64,000 nt of DNA from Gamsiella multidivaricata (taxonomy: Eukaryota; Mortierellomycota; Mortierellomycetes; Mortierellales; Mortierellaceae), in contig NW_026251777.1 of the NCBI RefSeq assembly GCF_025024155.1, forward strand, positions 1-64,000, in the 5' to 3' direction. How positions within the stretch are numbered: position 1 is the stretch's first letter; each line of letters begins with the position of its first letter. Below are positions 1 to 64,000 of the stretch, one piece after another. A program made the position numbers and the translations under genes. The notes beneath the pieces were generated by a model, which made no database searches, was not told the DNA's origin, and worked only from the letters and a program-made list of their open reading frames with translations.

Positions 1-97
1 ACTATTGTCTCGCTGCTCTTATTTTTTAACCTTGCCTTGGTCAATGGGTATTTTCATTAATCAATGGATACGCATCTGATTCTAATGCTTGAACTAG

Positions 98-941
98 GTT
101 TGGAGAAGACAGTGCCATGAAGATGGTCGACTGGGTCGAAGAAAACTATGACTCTGAAAAGGAGACCTGCTCAGTTCTGGATCTCGGCTGCGGCAACGGT
201 CATCTCCTTCTCGATCTCGCAGAACTCGGCTTTGAAGATCTGACCGGCATCGACTACTCACCCGCTGCCATTGAGCTCGCACGTGCTGTCGCCAAGGACA
301 AGGAACTCGATCATATCATCAAATACGAGGCCGTTGACTTTTTGGCAGAGAAGGAGACACTGGGATGGTGCACTCAACAAGCAGGAGCCGAAGGAAATGG
401 TCTGCCCAAGAAGTTCAAAGTCTTGCTGGACAAGGGCACTTACGACGCCATCAGCTTGCATCAGAAAAACAAGCGGGACGCCGATGTTACTGCTGCTGCT
501 GCTGCTGCTGCTGCCACTATTGCAGATTCTGATGGGGCATCAAAAGAGGCCAAAGAGGAGGCTACTGCAGAGACGGCGAAGACAAAGGACGACATCGTGC
601 TCGCCGAGAATGATGACAACATGGAGGAACTCGCAGACCGGTACCCCAAGCGTGTGGCGTCGATGATGCAGGACGATGGACGCTTACTAATCACTTCTTG
701 CAACTGGACCCAAGCGGAGCTGATCCAGCGGTTCTCACAAGGTTTGTATCGTGTCTGCAGAGAACCCATCTTTTCATACCGAAATAGGTTCAGAAATTAA
801 CTTTTAATGTTTTATGTGCTCAATGTAGTGTTCGAGTACGACTCACATCTCAAGTACCCTACATTTACTTTCGGGGGTGTCAAGGGTCAGACGATATCCA
901 GCGTTGTCTTCAAAAAGAAAGCATCATCGTCATTGACATAG
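98..941 (+). CDS. EFM4/METTL10-type eEF1A lysine methyltransferase, 5' partial
   Basis: This is an S-adenosylmethionine-dependent methyltransferase of the EFM4/See1/METTL10 family, which methylates a lysine of elongation factor 1A in the cytosol. The visible exon opens after an acceptor (TAG at 95-97) and reads W-FGEDSAMKMVDW, the block that normally precedes the SAM-binding motif; LDLGCGNGHLL follows. Earlier exons lie outside the window. The exon runs to 741, a GTTTGT intron spans 742-828, and the last exon (829-941) gives FEYDSHLKYPTFTFGGVKG..SVVFKKK, the expected family C-terminus; reading straight through instead adds a non-family tail. An insertion unusual for the family, a run of about eight alanines followed by acidic, low-complexity sequence (about 490-620), interrupts the catalytic domain between the LDKGTYDAISL block and the RYPKRVASMM block. 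Family assignment is firm; substrate is by homology. Confidence 0.85.
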
Positions 942-1200
942 AGACAGTAATAAATCGTCAACTGCGCCCTTTAAACAAATTTGAGCAAATTAGTCCCTGC
1001 ACTCTATTACTGCGGGCACAACACCCCGCTCTTTCACCACTCTCAACGACGCAAGAGACCCCTCCTCAATTTCATTGGTCCTCTTCACTCAATGATATAG
1101 ACATGAGCAGATATGAACGTATATTTTACTAAGGGCTAGTATCGCGATGATAAAAAAAAACGAAAGAATAGGGGGATGAAAAGGAAATGGCACGCCGACT
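942..1200. other. Intergenic, convergent 3' ends
   Basis: The space between the methyltransferase stop and the eIF1A stop shows no coding signal. The two genes converge here, so it should hold both 3' UTRs. Confidence 0.6.
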
Positions 1201-2124
1201 TTAAATCTCGTCAATGTCGAACTCGACATCGAGCTCGTCCTCGCTACCCTGGAAGGTATCGGTCTCGTTGATCTTCGCGCTCTCAGGTAATTCACCGTAG
1301 GCCTTCAAGTTACGGGCCTCCTCAGTGTTGTACTTGAGAATGACATCGGCTTTATCGTCCTGGAAATCTCGAAGCGAGATCAAAATGATGTCTCCTTGGT
1401 TGATCCAGACCTAGTTCGTAGCATGAAGGAAATTACACAAAGACAACACTCTATTAGAACGAGTTCCATTGTTGTTCTCAGCTGGTTGAGATGAAATATA
1501 TCCTGAGCGGCCAAAGGTTGAGGATATCGTTGCGCAACTAAGGCCGAATGTATGCACAATTCCTGCGCATATGTGTCTGATACTTCAGGGGCGCACAGAC
1601 ATTCCTGCCGAGAACCACTGAAGGGGAAAACAATCCATTGCGCCTGCGGACAATACCTTTTTTCTCATCTTTCCGCGGATATGTGCAAGTCTCTTCTCGC
1701 CATCGAAACACTGGGCCTCAACACGACCGTTTCCGAGCATCTTCAAGACTTGGGCATATTCTATGGAGAAGAGCCCAAATCGGCGGACAATGGCAGAGAT
1801 AAAATATAGAATACGTTAAAATCCGGCAATGGCACAAACGAGATGATATCGTCGAGTCCAAATTCATAGCAGGTTGTCGTTACCTTGACCATCCTCCTTG
1901 AAAACCAACTCGCGCTTCTCGCCTTCGTTCTCGTTCTTTCCACGTCTTCTGTTCTTTCCTCCCTAGAGAATTAAAAAGGCGCAGTTCAAGAACAGAGTGA
2001 GGGAGGAGGGGAGGGAGGAGGGGAGGGAGGATTAGCAAGAGGGCCATATGCCAAAAACGAAGCGTATTGTCCGAAGTTATTTGCAATTATCTTGAGTACG
2101 TACTTTTCCCTTGTTCTTGGGCAT
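1201..2124 (-). CDS. TIF11: Translation initiation factor eIF1A
   Basis: eIF1A binds the A site of the 40S subunit and promotes scanning and start-site selection. Four exons can be assembled with consistent phase: 2124-2104, 1962-1884, 1760-1657 and 1410-1201, giving 138 codons including the stop, close to the family length of about 145. Exon 1 encodes only MPKNKGK. Exon 2 gives [23 protein letters not shown] in two overlapping readings; exon 3 carries the OB-fold strand with [12 protein letters not shown]; exon 4 begins [12 protein letters not shown] and ends in the typical acidic tail FDIDEI. All introns are GT-AG. The third intron (1656-1411) is the longest. The gene is convergent with the methyltransferase and divergent from the NDUFAF8-like gene. 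Confidence 0.95.
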
Positions 2125-2600
2125 GATTGATTAATCCTGTTGTAAAGTTGAGAAAGTATGGGAAAGAGTAAAGGATTAGATGGCTGTTCTTGAATGTCGA
2201 GTGAGGCTGTCAGTAGTGAGAGGGAATAGTGTGAGCTTGAGTCCTCAATGGGTAGCTCATTGCTCGTGCGATGTTAGAGAAGAACGTAAGGGCGGTTTGT
2301 CGTCCGAAAGAGTTCCCTGAATGCGGTGTCGACAAAACAAGCTGATGTTGGAGCTCCATCCCAGAGTGAAAAAGAGCGCAGGAGCATGTGGGTGTGGTAC
2401 GTACGATTTGCGTGAGGATGTGGGTAAAGAGCGCAAAAAGAGATCAATCGTCTGTTCTTTTATGTTTACTGCTACTGCAGGCAGTTTGCCTGCGGCGGCA
2501 TGACGTCACATGTCATGTGATATGTCGACTTGGTGGTATCCACCAGGGACTCAACTTCGGAGGAGCACTTTGCACAGCAGGAACCTGGAAGTTACTCGCC
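2125..2600. promoter_or_regulatory. Divergent promoter region
   Basis: About 475 bp separate the eIF1A start and the NDUFAF8-like start, which point away from each other. No ORF of note is present, and the stretch probably holds both promoters. A TGACGTCA palindrome (CRE/ATF-like site) at about 2501-2508 is followed directly by CATGTCATGTGA, a second half-palindromic stretch. No binding is shown. Confidence 0.45.
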
Positions 2601-2895
2601 ATGTCTAAACCAAGGAGAACTGTCGCTGCATTCTCGACCAGCATCGCAGCGTGCGCACCGACAGTATGGATCAGCTCATGCATTTCAACTGGACCTGCAA
2701 TCTGATCCATCACAACCTATATCGACTCACATTTGGACTCTTCTAACCTGTTGTTCGTAGGCAACTGCATATGGCGCTTGTATCTCAGCAACGATGAGCG
2801 ATGTGCACAAAGGTGTCTGTGAAAAGGAATTCATTGCCTTCAAGGAGTGTGTCCAGACGTCTGTAAGGCTGTGCATGCAACTTTACTCTGTGTGA
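2601..2895 (+). CDS. NDUFAF8-like mitochondrial complex I assembly factor
   Basis: This small protein (65 aa after splicing) matches the CHCH-type family of human NDUFAF8, which partners NDUFAF5 in complex I assembly in mitochondria. Exon 1 (2601-2663) encodes MSKPRRTVAAFSTSIAACAPT; the intron runs 2664-2760 with GTATGG donor and TAG acceptor; exon 2 (2761-2895) encodes ATAYGACIS and then the Cys-x9-Cys helix CEKEFIAFKEC. The spacing AAC-x6-YG-x-C matches the human protein, which is why this donor was chosen. The tail VQTSVRLCM supplies another cysteine. Too short and too split to be obvious as a single ORF. Confidence 0.75.
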
Positions 2896-3312
2896 TCTCC
2901 TTTGCACTGTGGATATTGACCATACCGTAATTCCATGTGCCGTTGCTCTTATATAGATGAAACGGAAGTGGTAATGCCACACATAGTACGAAACACATGA
3001 AGTCCACGCCAAACCAACGCCGATGAGCCAATTCATCAAACACAGGAGGAAGGGATAGCGCCTTTTTCTCAGATCAGTTGGCAGGCCTTTTATAAGTGTC
3101 AGTTTCAGTATCAAAAACAAATGTGCAAAAAAAAAAAAAAAAAAGAGCTGCTAGAAACAAGGGCAAAAAAAAACGTGCAGAAAAAGATATGGATAGGATA
3201 ATAGAATGACAATGATAGACAAATTCGCTCTGTAGCAATATCCTCGTCAAGTTCTCGTCCTAAATTGGCCGTGACATGCCTTACTTTCTCACTATCGACG
3301 TACTAAGGACAA
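2896..3312. other. Intergenic
   Basis: No coding region is supported. An A18-type homopolymer lies near 3127-3144. The stretch holds the 3' ends of two convergent genes. Confidence 0.5.
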
Positions 3313-6300
3313 TTAGTCCAACTATAATGAAGACAAGAGGACGCATTAGATGTCTCCGGAAAGATGAGAACAGAAGATATGTATCCTTGCCATAGTAGAA
3401 ACAAAAGAAGCTATTCTTACCTCCATCTCCCGAATCTTGATATCATACAATGACTCCATGTCCTCAAGTATCTGCTTCTGAGCCGGGTCGTCCCTGACAC
3501 AGAAGTTGATCATCAGTGTCCGGAGGCCAGACCGACCGAATGGACCAAAGGAGGAGATATAATGGGCGACTCTCTTTGGCATCTCATAGTTGATCACCAA
3601 AGAAGAAAAGTCCAGATCGAGATTGTCCATAAGAATCGATTCTGAAACCAAGATACAGGGCTCTGGTGCATTGAACTGGCGGGCAACCTCAGTCTTATCA
3701 GCCATGCTCCACTAGGTTGTTATTCAAGTAGGGAAAAGATCATGTATGAGCATGCGGGGCAAACTATTTCGACAGTAAACGGATCCGCATCACCAATAAA
3801 GATAGAGAAGCTTACCACAGACAGTACAGGCAACTTTTGCGCCTCCAGCTTAGCAGTTAGTGCTTGGGTCAGACTCTGGGATTGGGTAAGGATCACCGTA
3901 TGAGATATGTCTGGGTTCTTGGTCAGAATATCCATTAGCACCTCCCATTTGTGATCTTTTGGTGAAGAGTCGCTTTCGTGATCGTGGTCCTGGTTCTGGT
4001 CGTCGTTAGCTTGTTGATCCTTGTCAGGCGAGGGAATCGCAACAAAGTAGTGCTCGCTCCACTGCATCGTTAGCTCATCCGCCCTTCGAACAGCTGCGTC
4101 AGCTCTAAAGTTCTGTGCTTTAAGCACCTCGATCGGGGGTTGGATCCGTCCTGTCATTAAAACAACCTGTGCATCTCGCGACAACAATGCCCAAAACTGC
4201 TTGAACGCTTCAAAATTGACGAGCTCGGCTAACCGCATCGAAATCACAACCGTTTCGATTGTCTTCATGTCCAGGAGGTCATTCCTGAGCGCCTCCATCA
4301 ACGGACCCAAGGTAGTGAGCACTACTTGCTTCGCCTGGTCAGGATCTGACAGTACAGCGCGACTAGCATCCGCATCGGTCGTAAGAAGAATGGATTTCAG
4401 CCCCGGAGCAGCCTCGAACCAGCTCTGAAAATCCTCATGTACTTTTTGTGGATTGATGCCTTCGGAGCAAATGACAAGCGCTTGGCAGTGTTTCTGGGCA
4501 GAAGCGGATGTGGACAGCTTTTGCAGCAGAGCGATTGCGAGGGTGATTGTGCGGTCGTTTTGCGACTGGGACTGTGCAATCACATCCTTGCCCTCAATGA
4601 AAGGCATTATCATCAGCTTTTGGATATTTGAGGGTATGTCAAGCCTATAGAAAATAATGCAAGAAATAAAAAATGCTGGTAAGTGGACAAACCCCTCCGC
4701 TTTGCATCAAGAGCGGTATGGCCATTTCCAAGCATAAATGCTACACGTACCCTGCCTCGGCAATCCTAGCTCTGACATTAGATAACAGGCCCATCTCATC
4801 CCAGGTCATCCGGCACTCCAGCGAATTGGAAAACAGAGGGGTCTGTAATTTGACGAAGATACATTAATTTATTAGCAAACAAATACTTGACATTCTTGCA
4901 ACATGCAACAGTCCAAGACTACAATCAAGGACGCGATCGCGTCCCAGTACTTACATGACGCGGGGTCGCCGCTTTTGATTCCCTGGGCTCTCTGACCCTT
5001 AGACCCTTCCGTGTCTGCTCTGGCTGACCGACCCTATCCTTCCCACGACGCTGCGAATCAGCCGACACTGAACCCGAGGGATGATTGCTTTGTCCATGCT
5101 GGTTCGAGAATGACCCACCTCGTTGATTCGAGCGAGGATCGCTCTGGCCTGGTCCAACTGATGAACTCGTTGTCATTGAATGCCTGCTGTCAGAAGAGGT
5201 ATCTTGCTGCCTTGACATCGAGCCAAATTTTGCTCCACCTCTATTCTCCATTGGTGCGTTCCCTGACGATTTCTTGTCAAACCTGCCATCAACGCCGCCT
5301 GGCGGTGGTCCTCGCTGAAAGCCCAAACGTGTATTCCTAGCGCCCAGCGACGAACGTGCATCATTGGGCAGATCAGATTCAGAGTCCTGGAACCTCCTGC
5401 CGCCTCGCTGTTGGCCCTGCTGTGAATTCGCGAATCTCGAATCATTGCCACTCATGGGCCTGCCTCGATTGTTTCCGAATCCACCTCTACCGCTTTGACT
5501 AAATCGCTGCTGTCCGTTACCCCAATTGTCAGTGTTGTTGTCTCTGTTCCAACCACTTTGTGAGTTGCCCCATCCGTCGCTGCGCCCTTTCGTAGGTGGA
5601 TCTCCCCAGCTAGTGCTCTTGGTTGTTGCAGATGAGCCTCCCCAGCCATTCTCCAGATTCACAGGTGGATCTCCCCATCCACTGCCTTCAGTCTTTGCAG
5701 GTGGGTCACCCCATCCACTGCCTTCAGTCTTTGCAGGTGGGTCACCCCATCCGGTACTTTCATCCTTGGCCGGTGCTTCGCCTCCTGCAGTACTTTCAGG
5801 CGTCGTCGATGCTTCAACCCATCCACCGCTTTGTGCCTTTCCGGCCTTGGATGCCTTCTCCGCCTGATATCCGGCGTCCTCTTTCTGCTCCCTGGCACCC
5901 TTCGCCGGCGGACCTCTCTTGCCGTCCCTTTGACCCTTCGCTCCCTTTGTATCCGCATTCCTCCAGCTATCATTATGCTCTGCTCTAGGTCGTTCGCCCC
6001 TGCTATCGCTCCTACCTGCCGCGAACGAATTTCCCCGCCCATTCTTGGGATTCGCAGGTGGCTCTCCCCATCTGTCGCCGGTGGTCTTGGCAGGTGGCTC
6101 TCCCCATCCGTCGCCGGTGGTCTTTGTAGGTGGATCGCCCCATCCGTCACCGGTGGTCTTGGCAGGTGGATCGCCCCATCCGTCTTTGATTGGTACATTT
6201 TCCGTGGTGGGTTCCGTCGATGCTGTGCCGAGATCCTTGCCTGCGACATCCTCCGGCTTTGAGAACAATGCTCCCCCGTCCTTGTCCTGTGTTCGGTGTT

Positions 6301-7603
6301 CGTCTGGATTGCTTCTCTTGCTATGGTAAGGGCCCTTGGGGCTGAACGACTCATCGTTCTTCTTGCTCCACTGCTGATATTGATTCTGCTGCTGCTGATA
6401 CGGTTGTTGGAACTTGCGAATGTTCTTTCCTTTAGACGCCCAACCAGACGGCGATGACCCCTCCTCCGTTTGGCCGGCAATATCCTTGCTATGCACTGCG
6501 CTGCGTTTCGCCTGATTCGAAACCATGCGATCCTCTCCCTCCTGGCTCAGAGGTCCGTTCCTGCGCTGCAATCCACTACTCTTCCTCGGCTCCTTGCCTT
6601 CGGTGGGAACTTCGACCTCCTTACCAGAGCTCATCGACACCGTCGAGGCGTCATCATCGTCGTCATCGTTCTTCTTCTTTCTGCGGAGCAGCTTAAGTTT
6701 CTTGGCGGATTCAGTCGACGCGGCAGATATGTTCGCTGCTGGTCCTCCAAGATCCCTCCGCTCCTTCTTAGTATCATTCGTCTCTGCCGCATTGAAACCT
6801 CTATCGAGGCGAGGCGACGATGGCGTAGGTTGGGAAGTGGTCTCGTTACTCTTCGACTCTGCCCCTCTCTCTCCGAACCCGCGACGTGGGGAACGTGGTG
6901 AGCGAGGCGACCTGGTCGCATTTTGTGCCTTCTTTACTCCGCTGACACCCGACGATTCCAATTGCTGTCCCGGACGGCTGTTGGCGGTGGTAGCATCTGT
7001 CGCGTCCGACGCTTCTTTCGCACCACTCTCCGCTTTAGTCACATTTCCAGGTACTTCCACTGTCGCCGACTCTGATGTGGAGGTATTCTCAGGAGCCTGA
7101 CCCTGTCCACGGTTGGCCTTCCGGTCTGATCTGCTCCCTCGACTGTTCTCTTCATCTCCTCCTCCTCGCGATGAATTTCCCGGCCGGTCGCTGTTGAACT
7201 TGCCTGGTCCCCTCTTGCGGCCAGAATATGTCGATGACGGGGGCGTCTGTTGGTCCGACTTGTCGGTCGGTCCGGCAACCACTCCCAACCCAATCGCTCC
7301 TCCCGTAGCAGCTCCTGACTGTGAAATCTCTGTAGGTTCTGTAGAGTTGGTGCTGCCACTGCTCTTTTTAGCGGACGCGTTGCTGCCCCGTTTTGGCTTG
7401 GATGTTTTGGGTGACTGTGAGGGAGCAGCGTTCCCTGTCTTAGCTGAACCTGAATTTGGCGGCGTGCTATTGTTCGTGGCAGTAGACGCGACCTTGTTCA
7501 TATCCTGTTGTTGCTGTTGCTGTTGTTGCTGTTGTTGAGGTGCCGATGGTGGCTGGGGGCTGCCATCGGCATGAGTCCTTGGTTCCTTGGTTGGTTCACT
7601 CAT
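3313..7603 (-). CDS. WG/GW-repeat protein fused to a degenerate eIF4A-like domain
   Basis: The long first exon (7603-4955, 883 codons) is disordered: a poly-Gln run near residues 22-33, Ser/Lys/Arg-rich sequence, two clusters of WG/GW repeats (DGWGDPPAKTTG units near residues 470-520; SGWGDPPAKTEG units near 615-690), then RGG-like glycine-rich sequence. It ends at a strong donor, CAT|GTAAGT, just before an in-frame stop. Joining in frame to 4842-4751, 4644-3816, 3711-3421 and a short last exon (3321-3313) adds an eIF4A-like fold: TWDEMGLL..., MPFIEGKDVIAQSQ, and a C-terminal lobe with LVINYEMP and FGRSG. The Walker A GKT, DEAD, SAT and HRIGR motifs are all replaced, so ATPase activity is unlikely. 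WG/GW repeats are known Argonaute hooks; a link to RNA silencing or translation repression is inference. Alternatively the ATG in MTWDEMG starts a separate gene, and the two are neighbours. ATG 7603 is chosen because upstream in-frame codons lack ATG. Confidence 0.65.
5530..6200 (-). repeat. In-gene tandem repeats encoding WG/GW motifs
   Basis: Two clusters of roughly 36-39-bp imperfect tandem units encode GWGDPPAKT-type repeats. Cluster one is at about 6040-6190 and cluster two at about 5530-5760. Unit-to-unit synonymous differences suggest selection on the peptide or conversion between units. Confidence 0.8.
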
Positions 7604-7761
7604 GGTCGCGAAAGACTGCGCCTTTTTGGATGAAAGAAGTGTGTGGAATGATCCTCTTGAGTGAGTGCGCACACAACTCCTATTTGTGTTGAGTGAGAGA
7701 ATTTTACTTCCCAAGTGGCCCAGGTGACGTGCGCTTGTGCTTTGTCGCCTTTTTCTTTTTT

Positions 7762-7770
7762 TTTAGGGGT
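7762..7770. repeat. Left target-site duplication of E1
   Basis: TTTAGGGGT directly precedes the first base of E1 and recurs directly after its reconstructed right end at 25624-25632. Read instead as 7 bp, TTAGGGG, the outermost element base on each side would be a T. Confidence 0.8.
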
Positions 7771-8309
7771 TAGGCTCGTTCCCATCCTGAGGGAGAAAAT
7801 CACGTGCAATGCGTACCGCATTATTGCCTTTAATGGCAATTTTGCACAATCTTTCTCCTCTCAGGCTGGGACCAAACTCGACCCTTTACTATAAAGTGGC
7901 ATTTTTCCTTGAGAAAAAAATCGCAAGTTGAAAATTGGCTGTAGAACGAGTCTTTGTGCTGGACCCGCGTGCAAAATATAAAAATATAAAATGTGAAATA
8001 TGAAATATAAGAAATGCCCCTGAACGCTGCGTGCGCCTGGGCCATGTTGAATGAAAAAAAATAAAAATAAAAAAAGCTACGTGCGCTGTCTCCATGCATC
8101 ACTCATCTCTTGCCTGAGCATTCTGTCTCCACGCGTCACCCCTTCTCTTATCATTGCCTCACCAACTCCTCTCTTACGCCAATCCTTGCTTACCCGTCTA
8201 CTGCACTCATCCATTCGTTGTCCGTCATCCCACGCCTGTACTATAACCCCTTCAGCCTAATAAACACTCTCTTATTTCAGTCAGCCATGAACAGCTATAC
8301 CAATACTGC
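7771..8309 (+). repeat. E1 left terminal inverted repeat, 539 bp
   Basis: It matches the complement of 13501-14031 plus the displaced CGAGCCTA terminus; both arms come to 539 bp and I saw no mismatch by eye. Landmarks from the tip are TAGGCTCG, CACGTG (7801-7806), the hairpin-forming ATTGCC-TTTAAT-GGCAAT (7823-7840) and CAGGCTGGG (7862-7870). The inner part is pyrimidine-rich, ends in CTTATTTCAG and includes the ATG at 8287 plus eight codons, so it must also act as promoter and 5' UTR. Confidence 0.85.
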
Positions 8310-10911
8310 AGTCAGTGATGCCCGATTGAACCATGTCTTTAACGCGATCAAGGCGAGCCGTCTCTCGCTGAATACTTTTCTGATTGCAAGCTTCGCTTCC
8401 AAGGACCGCCGCGTGAAGAGGCGTGTGGCCTGCTTCTATGGTGGTGATGGACCGGCGTCTGTTGTTGCTTTTTGGAAGGATAACATCAAGAAGCGAAAGC
8501 ACACCAAGACTCTTCTTCCAGCTGCCATTGACTTGGTCGTCCACTACGCCACCAGAGAGCTAAAAAGGATTGCGAAAGCAAAAGTCCTGCGACTGCCACC
8601 CTCCGAGATGACAGCGGAGAAAGCAACGGACTTCACTCCCAAGTTCATCACAGAGTGCTTTCAGAAGCATGCTCCGCATCTTTTGTCGTTGCTGAACGGT
8701 CTTGCGCGAGTGAACGGTCCTACCAAAGACAATGCTCCTGCCGAAGAAGACGGTTCTACAGAGGAGAACGATTCTGCGGAAGAGAACGACTCTGCGGAAG
8801 AAAACGACTCTGCGGAAGAGAACGATTCTGCGGGAGAGAACGATTCTGCGGGAGAGAACGATTCTGCGGGAGAGAACGATTCTGCGGGAGAGAACGACTC
8901 TGCGGAAGAGAACGATTCTGCGGAAGAGAACGATTCTGTGGAAGAGAACGGTCCTGCGGGCGAGAACAAGGCCACGACTATGAAGGCAGAGGCTGTAGTC
9001 ACTGCGATCGCGAGCATGTTGCTTTTCCTTTTCAACCGTCAAGCGAACTACCTTCAACTCCTTACAGGACTCTATTTGTATGGGAATGGTACCGCTCGGA
9101 GTGTCATCGGTATTCTCTCCAAAATTGGCCTGACTGTATCTCATCAAACAATCCATCGAACACTGCGAGCACTGTCCAACGACGCGTCTACTAAAGCGAG
9201 AGAGGCAGCCAATACCAAACCATTCTACATAGTGTACGATAATATAAACATTGCATTCCGCAAACACGACCAAAGGCTTTTCAATCAGGACTCGTTCGAC
9301 AATGGAACGACTGCAACTCTCATCGTATCGGACGTTACTGCTGAGGAAGAGATGGAAACCAATTCTGCGAAGCACCTACGCTTCAAAGACCTCTTACCTA
9401 AACATGACCATAACATCGCTATGTTCGAAACTTTCCGCTTCCACTTGGTTGGGGTTTTACAACGACGTGTTGAAACCTTCAAGAGCTGCTCGTGGCCCAC
9501 CCCAACAATCAAGCTTCTGCCGGTCAATGCGACCAAAACTTACCCGTTGCCTTTGATGCAAATTAACCAGGCGACTGTCCAGGGAAACAAGGACATCCTT
9601 GAGACAATTATGGAGATTGAGCTTCAGCTACCACCGGAATGGTTTGATGGAAGGCGGATACTTATCGCAGGGGACCAGCTTACAACAATCAGAGTTCACT
9701 CCTTGAAGAATCAGCGCTGGGATGACATTTCGACCTATCATCGACACGAATATGCAATTCCGATAATGCAGCTATTCCACCTACAGATGTTGTTGGGCGC
9801 CACCATCCTTCGCCACCACTATGGCTCGGCCGCAACGCCAGGATCAATAGCGTTCAATGCGTCGTTGCTGAATCGAAAGCGTGTCAGCCTTGATAAGCCC
9901 GACTTTCATGCAACAGATGAGTTGCTTCGCCAATCTTTTGAGGCGATGGCTTTGAGAGCATGGGAGATTATACTAGAGTGCGATAGCCTGAGCGAATATC
10001 AGCACAACGGCACAGAAGCAGAGCTCCTCGACCTTGTTGGCTCCAAAGTTAACACCATCCTCGAGCGGTTTATCATGAAGGGCAACCAAGAACATCTTGC
10101 TGACGTTGCTTCAAGAAACGCTGCCTTATTCCTCAGAGACATGATGCTGTACATCGAGCTTGCCTCAGCTATCAAGTGCGGCGATACCGGACGCCTGGAG
10201 AACGTCATCAAGCACATCACTGTCATTTTTCAGGCCGGCTCCACCAAAAACTATGCCAATGAGCTATTGCTTATGCACATTGGCCTCCATTATTCCTGGT
10301 CCCCTCAAACGAGGCGCGCCGTATTGTCGTGTATGCTGGTGAACCCCACCGGGAAGGAGGGCCGGTTTATTCCAACAGATCTCTACCAGGAGCACAACAA
10401 CTTAAGGACGAAGGAAATTCATGGCTTGAGGGGACGTAGTGCAAACTGGGGGACAATGGGAAGAGCAGTTTCAACCAACATTAGGACCTTTGATGAAATC
10501 GGGAAAGAGTTTCAAAAGGCTTGGGGTATAACTCCCGCTGGCACCAACCATACGACAGTGCCAGACACCAATGACATTAACGCAATACTGCAGAATATCC
10601 AGGAGAATGGTATCCTAGGCAACGATATTCAACCGCTCTCGGATATTGAGGGAGTGAGTGATCTGTTTGAGGATGGCATGGTGAAGCTGATGAAAAATGG
10701 ATATCTGGAGAGTTTTATCGATCGCAACACTCGTCTCCGGCAACAAACTGAGAGTGATGGAAGAGCAAGTCCCATGTCAGTGGACGATGAAATAAACAGC
10801 GAGATGGATGCTGAGGTGGACGAAGACATGGATGATCAGATAGACAATGAGGTGGGGTGGAATGGTATAGAATTCGGCATCGATGATTATGTTCAGGTTA
10901 CAGCAGAATAA
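8287..10911 (+). CDS. E1 DUF6589 protein, putative transposase
   Basis: An 874-aa protein with the fungal DUF6589 domain. ATG 8287 is chosen because no ATG exists upstream in frame and the helicase of E1 starts with the same codons. Residues about 155-240 are a low-complexity (A/G)-EENDS repeat. The domain core has VYDNINIAFR (D318), AGDQLT (D463), FRDMMLYIELASAIKCGD-type sequence, NYANELL (E659), LVNPTGK and DLYQEHNN (D698, E702). The spacing of invariant acidic residues, D then D then E, fits an RNase H-fold nuclease, but this is inference; DUF6589 has no assigned activity that I know of. The C-terminal 60 residues are acidic. It converges on the helicase gene, with a LINE tail between them. 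Confidence 0.85.
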   Translation: MNSYTNTAVSDARLNHVFNAIKASRLSLNTFLIASFASKDRRVKRRVACFYGGDGPASVVAFWKDNIKKRKHTKTLLPAAIDLVVHYATRELKRIAKAKVLRLPPSEMTAEKATDFTPKFITECFQKHAPHLLSLLNGLARVNGPTKDNAPAEEDGSTEENDSAEENDSAEENDSAEENDSAGENDSAGENDSAGENDSAGENDSAEENDSAEENDSVEENGPAGENKATTMKAEAVVTAIASMLLFLFNRQANYLQLLTGLYLYGNGTARSVIGILSKIGLTVSHQTIHRTLRALSNDASTKAREAANTKPFYIVYDNINIAFRKHDQRLFNQDSFDNGTTATLIVSDVTAEEEMETNSAKHLRFKDLLPKHDHNIAMFETFRFHLVGVLQRRVETFKSCSWPTPTIKLLPVNATKTYPLPLMQINQATVQGNKDILETIMEIELQLPPEWFDGRRILIAGDQLTTIRVHSLKNQRWDDISTYHRHEYAIPIMQLFHLQMLLGATILRHHYGSAATPGSIAFNASLLNRKRVSLDKPDFHATDELLRQSFEAMALRAWEIILECDSLSEYQHNGTEAELLDLVGSKVNTILERFIMKGNQEHLADVASRNAALFLRDMMLYIELASAIKCGDTGRLENVIKHITVIFQAGSTKNYANELLLMHIGLHYSWSPQTRRAVLSCMLVNPTGKEGRFIPTDLYQEHNNLRTKEIHGLRGRSANWGTMGRAVSTNIRTFDEIGKEFQKAWGITPAGTNHTTVPDTNDINAILQNIQENGILGNDIQPLSDIEGVSDLFEDGMVKLMKNGYLESFIDRNTRLRQQTESDGRASPMSVDDEINSEMDAEVDEDMDDQIDNEVGWNGIEFGIDDYVQVTAE
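8743..8965 (+). repeat. 18-bp minisatellite inside the E1 DUF6589 gene
   Basis: About twelve units of GAGAACGATTCTGCGGAA and variants encode a repeated ENDSAE/ENDSAG hexapeptide. The reading frame is kept throughout. Neither the E2 nor the E3 protein has this insertion. Confidence 0.85.
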
Positions 10912-10918
10912 AACATTT

Positions 10919-11168
10919 ATTTTTTCACCCGATACCCTTTTTATAACACGTAGTCTTCAGCTTTTAACACACTGATGAGGTGTGGCAATTGTTGCCCAGG
11001 CCCTAGGGGCACGCCCGTGTAATGCGATATGTCAACTGGCGACTATAAATTGATGAAGAGGACAACTGTGGTAGATCTTTGCTAGTTAGTCTGGTAGATT
11101 CGCAGAGTCATTTGACTAGAGAGACAAATTGTTATAAAATAAAAAAAATAATAATAATTTTTTCATCC
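10919..11168 (+). mobile_element. LINE-B 3' tail inserted between the two E1 genes
   Basis: The 226-bp body (10931-11156) matches the 3' ends at 44460-44676 and, reversed, 53560-53760: TTTTAACACA-TGATGAGG, the CCCTAGGGGC block, and AGACAAATTGTTATAAAAT followed by an A-rich tail. It is flanked by a 12-bp duplication, ATTTTTTCACCC at 10919-10930 and ATTTTTTCATCC at 11157-11168, one mismatch. It is a dead-on-arrival 5'-truncated copy. Confidence 0.75.
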
Positions 11169-11180
11169 ATGCACTACTGA

Positions 11181-11332
11181 TCAGGTTTTTTTTGAAAAAT
11201 TCATGGCGGTCTTGACTCTGAAAGGGCATTGTGCTCTTTGTGTCGGTGGTTGTTTCCTTTGACGTTGTCGTTTAAGAGTCTGTTGCTCGTGTTGCTCCAA
11301 CTGCTCCAGTTGTTCAATCTGTTGCCGCTTTG

Positions 11333-11389
<57 letters not shown>

Positions 11390-11509
11390 CTTGCTCTTGC
11401 TCTTGCTCTTGCAGTTGCTGTTCCAGTCGTTGTTGCTGTTGCTCTATCTGTTCCATTTGCTGTTGCTGTTGCTGTTCCAGTTGCTTGTGCTGTTGCTTTA
11501 GCTGTTCCA

Positions 11510-11540
<31 letters not shown>

Positions 11541-13523
11541 TTGCTTTTGCCATCTCTGTAGCAAGATCTGTTGCTGTTCCTGTCGCTGTTGCTGTTGCTG
11601 TTGCGATTGCTGGTGCCATTGCTGTTGCCGTTGCTGGTACTGTTGCTCTTGCTCTTGCCGTTGCTGTTGCTGTTGCTGCTGCTCTTGCAGTTGCTTCTTA
11701 TCCCATTCCTGCAATTCATCTTTCGAATCACTCGATAGTAGTCGTTTGAGCTCTAGCATGTGCTGTTTGAATTCTTTGATAGACTCTGATGTGGCTGTTG
11801 GTGGTTCTGGTGCTGGTATCTGTAGCGTTATGTATGGCAAGCCTTGTTTGAGATCTATCCTGCTCTGCGCTCCGGCTGGCGCTGGTGCTGATGCTGGTAC
11901 TGGTGCTGGTACTGATGCCGATGCTGGTGCTGGTGCTGGTAGTGCTGGTTGATGCGGCATTGTATTTTGCAAATATTGTCTGAGGTCTATCCTTTTCAGT
12001 CCTGACGGCCTTTCAGATCTGATTGTTACGTTCAGCTCTATGAGCCTGATGCTGAGCATTCGTCCGATTAGAGGCGTCAGTGGCTCCCAACGGACGACCT
12101 CAGGGAGACTCGTTACCTTGACGACAGCGGCGCTTTTGGCTGCTAGCTTGTCCATCATTGAATCAGGCATCACACTGCCTAAGCCCACTAGATAGCAGCG
12201 ATCCTTGTAGAAGAGATTGAAAGCGTCAAGCCTCCAGGCCTTGATCACCTCCAATGCGCGAGCCTTCTCTGCTCCTGCCCGTAATGGTGGCCGACCTTTC
12301 TTAATTTTACTGGTCCCCGCAATTCCCGTTTCCATGACAAATTCGGGGTTACATATGTCGCAACAGTTTTCTAGATCCTGGTGTTGGTTGTTGAAATACG
12401 AATTCAGATATCTGCGTCGACAGGTGGTCGAGGTGACATATTTTTTGAGTGCCGGTTCAATCGACTGGATATCACGTCGTGGCACAAGAAGAATCCCGGA
12501 CCCAGAAATGTGTGGATCGCGCGCCGCTCGACCAAGTCGTTGAACAAGAGTCGAGATATTGTTGGGATATCCATACTGGACGACGCGGACAACGTCACTG
12601 ATATCGCACCCCATTCCTGCTGCCTCCGTCGACAGCAATACATATATGCGGTTGGCCTTGAAATCATTCATGCGCTTGACCTTTAGCTCGTCAGACTTCA
12701 TCGCATGGTAGACGGCGACCTTGTCCGCGTCCATGAGTCCCCTGAGGTATCTAGAGGCAGCCTCAGCGTCATCGATCGATTGAAAATAAACAATCGTCTT
12801 GAGTCCATCCTTCAGAAAACGGAGATCCTCAAAAGTTTTTGTCTTGAAACGCTGAAACACGACGATGTATTTGACGTTGATCCTGTCGTTGCCGACGTTA
12901 ACGACCTCAATGTTCTTCTTGAAATACAGAGTGCTGATGACTGTCGAAAGAAGGGCAGGTGGCAAAGTGGCCGAGATCGCAAGAAAACATGTTGTCCGGG
13001 CGACCTTGGAGCGCAGTTGTCCGAGAAGTCCATAATGCTTCCTGAATTCCAGGCCCCAAGTCCCAATACAATGGGCTTCATCCACAACGACTGCTCGTAA
13101 CCGCTTTCTCCATTCGGGTTGAGTCCAAAGACCTACGAGACTCTGAAACACAATCTCGGGAGACATAAAAACAGCTCGGAAGACCCCTTTCATCAGGTCG
13201 TCGAAAGGGATCTTCATCCCACCCTTGAGGTTGATGCTAGATATCCCTGCGTCCTCGAGTTTTTGATGTTGCTCGTCTCCCAGCGCCCTAAGTGGAGTAA
13301 TGACCACTATCACATCGTCCGACCAAAGTATCAGAGGAAGAAAATAGACCAACGTCTTGCCCCACCCCGTGCCAGCAATAAGGACGCAGTCTTCGCGCTT
13401 GCTGATCTTGTCTACTACTCTAAGCTGTTCTGGCTTCGGTTGATATCCAAAAACCTCTTGGCAGCGCTGGATTGTGTTGTTAGGGAGTGAGCAAAGGCCC
13501 GCAGTATTGGTATAGCTGTTCAT
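11181..13523 (-). CDS. E1 RecQ-family DNA helicase with poly-Gln tail
   Basis: A 780-aa superfamily 2 helicase. Motif order and residues: Walker A GTGWGKT (51-57), DEAH (148-151) followed by CIGTWG, SAT (184-186), STEAAGMGCD (about 298-307), QRLGRAARD (328-336), then a cysteine cluster CRRR...CCDIC (368-391) as in the RecQ zinc-binding subdomain. The region after residue about 560 is Pro/Ala-rich, and residues about 650-770 are almost wholly glutamine. Start ATG 13523 lies in the right inverted repeat, giving the same MNSYTNTA N-terminus as the DUF6589 protein. RecQ enzymes unwind 3'-5' and resolve recombination intermediates; a role in excision or repair of the element is inferred. Telomere-linked RecQ genes of fungi are the nearest known analogy. 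Confidence 0.9.
11240..11720 (-). repeat. CAG/CAA-type repeat encoding poly-glutamine
   Basis: Read on minus, this is a mixed CAA/CAG tract with scattered Glu, Leu, Lys and Arg codons; the longest pure run is near 11337-11390. It encodes the tail of the E1 helicase. Confidence 0.9.
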
Positions 13524-14031
13524 GGCTGACTGAAATAAGAGAGTGTTTATTAGGCTGAAGGGGTTATAGTACAGGCGTGGGATGACGGACAACGAATGGA
13601 TGAGTGCAGTAGACGGGTAAGCAAGGATTGGCGTAAGAGAGGAGTTGGTGAGGCAATGATAAGAGAAGGGGTGACGCGTGGAGACAGAATGCTCAGGCAA
13701 GAGATGAGTGATGCATGGAGACAGCGCACGTAGCTTTTTTTATTTTTATTTTTTTTCATTCAACATGGCCCAGGCGCACGCAGCGTTCAGGGGCATTTCT
13801 TATATTTCATATTTCACATTTTATATTTTTATATTTTGCACGCGGGTCCAGCACAAAGACTCGTTCTACAGCCAATTTTCAACTTGCGATTTTTTTCTCA
13901 AGGAAAAATGCCACTTTATAGTAAAGGGTCGAGTTTGGTCCCAGCCTGAGAGGAGAAAGATTGTGCAAAATTGCCATTAAAGGCAATAATGCGGTACGCA
14001 TTGCACGTGATTTTCTCCCTCAGGATGGGAA
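13501..14031 (-). repeat. E1 right terminal inverted repeat, interrupted by E2
   Basis: This is the complement of 7771-8309 down to GATGGGAA; the last eight bases, CGAGCCTA, are displaced downstream by E2 and E3. It contains the helicase start codon and its presumed promoter. 531 bp here plus 8 displaced equals the 539 bp of the left arm. Confidence 0.85.
14025..14031. repeat. Left target-site duplication of E2
   Basis: ATGGGAA adjoins the E2 terminus CTAGGCTCG. The right copy at 20477-20482 reads ATGGAA, one G shorter. The pair brackets a site eight bases inside the right end of E1. Confidence 0.65.
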
Positions 14032-14819
14032 CTAGGCTCGAACCCATCCAGCCGACGGAAGCGCGTTGCACGTGACCGTGCACGTGGCTAAGGCCAGCCT
14101 TAATGATTTTCGCCTTTTAAGGCAATCGTGGCTTGGCTCTTGCCATTGCTTCTGTGGCAGGCTGGGGTCAAACTCGACCCTCTACTAAGGGTTAGCTTTT
14201 TGCGCACAAATCCCATGTAAACAGGTGGTCGTCGCACAAAATCCATGTAAAAATAAAGTTTCCCGCAAAACTTTTTTTTCACACACGGTCTTTTTTTTTT
14301 TTTTTTTTTCTTCATATCTTGCTCTTCTTCCTCATCTTCTTCCTTGTCTCCTTCACTCCCCACCCACCTACCTCAATCCATACTGCACCTCTATACCCTC
14401 TCTACCCTCCATACCCTCCATACCCTCCATACCCTCCATACTCTCCAAACTCTTCCTCTATACCATTCCACGAGACCGTCTACCATACCGACGCCTCACA
14501 GGTACGAGGCTATGCTTCATTTTTTCTCACGCTTTGTACCGGTGTAAGCCAACCTGGATAGCCTAGACCAACTAACCATACAATCTAACGTGTGTAGACT
14601 CTTCAGTCTATCTCCATACTCCTTCCAAGGTAGGTTGTCGTGCTTCATTATCTCGCGTTCGCGTCGTGTCATTCAGAACAATGCAGACCATCTAACACAG
14701 GTTTTTTTTTTTAGCACATCAATCCTTTAAAATGACTGCTCCTCCGCCCTATCCTCCTCAACCTGCTATTCCTTGCCAAGTCAGGACTGCTGAGCGCTGT
14801 CTGGGTGCTGATATGGATG
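14032..14819 (+). repeat. E2 left terminal inverted repeat, about 788 bp
   Basis: It matches the complement of 19688-20476. It contains two CACGTG sites (14069-14074 and 14081-14086), the near-palindrome GCCTTTTAAGGC (14112-14123), a GGCAGGCTGGGG block near 14157, a long T run, and four to five copies of a CATACCCTC decamer near 14395-14440. The repeat includes the ATG at 14732 and 29 codons of the gene. Confidence 0.85.
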
Positions 14820-17539
14820 AGAAACTTGTTATCCTTCCTCTTCGCCCTCCCACGATTACTCCTCGTCAAGCCCGGGCCGCTAAGCGCCGTAAGCAGAAGG
14901 AACTGGATAACAAGCTGAAGGAACGGGATAACAAACTGAAGGAGTGTTTTGCGGAAATGAGTGGAAACAACGCAGAAAAGATCATCAGGGTAATGAGCAT
15001 GATGGATTGCACGATGTTGCAGCTCATGAATCAGTACTTTACGTCAAGCGATCGGAATGACACTAGGGCTGCCTTGTTCTACGGAAACGGAGGCCCCAAG
15101 TCCATCATGGACCTTTGGGACAAAAACATACGCAACACGGACGCAAAGAACTCATTCAGGGGCACCATCATGAAGATCGCATCAAACATAGCTCGTGAGG
15201 AAATAAACCGTGCCAAGAATGCCGCCTGTTTCAAAACACCGTCTCCAACGTTCACCCGACAAAAGGCAGTTGATTTCTCGCTCGAAACCCTTTCAAAAGA
15301 CTTGCATTCGAAGGCGCCGCATCTTATGTTCATGCTAGGGCAGATGACGAGCGTGAGCAAAAGCAACGGGCGCAGTCAGTCAGTCATACTTCCATTAATT
15401 GGAAGCATGATTTTGAACCTTTGTTGTCGTACGTGCAATAGTTTGCAGATGGTTTTGGGTCTTTTTCTTTTCAGTAACGGAACTCCAAAGCAGGTCGTCG
15501 AGGTCTTTTGCCGCTCTGGTTTATCGGTGTCTCCCAAGACTATAGATCGAACATTAGAAACACTTGGAAAAGACTCCATGAAGAGAGCACAGGAGGCCAT
15601 GAGGACGAAACATTGCAGTTTAGTCTACGACAACATTAATTTTGCACTTCGGAAGTCCGATCAGCGCTCCAACAACGCCGACAACTTCGAAAGCGGCACT
15701 GCCGGGACACTTATACGGGGTGAGGATCCAGGATTGCCAGATCTACGGACTGACCAAGAGATTTTCGCAGAGTATCAACCCAAGGATCTACGCATCTCAA
15801 GTGCAGACAATGCACATGCTGATTTGGTCTTCCGGAACATTTTCTCTGAGGTAAGGTTACTTGAATCGCGTCATGTATGCGTTTTTAGCTGACAAATACA
15901 ATCGGGACAATATGCTGGTGGCTAATATATATTCATAACCCATCAACAGGTTTTACATCGCCGTGTTGAGTCGTTCAAAGGCTCCATGCTTCCAGCTCCG
16001 ACAATCTTACCCCTTCCTCTGGAAAAGACAGAGACATTCCCACTGCCAACTTTGCCCATCAACCAGTCAAGCGTGGATGGAAACATAAGCGTTCTAGAGG
16101 AGTACTGTCGCCAACTCAAACTAGAACCAAAATGGTTCAACGACAAGCAAATACTCACCTTAGGGGATCTTCTTACCACTCTTCGGCTCAGGGGTGCGAA
16201 GATGGCACGGCGGGATGACACAGACAGTTTCAACAGGATAGATTGGGCGATACCAGTGCCACAGCTTTTCCACTTGCAGATGTCATTCGCAGGAACAATC
16301 CTCAGTACTCATTACGGAGATAAGAACGAAGCCGGATCCTTGGCATACAACGCAGAGATGCTAAACAGGAAGAGAGTCAGCATCAACAAATTTGACTTTC
16401 ACGCCGTGAACGAGCTATTGCGACATACATTCGACGCTATGGTTCTGCGATTTTGGCAAGTGGAGCTAGGAGTGGAGGACCTGAATGCATTCGGGGAAAC
16501 TCATAATCAGAAGGAGCTCTCAGATATGGTTTCCGAAAGGATTCCCCGCTTTATTTCAAGATGTCTAGATCCTGAGCAGAGATGCCAGTTCGACGTGGCC
16601 TCACGTAACTCATTCATCTTCCTCAGAGACACGGCTTTCTACTTGGAGCTGGCCAACGCTATCAAGGCTGGAGATGTGGGACGTATTGAGAGTGTGGTGA
16701 AATGGATATCAGTGATGTTTCAGGGTTCTTCGGCCACAAACTATGCTAATGAGCTGCTTCATCTGCATTGTGCGCTGAATTATAGGTATTCGGCTCAGAC
16801 AAAGAGAGCTGTGCTGTCTTCATGGCTAGTTAACACGACTGGAAAAGATGGTGGATGGATTCCTACGGATTTGTACCAGGAGCATAACAACCTCCTTATC
16901 AAAGTTGTGCATTCAGCAAGGGCTAGCTCTACACCATGGGAGACAATGTCGACCAAAATTGCACCAAACATCGAGATTTTTGCAGAGGTCAAGAAGATAA
17001 TTCCAGCAATGTTCAAGACTCCACGGAATAAGAATTGGCACAACCCCGTTTCTGCAGATATCGACATCAACAAGGTCATTGTGACGCTAAGGGAGTCTGG
17101 TATCTTCGAAGCGAAACAAGGCGACGACGATCTAGACTGCACGATGGACACCAAACCAGTGAGGGATCTCTTTGACACTGGCAATGAAAACATATGTTCT
17201 CTTAAAAAGTTCCGTGAGTTCCGAGCTCGCAACCAAAGCTCCAACAACTATCCGAGTCATCATACCTCAGAATGTGGCAGTCCATACAATGTCAATGATG
17301 GACCACAGCAATACAACATCTCGCAATATTTACAGGACATCCAACAAGACGAACTCTCGGACATGGATACGCAGAGCATCTGCTCCATCAGCCCAAACGA
17401 TGTGGACTACGACGATGGCGCCGCCTTTGAGAGATATATTACTACAAATAAGGAGTTGGAACTGGATGCAGTAGAGGAGTACTTAGATCCTTCTGATAAC
17501 AACGAGGACCAAGATGATGAAGACTTTGATGAACTTTGA
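14732..17539 (+). CDS. E2 DUF6589 protein, putative transposase
   Basis: Two exons, 14732-15850 and 15950-17539, with a 99-bp GT-AG intron (GTAAGG donor; CAACAG acceptor; CTAAT branch-like sequence) give 902 aa. The splice restores the block FSEV-LHRRVESF that is continuous in E1 and E3. Conserved residues: VYDNINFALR (D300), LGDLLT (D446, where E1 and E3 have GDQLT), DFHAVNELLRH, NYANELL (E641), LVNTTGKDGG and DLYQEHNN. A lysine-rich segment near residues 50-75 precedes the domain, and the C-terminus is acidic. The first 29 residues come from the inverted repeat and are shared with the helicase. Function is inferred as for E1. Confidence 0.85.
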
Positions 17540-17588
17540 AGCTTTTAATAAGACGCTCAAAATAAGAAAAATAAATCGTGCTCAGTTA

Positions 17589-19775
17589 TTATATAAACGG
17601 ATTAGCAGGGTCATTTCGATCGTCGTGTCCAGGTTTTGGAACTATCGTGAGTGGCGAATGCGGGTGGCCGCTTTCAATCGTCTGTTGGCGAACCTTGGAA
17701 GGCGTGTTTCCCGCCTCATATGGCTTCCACTTCAGAATTTTGGCGGGAGTCTGCGGACGACTGCTAGTAGGTGTCTGTTGACGAATCTTGATAGGCATCG
17801 AATCCTGGGGCCGATAATGTACCAATTTAATACGAGGGGTAGTGGGCGTTTGCGGCTGACTGATAATAACTGTTTGTTGACGATTACTAGTAGGTGTGAA
17901 ATCTTGTAATTGATAATTTATCCGTTGAGCAGGAGTTCTAGTGGGCGGTCTCGGGTGTTCTTGAGCGCGGCCACTAGTAGGTGTCTGTGGACACTCAAGC
18001 TCCTCTAAATCCTCCAAATATGGCTCCTCGATCCGATGAAGCCGCAGGACTGGCGAATTCGGCGCATCGACTCCAAATTCTTTTGCCATAAAACTCTCCG
18101 TCATCTCCATATTGTTCTCGTCATATATCCTTGTAAATGGCGGCTCGTTTGAAGGAATGGCGAGCTGACTAAGAACGTCCCAAAGAGTTTGAACCACTGC
18201 GATATCCTCAGACCAATCGGCAACTTCCACAAGTTCCACAGCAGATTTGATACTTCCGAACTTTTTGATGATCCTGTCTATCATTTTGTCCGGCAGCACG
18301 TTTCCAACTCTGTATGCGACGCACTGCGTGCGATAGAAACGCTCAAACCGATCCTTTCGCCACTGCTCAATTGTTTCCCTGATTTGTTTGCCGTCTTTTG
18401 CTGAAATATTGATTTTGTTCTTACGGCTTGGAAGTACCAATCGGGCGCCCATCTGTGCTGGAGTCGCTACGTTAGGTTGACACTTGTCACAACAATTAAC
18501 GATCTGCACCGGCGTGTTGTTGAAGAATCTGTTGAGGACAACTCGGCGACACGGATGGGCGTTAATATATTGTTGAAGATGGCTCTCATCCATTGTTGGT
18601 TGTGCAAGACGAGGAAATGTTTTCGCGTATAGTAGTATCCCTTCACCCTCCAAATTCGGATCGCGCGCAGCTCGACCAATCCTCTGGACAAGTGTTGACA
18701 AACTTGAGGGTATCCCATACTGCACTACTCGGACCACATCGCTGATGTCACAGCCCATCCCAGCAGCCTCTGTTGCCAACAATATCCAGTAGTTGTTGTT
18801 CGTAAATCGCTTCATAACCAACTCCTTGCGCTCATCTGACTTCCCCGCATGGTAAACGCCAATCCGTTTTCTTAAATTCTCCGGCGCCAGACGCCTCAAA
18901 TATGTCTGAGCGTTCGCACACTCAGCTCGACTATCGAAATAAACGATGGTCTTTTTATCGAAACCCAAGAGAAAGTTGAGGTCCTGAAAACTGTTTGCTG
19001 GATAACAAAATGCCTTCGCTGTATACTTGACGTTCCTTCGATCGTTCCCTTCGTTGACCACCACGATGTCGCTTTTATAGCTCAGGCATACTTTGACTGC
19101 TTCTAAGGCCTTGGTCGTGAGTGTCGCTGTCAGGGCTATAAACGCCTTTCTTGGAGGTAACCATCTTCGTATCTCACCAATGCGCCCATATGCTTTCCGG
19201 AAGTCGTCGCCCCAATGGTTGATGCAGTGTGCTTCGTCGACAATCACTGCTAAAAGTAGGCGTCTCCAACTCTTATTGAACCATATGTCCTTCAATCGAG
19301 TACTGTCAAATACTAACTCCGGAGACATGAACACTGCTCGGTATTTTCCTGACGCCAGCTCCTTGATGCAGTTGCTATCAATGATCGTCTCCCGGCGGAG
19401 AAAAATGCTCGAGATATCGACGGCCTGAAGTTTTTGATCTTGTTCCTTGCCCAAAGCCGTCAAAGGGGTCAATACAACGATTATTCTGTCGGGCCAGAAG
19501 ATAAGTGGAAGAAAGTACACCAACGTTTTGCCCCATCCACATCCTGCTATTAACACGCAGTCTTCGCCTTGACCTATCTTCCTTGCGACTTCAAGTTGCA
19601 ATGGCTTGGGAGACACCTTGAAAGTTCTCAAACAGCGTTCACTGGCGTCTTCCGGAAGAGAGAGAGGAGAAAAGATAGCCAGGTTTCCATCCATATCAGC
19701 ACCCAGACAGCGCTCAGCAGTCCTGACTTGGCAAGGAATAGCAGGTTGAGGAGGATAGGGCGGAGGAGCAGTCAT
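17589..19775 (-). CDS. E2 RecQ-family DNA helicase
   Basis: A 728-aa helicase starting MTAPPPYPPQ at ATG 19775, inside the right inverted repeat. Motifs: GCGWGKT (78-84), DEAH (180-183) with CINHWG, TAT in place of SAT, ATEAAGMGCD, QRIGRAARD, then CRR...CCDKC as the zinc-binding cluster. The C-terminal 200 residues are low-complexity with repeated QQTPTSSRPQTP-like units. The stop is 49 bp from the stop of the converging DUF6589 gene, so transcripts are likely to overlap. Motifs are complete, so the protein should be active. Confidence 0.9.
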   Translation of the reverse strand: MTAPPPYPPQPAIPCQVRTAERCLGADMDGNLAIFSPLSLPEDASERCLRTFKVSPKPLQLEVARKIGQGEDCVLIAGCGWGKTLVYFLPLIFWPDRIIVVLTPLTALGKEQDQKLQAVDISSIFLRRETIIDSNCIKELASGKYRAVFMSPELVFDSTRLKDIWFNKSWRRLLLAVIVDEAHCINHWGDDFRKAYGRIGEIRRWLPPRKAFIALTATLTTKALEAVKVCLSYKSDIVVVNEGNDRRNVKYTAKAFCYPANSFQDLNFLLGFDKKTIVYFDSRAECANAQTYLRRLAPENLRKRIGVYHAGKSDERKELVMKRFTNNNYWILLATEAAGMGCDISDVVRVVQYGIPSSLSTLVQRIGRAARDPNLEGEGILLYAKTFPRLAQPTMDESHLQQYINAHPCRRVVLNRFFNNTPVQIVNCCDKCQPNVATPAQMGARLVLPSRKNKINISAKDGKQIRETIEQWRKDRFERFYRTQCVAYRVGNVLPDKMIDRIIKKFGSIKSAVELVEVADWSEDIAVVQTLWDVLSQLAIPSNEPPFTRIYDENNMEMTESFMAKEFGVDAPNSPVLRLHRIEEPYLEDLEELECPQTPTSGRAQEHPRPPTRTPAQRINYQLQDFTPTSNRQQTVIISQPQTPTTPRIKLVHYRPQDSMPIKIRQQTPTSSRPQTPAKILKWKPYEAGNTPSKVRQQTIESGHPHSPLTIVPKPGHDDRNDPANPFI

Positions 19776-20476
19776 TTTAAAGGATTGATGTGCTAAAAAA
19801 AAAAAACCTGTGTTAGATGGTCTGCATTGTTCTGAATGACACGACGCGAACGCGAGATAATGAAGCACGACAACCTACCTTGGAAGGAGTATGGAGATAG
19901 ACTGAAGAGTCTACACACGTTAGATTGTATGGTTAGTTGGTCTAGGCTATCCAGGTTGGCTTACACCGGTACAAAGCGTGAGAAAAAATGAAGCATAGCC
20001 TCGTACCTGTGAGGCGTCGGTATGGTAGACGGTCTCGTGGAATGGTATAGAGGAAGAGTTTGGAGAGTATGGAGGGTATGGAGGGTATGGAGGGTATGGA
20101 GGGTAGAGAGGGTATAGAGGTGCAGTATGGATTGAGGTAGGTGGGTGGGGAGTGAAGGAGACAAGGAAGAAGATGAGGAAGAAGAGCAAGATATGAAGAA
20201 AAAAAAAAAAAAAAAAAGACCGTGTGTGAAAAAAAAGTTTTGCGGGAAACTTTATTTTTACATGGATTTTGTGCGACGACCACCTGTTTACATGGGATTT
20301 GTGCGCAAAAAGCTAACCCTTAGTAGAGGGTCGAGTTTGACCCCAGCCTGCCACAGAAGCAATGGCAAGAGCCAAGCCACGATTGCCTTAAAAGGCGAAA
20401 ATCATTAAGGCTGGCCTTAGCCACGTGCACGGTCACGTGCAACGCGCTTCCGTCGGCTGGATGGGTTCGAGCCTAG
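19688..20476 (-). repeat. E2 right terminal inverted repeat, about 789 bp
   Basis: The complement of 14032-14819, with the helicase start codon inside its inner end. It ends GGGTTCGAGCCTAG. Confidence 0.85.
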
Positions 20477-20479
20477 ATG

Positions 20480-20486
20480 GAACGAG
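20480..20486. repeat. Left target-site duplication of E3
   Basis: GAACGAG adjoins the E3 terminus CTAGGCTCG and is repeated exactly at 25613-25619. The right copy continues CCTA + TTTAGGGGT, that is, the tip of E1 and the E1 target duplication. Confidence 0.85.
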
Positions 20487-20833
20487 CTAGGCTCGTAACC
20501 AGCCTGAGGACGAGAGCACGTGAGTGGAAATTGGATTGCCTTTTAAGGCAACCACTCTCTTTTCTCTCTCTCTCAGGCTGGGATAGAACTCGAGTTATTA
20601 GCAGGGACCAGAAAAAAAAAGGAGAGCAATTTTTTCAAAGTCGGAAATAGGCTGTGAAGTGGTTCTTTTGCATGCAAATTGTCTGCCGCACTGGAAAAAA
20701 AAAAAAAAAAAATATGCATGCATGCATGCCCCCCTACACTCCATCTGCTTTCTTTCAATTCACACGCTTCGCTTCTCTCTCAGCTCTTCTCTCCTTTCTT
20801 CACACTCCCACCTTTCCGTCTTTGCATCTTCAA
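20487..20833 (+). repeat. E3 left terminal inverted repeat, about 347 bp
   Basis: It pairs with 25266-25612. Landmarks are CACGTG (20517-20522), the palindrome TTGCCTTTTAAGGCAA with a 2-base centre (20536-20551), CAGGCTGGGA near 20572, a long A run and a TGCATGCATGCATGC tract. Unlike in E1 and E2, the repeat stops short of the start codon at 20845. Confidence 0.8.
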
Positions 20834-20844
20834 GGATTTCGAAA

Positions 20845-23265
20845 ATGAAACTCGATGACCGTTTGCATATTATCTTGACTACGATGGCCACCCATAACCT
20901 CACCTTGGGCAAATTTTTGAAGGCGTGCTTTGCATCGAAGGACCCAAGAGTGCAGTTCAAGATATCGCGTTTTCTCGACAGCACTGGCCCAGCAGGACTC
21001 GTGCAGGCCTTATCGGAAGGAGTTACGGAACCCAGGCCAGTCGCGGCTGTCATGGAGTCAGCTATCAATCTTGTCGTCAAACATTGCACGGCCGAACTCG
21101 ATAGTGCTCGTTCGAGTCGCAGCTTGCATCTCCCCTCAACCTCCATCACCGCAGCCAGCGCGACAGGATTTGAGCTTACCACCTTCAGCAAACGCATCCA
21201 ACGAGCCGCCCCTTTTCTTTTTCGACTACTGATCGGCTTGGCGAGCATCAATACAGCTACCACTCGGTCAGTTCCAACAGTCATCACGGTCATGTCCAGC
21301 ATGTTTCTATTTCTTCGCAACCAGCATTGTAATTACTTTCAGATGATCATGGGGCTCTACATGTTCAGTAAAGGTGCGTCACGACTACTCATCAACCTAT
21401 TTTCAAGGGCTGCCCTATCGGTCTCGTACTCAACCATTTTAACCGGCCTCAGGTCCTTAACAACGGACGCCTCCAAAAAAGTTCAAGCGGCAGTCAAAGA
21501 GAAGGATTGGTATGTCGTCTACGACAACATCAACATCGCTTTCCGTAGGTCAGACCAGCGACTCCTGAATACAGATACTTTCGAGAATGGAGCGTTGGCG
21601 ACCATCATCATTTGCGATACTCACTGCGAGCCCGATCTTGACGACAACCCCGCTCGACACCTTACCCTGGACCACCTCATTCCCCACGCGGATAATGAAG
21701 ATCATCTCAGGCTGGTTTTTCGGCACCATCTGACTAAGGTGCTTAATCGACGCATTCCGGCGCTTGATTCGCGCCCCGAATGCGTGATGCCTGCCCCCAC
21801 GAAAAGGCTGCTTCCATATAATGCAACAACCACTTTTCCTTTGCCTTCAATGAACATTGATCAGTCTTCCATCCAAGGGAATCAAGAGATCCTCAATGCT
21901 ATCATGGAGAGCGCACTGGAGTTACCGCCAGAGTGGTTCAATAACCGGAGACTCATTCTCGCAGGAGACCAACTAACTGTCAGCCGACTTCGATCGTTAA
22001 AACAGTTGCGCTGGGATGACGTCTCTACATACCATCGACTGGATTGGGCGATCCCAGTGATGCAGCTCTTTCATATGCAGATGCTTTTAGCCTCGACCAT
22101 CCTTCGGACTCATTATGGCTCTATGTCTGCACCCGGATCCTTGGCGTACAATGCGGTAATGCTTGGAAGGAAACGAGTCAATTTGGACAAGCCCGACTTT
22201 CACGCCACAGATGAGCTCCTCCGACACACTTTTGACGGCATAGTTTTGCGGCTCTGGGAGATAGAGATGGGGCATGATGATATAGAATCGTTTGCATTCG
22301 AAGGGAGTGCTGACGAGCTCAAGGACTTCGTTGATCGTAAGGTCACTATCATCCTGGAGAGGTATTTTACCACAGTAAACTTGGACCAGCTTAACGGCAC
22401 AGCCTCCAGGAACGCTGCCTTATTTCTGCGAGACATGATGGTCTACATGGAATTATCGTCTGCCATCAAATGTGGCGATATTGGGCGCATTGAGGAGAGC
22501 ATTCGATGGATCACAATCATTTTTCAGGCTGGCTCAACCATGAACTATGCCAACGAACTTCTTCACTTTCACTGCGGTCTATTCCATTCCTGGTCTGAGC
22601 AGACAAAGCTCGCTGTGATGTCCTCGTTGCTGGTGAACACGTCAGGCCAGAAGGATAGGTTTCTGCCAGCGGATCTTTTCCAGGAGCACATGAACCTCCA
22701 GGTAAAGACCATTCACGCCGCTAAAGGAAGCAACGCCAGCTGGGAGTTTATCGCGAAAGCCGTGTCGACCAATGTTGGCGTGTTTGCTTCTATCGAGAGA
22801 ACGTTGGAGACGCAGTTCGAGGTCCCCAAGAGTGGGAGCAAACACGCACAAGTATCTGCGGCAGCAGACATCCGGAGCATCATCTCATCACTCAAGGCAA
22901 CCGCCATTCTGATGAGGGATATACCCCTATCTCATGAATGTCACAAGGACCTGACTCCAGTGACAGATTTGTTTGTAAAGGGTATTGTCAAGCTGTCAGA
23001 GGGGAAGCGCCTTCAATCATTCCTTGCCGCCCATGCCCGAAATCATAGCCGCCCCACAGAACCGATGGATATTGCTGTCGACATGGATAAGGCTTCACTT
23101 TTTGCCGGTTCAGGATCTGACGTGAATATGACTGGAGAAGCAAGGCAGTATCAATGCGACGACCATGACGAGTGTGCCATAGAACACTATTTACATGACA
23201 ATAACATGGGACCGGCGCAGGAACTAGTCTTTGACATTGATGTGTATCTGGGAGAATTAGAATGA
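20845..23265 (+). CDS. E3 DUF6589 protein, putative transposase
   Basis: An intronless 806-aa protein; ATG 20845 is the first in-frame ATG. The domain shows VYDNINIAFR (D227), AGDQLT (D375), PDFHATDELLRH, FRDMMVYMEL-like and AIKCGDIGR blocks, NYANELL (E571), LVNTSGQ and DLFQEHMN. It is the shortest of the three and lacks both the E1 repeat insertion and the E2 lysine-rich leader, so it probably shows the minimal form. The tail is again acidic. Role in transposition is inferred from invariant acidic residues and from being one of only two genes in the element. Confidence 0.85.
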   Translation: MKLDDRLHIILTTMATHNLTLGKFLKACFASKDPRVQFKISRFLDSTGPAGLVQALSEGVTEPRPVAAVMESAINLVVKHCTAELDSARSSRSLHLPSTSITAASATGFELTTFSKRIQRAAPFLFRLLIGLASINTATTRSVPTVITVMSSMFLFLRNQHCNYFQMIMGLYMFSKGASRLLINLFSRAALSVSYSTILTGLRSLTTDASKKVQAAVKEKDWYVVYDNINIAFRRSDQRLLNTDTFENGALATIIICDTHCEPDLDDNPARHLTLDHLIPHADNEDHLRLVFRHHLTKVLNRRIPALDSRPECVMPAPTKRLLPYNATTTFPLPSMNIDQSSIQGNQEILNAIMESALELPPEWFNNRRLILAGDQLTVSRLRSLKQLRWDDVSTYHRLDWAIPVMQLFHMQMLLASTILRTHYGSMSAPGSLAYNAVMLGRKRVNLDKPDFHATDELLRHTFDGIVLRLWEIEMGHDDIESFAFEGSADELKDFVDRKVTIILERYFTTVNLDQLNGTASRNAALFLRDMMVYMELSSAIKCGDIGRIEESIRWITIIFQAGSTMNYANELLHFHCGLFHSWSEQTKLAVMSSLLVNTSGQKDRFLPADLFQEHMNLQVKTIHAAKGSNASWEFIAKAVSTNVGVFASIERTLETQFEVPKSGSKHAQVSAAADIRSIISSLKATAILMRDIPLSHECHKDLTPVTDLFVKGIVKLSEGKRLQSFLAAHARNHSRPTEPMDIAVDMDKASLFAGSGSDVNMTGEARQYQCDDHDECAIEHYLHDNNMGPAQELVFDIDVYLGELE

Positions 23266-23285
23266 GATCGTTAGAAAATAAATTC

Positions 23286-25238
23286 TTATTTTTTTTGTTT
23301 ATTAAAAAAGCCCTGGGGCGTCTGGACCTTGAAGTAGAGTTCTGGCCTTGCGCTAGGTAGCTGTCTCGGCCTCGGCTGTAAAAGAGAAGGAGCAGCCTGC
23401 CCTGACGATTCCTGGTCCGATTCAACTCCTATCTCGGTAAATGACAAGCGAGGGGGAGGCACTATCTTGTTGCAGTCAATATACCGCGTTCGAGATTGAC
23501 GAGTCGGCGTTAAAGGGTGCGGTATGAATACGACAGTGCCGCGCTGTGGGGTCGCTGGACATGCTGGAGTTGTTGGCTGCGATGGGTATGATCGTGGTAG
23601 CGATGGGTATGGTCGTGGTAGCGATGGGTATGGTCGTGGTAGCGATGGGTATGGTCGTGGTAGCGGTGTGTTTTTTTTTGCTTCTTGAACCTCAATATCG
23701 TTGTTGAATTTAACAAGACGATTGCCAAGGTCCTGCAAAAACTCGCTCTTCAGCGGCAGCCAACTTATGGTTGTCAGTATCGACTCCGGTGTTGTGATCC
23801 GACCGCACTTCTCTGCAAGTTTCTGAATCGTCGCGTCCGTCATCAGACATTCCGGAGTAAATAACATGAATTTTCCCCTGTAGTGTTCGTCAAAAGTTTG
23901 ATCTCTCCAGCTCATTATAATCTGCTTGGCTAGCTGCTTCTGGCCCGCCGTGCGAGGTTGTGTTGTTGCCTTCGTTGATGCGCTGCTTGAAGCCTCTGTG
24001 CCACAATCCTGCGCTGCATTTATCGCGTCCTTAGGTGCCTCCGTGTCCTCCTCTGGTGGTAAATCAGGGTGGCAGTTGTCGCAGCAGTGAGCATCAACAT
24101 CTCTGTGCGTGTTCTGGAATACCTCGTTGACGTATCTGCGGCGACAGCTGGAGATGGTCACGTAGTCACGAAGGAACGGGTCGACCAGCGAGGGCGCCTG
24201 TGAGGGAACAAGAAAGATGCTAATCCCCTGCAGTGCCGGGTTTCTTCCTGCTCTTCCCAGCCGCTGAAAAAGCACCGAGATGCTGCCAGGATATCCATAC
24301 TGGACGACACGTATGACGTCGCTGATATCGCAGCCCATTCCAGCTGCTTCCGTCGATAGCAATATGCAGACACGGTTTTGCTTGAAGTCCTCCATCTTGT
24401 TGCGCTTATACAGCTCTGACTTGGCCGCATGAAAGATTGCCACGCTATTGACTCCCACTAGCGCCTTGACGTAAACCGCGGCTGACTCGACTTCCATGAG
24501 AGTCTGAAAGTAAACAATCGTCTTGACCTTATCCTTCAGAAAAAAAAGGTCGTGAAAAGTGGAACGTCCATGCTTCATGATGCTAACAGTGTATTTAATG
24601 TTGATCCTATCGTTGCCTACATTGACGACGGTAGCGTTTTTGAACAGCATGGAACTGGTAAGCGTGGTAAGAAGCGCGGGCGGCAAGGTGGCAGATACTG
24701 CAAGGAACGAGACGTCAGGATGAGCCATAGCGCGCAATCGGCCAAGCTGACTGTAAGCCTGTCGAAAATCCATGCCCCAAGTTCCGACGCAGTGAGCTTC
24801 ATCGACGACGATATTGCGCAAACGACTTCTCCATCCTTTGTCCTGCCATAACGCTGATAGTCGTGAGCTCTTGAAGATAATCTCTGGAGAAGTAAACACG
24901 GCTCGATATTTTCCTGATGCCAAATCTGCGATATTGGTACGCGTTTCTTGCTTGATATTGATGCTGGGAATGCCAAGCGCAACAAGCTTTGAGTGTTGCT
25001 CGTCGCTTAAAACTTTGAGTGGGCTGACAATGAGAATGATGTCGTTCGGCCAAATGAGCAAAGGCAGAAAGTAAACCAGTGTTTTTCCCCATCCAGTGCC
25101 TGCAATCAAAATGCAGTCTTTCATCCGCCCTAACATTTCCACCACTTGTATTTGCTCTGCCCTTGGACGATACCCGAAAGCCGCCTGACAGATTTGAGCG
25201 GTGTCTTCTGGAAGCTGCCTCTTGCGGTGCGCCGCCAT
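23286..25238 (-). CDS. E3 RecQ-family DNA helicase
   Basis: A 650-aa helicase from ATG 25238 (MAAHRKRQ). Motifs: GTGWGKT (47-53), DEAH followed by CVGTWG, SAT, STEAAGMGCD, QRLGRAGRN, and CRRRY...CCDNC as zinc cluster. The tail contains tandem RPYPSLP repeats from a 21-bp minisatellite at about 23580-23662. Its stop is 20 bp from the stop of the DUF6589 gene. All catalytic motifs are intact. Confidence 0.9.
   Translation of the reverse strand: MAAHRKRQLPEDTAQICQAAFGYRPRAEQIQVVEMLGRMKDCILIAGTGWGKTLVYFLPLLIWPNDIILIVSPLKVLSDEQHSKLVALGIPSINIKQETRTNIADLASGKYRAVFTSPEIIFKSSRLSALWQDKGWRSRLRNIVVDEAHCVGTWGMDFRQAYSQLGRLRAMAHPDVSFLAVSATLPPALLTTLTSSMLFKNATVVNVGNDRINIKYTVSIMKHGRSTFHDLFFLKDKVKTIVYFQTLMEVESAAVYVKALVGVNSVAIFHAAKSELYKRNKMEDFKQNRVCILLSTEAAGMGCDISDVIRVVQYGYPGSISVLFQRLGRAGRNPALQGISIFLVPSQAPSLVDPFLRDYVTISSCRRRYVNEVFQNTHRDVDAHCCDNCHPDLPPEEDTEAPKDAINAAQDCGTEASSSASTKATTQPRTAGQKQLAKQIIMSWRDQTFDEHYRGKFMLFTPECLMTDATIQKLAEKCGRITTPESILTTISWLPLKSEFLQDLGNRLVKFNNDIEVQEAKKNTPLPRPYPSLPRPYPSLPRPYPSLPRSYPSQPTTPACPATPQRGTVVFIPHPLTPTRQSRTRYIDCNKIVPPPRLSFTEIGVESDQESSGQAAPSLLQPRPRQLPSARPELYFKVQTPQGFFNKQKK
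23580..23662 (-). repeat. 21-bp minisatellite in the E3 helicase gene
   Basis: Four near-perfect copies of GATGGGTATGGTCGTGGTAGC (plus-strand sense, 21 bp) encode the RPYPSLP heptapeptide on minus. Confidence 0.85.
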
Positions 25239-25265
25239 GGAGCCTGAAGTAAGAGACTGTTGCAG

Positions 25266-25612
25266 TTGAAGATGCAATGGCGGAAAGGTGGGAGTATAAA
25301 GAAAGGAGAGAAGAGATGAGAAAGAAGTGGAGCGTGTGTGTTAAAAGAATAGATGGACTGTGGGAGAGCATGCATGCATTCTTTTTTTTTTTTTTTTTTT
25401 TTTTCCAGTGCGGCAGACAATTTGCATGCAAAAGAACCACTTCACAGCCTATTTCCGACTTTGAAAAAATTGCTCTCCTTTTTTTTTCTGGTCCCTGCTA
25501 ATAACTCGAGTTCTATCCCAGCCTGAGAGAGAGAGAAAAGAGAGTGGTTGCCTTAAAAGGCAATCCAATTTCCACTCACGTGCTCTCGTCCTCAGGCTGG
25601 TTACGAGCCTAG
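25266..25612 (-). repeat. E3 right terminal inverted repeat
   Basis: It pairs with 20487-20833, with scattered mismatches inside and a perfect-looking outer 200 bp. It ends GGTTACGAGCCTAG. Confidence 0.8.
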
Positions 25613-25632
25613 GAACGAGCCTATTTAGGGGT
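25613..25632. repeat. E3 right duplication, E1 tip and E1 right duplication
   Basis: In order: GAACGAG (25613-25619, right duplication of E3), CCTA (25620-25623, last bases of E1), TTTAGGGGT (25624-25632, right duplication of E1). These 20 bases prove the nesting order. Confidence 0.85.
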
Positions 25633-25775
25633 CGCGTATCGATGTGTCAAAAGGGGCAATTGCTCAATGGGAGTACGTTGTCGATAGGGCACCTCTTCAA
25701 CGGGACACCAGATATACACCGGGGTGTATTTACATGACCATGAATAAACTACAGGACTATGTCGTTGAGAAGCAA

Positions 25776-28700
25776 TCATTCATCGATTTGAATCAGATAT
25801 GTCTGGCCCTTGGCCATCGTCAGCACAATCGAGTCTTCCTCGCGCGCAAACACCGCCGGCTTGGTCGACCCCTTGATCGACACATGAACCTTCTCAGCCG
25901 GCGTCTTCTCCTCGCCCCCCATCGTCGCGATCCTCACGTTCAGGACCGCAGCCTTCAACAATGTCAAGACCTCGACCCTCCGCACCTTCGCATTCTCCCA
26001 TGTCGCCGTAACATTATGACCCTCACGCGTCCTGAACCCCTGCACACCTCCCTTCTTCAACCACCGATCCGGAAGCCCAGTCTCTGCACCTGGCAGGATA
26101 TCGACAAAACCCGGTGCTCGACTCTGGATCAACATCTCCACAATCGCTGCTCCCATACCTAGCTGTCCTGAAAGTCCTTCTTTAAAATCGAGCAAGTTCG
26201 GGTACTTAATGCTATACCGCTTAAACAAGTCAAGTGCATTGTACGCCTTGGCCCCATCACCCAGACGCGCCCATGCAGCTGCGCGCCAGCTCTTGGGCCA
26301 ACCCAGGTCTTCCTCCGCCAATCCAAAGTCTCGCCTCGAAAGTGTCATCCGTGCAGCTTCCAACAGCTCATCCCGACCAACTTCCGTCTCGTTTCTGAGC
26401 AAGAAAATCTGATGCCCCGGATATACCGCCCAGAACGGCGCCAAGTGTCGATGCGCTTCGTTTGGATCATCCAGATCCAGATTCCACTCTTGAAGCTGGC
26501 CCCAGGCACCGATTTTTAGACCCGGCGATAGATCCGCAAGCGTACTCGTCAGATTCTGAATAAAAACTTTATCACGCTCACCCACAATCGAAATCGCCTC
26601 GAGTGTCGCGTTAAACAACTGCCAAATCAATTGCTGATCAAGCGCCGACCCCACCGTAAACGGCCCATGTTCTGGAGAATACGAAGGCGAGGTCAAGAAC
26701 GTTAGATTGCCCTGATACTGAACCAGCGAATCCAGCCAGAACTGCGATGCGCCCTTCATCAGCTTATAGGCGTGATCTCGCAGATAGTAATAGTCCTGCC
26801 CATAGAGGTACCGATCCCAGACATGCTGACACAGCCAAGCGCTCGCTGCTGGGAAGTAGAACGACTTTGGTTGTGCAGTCGGCCCAGTGTGCGCCCAGAT
26901 GTTCGAGTACGTGTACGCAGTCCATCCGCGGGCGCCGTGGTGTAGCTTTGCTGTATCTTGGCCACGCGGAAGCAAGAGATTCTCCATGAAGTCGACCAGA
27001 GGGGTCACGGTCTCGCCCAATCCGGTGCCCTCCGCCAGCCAGTAATTCATCTGCAGATCGATGTTCATCTTGTACCCATCGCTAATATCAAATACATCAC
27101 GATATTGTTAGTCAAGGTACGTTCCTCAACCCTATAGAAGCATCTTAGGGCGCTGCATAATAAACACGATGCCGGGCCTACCTTGGAGAATCTTCGTCCG
27201 CATCGGCATCCATCCTCCACACATTACGCCCGCTTATCGGCAAGGATCCCGGTCGTGAGGACGCTATGAGCAGGTAACGCCCGTACTGCACCATCAGCGC
27301 TTCCAGGTAACTCTCCTCATCTCCTGCTTTACCCTTACGGCTCGCCTTAATTAGCTCGTCTGTCGCCAATGCGTTCTCTGGTTGACCCAGATCCAAAGCG
27401 AACCCCAGAAACAAGCTCTGGTAATCCTGCACATGCTTTTGAATCTGGTCCACATAAAACATCGTCGTTGCCTTATCAACGATGCTAGCGAGTCGGATGT
27501 GCGGATCCGAGTCTTCAAAATTCGGGTACGCGCTTGCAGTCCAACCAGTGCCGATGGTGTAATATAATACAACAGCGTCGAAACTCAGCGCGACCACTTG
27601 ACGGTTATTCGACATCGAAACGCCCGTGGCGCCCTCAGGTTTGACGGCCACTTGTCCTTCGACAGTCATATTGTTGGACGCCAGTCGAGCACGCATGCCG
27701 AGTCGGTTGTGAATGTTCGTGTACTCAAGCCCTTGGGCGTGGAAGGAGTTGAGCGACACTTTGATGTTGATCGATTTCGGCTGGGAGGCCGTCATGCGCA
27801 TGACGCACACCGAATCCGGATAACTGCAAAAATGCTCTCTACAATACATAAAACGCAACAAAAGATGCTGTCAATCGCTTGGTCAAAACTGTCTACTCAA
27901 GGAGAGAGCGTCATAAATTTCGTCCCCGCACCTGGTATACTCGATATCACCGACCAAGAACGAGATCTTCGCCACGCCCGTCTCCAAATCCAGTTGACGC
28001 CTGTACCGTTCCACCTTCTCAAACGCATACATCTCCTCGACCACAATCTCACCAAATGCCTCCGGTCTTCCAAACCCTCGCTCATCGCCTTGCAGAGTCT
28101 TCACAATCGGTGATGAAGGCCTAATCACCTGTTTTTCCTTCAACGCGTCCCTAAACTCCTCCAATGCATCCAATCGTTCTCGCGCCTCGTCCTCTGCCGC
28201 ATTCCCGCCCCGATACTCGTACCCATCCTCATCACCGCCTTCCATCATCGATCCAAATTTCGATTTCCTGGCGGAACCGGGTCCACCGGACCAGCATGAT
28301 TCCTCATTCAGGACAAGTCTCTCAACATTAATGTTTCCTCCCACCAACACCTGCGTACGCCCGTTTCCGAGCAGGAATCCATCCTCCTCAACCGACTTTG
28401 CAGGTGTCCTGTACCAGAGTCTCCAGGTTGAGTTTCCTGGCTCGGCTGAAGCCTCAACCAATTGAGGTTCAACCTGCGAGCCTAGAATTGGGTGTACTGC
28501 ATCCAGATAACGCCTGTCTTGCTCTTCTAATTGAAGCCGTACCGACCTGTCGAGCGCATCATCCATGCTACCGTCGATAATTCCGTCGTTACCGAATTCT
28601 TCTTCCTGCTCATGATCATCAGAGAACACGGGAGACAGTGCGCCATCGAAATCCTGGATCTGAAACCCCTGTCCACTCGAGGAAAGAAACCGCTGGGGAT

Positions 28701-28866
28701 GATAGCCAGACTCTTGAACACCCTGCCCTAGTCGGTGGGGGATGAGTAAAGCGTCGACCGAAACTGCGCCCCCAAGGTTGTGGTGAAGGTCTTGTGTTGC
28801 CAAGAACAAAGTGACGAGCAAGGACAACCTGCAGCGACCTGTCCGTGTGGAGAGTTGTTGACCCAT
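25776..28866 (-). CDS. Secreted GH95-family glycoside hydrolase (alpha-L-fucosidase type)
   Basis: Exons 28866-27932, 27838-27182 and 27081-25776 join in phase to 966 codons including stop. The N-terminus (from ATG 28866, GQQLSTRTGRCRLSLLVTLFLA) looks like a signal peptide, so the enzyme is probably secreted. The N-terminal beta-sandwich block FLLGNGRTQVLVGG...LNEESCWSGGPG is characteristic of GH95, as is NIDLQMNYWLAE at the start of exon 3, which lies in the catalytic (alpha/alpha)6 barrel. Family members remove alpha-1,2-L-fucose or, in some clades, galactose from polysaccharides. An Asp/Glu-rich insertion occurs early (residues about 60-100). Both introns are short (93 and 100 bp). Substrate cannot be set from the sequence. 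Confidence 0.88.
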
Positions 28867-29654
28867 TGTCAAAAAGATATATGTTCTCCCCTATGCGACT
28901 TGTTTCTGCGCGTCTCGGTTACTGTCGCCGGTTGCTGCTGTTCGTTGGTGAGAATGTGAAATAGGAATGAGGTGAATGAGTATGAAGCACTGGGCAAACG
29001 TCAGGGCTCAGCGCCCCTGTGACCACTATTCAATTTGCTCGCACGGTGCTCTTGGCTCGTACGAGATCGTATAGCGGAAGGGATAGACACAAAAATTCAG
29101 GAACATACCTCTGTCGTCGGTGTGAGGGGTAAGGGAAATGACAAAGGAGGGAGGGACAAGGGGAAAGAAGGAGTAACAGAACAGGAGTAGAACAGGAGTA
29201 GACCATGTCAGGTAAACGCGAACATTGTCTGCTTCCGTCAGCATGGCCAATTTCAGTGCGGTGAAGAACATACTGCCCAGCTGTAACTGGCATCTTATTT
29301 TATTGTAAGAAAGACTCCTAAACCCTACTTTTAGATAAATCAAGTGCGTTCATGTGTCTGCATGTGGGAAGAGATATTATGGCGATGAATTCGCAAGGGA
29401 GGGTCGTGTAAAACTATTGGTATGGCGACTGGGAAATACAAGGAGATAAGTACAGATGGTGGTAGAGGGGAGAGGAGGTGTGACATGACTAAAACGCAGT
29501 GGTGGTTAAAGCGGGACAAGCAAAGAGAGGATAAACAAAAGTAGAAGCAAAAAAAGAAAAAAAAAATCATTCATCGAGTATAGTAGCGTATTGTGTGTCG
29601 GCGATAATGCCATCGCTTGTGGGTTTCGGGGGGGAGGTTGCCCCCGTCAAAAGC
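28867..29654. other. Intergenic
   Basis: No supported gene. It lies between the GH95 start and the kinase stop, both on minus, and should hold the GH95 promoter and the kinase 3' UTR. It includes C/T-rich tracts when read on minus. Confidence 0.5.
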
Positions 29655-31745
29655 TCATTGGGATTCGTTCAGTATCCATCTGTGGTTAACCACCTGGCTC
29701 ATCGTAAGCCGCCTTGCTGGGTCAACTGCCAGCATGCTCTTCAACAGTTCTTCGAGATCTATACACAACAATAAAAAAATAAGACAGGATGGTAAGAACA
29801 ACGTCCACGATTCGTTCCGCATAATGCATGCGAATGTATTGAACCAAAGACCTGAATCATGCATTTACCTGGATTGATGTTTTCTTGCAACGTAAAAGGA
29901 AACATTCGGCGCGAGGCCCTTCTTCGCTTGTAAAAGGCCAGTTTCTTTGAGTCGGTCTCGTACAGCTCTTTTGGCAAGTCCCCGTGGATCATGGTATAGA
30001 GTGTGAGTCCGAGGGCCCAGACATCGGCCTCATATCCATAGAAGAGATCCCAGGTTGTCGACTGGTTGCCTGAGCGCCGGTTGGGCTCTTTGGATTTTTG
30101 ACGCGCAGCGACGTTGTTGTCCATCTCAGGGGGAGCCAGGATCGTGGTTCCGTAAAACGAGAAGCAGGGGGAACTACCTGGCTGGAGATACTTGGAGTGA
30201 CCAAAATCACAAAGCTTGGCGCGATACGTGTTGGTGGAGCGATCGATGCTGATTAACGCATTCTCGTCCTTGACATCTCCATGGACGATGTTCTGTGAAT
30301 GCATCGAGTGAAGTGCAAGAGCAAGCTGTGTAAAGATGGAGCGCACATCGTCCTCTTGGATGGCCGAACCATAGACGGAAGGAGACGAGGATGTGGACCG
30401 CGGCAGTTCCTGGATGTTCTTGGATCGCGTCGAGGCATCCTCGTCCTGGATGGGCTTGTGTAGCTCGATGAAATCAAAGAGCGAGAAGCCGGCCATCTCA
30501 GTAACGATGTACGAGATGTCCTTGTTGGACTGGTCCTCAGGATCAATGTCGCCATAGAGCGAGGATGTGAAATGATCTAGGAAGGCCAGAATGTTCTCGT
30601 GTTCCTTGAGTCGCAAAAGGATCCCCAGTTCGCGCTGCACCTTTTGCTCTACATGGTCACCGGTATGTGGAATCACCTTGATCGCAACCTACACAAAGTC
30701 AAGATGCAGCAAGATCAAGCCAGAAACAGTTAGCAACAAGTAGCCGATTAAGAAATAAGTTCGGATATTTGCAATTTATCTTTACTTCTCGTCCATCAAA
30801 CACTCGCTTGGCAGCAAGTACAAACCCACTGGCTCCGCTGCCGAGATAGCGCGTGACAATGTAGTTCTCCCGGAGAATTCGACTCGTGGCATACGCGCGC
30901 TCAAGCGTGGCCTTGTGCTGAACCTCAAAGGCCGGGAAGATAGTGTCCACAACGCGTCGGAATTCGGAAGCAATGCGGTATTTGTGGTTGCGCTCTGCTG
31001 TGGGAGCAGAAGTGGGAGTCGCTGGATTGGGGGTCGTGCCAGGAGTTGCCTCAATTTCATCGTCGGAGGAGATTACAATGATCTCCCGTGCTGGCGCTTT
31101 TGCGGGGGACACGGATCGGGCTCCCCTATGCTGCTGGGTATTCAGGTCAAGCCTCGGTTTCTTGATTCCAGGCGACAGTGTTTTGCCAGGGTGTTCCTGG
31201 GAGGGGTGTGAGGCAAGGGCAGCAGACAGTTTCCTTTTCTTGGGTGGGACCAGAAGATTCTTCAGATGGATGGTCGTAATGTGGCCCCCGATAGTGACAG
31301 CATTGTTCCCTTGTCCGTGCTTGAATACGGCTCCTTGTTGAGCCACTGACCTTGCAATCGAGGCAGAGGCCTCAAAGGAGGAAGAGGTTGTGGAGGAAGA
31401 GGAGGATGAAGAGTAGGGTGAGAGGGACGAGGTGAGAGAGGGAGAAGAAGGGAAGGATAGTGATGTTGCGGGTGTGCAGGCTGCAGTGAGATCGACGAGG
31501 GTAGGCCGGCACGAAATGGAGGCGGGCGTCAAGGGACTGATAGGACAATGCTGGCCATAGCCTTGAGGGGATGGTCGCGCCGGGCTACGTTCCGAAGCGG
31601 CATTGTTGAAAGGGCGCTTCCTTGAGGTCACATCGCGCGCTCTGAGGACTCTTGTGCGGGGCAAAGGGAGGTCCTCTGTGCACTTTTGATAGATATCTCT
31701 TGGGATGACGATGATGTTGCGGTTGTGATCAATTTGAGCGGCCAT
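29655..31745 (-). CDS. Serine/threonine protein kinase with disordered N-terminus
   Basis: Exons 31745-30786, 30688-29869 and 29758-29655 join in phase to 628 codons including stop. Residues 1-300 are Ser/Pro-rich and probably disordered, with a run of serines. The kinase domain has the glycine loop LGSGASGFV, VAIKV at the exon 2 start, HGDVKDEN as the catalytic loop (HGD instead of HRD), CDFG, an APPE-like segment and DVWALG. The last exon carries subdomain XI, DPARRLTMSQVVNHRW. KDEN in the catalytic loop is shared with PAS-kinase and Sks1/Ran1-like fungal kinases, but I cannot place it further. A Glu/Asp/Ser-rich insertion lies between subdomains V and VI. Confidence 0.88.
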
Positions 31746-34700
31746 TGCGGAGAGAGGACCTGGTGCGAGGGAAGTGTGGAAAAGGTGATGATGATTAGGC
31801 AAGAAGAATTGTTTTTTTTTCTGTTGCTTCGTATGAAAGTGTCCGTGTATTCTGCAGGACTGAGGTGTTGCTGCAGGAGAATGAGGAACGAGAAAAGAAC
31901 TGTGTTTAAAGATTATCTATCCGAAACGAGATTATGGAGAGGTAAGAAGCAGTGGTAGTAGCTGCTACTGTTTTGATAGCCTGGGCAGAACTGCGGAAGA
32001 TGGGTGTGGCGACGCACAGCAAAATGGTTAGAAATGAAAGTCGACTGAAGAGAAGAAAGAAGGATGGGCAAATGCAAAGGAAAACGGGCTATAGAAAAAT
32101 AACCTGTGGAGATTGCGGATATAAATTGGGTATGTCCGAATTGAGTCCAAATGCCTCGCCGCTTCCTCTGCGGTGACTGATCGACCCACCGACCCACCAA
32201 CTGGTTGGCTGCTTGGCCGGTTATTGCAGCTACAAAAAGACTGCGGTGCAACACACACAGACTCGTACTTAAATACAGATACATGGACGAAGAGAGAAAC
32301 GAAAGTACGCAGCAACCAACAAAGCTGCGGTATGATGATGCCGTCGTTGTTGTTGACGACGATGACCAAACAACCAATAAGTGAGGACTAGCGACGCTAC
32401 ACGAAAAGAGTGCAACAACCAACAAACATAGAAAATCTCCTCTATCCTCTCTTTGAGCGATGCGAGTATGACACTTATGAATTAGATGTGTTTGTATGTG
32501 CAGTATTGAGGTCGGCAGGTTTATATTTCTCTTTACAATGGTCCATTTTCAGGGTGAGCTAGGACGAAGACGAAATATGAAAACCACATACAAAAAAAGA
32601 AGCCAAGAGGGTGCAAAGAATGATGAACAGTACACGATAACTGGCCTACGATCGGGCAACAGCAACAGGAAATGCAACCTCGCTGCTCCTGCCCCCGGCA
32701 CTTATGCCAGATAGGACGAGAACAGGGATAACCAATGGCACAGTACTGCCACTGCATGCAACGCCAAAGAAAGAACGAGAGGAAGAAAGAGCCGGGATGG
32801 ATCAAGAAACCGAACGGCCCACCCTGTGCGCCTGCGTGCCTGTCTCCCTGAAACCAAAAGAGTACCAAGTTCTGCATGGCTGACAAGCGAGCATGCGCTT
32901 TTTTGAAGTGTACATAACATATGTGCATACCCATACATAGTACATACACGTACAAAAATAAGCATACACACCCCATTCACTCCACTCGCCCATGGCTGCT
33001 GCACCATTTTACCATTAACCATGCCCAAAAAAAAAAAAGAACAATAAATTAAATTGAAAGGGCAGGCTCAATTCGAGCATAGGAACAGACAGATAGAAAA
33101 AGAAACAACACCAAGACCTGGGAATGAAAGAGGAGAAATACAATCCTTCATACTGGCTGATCAACCGAAAGACCGGCTGACTCGCCTCAATGCCTGGCCC
33201 AAAGGATTTAGTTCATTGAAGAGAAAATGGAGGCATTGGTTCTCCAAACAACATCTCTAGAAACCAGAGAGAGGGAGAAGAGAAAGAAACGTACCTTTTT
33301 TTTTTAACGTGAGCAGGGTTTGATCTGGTGCGGGGAAGGTGTGATGTGGGCGTGTGCTGTGGTCAATATGTTTATGTCAAAGAGTAAAAATTCCTCGGGA
33401 GGATGTATCCTTGCTTTTGTTCGTGTTCTTTCGTTTCAATTGAGGCGTAGTGTGTCTTAATAACTGTAGTTGCAACAGTGGATGGTCGTTTGGTTACTGC
33501 TGCTGCTGGTCGTGGAATCTACTGGCTGGGATATGGGGTTTTTTTTCTCGAGAAGAAATGAGTGTTATAAATGTAAAGGAAAAAGCAATTGAGTGTCAAG
33601 GTGGATAGAAAAGGTGGTAGATGTAGAAGATGTAAAGCGTGAGGATTATGCGGAGAGCGCAACGGGCGGGGGTATCGTTGTGGACGACGGCAAAGCTGAG
33701 AGGAAAAAGTCCATTGGGGTTCGGAATCAAAGTGGAATGAAAGAAAAGTGAAAGAAAAGGGCGAGTGAGCAAGGAAGAGACGGGTACGTGAGCGGGTGAG
33801 ATGGAATGAGGAGGAGGAGGAGAGAGGGTGTGGGAGCAGAACAGAGGGAACGAATGTGCAGATGGAGAAAAGGACAAGGAAGGAGAATAAGACCAAGCCA
33901 AACAGCTGCACCCTCCAGGGCTAAAAGAGTCAGCCAAGTTCAGGTCAGGTCAGGTCCGTTTCTACACCAAGCAAGACAGAAAGATCACACACACACTACT
34001 CTGTATAGGCTAGTCTACAACTGTAGTCTATACAGGATTTATTCAATTGAATTAAGACGATTCAGTCAAGGCAGAGGCCAAGCAAAGCATACACACACCA
34101 CTCACGCTCATACTCACACACCACACTCAGGTATTCAGTCTATCGGACATATTGCATTCATTCACCCATTCATTTCTTATGGGTGCATTCCGCCGCTCAC
34201 TTTGTCTTGCCCCGGTCTTGCCTGTTGGTCTGCTGCGACCATGGATTAGATTGAGTTCGGTACTTATTTTACTTGCTGTTCACTGCACATCCCCTTGGGA
34301 TCCGGATGCCTGCCCCTGCCCCTGCCTTTGCCCCTGTCCCCACTCCTGCCTCCTGTGCGTCTCCTTTCCCCTTTTCCTCTCTCTCATATCGTTTCTTTTT
34401 CCTCTTGGATGGTTACCCGCGCTTTGGTCCTCTCCTGCTGTACCTTTATCCGCTGTTGTGGGGAAAAAATAACAGGCCGATTTAATCGATCGCCCAAAAG
34501 CCAAAACTATATCCTCTTGAATTCATGACCAACCTCCTTGGACTCGAAAACATCAAGGAAACCCACTGTGGCGAACTGTTCAATTGCCACTTCTATCCAG
34601 AAACTACGGAATGCACACATCAAGTAATCGTTAGTGCGCGGAGGAAAAAAAAATATAATAAAGAAGGTCTGCTGGTCATCTACTCGCAGTAATGTCCCTC

Positions 34701-36465
34701 AATTACACTCCCCTTTTTTTTTTTTGTCGATTTCTGAATGTCTTATTATTGACCAAAAAAAGGGCTTTCAATATAGGTCTTGCATCGTGCATTTTGCCTT
34801 GCACCTGCTCAGTGACTTTCTACCGCCAAGGCGAGACAAACAACGAGACCCTAAATAACCAAATACCACATCGCATCTCACCACGAGTACGCGAGATATG
34901 TATTCGATGGCGAGTAAATGCTCAAGGAGAAAAGAATCTATCTACTGCTTCCGAGCTGGAAAGGAAAGGACTTGGATTGAACAAATGACTGAATCACCGT
35001 TTACATATTTCTTTGTTCGCCTGCAAAAGTAACGGTCATCTGCTTGAGATCTGAATGCGGCGCCTACCCTTGCATTTCAAAAGTCGACGGGGTCCTGTTA
35101 AAACTTCCATAGCATTAGCTATAAGAATAAGGACATCCTATTATCCGCTAGCTATTACATCCTACCTTGATCAAAGACGCACAGAACATGGATGCTCGCT
35201 CCACGTGCATGGGATACTTTCACGAATGCGATCTCAGACCGGACAAAAAAAAAAAAAAAAAAAAGGAGGGCACGTATGCTTCGTTACCGGCAACAAGCGC
35301 GATGGAATGGTTGAACCATTGATAGTTATTGAGGTGATGAAGGTGAGCAACAAGAGGCTATAGGCATGGGCAATGCAATAGCATGGGCCTTGGGACCATG
35401 AAAAAAGGGCTCAACATTTCTCAATCTAAAAAAAGGAGGCGTTTGCGTCTGCCCAGGACGACTTGGATGCAATAATCATTCTTCAATTAGCACCATGGCA
35501 AAACACTGTCAACAAGTGGTCCCTCTAGCTGTTTTTGTTTTGGAATTGCTTGAAAGCATTTCGTGTGTATTTTCAGTTATTGTAACCGTATATCGTGTGT
35601 TATTGGCACTTGCTGTTCCACTTAACCTTCCAGCCATGCCACCATGTACACATGTACACCTGTGTATGAGTAATTATCTTAGTTGTGCGCGGTGGTGACT
35701 GAGGCTCTCTCTTTCTCCATATCTCTCTCCTGTGGTGAAACGATTAAGGGACTAGGAAAGGAATCGAAATCGGATCCCTTGAGCAGATAACTGTGTTGGT
35801 CAAGAAGTAAATGCAGCAACTGCAGTAGTAAGGTTGGACGAAAGTGAACAATCAAACAGAATGGGTAACAAGGTTACGATAGCACCGGTGCCAAAGGTCG
35901 TACGAGACAATGCCGATTCCTTTTGTTATTTGTCTATTTCAAATCGATAACCGAAGGTTTGGCCTTCATTCAACGCCCAATGGTGCTCTACAGGTACTGG
36001 AAGGACATGTAGACATTCTTCAATAGCCAACAGAGAGTGCCAGTGGAGTGCCAGGGATGGAAAGAAAGGGGACCTATTCTCACCTCTGTTTCGACAAGTG
36101 AGCCTTGGGCCCTTACAACTTGTAAGACAAAATAAAAGAGAGCAAGAGCACATACGGCTTGTGCGGCCATGCTCAACTGGTTGCAGTGAGACAGGGTCGA
36201 CACGAACATCCATAACGAAATATATAAACCTTAATCTCTAGTACAGCTGCGCCCTTTTTATGAGGAAGGCGCTCTCTGTCTGCGTGTGGGGAATGTGCAA
36301 CTGCTCTATCTCCTCCTCAAGCCAATACGAACAAAGAGTATGTGTATTTCTGAAAATACGACGTAGCAGACTGGAACCGTCAACCTCAGTCTTCATTCTA
36401 CTTCAATTGTTGATGTACAGTTTGTATATTGGTAGCTGTTTCATGCAATAAGGTCGCCATCATAC
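31746..36465. other. Long gene-poor region
   Basis: About 4.7 kb without a gene I can support. Short frames exist on both strands but have skewed, repetitive composition (Cys/Pro at 34300, Ser/Leu elsewhere) and no domain. Features are homopolymers (A10-A20 near 33027 and 35246), CT/GA-rich stretches and a GT/CA-rich stretch near 34090-34130. It may contain the kinase 5' UTR and long non-coding RNA, but nothing shows it. Confidence 0.4.
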
Positions 36466-36467
36466 AT

Positions 36468-37930
36468 GTAAAGACCCACCAACGATACTTAGATTGTACG
36501 TGGCAGAAAAATGCTCTCCTAATATGAACGCTATCCCTCCGGCTCTACAACATCATTAAGGGCCCCATTGGGTTCATATGGCAGGGTTTTACAGCGCGTC
36601 TCCATCGCTTGTTCTGAGGGATCTACATCGCTACAAAGCTCTGTCACTTCTTCACCACCCCAAGATCTCGCTGCTGAATCAACTTTTTGCACATCAAAGC
36701 ACGCCGTAGATTGAGACGAAGCCTTGGATGCTGTGGAAGATGACCTCGACTACTACGACATACAAGTTGCCAAAGCCACGTCCTTGTCTGAAGGACAGAG
36801 CTCAGCGTTTGGATATACCACAGACCCTTAGAGAAATCAACGCATACATCAACCGATACCGGCTCATTGGTAAGTCAGCGATGAACGCCACGTGATGCAT
36901 TGGGGTCGGGCCCTATTATAACGTACCCGTATCGAATATCTTACTTTTATCCAGAGAGTCAGACCGATGAGGATGAGTATATCGATATTGAAGGTATCGA
37001 CGAGCCTCTGGAAGAGAAAGGTGCCAATATCAGGAGTACCTCTCAGCCTTCTTGCTCAAGAACGACGGCTACCCAGGCTATGAGGCTGCCCAAATCTAAC
37101 AAGATGACTGCGCGCCAGGTGGACGACATCCCCTACACACGAAGGATAGCCAAGACGCCAGAGAAGCGTTTGAGCCAGCAGGAAAACAACAGTATCCAAG
37201 CAGCGTACCAGGAAATATCCAAACGAGAGAACTCGCTTACGGAGACAATAATTATCAAGGAAACCAATACGGCCCATGACGCTCGGAAAGATATCCGCGG
37301 TATCCTTCAGGCGTTCGAGTCCTCCTCAGGTCGCCAAAAGGAGTTACATACGCAGCATCTTCGAACAACACGCGCATGGGCTAAGCTCTGTGCTAAGGAA
37401 CGGCCTTATGTGCGACAGCGTGCACTCGAGGAGCATAAGAGTAGGTTCATTTTTTTACTTTACTTCTTTGGAATAACTTCTACATCCATTACGGAGCTGG
37501 AGCTAAAGAGATACTGTACTGTTGCCATTACCGATGAATATCGTTCGTCCAAGACGTGTATCTTTTGCTTCCACCAGGTCCGTCAAGCCCGGTCCCGTCG
37601 TGTGATAAAGGACAAGATCAAAGTCGTGAGCGTCCACGGCACAGTTGAATGTATCAATCCAGATTGCCCGTCGTTCCAGTGCGGACATGTCATCAAACCC
37701 GGAACTCGCACGCCGCTGTGGCAGTCGCAATTGCTTGTCTGGTGCCTTTTTCCTAAGCTACTCCCGGTTCTAGTGCTACCAGCATCACAATCACCGCCAG
37801 TCAGCAAGCACTGGAGTCATTTTCAAGTCCTCGACATCCAATAACGATGCCACGGGCTCCCAAAGTGAAATGGGAATTAGTCTATGATAGACTACTAACG
37901 TTTCAACTATGGGCTGTAGGACTATTGACT
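36468..37930 (+). pseudogene. Decayed transposon copy 1 with Fanzor/TnpB-like C-terminus
   Basis: The first 320 bp match 41862-42190 closely and the last 150 bp match 43150-43345, so this and the next copy share both ends. The middle keeps an open frame (36900-37844) whose C-terminal part reads ITDEYRSSKTCIFC (cysteines near 37556-37567), GTVEC and NPDC (near 37645-37668): the CxxC...CxxxxC zinc ribbon of Fanzor/TnpB nucleases. In the +1 frame at about 37695-37735 follows R-N-S-H-A-A-V-A-V-A-I-A, a degraded form of the RuvC-III RDxNAAxNI block, so a frameshift separates the two. The N-terminal half of the nuclease is not recognisable. Inactive remnant. Confidence 0.6.
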
Positions 37931-39967
37931 ATAAAGGGATGAACTGCATGCAGAGAGTACCCTCCCATGTTTATGTCTCAACTGTGTCATAAGCAATTTG
38001 AGGAAGGGTAAGCAATGTGGCAATCATACGAAGAGTCTAGAGCATACAATCACACTCGCCCCCCTCATGTTTAAAAAAAACAACAAAAAACAACAGCCGA
38101 AAGAAAGATGACAGAATAGAAGGAGAGAGAGAGAGAGAGAGAGATGTAAACCGCTTTCAAAGAGTCAACAGTCGACAAGGCTACTCTCCTCGTGGGATCA
38201 TCTTTGTCTCTTTCAGAATTGATGACTAGCACGCTTCGGTTCCCATCCTCTTTGACTACCATCAGTAGTAATTGGTTTAATATGAAAAGAGGTAGAGTTC
38301 CCGAAGGAACCCTTCAAAAATTGGTTTCAGCAGAAGAGAAAAGGATATGGCCAAGGGCGCAATCCCCTCTGGTTCTGTCGCTTGTTTTCAACTACCCAGA
38401 AGAGGGGATGAAAAAGCATGAAAAGGGCCCAGAGAAGTAAAAACAAAAGTTCACCGAGTTTTATATCCGACGTGGAATTATTGAGTGGCTTGCTTTGTTT
38501 GTTTTTAGGAGTATTTTTTCAGGCCTCTTCTGGCATAAAAGCGCACTGGAGCTCCCTCAACATGATCGCCTTTCTTTCCACTCCCCAGCCCTCCACCTTC
38601 AACTCCTTTGCATCTTCTTTTCTTGGTAAGTTTCTCAGCACGCGATTCCCTTCTTTCACTCTGTTCTTCTCGGAAATAAAAAAAAAAGCCCAAAGGATGA
38701 TTGCTTTGCCGCCCCAGGCAGAATACATAATGTTGATTCGCTTAGCACATATTTCTGGATCTGATTTCGCTTCATTTTTTTCCCTTGGTTCATCCTTTCT
38801 GAACTGAGAAGCACACACGAGAAAACAGCACTTTCATTGTTTTCTTGGCTTATAAATCCAGCTATGTACGATATTAACCACCGTCAATTGGTATGTTTGT
38901 ATCGCATAGACGTCCTATCTCAGTTGACCAATCCGCCACGTATTGTCAAGCAAATCGGTTGTGAACAAGGTAAATATAAATATATTTGTTGCATCGACGC
39001 GTGCCCAACGCAATGGGACTCGGAAGACTTTCGAGGGGAATGATGCACTTATCATGCTAATTCAGACCAAACACAACAATAATGGTGTCAAATTCGTATA
39101 ACCCTGACCTCGACCTCGACCTCATCCATCTCTTTTTTGAACGCGGATAAGCAAAAAGAAAAAGACGTGAAGAGCAATCGAAAGATTCTAATCAATTGCT
39201 TTTTATCTGTTTTTTATTCTTATTCATCAGTTCTAGGTACCGTAAGTGCATGAGTTGTTGATATAGGGATATTGTTCATGTAGCTCAATGTCAAATGTGC
39301 AATAAAGATGTGCTTTCTCTTGGTAATTGAATTTTAATTGAGCAAAAGCCTGTTTGTATTACGGACAAAGGCGGTTTGGGGTCGTGCTTCTGCCCATTTG
39401 GTCGAAATCGCTCATAGCTCTCCCATGCGGTGGACAACTCAATACCGTGCGTCTTCCAATAGAGGGTTGAGAGCACCGTCCAGTCATCCCACGTTAAATT
39501 GAGCCATCATCATCGTTATCGATGTGAATAATGGTGTGTGAATATCAGGTGCAGGTGCAGGTCTAGCGTGCAATTGCCGTCATGGACGAATCTTTCAGGT
39601 GACACGGTTCTTTTCTGCCTACATGAACCCAATAAATCCCATCCCGCCGGTGCCTGCCGGGTACCCAACTTGCAGTCACAATAGCTGGGTCTGCGAGGGA
39701 TTGAGAAGCAGTGGAGCAAGTATCAGCATCATGATCCCGTCGAGCTATCGAGCGAGCTAACTGCCGCTACCAGACCCGATGACGACGATACATTCACAGA
39801 ATACCATATTCGGGCACCTCTTTACCCCGTCAGACAGCAGGATATTTTTTCCGCTCTTTTCTTTTTTTTTTCCTTTTGCTTCTTCTTCCTTCTTCATCCT
39901 CATATCCCCCATACACACTTCCAACCATCTTCACTCTCTATCCTAATCTCTAATCCCATCCTACACC
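37931..39967. other. Gene-poor stretch upstream of the GPI-protein gene
   Basis: No supported gene. It holds a (GA)n microsatellite near 38121-38143 and pyrimidine-rich sequence from 39845 to 39965, which is the likely promoter and 5' UTR of the gene at 39968. Confidence 0.45.
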
Positions 39968-40613
39968 ATGAAGTTCCTTACCACTGCTATTGCTGTTGCT
40001 TCGCTCGCTGCCGTTGCTAGTGCCCAAAGCATCCAGCTCAAGTAAGTGTAGTATATCACTCCCCTTTTTTCAGTGACCTCCGCTTGAATCCGACCACCTA
40101 CTGGGAACCCTCATCTCCGCCCTGTTCTGTCCACTCACTTCGTCTTTTCTTCTACCAATCAATAGCAACCCTACCGAGGGCACCGTCTGGACTACCGGCC
40201 AATCCGGGTACATCTCCTGGACCGGCAACTGTGCCTCGCAGGGCAATGCCTCGAAGGCCGTCGATATCCAACTCGTCAACGGCCCCTCAACAGCGGTCCG
40301 CTTCGTCACCGATTTGGGCAAGCTGGATTGTTCCGGCAGCAACCAATCGGTTACGGTTACGGTCCCCACGTCGATCACCACGGGAACCTACTCTCTCCGC
40401 GTCTTGACTCTGCCCCAGAACTCGTACAGCACGCCCTTCCAGATTAACAACCCCAGTGCTCCTACGACCACGACTGCCCAGACCACGACTGCCCAGAGCA
40501 CGACATCCACTCCTTCTCCTACCGCCAAGCCAAGCTCAGCAAACTCTTTGATTGCTGGCTCTCTGGCCGTCTTGGTCGGAGGTATTGCCGCCGCGCTCCA
40601 GTTCGCCCTTTAA
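39968..40613 (+). CDS. KRE9/KNH1-like GPI-anchored cell-wall protein
   Basis: Exon 1 (39968-40041) and exon 2 (40166-40613), with a 124-bp GTAAGT...TAG intron, encode 173 aa. Residues 1-19 (MKFLTTAIAVASLAAVASA) are a signal peptide. Residues about 24-115 match the KRE9/KNH1 N-terminal immunoglobulin-like domain (NPTEGTVWTTGQSGYISW ... GTYSLRVLT). A Ser/Thr/Pro-rich spacer with repeated TTTAQ follows, then SSANSLIAGSLAVLVGG and a hydrophobic end, as expected for GPI attachment near the Ser-Ser-Ala-Asn. Family members are small wall or membrane proteins linked to beta-glucan assembly. Highly expressed style: CT-rich leader and biased codons. Confidence 0.88.
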
Positions 40614-41861
40614 AGTATCCACTTCGGTCCCTTGAACAAAGTAAAACAACAACAAAGACAATACATGGCCAGCTATAGGCAACATACAGAGATGGAGGAT
40701 TATTACTCTTTTTGCATGCTGCTTGTTGATGGACTGGGAAGGCTCTCTCTCTTATTGTCATATTTCTTGGGTTGACAAACAAATATTTTTTTATTTCCCT
40801 CACCCCAGCTACTCAGTTAGTTTTTATCCGCTCTTTCCATCTGTTTCTGTTGTATCAATAATCGCGAATTCATTCTATCTTCAAAAAAAAGCAGACAAAA
40901 AAAAGCAGACAAAAAAAAATTGTATAGCGTAATAAAGTCAACCTTTGAAAAAACCGTAGCGGCTCTTGCAACTGTGCTGAAAGAAGGGATGCATATATAC
41001 AACCCTCTCCCAGTACATACGGATACATACTGTACACGGTTGTTGTAGGGGGAAGGGAAGTGTATGGGCTGGGAGGGCCTTTTTGTTGACCTCATAGGGA
41101 CAATAGGTCGGTTGCACAATCAATGCGCAAACCAAAACGGATGCATATTTTCCCTCAGAAAACTTTGCATACCTGTGCATACCCAACGGCCCTCGTCGAG
41201 TCGACGATAAAAGAAGTACCTATTTGTGTCTGTTGTTGTTGTTGTTGTTGTTGTTGTCGCCGCCGTTCGCTCGTGAGAATCCTTTGTTTTCCGCTGCTAA
41301 ATTTAAAGCAAAGAGATGCATCGATCCTCCAGTATCGATAGCAGCGAGGAGAAATTGACCAGCGCAGGGTAAAACTGATGCTGTGGAATGTGTCTTTTTA
41401 TTCCGCACCCCCTCTGCTTCCTCCTCGGATGTTCCAAATGGCCGTACTATGCCACGCATGGCCAAATAACTACGTAAAAAAAGAAACAGATAGGTCAAAT
41501 TTTGCGACCTCGGCTCAATCTTAAACATGCCGTTGTGTCTTTTCCGTTCGTGTATGTAGATAGATTAATAGATATCTCGAAGCCTTGTCTGGCAAGTTGT
41601 TGGCCTACATGATATATGACAAAGCAGACTCTCACTCGACTAGGTTTACCCTTCCCTATTTTCTTGCTAGTGGGATTTTCATTGTTCCTATTTGGTAACT
41701 GACTTCCCCACTCGAGGCAGGCTCAGTCTCAAAGACGCGCTGCGCTTTTTTTTTTTATCTCTCATGTTGTACGATAGTACGCGACTTTTGGATTTAGTTC
41801 ACAACAGTCGTCAATCCTAATGACAGTGCTGGGAACCCCTATTTTTGATCACAGGTTAATA
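40614..41861. other. Intergenic
   Basis: No supported gene. It contains a (TTG)n microsatellite near 41230-41257 and two AAAAAAAAGCAGAC repeats near 40885-40910. Confidence 0.5.
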
Positions 41862-43340
41862 ATGTGTAGACCCACCAACGATACCTAGATTGTACGTGGC
41901 AGAAAAACACTCCCCTAATATGAACGCTATCCCTCCGGCTCTACAACATCATTGAGGGCCCCATTGAGTTCATATGGCAGGGTTTTACAGCGCGTCTCCA
42001 TCGCTTGTTCTGAGGGATCTACATCGCTACAAAGCTCTGTCACTTCTTCACCACCCCAAGATCTCGCTGCCGAATCAACTTTTTGCACATCGGAACATGC
42101 CGTAGATTGAGACGAAGCCTTGGATGCTGTGGAAGATGGCCTCGACTACTACGATATACAGATTGCCAAAGCCTTGTCCTTGTCTGAAGCCCATGCTACT
42201 TCGCCGGACAGGCCATTCACGAAGACTTCAAGAAAACGCCCCTTCATTGACCTTCTTTCCGAAACTCTGTCCAACGATCTGGAAAAAGATGAAGGGCCAA
42301 TAGCCTCTAAGACCATGAAGATGATTGAGAAGCTGCAGAAGGTCAAGCTATTGCAGAGCCGGATCAAAGAGTTGCGAAAGGTCGCGTCTTCCAACAGAAC
42401 GTTCGTTTCAGTCAAACAGCATAAATGGCCTTCAGGAAAAAGGGTGTCTGTAGAGGAGCGTAGAGCAGTACTTCATTACTACGAGTTTTGCAAGGGAGAA
42501 AAAGAATGCGAAACTTGTTACGACATCGGATCCTTTTTTACGAACGGCCCATTACATGGAATTCTCACTCAATACCGTCAAGAATATCGTGTTGAAAAAA
42601 GCATCCATGCTACAATCACACTCTATCTTTTGCTTCAGACCTTCGACGAATTGCAATAGAAAGGAACACCAAGGAACAAGCTGTTAACCTTAGAGTCCTG
42701 TTTAACGTATCAAGGTGCCATTCGCGGATCAACCCAAGGTTCCAAGCAAGGAAGCGATTCGCTTGTTGATGAAAAAAAAAGGGTTTCCGTTATTAAGATG
42801 TCGAGAACACTAGGGATTTTGTCGAGACCGAGGATATCAACGCCAAGAGGCGGCACTACCTTCAAGAGCGACGGTCCAACAAGTATAAGGACACCGTGTT
42901 TGTGTATTTGGACGAACCCTACTGTAACCAGGATCATAGAGGATGGCTATTTTGGGCGATCCATCCCTTTGTCAGTTTCTCTCGGTTCAGAAGATAACGC
43001 GACGGAGACAGAAGATGCGCCAAACTGATTGTTCCGCGGGGTCTATTATGTGCGCATGAATAAAGATCTGACGCGAGCTAGCCTCAATCACACCTTGTCC
43101 TGCAAGTCCAAGCCCTACACGCACAGCTCGCCCAACTCGCGTTTTTTTCTCGAGCTACTCCCTATCCTAGTGCTATCAGCATCACTATCGCCGCCAGTCA
43201 GCAAGCACTGGACTCATCTTCAAGCTCTCGACATTCAAGAACGATGTCACGGGGGACCCCAAAGTGAAGATGGGATTATGGTAAGATGAAGGGAGTATGC
43301 TGTTTCAGTGCTCTCGTACTACATATTACCAACAGCTCAA
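41862..43340 (+). pseudogene. Decayed transposon copy 2 with DDE transposase remnant
   Basis: The left 330 bp and right 190 bp match copy 1 at 36468-37930. The frame at 42120-42659 (179 aa) ends with a segment like the helix-turn-helix of fungal Tc1/mariner-like transposases (SGKRVSVEERRAVLHYYEF). Further on, in another frame near 42830-42960, KRRHYLQERRSNKYKDTV and VFVYLDEPYCNQ match the first catalytic Asp region of the DDE domain. Frames are broken and the later acidic residues are absent, so it is dead. Confidence 0.6.
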
Positions 43341-43776
43341 CTAGGGGTTGTAGGACCATAGCTGTAGGAATCCGATATTGTAGTCAAAGACCTGCCCGGT
43401 GGGGCCATTCGCTCTGTTCAAAGTCCGTTGAGGAAACCTCCCGTGTTGGGTCTGTGACGGAGGGGTTAAGGATGATCTCTAGTTCCGTTTGCCTGCTCGC
43501 TCCAGACGCTTCAGGCGAGATCGTCGCTTTTAAGGATTGGTCGGTCCAGAGTAAAAATAAAATCATTCTCAGAAATACAAGAGTCGGCAGCGCAGTCCAT
43601 CACTATCACACTATTACGACTACTACCACTGACAGCTCACTCCACCACTACGGACAGGTGGGGCTTCCGAGAGCGGCTGAGCAAAAATAGTTTCGCGTCA
43701 ACTGCAGGGTTCGAACCTGCGCGGGAAATCCCATACACTTAGCAGGCATACGCCTTAACCACTCGGCCAAGTTGAC
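43085..43776. repeat. Inverted duplication, copy 1
   Basis: It matches the complement of 56653-57344 nearly base for base (a 134-codon frame inside differs by one residue). One boundary coincides with the 5' end of the tRNA-Ser; the other falls inside the 3' part of the decayed DDE element. Confidence 0.8.
43696..43776 (-). tRNA. tRNA-Ser (GCT anticodon)
   Basis: An 81-nt cloverleaf: acceptor GTCAACT/AGTTGAC, D-arm GGCCGAGTGGTTAAGGC, anticodon loop CTGCTAA with GCT, a serine-type long variable arm, and T-arm GCAGGTTCGAACCCTGC. No intron. Identical to the copy at 56653-56733. Confidence 0.93.
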
Positions 43777-44005
43777 ATGAAGGATGATCGTCGTGTTGCT
43801 TAGGTGCTTTTTTGATAGTATGGTTCATAGACGAACATTCGAATAAGGAGGAAAACGCGCGTTTTTGGCGCGTTTTTTTCGTCGTGTGGGCCCCGGAAAG
43901 GCTCCATATGATCGTAATTAGACTGATATAGGGTGTGGATTGCGTTTGAGGCCACTGAGTTCGAGTTTTTTTTATTTTATTTTATTTTATTTTTTTGCGC
44001 TTTTT

Positions 44006-44689
44006 GGTCAACAGAGCCTTCCAACGGGTGTTGCCCTGGCAAGTGAACCGCGGATTATAGGGTGCTGCAGCATTGTTTGGGGCGAGGGAAATTGGACATA
44101 ATGGAGGGTTTATTGGGTTTAAAACAACTTTATTAACATTGGATCTGGACTAGGAGACGTGTATCGCGCAACAGGTCACGTAGGAGTTAGGTTAGGCTAG
44201 CTATGCGACGTGGGTTATGAATTTGACGCCTCAAGCCAACATAGTTGGTAGGGGATGCGGCTTTGCCGTGCATGGAAGGCATCTATGGCTTCAGGGCCTT
44301 TGCGGACCATGCGTCTCGTGCTCATGGGGATTTATGTTAATAAAAAAAAAAGCCCTGGCCCCCTGCCCAACCCAGACGCAGCGGATCGGACGTTGCTGGA
44401 CTGCTTGCAAGGAAGAAGGTGGTCTACAACCATGGAGGGGATGGGGAAGATCCTTTTTTGTAACAAGAAGTTTTCAGCTTTTAACACAATGATGAGGTGT
44501 GGCAATTGTTGCACAGGCCCTAGGGGCAGGCCCGGGGAATGTGCCCTGTCTTTTGGCGACTGTGGATCGGCTCTACTTTGGTGGAAAGGATGACTGTAGT
44601 AGATCATTGCTAGTTAGGTCTGATAGATTCGTAGGGTCAATCGACTCGAGAGACAAATTGGTATAAAAAAAAAAACGGCCAACAGAGCC
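44006..44689 (+). mobile_element. Composite LINE-A/LINE-B 3' tail insertion
   Basis: The insert 44019-44676 is flanked by GGTCAACAGAGCC (44006-44018) and GGCCAACAGAGCC (44677-44689). It consists of a LINE-A 3' end up to TTTATGTTAATAAAAAAAAAA (44341 region), directly followed by a LINE-B 3' end that finishes AGACAAATTGGTATAAAA. Both parts recur, on the other strand, at 53533-55698. No coding capacity survives. Confidence 0.75.
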
Positions 44690-44945
44690 ATCCTTGAGAC
44701 ATACCTGACGTTCTCAGAAGTAGGGATGAACCTCATAAGGGGCCAATGACGACTATGTCGATAACGTGTCTTCATGCTCCGGCAGGGTTTTGCGAAAGAA
44801 AATATATCCTGGGTCGAAAAGCGTTACCCACCTGATGGTTGGTGGTTTTCATCATACAATATCAGTCTTCATTCCTATCTCTTCTTTTTACTTCCTTCTC
44901 ACCCTTTCTTCTCGACCATGACTCTCCTGCCTTCCTTCACACACT

Positions 44946-46670
44946 ATGGCACAGCCGACACATGGAACACAGGCCGAAGTCACTTGCCCTTCACAGACTT
45001 TTCGAATCTCATCATCTGGAACATCGCCGGCTTCGTCTATCATCAAAATCAACACCCGACTGGATCGCAGGACAGGACAATACGTTATCCCCTGGAAGGG
45101 CATTCGACGAGTCTTTGAGAATATGCAATATGTCAAGCAAGGCGATTCTGTGGTGTCCTTCGTGAGTGACGACGAATTTGAAAGGTATTTTTTTTTGAGT
45201 GGGTGAGTGAGTGATGCATAGGGAGATAAACTTACGCTGCTTGCTTGCTATTTAATCTAATAGACTTTCACCAGCGTGCTCATGGGAATTTATGTTAATA
45301 AAAAAATAAAATCTAATAGACTTTCACCGCCAAGAATAACCCCCTGGCCTGATGTGGTGCTCAACGTTGTGCTCAAGAACAATCTCTACGAGTCTCTCCC
45401 GAAACAGCAAGCCGAACTACTATCCCATGTCTCGCAACAAGACACTGAGGTCGACAATGGCGACAGCCATCAACAGGCTTCAAACGACAGATATGGCCTG
45501 TATTCGACTCTCCAACATGCCCAAGCATCGGGCATCGATCTAGGGTCTTTTGCAAACTATTACCGAGCAAATACGCGACCAGCGGAAATATCTTTCTCAC
45601 AATGTAGCCGCTGTCAAGTCGAAGGTCGAGACCATGGACATACCGAGGATCAGGAACATAATATGCCAATACCTGGATCGCAGAAACTTTATGAAATGCA
45701 TGTTGCTCAACTGGAGATGGAATCGTATGATGGTGCCTGAAGTCTGGGATACACTCACGCTTCACGTGCGGTATCCGTCTATGCAAGCTTTTTCTCATTA
45801 TCGTCATCTGGTGACTACCCTCAAAATCAACAGCTTATTGGCAATGAGTGGCTATCTCGGCAGCTGTATTTCCCCAACCTCCAGAGACTCGTCCTATTGC
45901 TTAAATACGATGATATTACCGAGAGATACGTCTTACTTCATCAGCAAACGTATTCGACGCATCTAGATCTGTGGAGCACAGAGTATGGATGGCATTTGTC
46001 TAACCAATCGCTTGGTCGTATATGGACGGTCGTCGTCAGACTATCAATTCTTCAGATGCTTAATGTTTATGATGTCGATGTTGATCCTATCGACATTAAC
46101 ACTCCGCCATCAAGCGCACGAGTGCTGACTATAAGGTCCTCAACAGGATACACCTCAGGATTGATAGTCGGCTAGATCCATGTCGTACCTCGATACCCAG
46201 CCTTGGAAACCTTAGAATGGCATTCAACCTCTTATAATATGGAAGCAGAATCTGAAAAGTGCATATTCAAGGCTTCCTGAGGATGATCGAGGCAGGAGCC
46301 TGATCCAAGTTGAAAAGAATGGCCGTCTATTTAGATCAATTGGACCTGCTTGACAGCACATTGCACCTGACTTGGCAGCCATGCCAAAGGTGACGACTTT
46401 TAGTATGCCCGGTTCGGCGTTCGGCTGAGTATCATTACAGCATCTCCGGGCCCATTTTCCGACCCTTGAGGAGCTCCATCTCGATCGTTGCAACCAGGCT
46501 ACATGAGATATACTTCTGGAGATCTTGTCTTCGCGCCCGTGGCTATCTTGGCCATGTCGAACACGCCTCACCGATATGCCGCCGATGGCTGCCAATGATC
46601 ATTTGCGTCGCTATACCCGTTCCTTCAACGAGCTCTTCAACGAAAACGAAAACTTCCTACACTGACGAAT
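44946..46670 (+). pseudogene. F-box protein gene, broken
   Basis: A first exon from ATG 44946 reads FRISSSGTSPASSIIKIN...VIPWKGIRRVFENMQYVKQGD and ends at GAATTTGAAAG|GTATTT (about 45184). An intron ends at TAATAG (45319), and the next exon continues LSPPRITPWPDVVLNVVLKNN in phase. Further on, in another frame and after an in-frame TAG, VETMDIPRIRNIICQYLDRRNF and WRWNRMMVPEVWD form an F-box near 45640-45760. Later sequence drifts through all frames. The N-terminal domain is one I cannot name. Related to the three F-box genes downstream. Confidence 0.6.
45254..45328 (+). mobile_element. 37-bp LINE-A micro-insertion with 19-bp target duplication
   Basis: AATCTAATAGACTTTCACC at 45254-45272 is repeated exactly at 45310-45328. 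Between them are 37 bp that equal the extreme LINE-A 3' end (GTGCTCATGGGAATTTATG followed by TTAATAAAAAAATAA). The duplicated target carries the 3' splice site of the F-box gene. Confidence 0.85.
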
Positions 46671-46679
46671 AGCTGATTT

Positions 46680-47504
46680 GAATGATTTACATCGCGAAAT
46701 ATGCGAATCTTAGTCAGATAGGCAGACAGAATAAAACACGCTCGTTATCCGCTTCCTGCTTCAAAAAAAAAAAAAAAAAAAACGCGGCAACGGACCCCTG
46801 GCGAAATAAGCCTTCATGGAATAAAATTAGATTACACAAGCACAATAGTACCTGCATGATCCATTTCTGGGGCTCCATTGGAGCCACATGAAATATGCCA
46901 TGAACCCAGTCTCTACGCTCATTGAACAAGATCCTTCTTTGGCTTAATAACCATACCTAAACCATTCTGAAAAGGCCTTGAACAAAGGAAACCTATCCAA
47001 CATCTGAAGATGTTTTCTTAAATGTTTTGTAAGATAGGAATCAAGGATTCTTGCCGACTGGATGGATGAAATAAACATACTTGTTATTCACTCCATACGG
47101 ACGAAAATAAAGTAAAAACGACGCGGAGACAGGGTATTTGAAACCCTAGGGTCGTGTTCCAGCGATGCTACTGAAGAAGGCGGCTGGAGCGGAAAATGCG
47201 GAACCACAACGCGATTTAAGCGAGGTCGCGAGCATAATGGCGCCTTACGATTCTGCTTTGTGGCTATCTTGTGGTTTGTCGACAATAGGTAATCAATAGT
47301 CTATTGTACCAGGACTACTGAGAAGAGCTTTGAACAAAGGTCACTTTCTACAAAAACGCCTGTTAGCAAGACCTCTCATTATGCCGAAAGGCACGATATC
47401 TTCGCCCGTAATACCTTTGTGCAAATGTATCCGCGCTACTTTTCGTCGACTGAGTTGGCTATAAAGGCATAAAGGCACCAGGAGAGGCCTTTTTTCTTCT
47501 CCTC

Positions 47505-47506
<2 letters not shown>
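46680..47506. other. Intergenic
   Basis: No supported gene. An A18 run lies near 46763-46781. Confidence 0.45.

Positions 47507-47564
<58 letters not shown>
47507..47564 (+). repeat. (CT)n microsatellite
   Basis: About 29 uninterrupted CT units directly upstream of the F-box gene start at 47614, in the position of its promoter or 5' UTR. Confidence 0.95.
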
Positions 47565-47566
<2 letters not shown>

Positions 47567-47613
47567 ACAATCCTTCCCGCAAGTATCAGTCCTTCGCTTC
47601 CCCTCACTCCAAA

Positions 47614-48699
47614 ATGACAAACTCAACACTTACCACACACAACAGCTCATCCACGTTAGAGCCTCCAAAGCTCATGGCGATGGATCTACCGGAGATAAGG
47701 GATATCGTCGTTCAGTACCTGGACCGCGGGGACCTCGCGAAATGTTCCCGGTTGAGCAAGGCATGGCATGGATCGGTGGCGGCAAAGGTTTGGAATTATG
47801 TTAATCTGGGTGGCATACATTGGAAAACCCCATCCTTCGAGGCCCTTCAACACTATGGCGGTCTAGTCAAGATCTTCAGAGTATCCCTTCGTTTTGCTGA
47901 TTGGACAGCGGCCGAGCACTCCGCGCTGAATTTCCCGAATCTCGAGAAAATGGTCTTGACTCTTTCGAATGTCAACTCAACGGAAATGTTCGGTCTAATC
48001 CGTCGACATACGCGTTTGAATCGACTGTACCTAACATATCAGCGCGTCCAAGGCTCGATACGTCTTAATACAATCGGACTGTGACAGGCGATCGCCAGTT
48101 TGCCAAACTTGAGCTCTCTTCACCTCCGCGACGTTGATATTGGACATAATGCCGTCGCATTACCGAAACTGCGAGATCTGCGTCTTCAGTACAATGAGGG
48201 CAATAATGATTCAGAGACCGACCAGCTGCAACTCATATGTAACTGCCCGGCCTTGGAGACGCTGGGATGGTTTTTCAACTTTCGTAGTCGCTGGCTCAAT
48301 GATCCCGCGCCTAGAAACTTTGTGGAGCTGGCCAAAGCTGGAACGTGGCGCAATTTAGAGGCATTGACCATGGGTTGGAACGGTTTGATGATTTCCGACG
48401 GCGATATCGCATCCATCTTAGCGGCCTTACCGCGGTTGACCATCCTTGATCTGGAAGAGCATGAGTTCGGTCCGCTGTCCTTCCAGATCCTCCGGAGATA
48501 TTTCCCGGTTCTCAAGGAGCTCAGACTAGATAATTGCTCCAACGTGACAAAGAGCATGCTGTCGGAGATCCTTTCCTCCTGCCCGAAACTATCCCAGCGT
48601 AGTCGTGGGGGCCTTGCCGAGTTGCTCGCCGAGTTGGTCGCCGAGGGCGATATTGAGTCGTTGACTGAGAGTGACGCCGAGGTGGCCGATGAGCAGTAG
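47614..48699 (+). pseudogene. F-box/LRR-like gene with one in-frame TGA
   Basis: ATG 47614 opens a 156-codon frame ending at TGA 48082-48084; the same frame continues to 48699 without another stop, for 361 codons in all. The F-box is MDLPEIRDIVVQYLDRGDL...WHGSVAAKVW (residues about 23-60), which would bind Skp1 in an SCF ubiquitin ligase; leucine-rich repeats follow (SLPNLSSLHLRD, LPRLTILDLEE, FPVLKELRLDNC). The paralogue at 50540 reads LGEAIASLPNL where this gene reads L-stop-QAIASLPNL, so the stop is a nonsense change. Either a recent pseudogene or, less likely, a gene with TGA-C readthrough. Otherwise well preserved. Confidence 0.75.
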
Positions 48700-49371
48700 C
48701 AGATGGCGCAGATAACCGCATTGTTCATCTTACAAGACCTTCAAAATAATTAGATAGAAAGAGCACACATTTTACCTGCGAATACCTATTTAGATGCTTT
48801 GTAGCGCGAGACCTGAGGGTGTTCACTAGATTTATTGAAATAAAGCTTATTTGCTACCTATGTCGTACTATTCCAGCGATTGAGACTTGTGAAAAAATAC
48901 AGGGTTGGCCCCTCTACTGACGAGTCCTCGCAGGAAGAAGACAAATGAAATAGGAAATCAGGATTCACCACGCGATCTGGACGTGTCTACGAGGGCAATT
49001 GTACATTCATGTGTATTTCAATGCTTCTCGCGCGTTTGTTTGTGCCACACGAAAAAAAGAACCATTCCTTTTTTTCTTTTTTTTTTTTGGCTTGGCTTGG
49101 CTACCACCACCACCTTGGATAGGTTACTGAGCCACACTTTTGTCTTTTTGTCCAGTCTCGTTCGTGTTCATAGGTTTCTCACCTTGCCATGAAGGTGTAA
49201 AGCCTTTGTGGAGATATACCCACACCATTGTCTTTTGACTGAGATGTCTAGGAAGTCATTGAGCTTCGATTCCATTCGTTCTCTATCTCTCTCCAGCCTT
49301 CTGTCACATACACTCCATTGACATTTTTCTTTCATACAGAAAGAATCCTATCATTCGTCTTTGAGAAGCAA

Positions 49372-49960
49372 TGACTGGTAACACAGATACATTAAAGCTG
49401 CTAAAAAAATCAATGCCATGGACATATCAGAGATCAGGGAAGTTGTCTAGGCCGCTGGAACTTCGTAAAGTATTCGCGACTTAACAAGGAATGGGATAGA
49501 CGGACCGCGTTGACGAACTGGGAATCGCCCAGGCTAGCAGATCAATCACCAAACTCCCGATCTATCGAGGTTCTCCGACGCTACGGATATCTGGTCAAGA
49601 TATTCAAAATATCTCATAGTGTTAGTGACCAGATAGTGGCCGAGTGCGCCGCATAGGATTTTCTTAACCCTCAAAAGCTGCATCTGAATCTAACAGCCGG
49701 CAACGCGACGCATTTGTGCAACTTAATCTTTCGACATTAAAAATTTTGAGTTCCAAGATTTGGGTTACCTCGACAGGCCCGTGCCGTATTTTAATTCCTC
49801 TAGCTTATCAAACTTGAACACTCATTTCATCTGCAACATTGAGGTCCCTAGCGTTTACCATGGTGCTCTCCGAATTATGAATACTGCGTTTGATATATAT
49901 TGTTAATGACCAGGACTCATTAGACAAGCAGCTTCAGTTCCTGGCTCAAAACCCGGTCTT
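49372..49960 (+). pseudogene. Strongly decayed F-box gene copy
   Basis: Nucleotide resemblance to the gene at 50540 is clear (GCCATGGACATATCAGAGATC; the segments around 49560-49720 and CGCCAGTTT-like regions), but stops occur every 10-30 codons. No function expected. Confidence 0.6.
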
Positions 49961-50539
49961 GGAGTTCATAAAATGGTATCCTAATTCCTGTTCCCCGGAC
50001 TGGTGATCCTGTTGCTGTTGGGAGTCTTATCGTCCTTCTCACAATTATCTCCATCATCTCGAATAGGCCTCGCTTTGTATTGTGCTTCTCAATAAAGAGA
50101 TAATAGATCTCTATCATGCGACTAGGTTTGTTCGAAACGTACTGTGCCAGCTCTTCTGTTCAAGCTCCTGTTCCTGCACCTCTTCAGAAAATCAAGACGT
50201 ACCACTGTGATTCAAATACATCTACGAACGCAATGGCGCCCTTACAATATGTTTCTGTGGTCTCCTGGGGGTGTGTCGTGTAGCTCTACCACGCCTTGGA
50301 CCGCTCTGAAAAAAGCTTGAATGGGTCACTGATTCTTTTTTACCCAGTTTCACACCTTTCCCGAAGGCGTGACGCCGTTTCCAAGCCTTTGTGGAGACGG
50401 ATCTTGACTGAGATGTCTATACTCAAGTTATATTTTTCTTTAACTATAACTCCTTCCCACTTTTCACACACACTTTCTTCACATTCTATTCCACATACAT
50501 CGTACTCGCAAGTTTCCTCGCAAAAAAACGACGAACCTA

Positions 50540-51548
50540 ATGCTTGCGGCAAATACCAGCGCATCTAACAACATGCCTCCGGCAGAGCTGCACAAGATCA
50601 TAGCCATGGACTTGCCAGAGATCAGGAATGCTGTCTTTCGATATCTGACCCGCAGGTCTCTTGTGAGATTTATGCGGATTAACAAGGCGTGGCACGAATC
50701 GGCAGCGGCATTGATTTGGGAATCGCTCAGTTTGACCGCCATGCAACAAATGCCATCTGTCGAGGCTCTCCGACGGTATGCTTATTTGGTCAAGACTCTC
50801 CAAATAAGCTCCAATATCAATGACCAGATAGTGGCTGAGTGCGCCGCATTGAATTTTTCAAAACTCCAAAAGTTGCGCTTGAATCTTACGGCCGGCAATG
50901 CGACTCATGTATACGACCTCATCTCTCGACATTCGACCTTAACGTCCTTGGATCTGAGTTATCACGGCACGCCCTGGGAGCCATTCTTCGACGACCCTCA
51001 CCTGGGGGAGGCAATCGCCAGTTTGCCAAATCTGAATACTCTTCATCTTCAATTTTGAGGCTCCTAGCGCTACCGTCATACTCTCCAGATTACAAACATT
51101 GTGTTTGATATATGCTGCTGGCGTCCAGGAAGTTGTGGACCAGTAGCTTCAATCCCTCACTCAATATACATCCTTGGAGGTTATAGAATGGTATCCGAGT
51201 TGTTTAGTCCGGCATTCAACCGTCAGAACCTTTATGAAGCTAGTCGTGGCAGGAAGTTGGCCTTGGTTGGAAGGGTTGACTTTAAATAAAGTTAGCCGAA
51301 ATCTTTCCGACGCAGATATTGCATCCATCATGGTAGCCGCGCCACGAATTACCGCTCTTTTTTTGCTCTCTCCATGCTTCGATCCCCTCTCTTTTCAGCG
51401 TCTCCGTACATATTTCTCGACCGTCAATCTCCTATGTGACAACCTAGTTACAAAATATATGCTGTTGGGGATAGTCTCCTCATGCCCTCGGCTACACAAG
51501 GACTGCAAAGAGCTTTTCATCAAGACCGCTGCGATTCTTGATCAATAA
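50540..51548 (+). pseudogene. F-box gene copy, broken in the middle
   Basis: ATG 50540 opens MLAANTSAS...KIIAMDLPEIRNAVFRYLTRRSL, an F-box, then leucine-rich repeats to GEAIASLPNLNTLHLQF and a stop at 51056-51058. After about 120 bp with stops in the matching frame, a segment from about 51174 resumes the family C-terminus (LSDADIASIMVAAPRI...FDPLSFQRLRTYF...LLGIVSSCPRL) to 51548. Several lesions make it non-functional, though the N-terminal half could give a truncated F-box protein. Confidence 0.7.
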
Positions 51549-53435
51549 CCTGATGCCATTATGAAGACATTTTGAAAACAGAAATGCACTGCAAAGTGAA
51601 GCTTGAGGATCCTTATCAGATTAGTAGATGGAATAAATGTCTGAAAAAAAATTGAAAGTGTCCTAATAGCAAGAGCATGATAAAATGTCTTCGTATAGAC
51701 CTCATGTCCTTTTGTTCAGATGGACTTTATTAATTAAAAAATAGCGGGAGTCAGGAAGATCAAAGGAAATCGGGTTCAGTGCTTGAACTTGAGTATGGCA
51801 CGTCCATCAACGCTTCATCATTTGCAGTGTCAAATGCTAGACAATAAGTGCCAAGAAAGAAAACACGGGTGTACCGAGATTCGAACGAAGGTGGCATTGC
51901 ACATTTGGACTAGTTTACGAGCCCAATGGCCATCTACTGTTGATTGCATTTTTGCTTTGTCCACATTGCATATGGATCAGCTTAACAGGTATGGTTTCTG
52001 GGTGTTTATTTGAACCATCTCCATGCACAAGTGCTGTAATTTCTACCATGGTGATGGCTGAAGTAGGTCACGGCCTCTCCAGCGCCTCTGCACATCCGAA
52101 GTTTGTACAATTAACCGTTCAGCAGGTGCTCGCATTTTTTTTTTTGAGATAGTATTACGCAGAGTTCAGGTCAATGCACAACCACTTCTTCGATTGATGT
52201 CTCTTTGTTCTCAACGGCGATCGAAGTAATTGACGCGGACTCGAGCACGCACCATTGAGAGTATTACATCGCAAAACTCTATCTTTCTTCTTCCCTCTGA
52301 GTACAATGACCTGCCGCCTACACCCTTTCATTCGCTATGCTGTGCTGTTGACCGTTTCTCGCAAACCCCTCCTCAAGTAAGTAACATTAGACAATATTGG
52401 ATTCTGCTGAGTGCTGGCATATAGACATATTGATCTCATTCCCCCCATCACGCCTTTTTTTTTTTACACGATTCTCATTTTGTGCAGAAAATGCGTGTTT
52501 TTTAAGTTAAACCGCGTCAAAATTGCGTGCAAAGCAGATACATCAATGCGATTATGATGTTTGGGTGGGAATAGCCATCAAAAATACGCAAATGAGTATA
52601 AAAACCGGAGAAAACGCGTCCAAATATTTTTTGTTTTTGACAAAAGACGCGCCAGAATTATATCCAGGCATGCTTTCAGACGTCTTTATACGTGTGCATA
52701 TATGAGTATGTGATAAAATCATCCAGGATGGTCAAAAAACAAAAAACAAAACCAGCAGCAACTGAGAGAAAAAAATTGAAAAAAAAATTGTATTAGGTCA
52801 AAGCAATTTAATTTGCCTTAAAAGAATGACTTTCGCGCACAATAGGCCAAATAGGGAGCAGGGGCTATCGGTTCACCACTCATGCGATCATTGATTATGA
52901 AATACAGACCCGTTGCGACATAGTCGGATCGGACAGCTTGATGTTTGTATTCTGTCCCACCTGCAGGTTTCCTTCAGACCACAGTTAATAAATACTATCT
53001 CTTTGAGAGTTCTTGTAAAACTATACTTGAATACGAAATCTCTTGTTACGGGAAATCGGGAAGGCAGTGAGCGGGTAGTGTAGGTAAGGTAAGTGCAAGG
53101 GAGGATAAGGTGGATAGGCGGGGGGGTAAGGCAGCTAGATAGGTAGATAGGGATCGGAGTGGAAGGTAAAAGGGGCCAAGTAGAATAAACTTCAGTCAAG
53201 TCGCAAAGGACACTATATCCTTCTCTGGCTGTTCGGAACCGCTTTCTTATTCATGATATCCTTCGCGTTTATACATAGAAGCGGGTCCAGATCGGCGCAA
53301 CGCTGACTAACCCTCAAGCTTAGATGTATATATAGTGCGTGAATGAGATAGAGATGAGATGGGGAGCGTCCGGGAGCCGGTCGGGTTTGGGCGCAGCTCA
53401 GACAAAAATAGTGCAAAAAGAGATGTTGAGCCGCA
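51549..53435. other. Gene-poor AT-rich region
   Basis: No supported gene over 1.9 kb. It holds T and A homopolymers (near 52136, 52448 and 52780), but I see no repeat family in it. Confidence 0.45.
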
Positions 53436-53505
53436 GTGGTAAAAGGGACAGTCTTTTTTTTTTTTTTTTTTTTTTTTATTAACATCTGTGGTAAAAGGGA
53501 CAGTC
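53436..53505 (-). mobile_element. Poly(A)-only LINE-A micro-insertion
   Basis: GTGGTAAAAGGGACAGTC (53436-53453) is repeated at 53488-53505. The 34 bp between are a T run followed by ATTAACAT, i.e. the last eight bases of LINE-A and its poly(A) on minus. Confidence 0.7.
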
Positions 53506-53515
53506 ATGCAAATAA

Positions 53516-55715
53516 GAGGTTGTGCAGTTATAGAATTTTTTTTTTTTTTTTTTTTTTTTTTATAACAACTTGTCTCTCGAGTCAATTGACTCTGCGAATC
53601 TATCAGACTAACTAGCAAAGATCTACTATCGCTGTCCTCACCACCAAAGCGGAACCGATCCACAGTCGCCAAAAGACAGGTCACATTCCCCGGGCCTGCC
53701 CCTAGGGCCTGCGCAACAATTGCCACACCTCATCAGTGTGTTAAAAGCTGAAAACACCTTGTTACAAGAAGGGTATCTTCCCCATCCCCTCCATGGTTGT
53801 CAACCGCCTCCTCCCTTGCAGGCAATCCAGCAGCGTCCGATCCGCTGCGTCTGGGTCAAGCACGGGGCCAGGGCAGCTCCCGTTTACATGGTCAGCGAGT
53901 AATGCACCACACGGACATTGGTCATCGTCGCTAATGTATCCATACCCATCACTCCAGTCCCCTCTCGGTCCCTTGTATGGAGTTCGTTTCATCTTGGCTG
54001 TGATCCCCCATTCTCGCTCTCGAGCAATAGTGGCCTTGCAGCGTGGTTTCCAGATCAGCTCCGTAGCTTTCTCCTCAATAAAGCCGACGAACTTGTTTTT
54101 TTTTTTTTTTTTTTTATTAACATAAATCCCCATGAGCACAAGACGCATGGTCCGCAAAGGCCTTGAAGCCATAGATGCCTTCCATGCACGGCAGAGCCGC
54201 ATCCCCTACCAACTATGTTGGCTTGAGGCGTCAAATTCATAACCCATGTCGCATAGCTAGCCTAACCTAACTCCTGCGTGACCTGTTGCGCGATACACGT
54301 CTCCTAATCCAGATCCAATGTTAATAAAGTTGTTTTTAAACCGAATAACCCCTCCATTATGTCCAACTTCCCTCGCCCCAAGCAATGCTGTAGCACCCTA
54401 TAATCCGCGGCCCGTCTACCTTCCTGGATCTCCGTTGCAAGTAACCGTCTCCCTTTCAAATCAGAGAAATCACCAACACTACGTTGGTGTCCCCGATCAC
54501 CGTTGCGTCCTCCGGCGCGTTTGCTCATGAAGGTGATTCCAACTGACTTTTCCCAGGCGACAGTGTCCTCGCATCGTTTGTTCCATATCTTGGTCCTGCC
54601 AAATTCTTCGATCCTGCTCACGAACTTTGTCACCATGATCGTCGCAATCCACTTAGTGGTGGTAAATAGCTGCTTCCAGGTCTCAATGAGTCCCGTTGGC
54701 ACCAAACCTCGGTATAAGTCCTTGACCTCCCAATCTGCCTCACTCTCCGGCTCCTCTTCTTCCGCAACCCGATATGTCCCTCGCCTTTCCGCCGTCCCCT
54801 GAATCCACTGCATTGACTCCCAGATAGCCTTCGTTCCTGTTGCCGAGAAGTTGGGACAAGTCGCAGTGAAGGGCTTGTCCTTCCGTTCGGCCTCCTCTCT
54901 CTCCTGTTCCCATTTTCGCACTGCCTGTCTCCATGCACGATATCCATTCAACTCCACTTCCTCCACCGCGTCCCTCCACTCTTGTCGCTGGTCGCACAAG
55001 GTAGCTGAACAACGCCAAAGATGATCGTTCGTCTCTGGTTCCCTCTCACACCTACGACATATGTCCGTTTGGTAGGTATCTGGATGTCGTTTCTTCATCG
55101 CCTGCAATGTCGGCAAATCTCCATGCAGCTTCTCGATCCTGTGCGAACGTAAACGACAGTCTTCCAGGCTGGTGTATAAGCGCTTTGGCGGGTTGTTATC
55201 GTGTAAGATCCGTAGCGTGGGCGCCCATGCTACCGACCGCCAATCCTTGATGTAGGTCCTCGTTCGATGCTGCAATGTCCACTGATAATGGTGCCGTACC
55301 GCGGACTGCAACTTCAGTATCTTCCTCAAGTCCAGGTCTGCACTGTGCGTTGCAAACTGTGCGTGGCATTTCAAATCATGGTGCTGCGTTGCGTCTAGCC
55401 TCCATAGTCCTGTATCGATCCCATGTGCTGCCTTGGCAACAGTGTCTGCAGCCTCGTTGCCACGGTGTCCAGCATGTCCTCGTACCCAATGCACAGATAT
55501 ACCTTGTCCTTGTTGCAAGAAGGCATAATGCACCATCGCCCACCACTGTGCATCTGCAGATCTCAAACGCTGCCTTGCTGTTGCTGAATCCCGCTGCTGC
55601 ACCAACTCCTTGAAATTGTTGACGACTGTGAGATTGTCGATGTAGATGTCGACGTTCTCTTCCCTTGGGCTGATAATAAAGCCGACGAACTTGTGAATGA
55701 GGTTGTGCAGTTATA
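53516..55715 (-). mobile_element. Composite LINE-A/LINE-B insertion, 5'-truncated
   Basis: The insert 53533-55698 lies between exact 17-bp duplications, GAGGTTGTGCAGTTATA at 53516-53532 and 55699-55715. Read on minus it is LINE-A (55698 to about 54115, coding then 3' UTR, ending ATGTTAAT and poly(A)), then LINE-B (about 54095 to 53560, ending ACAAGTTGTTATA and poly(A)). LINE-B encodes a C-terminal piece related to LINE-A (KPRCKATIAREREWGI versus NKRCEDTVAWEKSVGI). It sits beside an older T run at 55716-55738. Confidence 0.75.
54304..55698 (-). pseudogene. LINE-A ORF2 C-terminal part (RNase H and zinc knuckle)
   Basis: An open frame of more than 430 codons, truncated at the 5' end by incomplete reverse transcription. 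It retains the last RNase H motif, HWVRGHAGHRGNEAADTVAK (near 55430-55510), and a Cys/His cluster, CRRCEREPETNDHLWRC (near 55020-55075). Reverse transcriptase and endonuclease are missing. RNase H plus this knuckle fits the Tad/I-like group of fungal LINEs; the clade is a guess. Confidence 0.8.
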
Positions 55716-56462
55716 TTTTTTTTTTTTTTTTTTTTTTATTCAACATGGCCTCCGAGAGAGAACAATCAGTGCTGGTTTCCTAGTGAATAGTCTCTGAGAC
55801 TTGTGTCTATCTGGCCCTAAATCTTCTAGTGTGGCAGTCGCACCATCTCCAACAACTTCACTGTAACCTCCCTAAGCGTCCCGAGGTCTTTCTCCTGCGA
55901 TCCGCTCGGCTAGCTGGCAGGCTCCTCACCTGCAAATCTGCCAAGACCATCTCTCCAATTGTAACCTGTACATCTGGGAGATGGTCTTGGTTTCTTGAGA
56001 GCACGGAATCCGTTCTACTGGCTTGCGAGCCGACTCCTCTACTATTGTAACATTTCCTCCTCCTCCTCGTCCCGTCTTTCCTCCACCTGAGGTCACTGGA
56101 TGTGAGCTCAGATTAGCCTATTATAAAGTGGGCCTACTCACTTTTGAACTTATACCTGTAACCCCGGCAGGGGTAGCTAAGACGCATGCTGCCAGTGCAG
56201 TGGAATAACTTGTACACCCTGGTGTATAGCTGGGAAGTTCTGAACCAGCGCCTCTCGAAGTCCGGAGGCTAGCGCAAGGGCGAAATTTATTCTGAGCATT
56301 TTGTCAAGCGTTAAGGAAGGGGAAAGGAAACCCACAACGATTACATGGGGTAGTGCCACTCAATGTGGGGGTCGCCGGGGAAAGGAAACCCACATAACTG
56401 AAGTGGGGTAGTACGCCCGACTCATGCTCCAAATAAATTTCTATGCGTAGCACATATTACTG

Positions 56463-56544
56463 TGCTTTAACCAGGGCTCGAACCTGGTCCCTTCGCGTTA
56501 CAAGGGAGGTGCCCTGACCAGTATGCTAACTGAGCCATCGGGCC
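56463..56544 (-). tRNA. tRNA-Thr-like gene (TGT anticodon), irregular
   Basis: On minus, GATGGCTCAGTTAGC gives an A-box, CTTGTAA an anticodon loop with TGT inside a CCC/GGG-type stem, and CCAGGTTCGAGCCCTGG a perfect T-arm. The D-loop is longer than usual, and I cannot pair the 3' acceptor (TTAAAGC) with the 5' side, so it may be a pseudogene or a tRNA-derived SINE head. Confidence 0.5.
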
Positions 56545-56652
56545 GGACCATTGTGCAGTTATAGAATGTGTGCGAATAAGGAATCCATGCAATTAGAGAA
56601 ATAAATGTATGCGGCATATATAGGTTCATAGAAATGAGCGTTCATCGGAGTT

Positions 56653-56733
56653 GTCAACTTGGCCGAGTGGTTAAGGCGTATGCCTGCTAAGTGTATGGGA
56701 TTTCCCGCGCAGGTTCGAACCCTGCAGTTGACG
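56653..56733 (+). tRNA. tRNA-Ser (GCT anticodon), second copy
   Basis: Identical to 43696-43776 but in the opposite orientation. Its 5' end is the boundary of the inverted duplication. Confidence 0.93.
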
Positions 56734-57344
56734 CGAAACTATTTTTGCTCAGCCGCTCTCGGAAGCCCCACCTGTCCGTAGTGGTGGAGTGAGCTGTCAG
56801 TGGTAGTAGTCGTAATAGTGTGATAGTGATGGACTGCGCTGCCGACTCTTGTATTTCTGAGAATGATTTTATTTTTACTCTGGACCGACCAATCCTTAAA
56901 AGCGACGATCTCGCCTGAAGCGTCTGGAGCGAGCAGGCAAACGGAACTAGAGATCATCCTTAACCCCTCCGTCACAGACCCAACACGGGAGGTTTCCTCA
57001 ACGGACTTTGAACAGAGCGAATGGCCCCACCGGGCAGGTCTTTGACTACAATATCGGATTCCTACAGCTATGGTCCTACAACCCCTAATTGAGCTGTTGG
57101 TAATATGTAGTACGAGAGCACTGAAACAGCATACTCCCTTCATCTTACCATAATCCCATCTTCACTTTGGGGTCCCCCGTGACATCGTTCTTGAATGTCG
57201 AGAGCTTGAAGATGAGTCCAGTGCTTGCTGACTGGCGGCGATAGTGATGCTGATAGCACTAGGATAGGGAGTAGCTCGAGAAAAAAACGCGAGTTGGGCG
57301 AGCTGTGCGTGTAGGGCTTGGACTTGCAGGACAAGGTGTGTTTG
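56653..57344. repeat. Inverted duplication, copy 2
   Basis: Reverse-complement partner of 43085-43776, about 13 kb apart. It comprises the tRNA-Ser and the 3' end of the decayed DDE element. Flanks on both sides differ between the copies. Confidence 0.8.
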
Positions 57345-58492
57345 ATAGCCTGAGGATAGCATTCGTATTGGGGGAGCGTTTTTTAACGGTCTTGCCCTAT
57401 TATAAAGAGTTCATTCCAACGCTTAATCCTAGAATTCGATGTAAGAAGGAGAGAAAGAGCCGACATCGAAGGATCAAAAAGCAACGTCGCTTTGAACACT
57501 TGGCTGCCACAAGCCAGTTATCGCGGTGTCTGGTCTTACGCTCCAATTGGGAAGCAGATGTACGATTATTATTAAGGTAAACATTTATTTGCACACCTGT
57601 CTTTATTTCGATTTGGGTTTTCAGTTGCGATAGTAGTAATCTATGCTCCATAGTGCCAACGAAAAAGAGGTATGGTTCCCTCAACTGGACTGGGAAGTTC
57701 ACAACGAAACTGTGGACACGGAGGGGTCTTTAGTAGCGGGTCTTTGTCGTTGCCACTATTTCCCGAAATAGGCACATGTTGAGTGTGGGCACTCTTTTTA
57801 GAGTGTGGTCGCCTGAACTCATGGAATTACACAACAAACAATCCAGATGTGGCGCCCTCGATACATAGTTGATTGTTGCCACGTCGCGTTCCAAGACAGG
57901 ACGCTCAGACCACATTATTTAAGGGCGGCGTTGGCACGTGGAGAGCGGCCAGGACCTTTTCTATGTTAAAACTCGGGAGCACAGCTTGTACCGCAGACCG
58001 ATTGTCCTAATCCCGGGGTAAGGAGGCTAGAACAGATATCTCAACCAAGGATCCGTACAAACTGCAGTATGACAAAGCCGCCTTGTCCAAAGACAGCACA
58101 GGAAGCAGGAAAAGGAGAGATACGGGGTGGAACAGAAGGTCAAACATGCTGTGCGGGGACAAGCATGGAGACAAGACATATCCTCAACTGTACAGTATTC
58201 CTGGCATGGATCTAGGGCGAGATGCGGTTCACTGAAGAACTAATACGAGAAACTATGCGGTTGGAAGAGGAGAATCTGGGACCAGTACTCGGCCGAAGAC
58301 AGGAACAGAGCTTTATGTGGTGGGTATGAACTGTTCTTGGTGGCGATTTCCAGCAAAAAAAAAAAAAAAAAAAGGGGGAAGGAGAAATGGTGTATTATTT
58401 GACAAGCATGGATTGTTTTATTTACAAACTATTTACTGTAGATGATGGGCGAGATCTTTTGTTTTTGCTGCTGTAGCACTCAAAGTCCTATA
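57345..58492. other. Intergenic
   Basis: No supported gene. An A19 run lies near 58355-58373, just outside the 3' end of the next gene. Confidence 0.45.
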
Positions 58493-59845
58493 TTAGTAGT
58501 GGGATCGGTCGCCTTTGACTTCAGCATCTGCAACTGAAAAGCTCATCTCTTGACCGCTGTGAGGCCGCGGTAACTTGATACGTGGGGGCAGTGCAGGGGA
58601 AGTTGACACAAAGGGCACAGGCATCGGCATCGGCATATGCATAGGCACAGACATCGAGCTGTTCTGCTGCATTGGTGGATAGAATTCCTGCCTTGGATAG
58701 TTTCGTACTCCTGTGTACCTTGCCATCGGTTGAGGGATGATCTCTTCATCCTCGTCCAACTCCTGTTTATCTCCAAAGTACATCGGTTGGCTTTGGTTTT
58801 GGTGCGACAGCGTCTGTATGGGAACCTCCGTGTCCACATCTTGGCCACGCATCGTTGGTGAGTTATGATGGCTGTGGAATGAGGGCTGTTCTTGGTGTGG
58901 CGGAAGGTTGTTCCTGAACTCGTCCGACGAGCTTATTGACACGTTGTCGTCGGATGAGGCGTTCGATAGGTTCGAGCTCCTCTTTGCATCAAACATAATC
59001 GAGGCGCTCGAGAACCGCGAGGGATCAAAGTTGGGGTCGAAATCGATGATCGACGTGGCAGAGAAGCGGTTGTTATTGTTCGACTGACTGAAATCCAGGA
59101 AGGCCGAGAATCGGTTCGGGGCGACAAGACTCTCACCCTCTGCAAACTTGTTAGGATGTCCCGATTCCTCGTCTTCGTCCTCCTCGACCCCTATGGGAGC
59201 ATTACGGCTGTTGATGGTTCCCTGGTTGCTGTGCTTGTTGAGGCTGACGCTGCGGTGAAGCGAGCTCTTGACCTGGGCAGCAGGCGCAACCACAGTCGCG
59301 GAGCGGGAACGAGTAGACCGGCCAGATAAGGATTGTCTGGGTCCCAGCTCCTCCTTTTCATTGATGGGTTCGTCCGAGGTGAGGGAAATCTGCTGGAACT
59401 GTCCCAAGGACTCCTCACGCTCCAATGTTCGGCTCCTATGATCTCCTGCGCCCTTCTCGAAGGCAATCGGTGCAGATCGTGTTCGGTGATGGACATTCGA
59501 GGGTGGTGACAGGTCCTTGGGAGCAGGGGCAGCAACGAGGGTCGAAGACGAACTATGTCTCTGGAAGTACTTTTCAGTCTTTTCTTGGTCCATGAACGTA
59601 GGCAGGAAGCGCTGGAGCTGGCCGATCCTCCGCGATGCGCGTCGTTTACGGACGCAGCAGAAAAAGAGCGCGAGGGAAAGAATGAGCACGAGTGAGCCCC
59701 CGACTGCTGTTGCGACGACGACGGTCTTGTTATCGGGGGGAGCTGGTCCACTGTCATCCGACGGGGGAGCGCGCTTGTAGTGAGAGAATGGCAATCGGTT
59801 TTGGTATATGCAATCCATTGGATCCACGACGCAGGAGGGTGCCAT
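58493..59845 (-). CDS. Single-pass membrane protein, unknown function
   Basis: A 450-aa protein from ATG 59845 (MAPSCVVDPMDC), the first in-frame ATG. About 40 residues precede one membrane segment, VVVATAVGGSLVLILSLALF (residues about 41-63), followed by CCVRKRRASRR, a stop-transfer charge cluster, so the long C-terminal region is cytoplasmic. That region is Ser/Asn/Pro/Gln-rich and lacks a recognisable domain; it contains PMPMPMP-type repeats near residue 420 and RFSAxx(F/S) motifs repeated three times. The topology resembles fungal wall-stress or plasma-membrane adaptor proteins, but I do not recognise the family. Confidence 0.75.
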   Translation of the reverse strand: MAPSCVVDPMDCIYQNRLPFSHYKRAPPSDDSGPAPPDNKTVVVATAVGGSLVLILSLALFFCCVRKRRASRRIGQLQRFLPTFMDQEKTEKYFQRHSSSSTLVAAPAPKDLSPPSNVHHRTRSAPIAFEKGAGDHRSRTLEREESLGQFQQISLTSDEPINEKEELGPRQSLSGRSTRSRSATVVAPAAQVKSSLHRSVSLNKHSNQGTINSRNAPIGVEEDEDEESGHPNKFAEGESLVAPNRFSAFLDFSQSNNNNRFSATSIIDFDPNFDPSRFSSASIMFDAKRSSNLSNASSDDNVSISSSDEFRNNLPPHQEQPSFHSHHNSPTMRGQDVDTEVPIQTLSHQNQSQPMYFGDKQELDEDEEIIPQPMARYTGVRNYPRQEFYPPMQQNSSMSVPMHMPMPMPVPFVSTSPALPPRIKLPRPHSGQEMSFSVADAEVKGDRSHY

Positions 59846-60022
59846 GTTGGTAGTTTGATACGTGACAGAAGGGTTTATGTACAAGAGGTGTGCTTGAATC
59901 GCAGTCTGGTGCCTGGCGAAATGTTGTTGCTTGAGCAGAAGCGTTGGGGCGATTATGGCAGAGAAGTAAAGATAGCACGCACGGATGAGGAGCAAGAGGG
60001 ACAATGGAGAGGAGCAAGCGGT

Positions 60023-60055
<33 letters not shown>

Positions 60056-62196
60056 TAAAGAACAAAAACACGAGTAAAGAGAAAAAGAAGAGGGGGCACT
60101 GCATTATTCATGGACATATAAATACATTTTTAACGCGTTTGGTTGCCGTGTCCATTCCAGTCCCTGCCGGTGGTTGGTTGGTTGGCATGGGCGCAAGGCG
60201 AGGCAAGGCGAGAAAAGGTCATTGGATGCCTGTTGATTCTCCTAGCCTAGCCTGGAACTGCCTTCCGCCATCCCGAGTTGGGCAATGCTGGATGCTGCAT
60301 GACAACAGAGATATCGAAAAGGTAAAAAGGGTCAGTAAAGACAGCGGTATAATATAGGGCGTACATAGACACACGGACGGGGAGGGGAGAGGAGGAGGGA
60401 GGAGAGGGATGGCTATGTTGTCTACATGCATACGCCTAGACAGCCAAAAAAAAACCCCTCCCCTCCACGAGCCAGCCCATGCATTCTGACATCGTATACA
60501 AACTCAGAAGGTTGGCTGTGGACACGGGCGCTGTTCCTCCCTCTTCAAGTCGATTCCCTGCTGATAGATTACTAGTCTATTGGAGGTCATTTCTTTCTTT
60601 TGGGTCAAAGGGTGGGTGTTGTGAACTACTCGCGGTTGTAGAGTCTACCGTGCGAGTGTATGTGTGCGAAGAAAAGGTGTTATTTTTAGGGCAGTGCGTT
60701 CTTTCTTTCTACAACACCGCATGGTCTCCGCTTCTTTTTCTTCCTTCTTCAGTAATGAGCGCATTGTTCAACCGACAGATCAGAAGACGAACAACAACAG
60801 CGGCAGTACACAAACACGAGCTGGGAAGAGAGAGACCAAAGAAGCAAAAGACAGGAGAAACCGATTTATTTTTATCACACCGACTACCACAGGGCGCACA
60901 TGTACTAAAATAGATAAACAAATACAGCAGTGGGCATAGACCTGTCAATGCATTGCCGCCCCTATCCAGGACTGCAGCTGACAAACAGGCTGTTTACATG
61001 CTTACAACACAACACCACACCTATGCGTCCTATCTATCCTCCTATCCTATTCTACATGAACAGCGCACCATGGTCATCATTCCACCTCCCATCCCTGCTG
61101 TCTTGTCTCATTCATGTCTTGTCTCATTCATGTCTCTCCCTGGGGGGTAAACTACGAGGAGATGTACCATGTCCACTCTAGGTGGATAGGATACGGCGTT
61201 GCATTGTAATGATGCCGTGTGTATATGTGCAGATGTTGTATCGGGGCTGGCTGGCTGACTGGCTGTCAAGGTCTGCTGTATGTATGTAAAGAAGATCAAA
61301 AGTTGATTGGTCAACGCCACACATCTTTCTGTGTTGTTATGTTGTGCGCCATTGTACTCCCGCAGCCTGGTCTTCATGTACCACAACGGGCCTTGTTCAA
61401 CTCTTCGACCGGTGGCAGTGTCCAAAAAGACAAAATCATCAAACAATTGCTGCTTCGCCTATTGGGTAGTTAATATCTGTCGTTATCCCGATGAAAAACT
61501 ATCGCGCGTAGTCTGCAAGCTAGCCCTGTAGCCCAACACAGCCTCATCTATAGGTTTAGTCTAGGTTAAAGGCAGCCCAATTACCCCCAAATCCAAGAGA
61601 AAGGTGGGGAGGGGAAAGGGAAAGGGCTGTAGAAGCACAACGTGTGGGATATATGGTGTCCATCTTGGAAAGGAATCGGGTATAGACTCAGGTACAGGAC
61701 ATGGGCTTGACCGCGCGGTATCACTTTTTACCAGGATTGAGACTTGGCTCATATTTTTTCTTCGTGTCACTCCTCTCCATATTACGTATCCACAGCATGG
61801 AACCATTGAATGCTCTGTTCCTGCTCTCTTGACATTCAATAGGGTGCACAGCGCGCACCTTTCCTTGCAGTGAACATTGTTCTTCCGACTGCCCCGACAT
61901 ATCCGGCCACAGCCCTCCCCAGGGATTCATAGGAAGCCCGATAGAATGATTAAATGACGCAAAGTAAATTGCGGCTGCAGCCGCGAAATCGATACGAGAA
62001 GGGAGGGGGGAGCCGATAAAAATACAATGGTCTGAGAGGCGAATGTGGATGTATTAACCAGCATCTCTTTTTATCCCTCATTCCAACCTCACCGACACCA
62101 TTCATTCATCCCTCATCGACATTGCTGCTCACGGAAACCTTGTCAGGAGAAGCAGAACCCCCCACCAGCGAACATAGGGCTTACGGATAAAACAGG
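59846..62196. other. Gene-poor region with microsatellite
   Basis: No supported gene over 2.3 kb between divergent genes. A (GTC)n tract at 60022-60053 lies in the probable 5' UTR of the membrane protein. Short frames have no domain. Confidence 0.45.
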
Positions 62197-63681
62197 ATGC
62201 CTTCAATTGACCAAAAGTACCACCAGTGGCGCGCAGATTACGTGCGAGCATGGGGCGACCTACTCTATATCGACTACAATAAGAAGGGCGAAGTCGAGCA
62301 GAAGAACGCTATTACTTGTTCTGAAGGTACAGCATAGCAATAACAATGCGCCATCCAACGGAAACGAATTTTTTTCTTGCACTGCCGCCTTCTGCATACA
62401 CAGCCTGCTCGTCTGTTTGTGTGCTGTTTTTCTTTGTCGTTGTTAGCAATTAGGCAAGTGAACCCTAACACTGACAATGCTCCTTTACGTTTGGTTCTTT
62501 TCCATATAGCAATTGGATATGGCATGTTGATCTCGGTCTTGATGCGCAACCAGCAGGACTTTGACGGACTCTTACGCTGGTTCTTGCACTTCAGGAACGC
62601 CAATGGACTTTGTTCCTGGCAACAGATCGACGACAAGCACAGCCAGACCTACTCCAACGCTCCGGACGGTGGCTGCAACTCTGCAACGGACGGCGATATC
62701 GACATCGCAACCTCTCTATTTTACGCTTCCAAGGCCTGGGGTCGCTCTCCCTGCGGTCGCTACGACTATCGACAGATCGCCATCCCCCTCTGCAAGGCGA
62801 TTTGGGACCATGAAATCAACCACCATACCTTCATGCCCACGCTCGGAGATTGGGTCAAAGTCCCCGAGTACTCGGGTGGAGCACAGTCTGGAGAGGAGAG
62901 TGCGTACACGGATGTTACACGACCGTCGGATTTCATCCTGTCAGGATTCTTGACTTTTTACAACGAGGATCCGGAGAGGTCGTCACAGTGGGCCAAGGTT
63001 ATGGACGCCATTGTCACAACAGTGCAGCATCAGGTGCAGTTGAATCCCACGGGGCTGATTGCGGATTTCTTGAAGCTCGCAGCTAATGGATATTTTGAAC
63101 CATCGCGGCACAAGATCCTCGAGAGTGACAATGACAAGGTAAAGATGACGGCAGGAACAAGGAGTTGGATCAAGTACATGTTGTGGCGTCCTGTTATATT
63201 TGACACTCACCGTGCCATTGATTTTCTGCTATCAATAGGATTATAATTGGAACTCTTGCCGTGTTCCGTAGGTCTTGACAACTATTTGTGTTTCATGTTT
63301 GATGTACTGCTGAACCTATAAGGCTCTAACAATAACCTGCCAATGGCTTTCTTCAATGTCAACAGTTGGCGTCTCTCGGTCTACTATCTTCTCACAATGG
63401 ATGCAAGAATCCAACCAGCATTGATGGCCATGTCATCCTTCTTCGGATCCCTGCCCGAGATCCACGCAGGATATCATTTGAACGGTCATAGGATCCACGA
63501 CCGTAGCTACTCGGACATGTCCTACACTGCCCCGGCATCGATCGTTATGTGGACGATGCGCCATCCAAACCTGGCGCAGGTCCAGGCCCAAATGGAGGAA
63601 CTTGAATCGGACAAGTCCTATTTCGGCGACTCGATCCAGCTCCTGTGTCTCTTGCAGGCGAGAAACCCGAAAGGATTCTAG
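62197..63681 (+). CDS. GH8-family glycoside hydrolase
   Basis: Four exons, 62197-62326, 62510-63138, 63239-63267 and 63366-63681, give 367 aa in continuous phase. GH8 enzymes hydrolyse beta-1,4 linkages (cellulose, chitosan, xylan, lichenan) with inversion in an (alpha/alpha)6 barrel. SEAIGYGMLIS carries the expected general acid Glu, and DGDIDIATSLFYASKAWG the conserved Asp pair. Exon 3 is only 29 nt and encodes DYNWNSCRVP, whose WNSCR(x)PWR block is typical. ATG 62197 follows an in-frame stop; I found no signal-peptide exon upstream, although family members are usually secreted, so a missed first exon is possible. Confidence 0.85.
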
Positions 63682-64000
63682 TCGAGGTCCATCAAGAGAT
63701 GAGCATGGGTGGTATTGGTCACATCATGCATGGGAGTTCACCGCAGTAAAGCTGAGAAACAGTAATAATAAAGCACCATCGCGGTTCGCTCGCTCGCTTT
63801 TCATGAAAATTAAGGATCTGAAGGAACTACCTGCAAGCGGGATCGGGTCTTTGCCTGCGATAGATCGGTATGGATACCCGCGTTTTTGTGTCCTGGAAAA
63901 GTGCTTTTGAGGTCATGAGGACAGGAAAAGCCATGTGGACGATATTTTCGCCCATCGGATATTTGCTCCGGCAGATGCATGGACGCGTTTTTTTATCCCT
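63682..64000. other. Downstream of GH8
   Basis: Nothing supported; probable 3' UTR with AATAATAAAGC near 63764. Confidence 0.4.

Follow-up and report, generated by a model that had tools for sequence, protein, structure and literature searches.

The elements at the locus

The window, a stretch of 64,000 nucleotides of Gamsiella multidivaricata DNA, contains three elements, E1, E2 and E3, each carrying a gene for a protein with the DUF6589 domain and a gene for a RecQ-type helicase in convergent orientation (Table 1). A preliminary description of this DNA had reported three elements with common tips, long inverted repeats and exactly these two convergent genes, all of which is confirmed (3/3 elements for the gene pair). 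The tip TAGGCTCG is found at both ends, at positions 7771, 14033, 20468–20475(−), 20488, 25604–25611(−) and 25616–25623(−), and beyond these six element tips there is a further match at 28477(−). The window thus holds seven matches against 1.23 expected, and at least seven were reached in 0/100 shuffles. The outer coordinates originally given for the locus are exactly the two tips of E1, and E2 and E3 are therefore nested inside its 17.9-kb span. E1 would have been inserted first, followed by E2 into the right tip of E1, with E3 arriving later at that tip.

Terminal inverted repeats, which DDD/E transposons generally have, measure 348–818 bp in the window elements; their lengths are 532, 818 and 348 bp in E1, E2 and E3, where 539, about 788 and about 347 bp had been claimed. 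The left repeat of E1 overlaps the DUF6589 gene and ends 22 nt beyond the first base of its ATG (8287). Target duplications are present as described, but the reported length of 7–9 bp is too short because the C...G flanks had been counted into the tips. The length is 9 bp instead, exact in E1 and E3 and 9 vs 8 bp in E2, whose flanks GATGGGAAC and GATGGAAC differ by one missing G.

Table 1. Features of the elements E1, E2 and E3 in the window
Feature	Position	Strand	Details
E1 left target duplication	7762..7770	.	TTTAGGGGT; same as 25624-25632
E1 element	7771-25623		17.9-kb span including E2 and E3; E2 (14033-20475) and E3 (20488-25611) interrupt the right tip
E1 left terminal inverted repeat	7771..8309	+	tip TAGGCTCG; 532 bp at 100% vs right arm, from position 8 inward
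E1 probable transposase (DUF6589), 874 aa with the ATG as start	8287..10911	+	PF20231 E 5.3e-101; stop-to-stop frame 8071-10908
E1 RecQ-type helicase, 780 aa	11181..13523	-	SF2/RecQ motifs, Zn-binding cysteines, Gln-rich tail
E1 right terminal inverted repeat	13501..14032	-	tip interrupted by E2
E2 element, 6443 bp	14033..20475	.	inverted repeats 14033-14849 / 19658-20475, 818 bp at 98.7%
E2 DUF6589 gene, two frames	14732..17539	+	PF20231 E 4.8e-106, second frame
E2 RecQ-type helicase, 728 aa	17589..19775	-	domain matches and motifs
E3 target duplication	20479-20487 / 25612-25620		GGAACGAGC; exact 9 bp
E3 element, 5124 bp	20488..25611	.	inverted repeats about 20488-20833 / 25266-25611, 348 bp at 93.4%
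E3 probable transposase (DUF6589), 806 aa	20845..23265	+	PF20231 E 1.2e-107; stop-to-stop frame 20602-23262
E3 RecQ-type helicase, 650 aa	23286..25238	-	best PDB match RecQ 4tmu, E 5.5e-34; motifs
E1 right-tip remnant	25616..25623	-	CGAGCCTA; mirrors uninterrupted left tip at 7771; cut off from E1 body by E2 and E3
E1 right target duplication	25624..25632	.	TTTAGGGGT

The DUF6589 protein

The start of the E3 protein is a chosen ATG at 20845, the same frame holding an earlier ATG at 20722. In E2 the first of the two frames has no Pfam match, and from its sequence the gene probably contains a 99-bp GT-AG intron at 15851–15949, a join that preserves the frame and is one of ten listed joins to do so.

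The structure model of the E3 protein (pLDDT 86.4, pTM 0.83) matches the folds of Hermes, P-element, ISCth4, Tn5, Transib and RAG1, with hAT (Hermes) and P element as the best matches. Because of these matches DUF6589 is very probably an RNase H-fold DDE transposase, a proposal of the preliminary description that the comparison of the model with RNase H folds supports at model level. Searches by sequence against solved structures returned no match up to E 1, a DUF6589 profile searched against the same structures returned a single match (E 1.5), to a periplasmic binding protein, and there was no match in NCBIfam up to E 0.001.

Conservation together with the fold matches of the model makes D227, D375 and E614 of the E3 protein the probable catalytic triad. 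The two aspartates proposed earlier, those of YDN and GDQLT, are present in 54/54 DUF6589 sequences, and of the two glutamates put forward that of QEHxN (E614) is favoured. E571 of YANELL is rejected, as the offsets of the fold matches point beside E614 instead. The aligned ranges relate position 609 of Hermes to 652 of the model, 565 of P element to 650, 1008 of RAG1 to 659 and 372 of Tn5 to 656. Combined with the catalytic glutamates, which we take to be residues 572, 531, 962 and 326 respectively, they predict the glutamate of the model at about 615, 616, 613 and 610, the preference for E614 being range-offset arithmetic with these assumed residues and not a residue-by-residue alignment. 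The C/DxxH signature occurs in at most 5/54 DUF6589 sequences at any one reference position, with QxxH or GxxH at the H410 site. CxxC is absent at every reference position of the 54 sequences; it belongs to a motif group that also has H(3–4)H. This group is described in the available extracts of PMC12730594.

Among the matches listed, DUF6589 occurs in Mortierellaceae and many mushroom-forming fungi. Viral contigs gave 188 pattern matches, 0 of which were relatives by tblastn.

The helicase and its association with DUF6589

Pfam identifies DEAD and Helicase_C domains in 3/3 window elements, and the RecQ motifs and Zn-binding cysteines found in them agree with the earlier report of a RecQ-family helicase with all motifs intact. 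The TIGR00614 recQ_fam scores (174–206 bits) are below the curated cutoff of 219.8, and the protein is therefore labelled RecQ-type and not a typical RecQ. Weak helicase-type Pfam matches to ResIII and Cas3-like_C_2, below cutoff, were seen in the seven frames scanned.

For 11 representatives, picked because both genes matched, the DUF6589 and helicase trees are congruent except at one weak node, and the Mantel r between the two genes is 0.87, a value as high being obtained in 0/5000 permutations. The claim that the pairing has been kept through separate, diverged lineages is thereby upheld. In copies having both genes, dN/dS is <1 for each of them.

Further copies in the genome

Element copies are scattered across many contigs, and the two genes are convergent in 15/15 further retrieved G. 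multidivaricata loci that have both. Unbroken inverted repeats of 245–860 bp are present in 10/15 of these two-gene loci; in L019 and L028 the repeats are longer and reach the edge of the stretch, in L017 they are cut by the contig end, and in L029 and L030 none were found. Exact 9-bp duplications flank 11/16 two-ended copies, the remaining ones being E2 (9 vs 8 bp), L020 and L031 (8 bp), L023 (none) and L039 (irregular). Four 7.2-kb copies at four sites are 99.96–100% identical. Near-identical copies at different sites argue for recent movement, and the elements are real, recently mobile DNA transposons.

Classification and alternative explanations

AcademH DNA transposons were reportedly described by Kojima in 2020. 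In the available extracts, AcademH has a helicase gene and duplicates 9 or 10 bp of the target, whereas AcademX codes for a nuclease and duplicates 3 or 4 bp (PMC10045372); DEAD and Helicase_C are named for AcademH and KolobokH, with an occurrence in Mucoromycota and Basidiomycota (PMC10799480). The present elements share with AcademH an SF2 helicase having both domains and the 9-bp duplication, and no difference was found in these partial descriptions. Matched to AcademH in this way by description, the family is highly likely to be of AcademH type, made up of autonomous class II transposons with a DUF6589 transposase and a RecQ-type helicase. The possible equivalence of DUF6589 and the transposase of Academ may be novel. 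AcademX is rejected on its 3 or 4-bp duplications, against 9 bp here, and on the seven frames scanned with Pfam, which yielded only DUF6589 and helicase matches and none to a nuclease family.

In Hermes and P element the RNase H core carries helices inserted ahead of the last Glu, a likeness they share with DUF6589, whose model shows the Hermes-like fold of hAT; we know of no helicase in hAT. According to the extracts at hand, hAT usually makes 8-bp duplications (PMC12730594) and belongs with P, MuDR, Kolobok and Dada to the group with a C/DxxH motif between the second D and the last E (PMC9587614), whereas the duplications here are 9 bp and the signature is missing.

The preliminary description knew of no superfamily with this gene pair, a statement that falls with the published AcademH and, in the extracts of PMC9587614, with KolobokH, which has a RecQ helicase and occurs in fungi. 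An assignment to KolobokH itself, the Kolobok lineage of fungi that combines a DDE transposase with a RecQ helicase, is very improbable. The red algal Kolobok-1_CCri does have its RecQ gene on the opposite strand, like the present elements, but Kolobok makes 4-bp TTAA duplications (PMC9587614), and duplication length and the missing C/DxxH signature together rule KolobokH out. A separate, undescribed superfamily, in which a DDE transposase unrelated to Academ acquired RecQ and the 9-bp duplications are coincidental, is unlikely. No publication naming DUF6589 was found in a literature search, the named matches listed (in one search the best 120 of 309) are from fungi only, with no relatives in animals among them, and transposons have captured a helicase more than once, KolobokH being another case in the extracts of PMC9587614. 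However, the helicase, the 9–10-bp duplications and the occurrence in Mucoromycota and Basidiomycota all fit AcademH as far as the extracts describe it, and coincidence on all of these is not to be expected.

Tandem-amplified host genes of the telomere-linked helicase type, with DUF6589 as a mere neighbour, can hardly account for the locus. Such fungal subtelomeric RecQ genes also encode a RecQ-type helicase in many copies, RecQ helicases are located at fungal chromosome ends in the extracts of PMC4522978, and the window begins at contig base 1. In contrast, the helicase genes here lie inside elements with inverted repeats and 9-bp duplications that are spread over many contigs, and the window contains no exact run of at least two TTAGGG units; the duplications, the near-identical copies at different sites and the lack of such runs rule out a telomere link. 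Whatever the family, the helicase could also be a passenger that contributes nothing to transposition. L040, a gene-less copy of 546 bp, still has an exact 9-bp duplication, so that the helicase is unnecessary in cis, and DUF6589 occurs without the helicase in 3/20 fetched loci. The agreement of the two trees in two-gene copies and the dN/dS values of both genes nevertheless make a passenger helicase improbable.

Proposed mechanism

Judging from the fold and the conserved acids, the DUF6589 transposase of these AcademH-like elements would bind the long inverted ends and cut at the tips, and would join them to target DNA by a presumed chemistry, staggered by 9 bases; the 9-bp duplication itself is observed. 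The RecQ-type helicase, as the second element gene, may melt or resect the ends, or may instead deal with gapped joints after insertion; the preliminary description had proposed that it unwinds or repairs ends. Inverted repeats extend to the start codons in several copies, with the two genes running toward each other, and because of this reach the repeats may act as promoter and 5′ end of both genes.

Arm-to-arm identity is 98.7–100% in five elements compared, and the arms of E3 are 100% identical over the outer 225 bp and 93.4% overall, whereas the same repeat is 14–21% different between sister elements. It is conceivable, if doubtful, that the helicase drives a copying movement in which one long end templates the other. 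Copying would explain near-identical arms alongside diverged sister repeats and would prevent the 5′ ends that the two genes share from diverging; it would also explain the 9–10-bp duplications of the helicase lineage as opposed to the 3–4 bp of the nuclease lineage. The near-identical arms may also result from plain gene conversion between them.

Implications

DUF6589, a Pfam family of unknown function, gains a very probable role as a DDE transposase, and genes that carry no annotation but DUF6589 in these genomes are therefore likely to be transposon genes. The recent movement of the elements makes the role of a RecQ helicase in DNA transposition approachable in a fungus.

Nested elements in the window

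The inverted repeats, tips (the outermost bases of the repeats), gene pairs and target duplications of the preliminary description are all found again in the window, which comprises bases 1-64000 of a contig of 193,978 bp in a 37.5-Mb genome. E2 and then E3 lie inside a break of the right repeat of E1, which stops with GGATGGGAAC at 14032 and whose final eight bases, CGAGCCTA, are found again at 25616-25623. The left tip of E1, TAGGCTCGTTCCCATCC, is intact and shows the state of the right tip before insertion, and therefore serves as an internal empty-site control.

Location of the elements, neighbouring frames and related inserts
Feature	Location (strand)	Target duplication
E1	7771-25623	TTTAGGGGT, exact, 9 bp
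E2	14033-20475	GATGGGAAC vs GATGGAAC, 9 vs 8
E3	20488-25611	GGAACGAGC, exact, 9 bp
945-aa open frame	3720-7762 (-)	
Glycoside hydrolase 95 gene pieces, GH65 N-terminal match	25776-28890 (-)	
Lone TAGGCTCG	28477-28484 (-)	
Frame with RNase H domain	54307-55710 (-)	
Insert L037	C22:51240-55708	GGAGACCCC, exact, 9 bp
Small element L039	C171:112350-113150	irregular

The 945-aa frame encodes a repeat-rich protein that finds no match in a Pfam search; it starts 9 bases from the left tip of E1, and the 5′ region of the gene may be where E1 is inserted. A fragment of a DEAD-box protein similar to eIF4A comes after the frame. The glycoside hydrolase pieces adjoin the right end of the nest, and the lone TAGGCTCG among them is probably a chance occurrence. 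The RNase H frame is possibly a retroelement remnant.

A recently mobile family

The family is real and recently mobile. Genome matches, counted exon by exon as lower bounds, number at least 59 for DUF6589 and 64 for the helicase, several with internal stops. Among 20 extracted loci (matches over 40 bits) 15 hold both genes, three DUF6589 only and two the helicase only, and the genes are convergent in all 15 pairs. Inverted repeats of 245 bp or more flank the genes in 12 of these 15 (L018-L028, L031), reaching the edge of the extracted stretch in L019 and L028; L017 is truncated by the contig end with 134 bp of repeat visible, and none was obtained around the genes of L029 and L030. Four copies of 7210-7211 bp (L024-L027) share 99.96-100% identity and are each flanked by a separate exact 9-bp duplication. 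The pair L021/L022, at 99.94% identity, has two different duplications, and E3 is 99.0% identical to the cut copy L017.

Exact 9-bp duplications flank 11 of 16 copies (E1-E3, L018, L020-L027, L031, L039, L040 and an insert in L020), or 10 of 15 without the insert, which has a matched tip at one side only; L017, L019, L028, L036 and L041-L045, with an end missing, unresolved or single, are excluded. The duplication is 8 bp in L020 (TGGTGGCA) and L031 (GGGCGCCC), and none was found at the ends of L023. The tip reads TAGGCTCG, with the variants GAAGCTCT in L020 and L024-L027 and TAGTCTCG in L031. At 546 bp L040 is too small for the genes, and the ends are therefore movable in trans. L039 has two consecutive left tips and shifted flanking repeats, as if the cut fell outside the proper tip. 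Where the right end of L023 meets L038, two tips are joined head to head, sharing TA (CGAGCCTAGGCTCG), without a duplication.

Family elements repeatedly lie in, or next to, another member's tips (window 14013-14032 and 20476-25623, L020/L037, L045, L039). E2 and E3 are both within 17 bases of the right tip of E1, and the right repeat of L020 carries another insert some 80-90 bases from the tip. These cases suggest that an element's own ends may attract insertions. L037 is a 4.47-kb insert with an NDC10_II frame, by our reading a Crypton-like tyrosine recombinase; the terminal 80 bp of one end are identical to the tip of the L021 family and the opposite end (TATGTTTTTGG) does not match it. L037 may be a composite or partly replaced element.

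Repeat arms and gene starts

The repeats are shared 5′ regions in several copies, not in all. The E1 repeat covers both start codons, reaching 22 nt beyond their first base, and both proteins therefore open with MNSYTNTA. The E2 repeat extends about 117 nt beyond both starts, and both frames of L021 start at the ATG that each 420-bp arm has at its position 259. The E3 repeat (346 bp) ends short of the starts used (358 and 374), with an earlier ATG of the DUF6589 frame at 235; in L018 the repeat contains the first ATG of the helicase but not that of DUF6589, and in L024 the long frames begin well inside the element.

Arms of one element are 98.7-100% identical in E1, L019, E2, L023 and L024, whereas corresponding repeats of sister elements are 14-21% different (E1/L019 over 453 bp, E2/L023 over 879 bp, L024/L020 over only 90 bp). 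Identity drops to 93% over the inner 148 bp in E2, and in E3 is 100% over the outer 225 bp and 93.4% overall. The arms thus seem homogenised, most strongly in their outer part.

The gene pair and its helicase

Across 11 representatives, selected on matches to both genes and mostly 30-50% identical, the DUF6589 and helicase trees agree in branching everywhere but at one node within the group of E1, L019 and L029, which has a support of 0.23 in the tree of the helicase. For L029 the comparison has no more than 86 positions of DUF6589, and for L024 no more than 263 of the helicase. Between the two identity matrices the correlation over 55 pairs is r 0.87, a value reached in 0 of 5000 permutations. 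The dN/dS ratio is 0.33-0.53 in five comparisons between diverged copies, some decayed; the two E3/L017 comparisons involve sequences too close to be informative.

The E1, E2 and E3 helicases contain motifs 0, I, Ia, II (DEAHC), IV, V and VI, together with a pattern of zinc-binding cysteines, C...CC..C. Motif III reads SATL in the E1 and E3 proteins; the E2 protein has TATL there, which lay outside the search pattern. The nearest solved chains to the E3 helicase are RecQ, BLM and WRN, and scores against the NCBIfam RecQ family fall below the curated cutoff. Downstream of the zinc-binding part of the E3 helicase, a conserved segment (about residues 436-515) by eye recalls an HRDC domain; a Pfam search of it gave no match.

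Relation to known transposons

In published descriptions, the duplications of AcademH measure 9 or 10 bp and those of AcademX 3 or 4 bp, a difference tied to the encoded helicase or nuclease (PMC10045372). DEAD and Helicase_C are domains associated with AcademH and KolobokH, and AcademH occurs in Basidiomycota, Ascomycota and Mucoromycota (PMC10799480). KolobokH carries RecQ and is known only from fungi, a red-algal Kolobok has RecQ on the complementary strand, and Kolobok duplications are TTAA (PMC9587614). The feature set of the window elements fits AcademH as these papers describe it, with a putative link between the transposases. The novelty first claimed, that no described superfamily has this gene pair, is consequently given up, as AcademH, a described kind, explains the elements well. 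DUF6589 is not mentioned in the literature searched, a result that speaks for that set of papers only. What the elements still offer is a probable identity for DUF6589 and a natural system well suited to testing what the helicase does.
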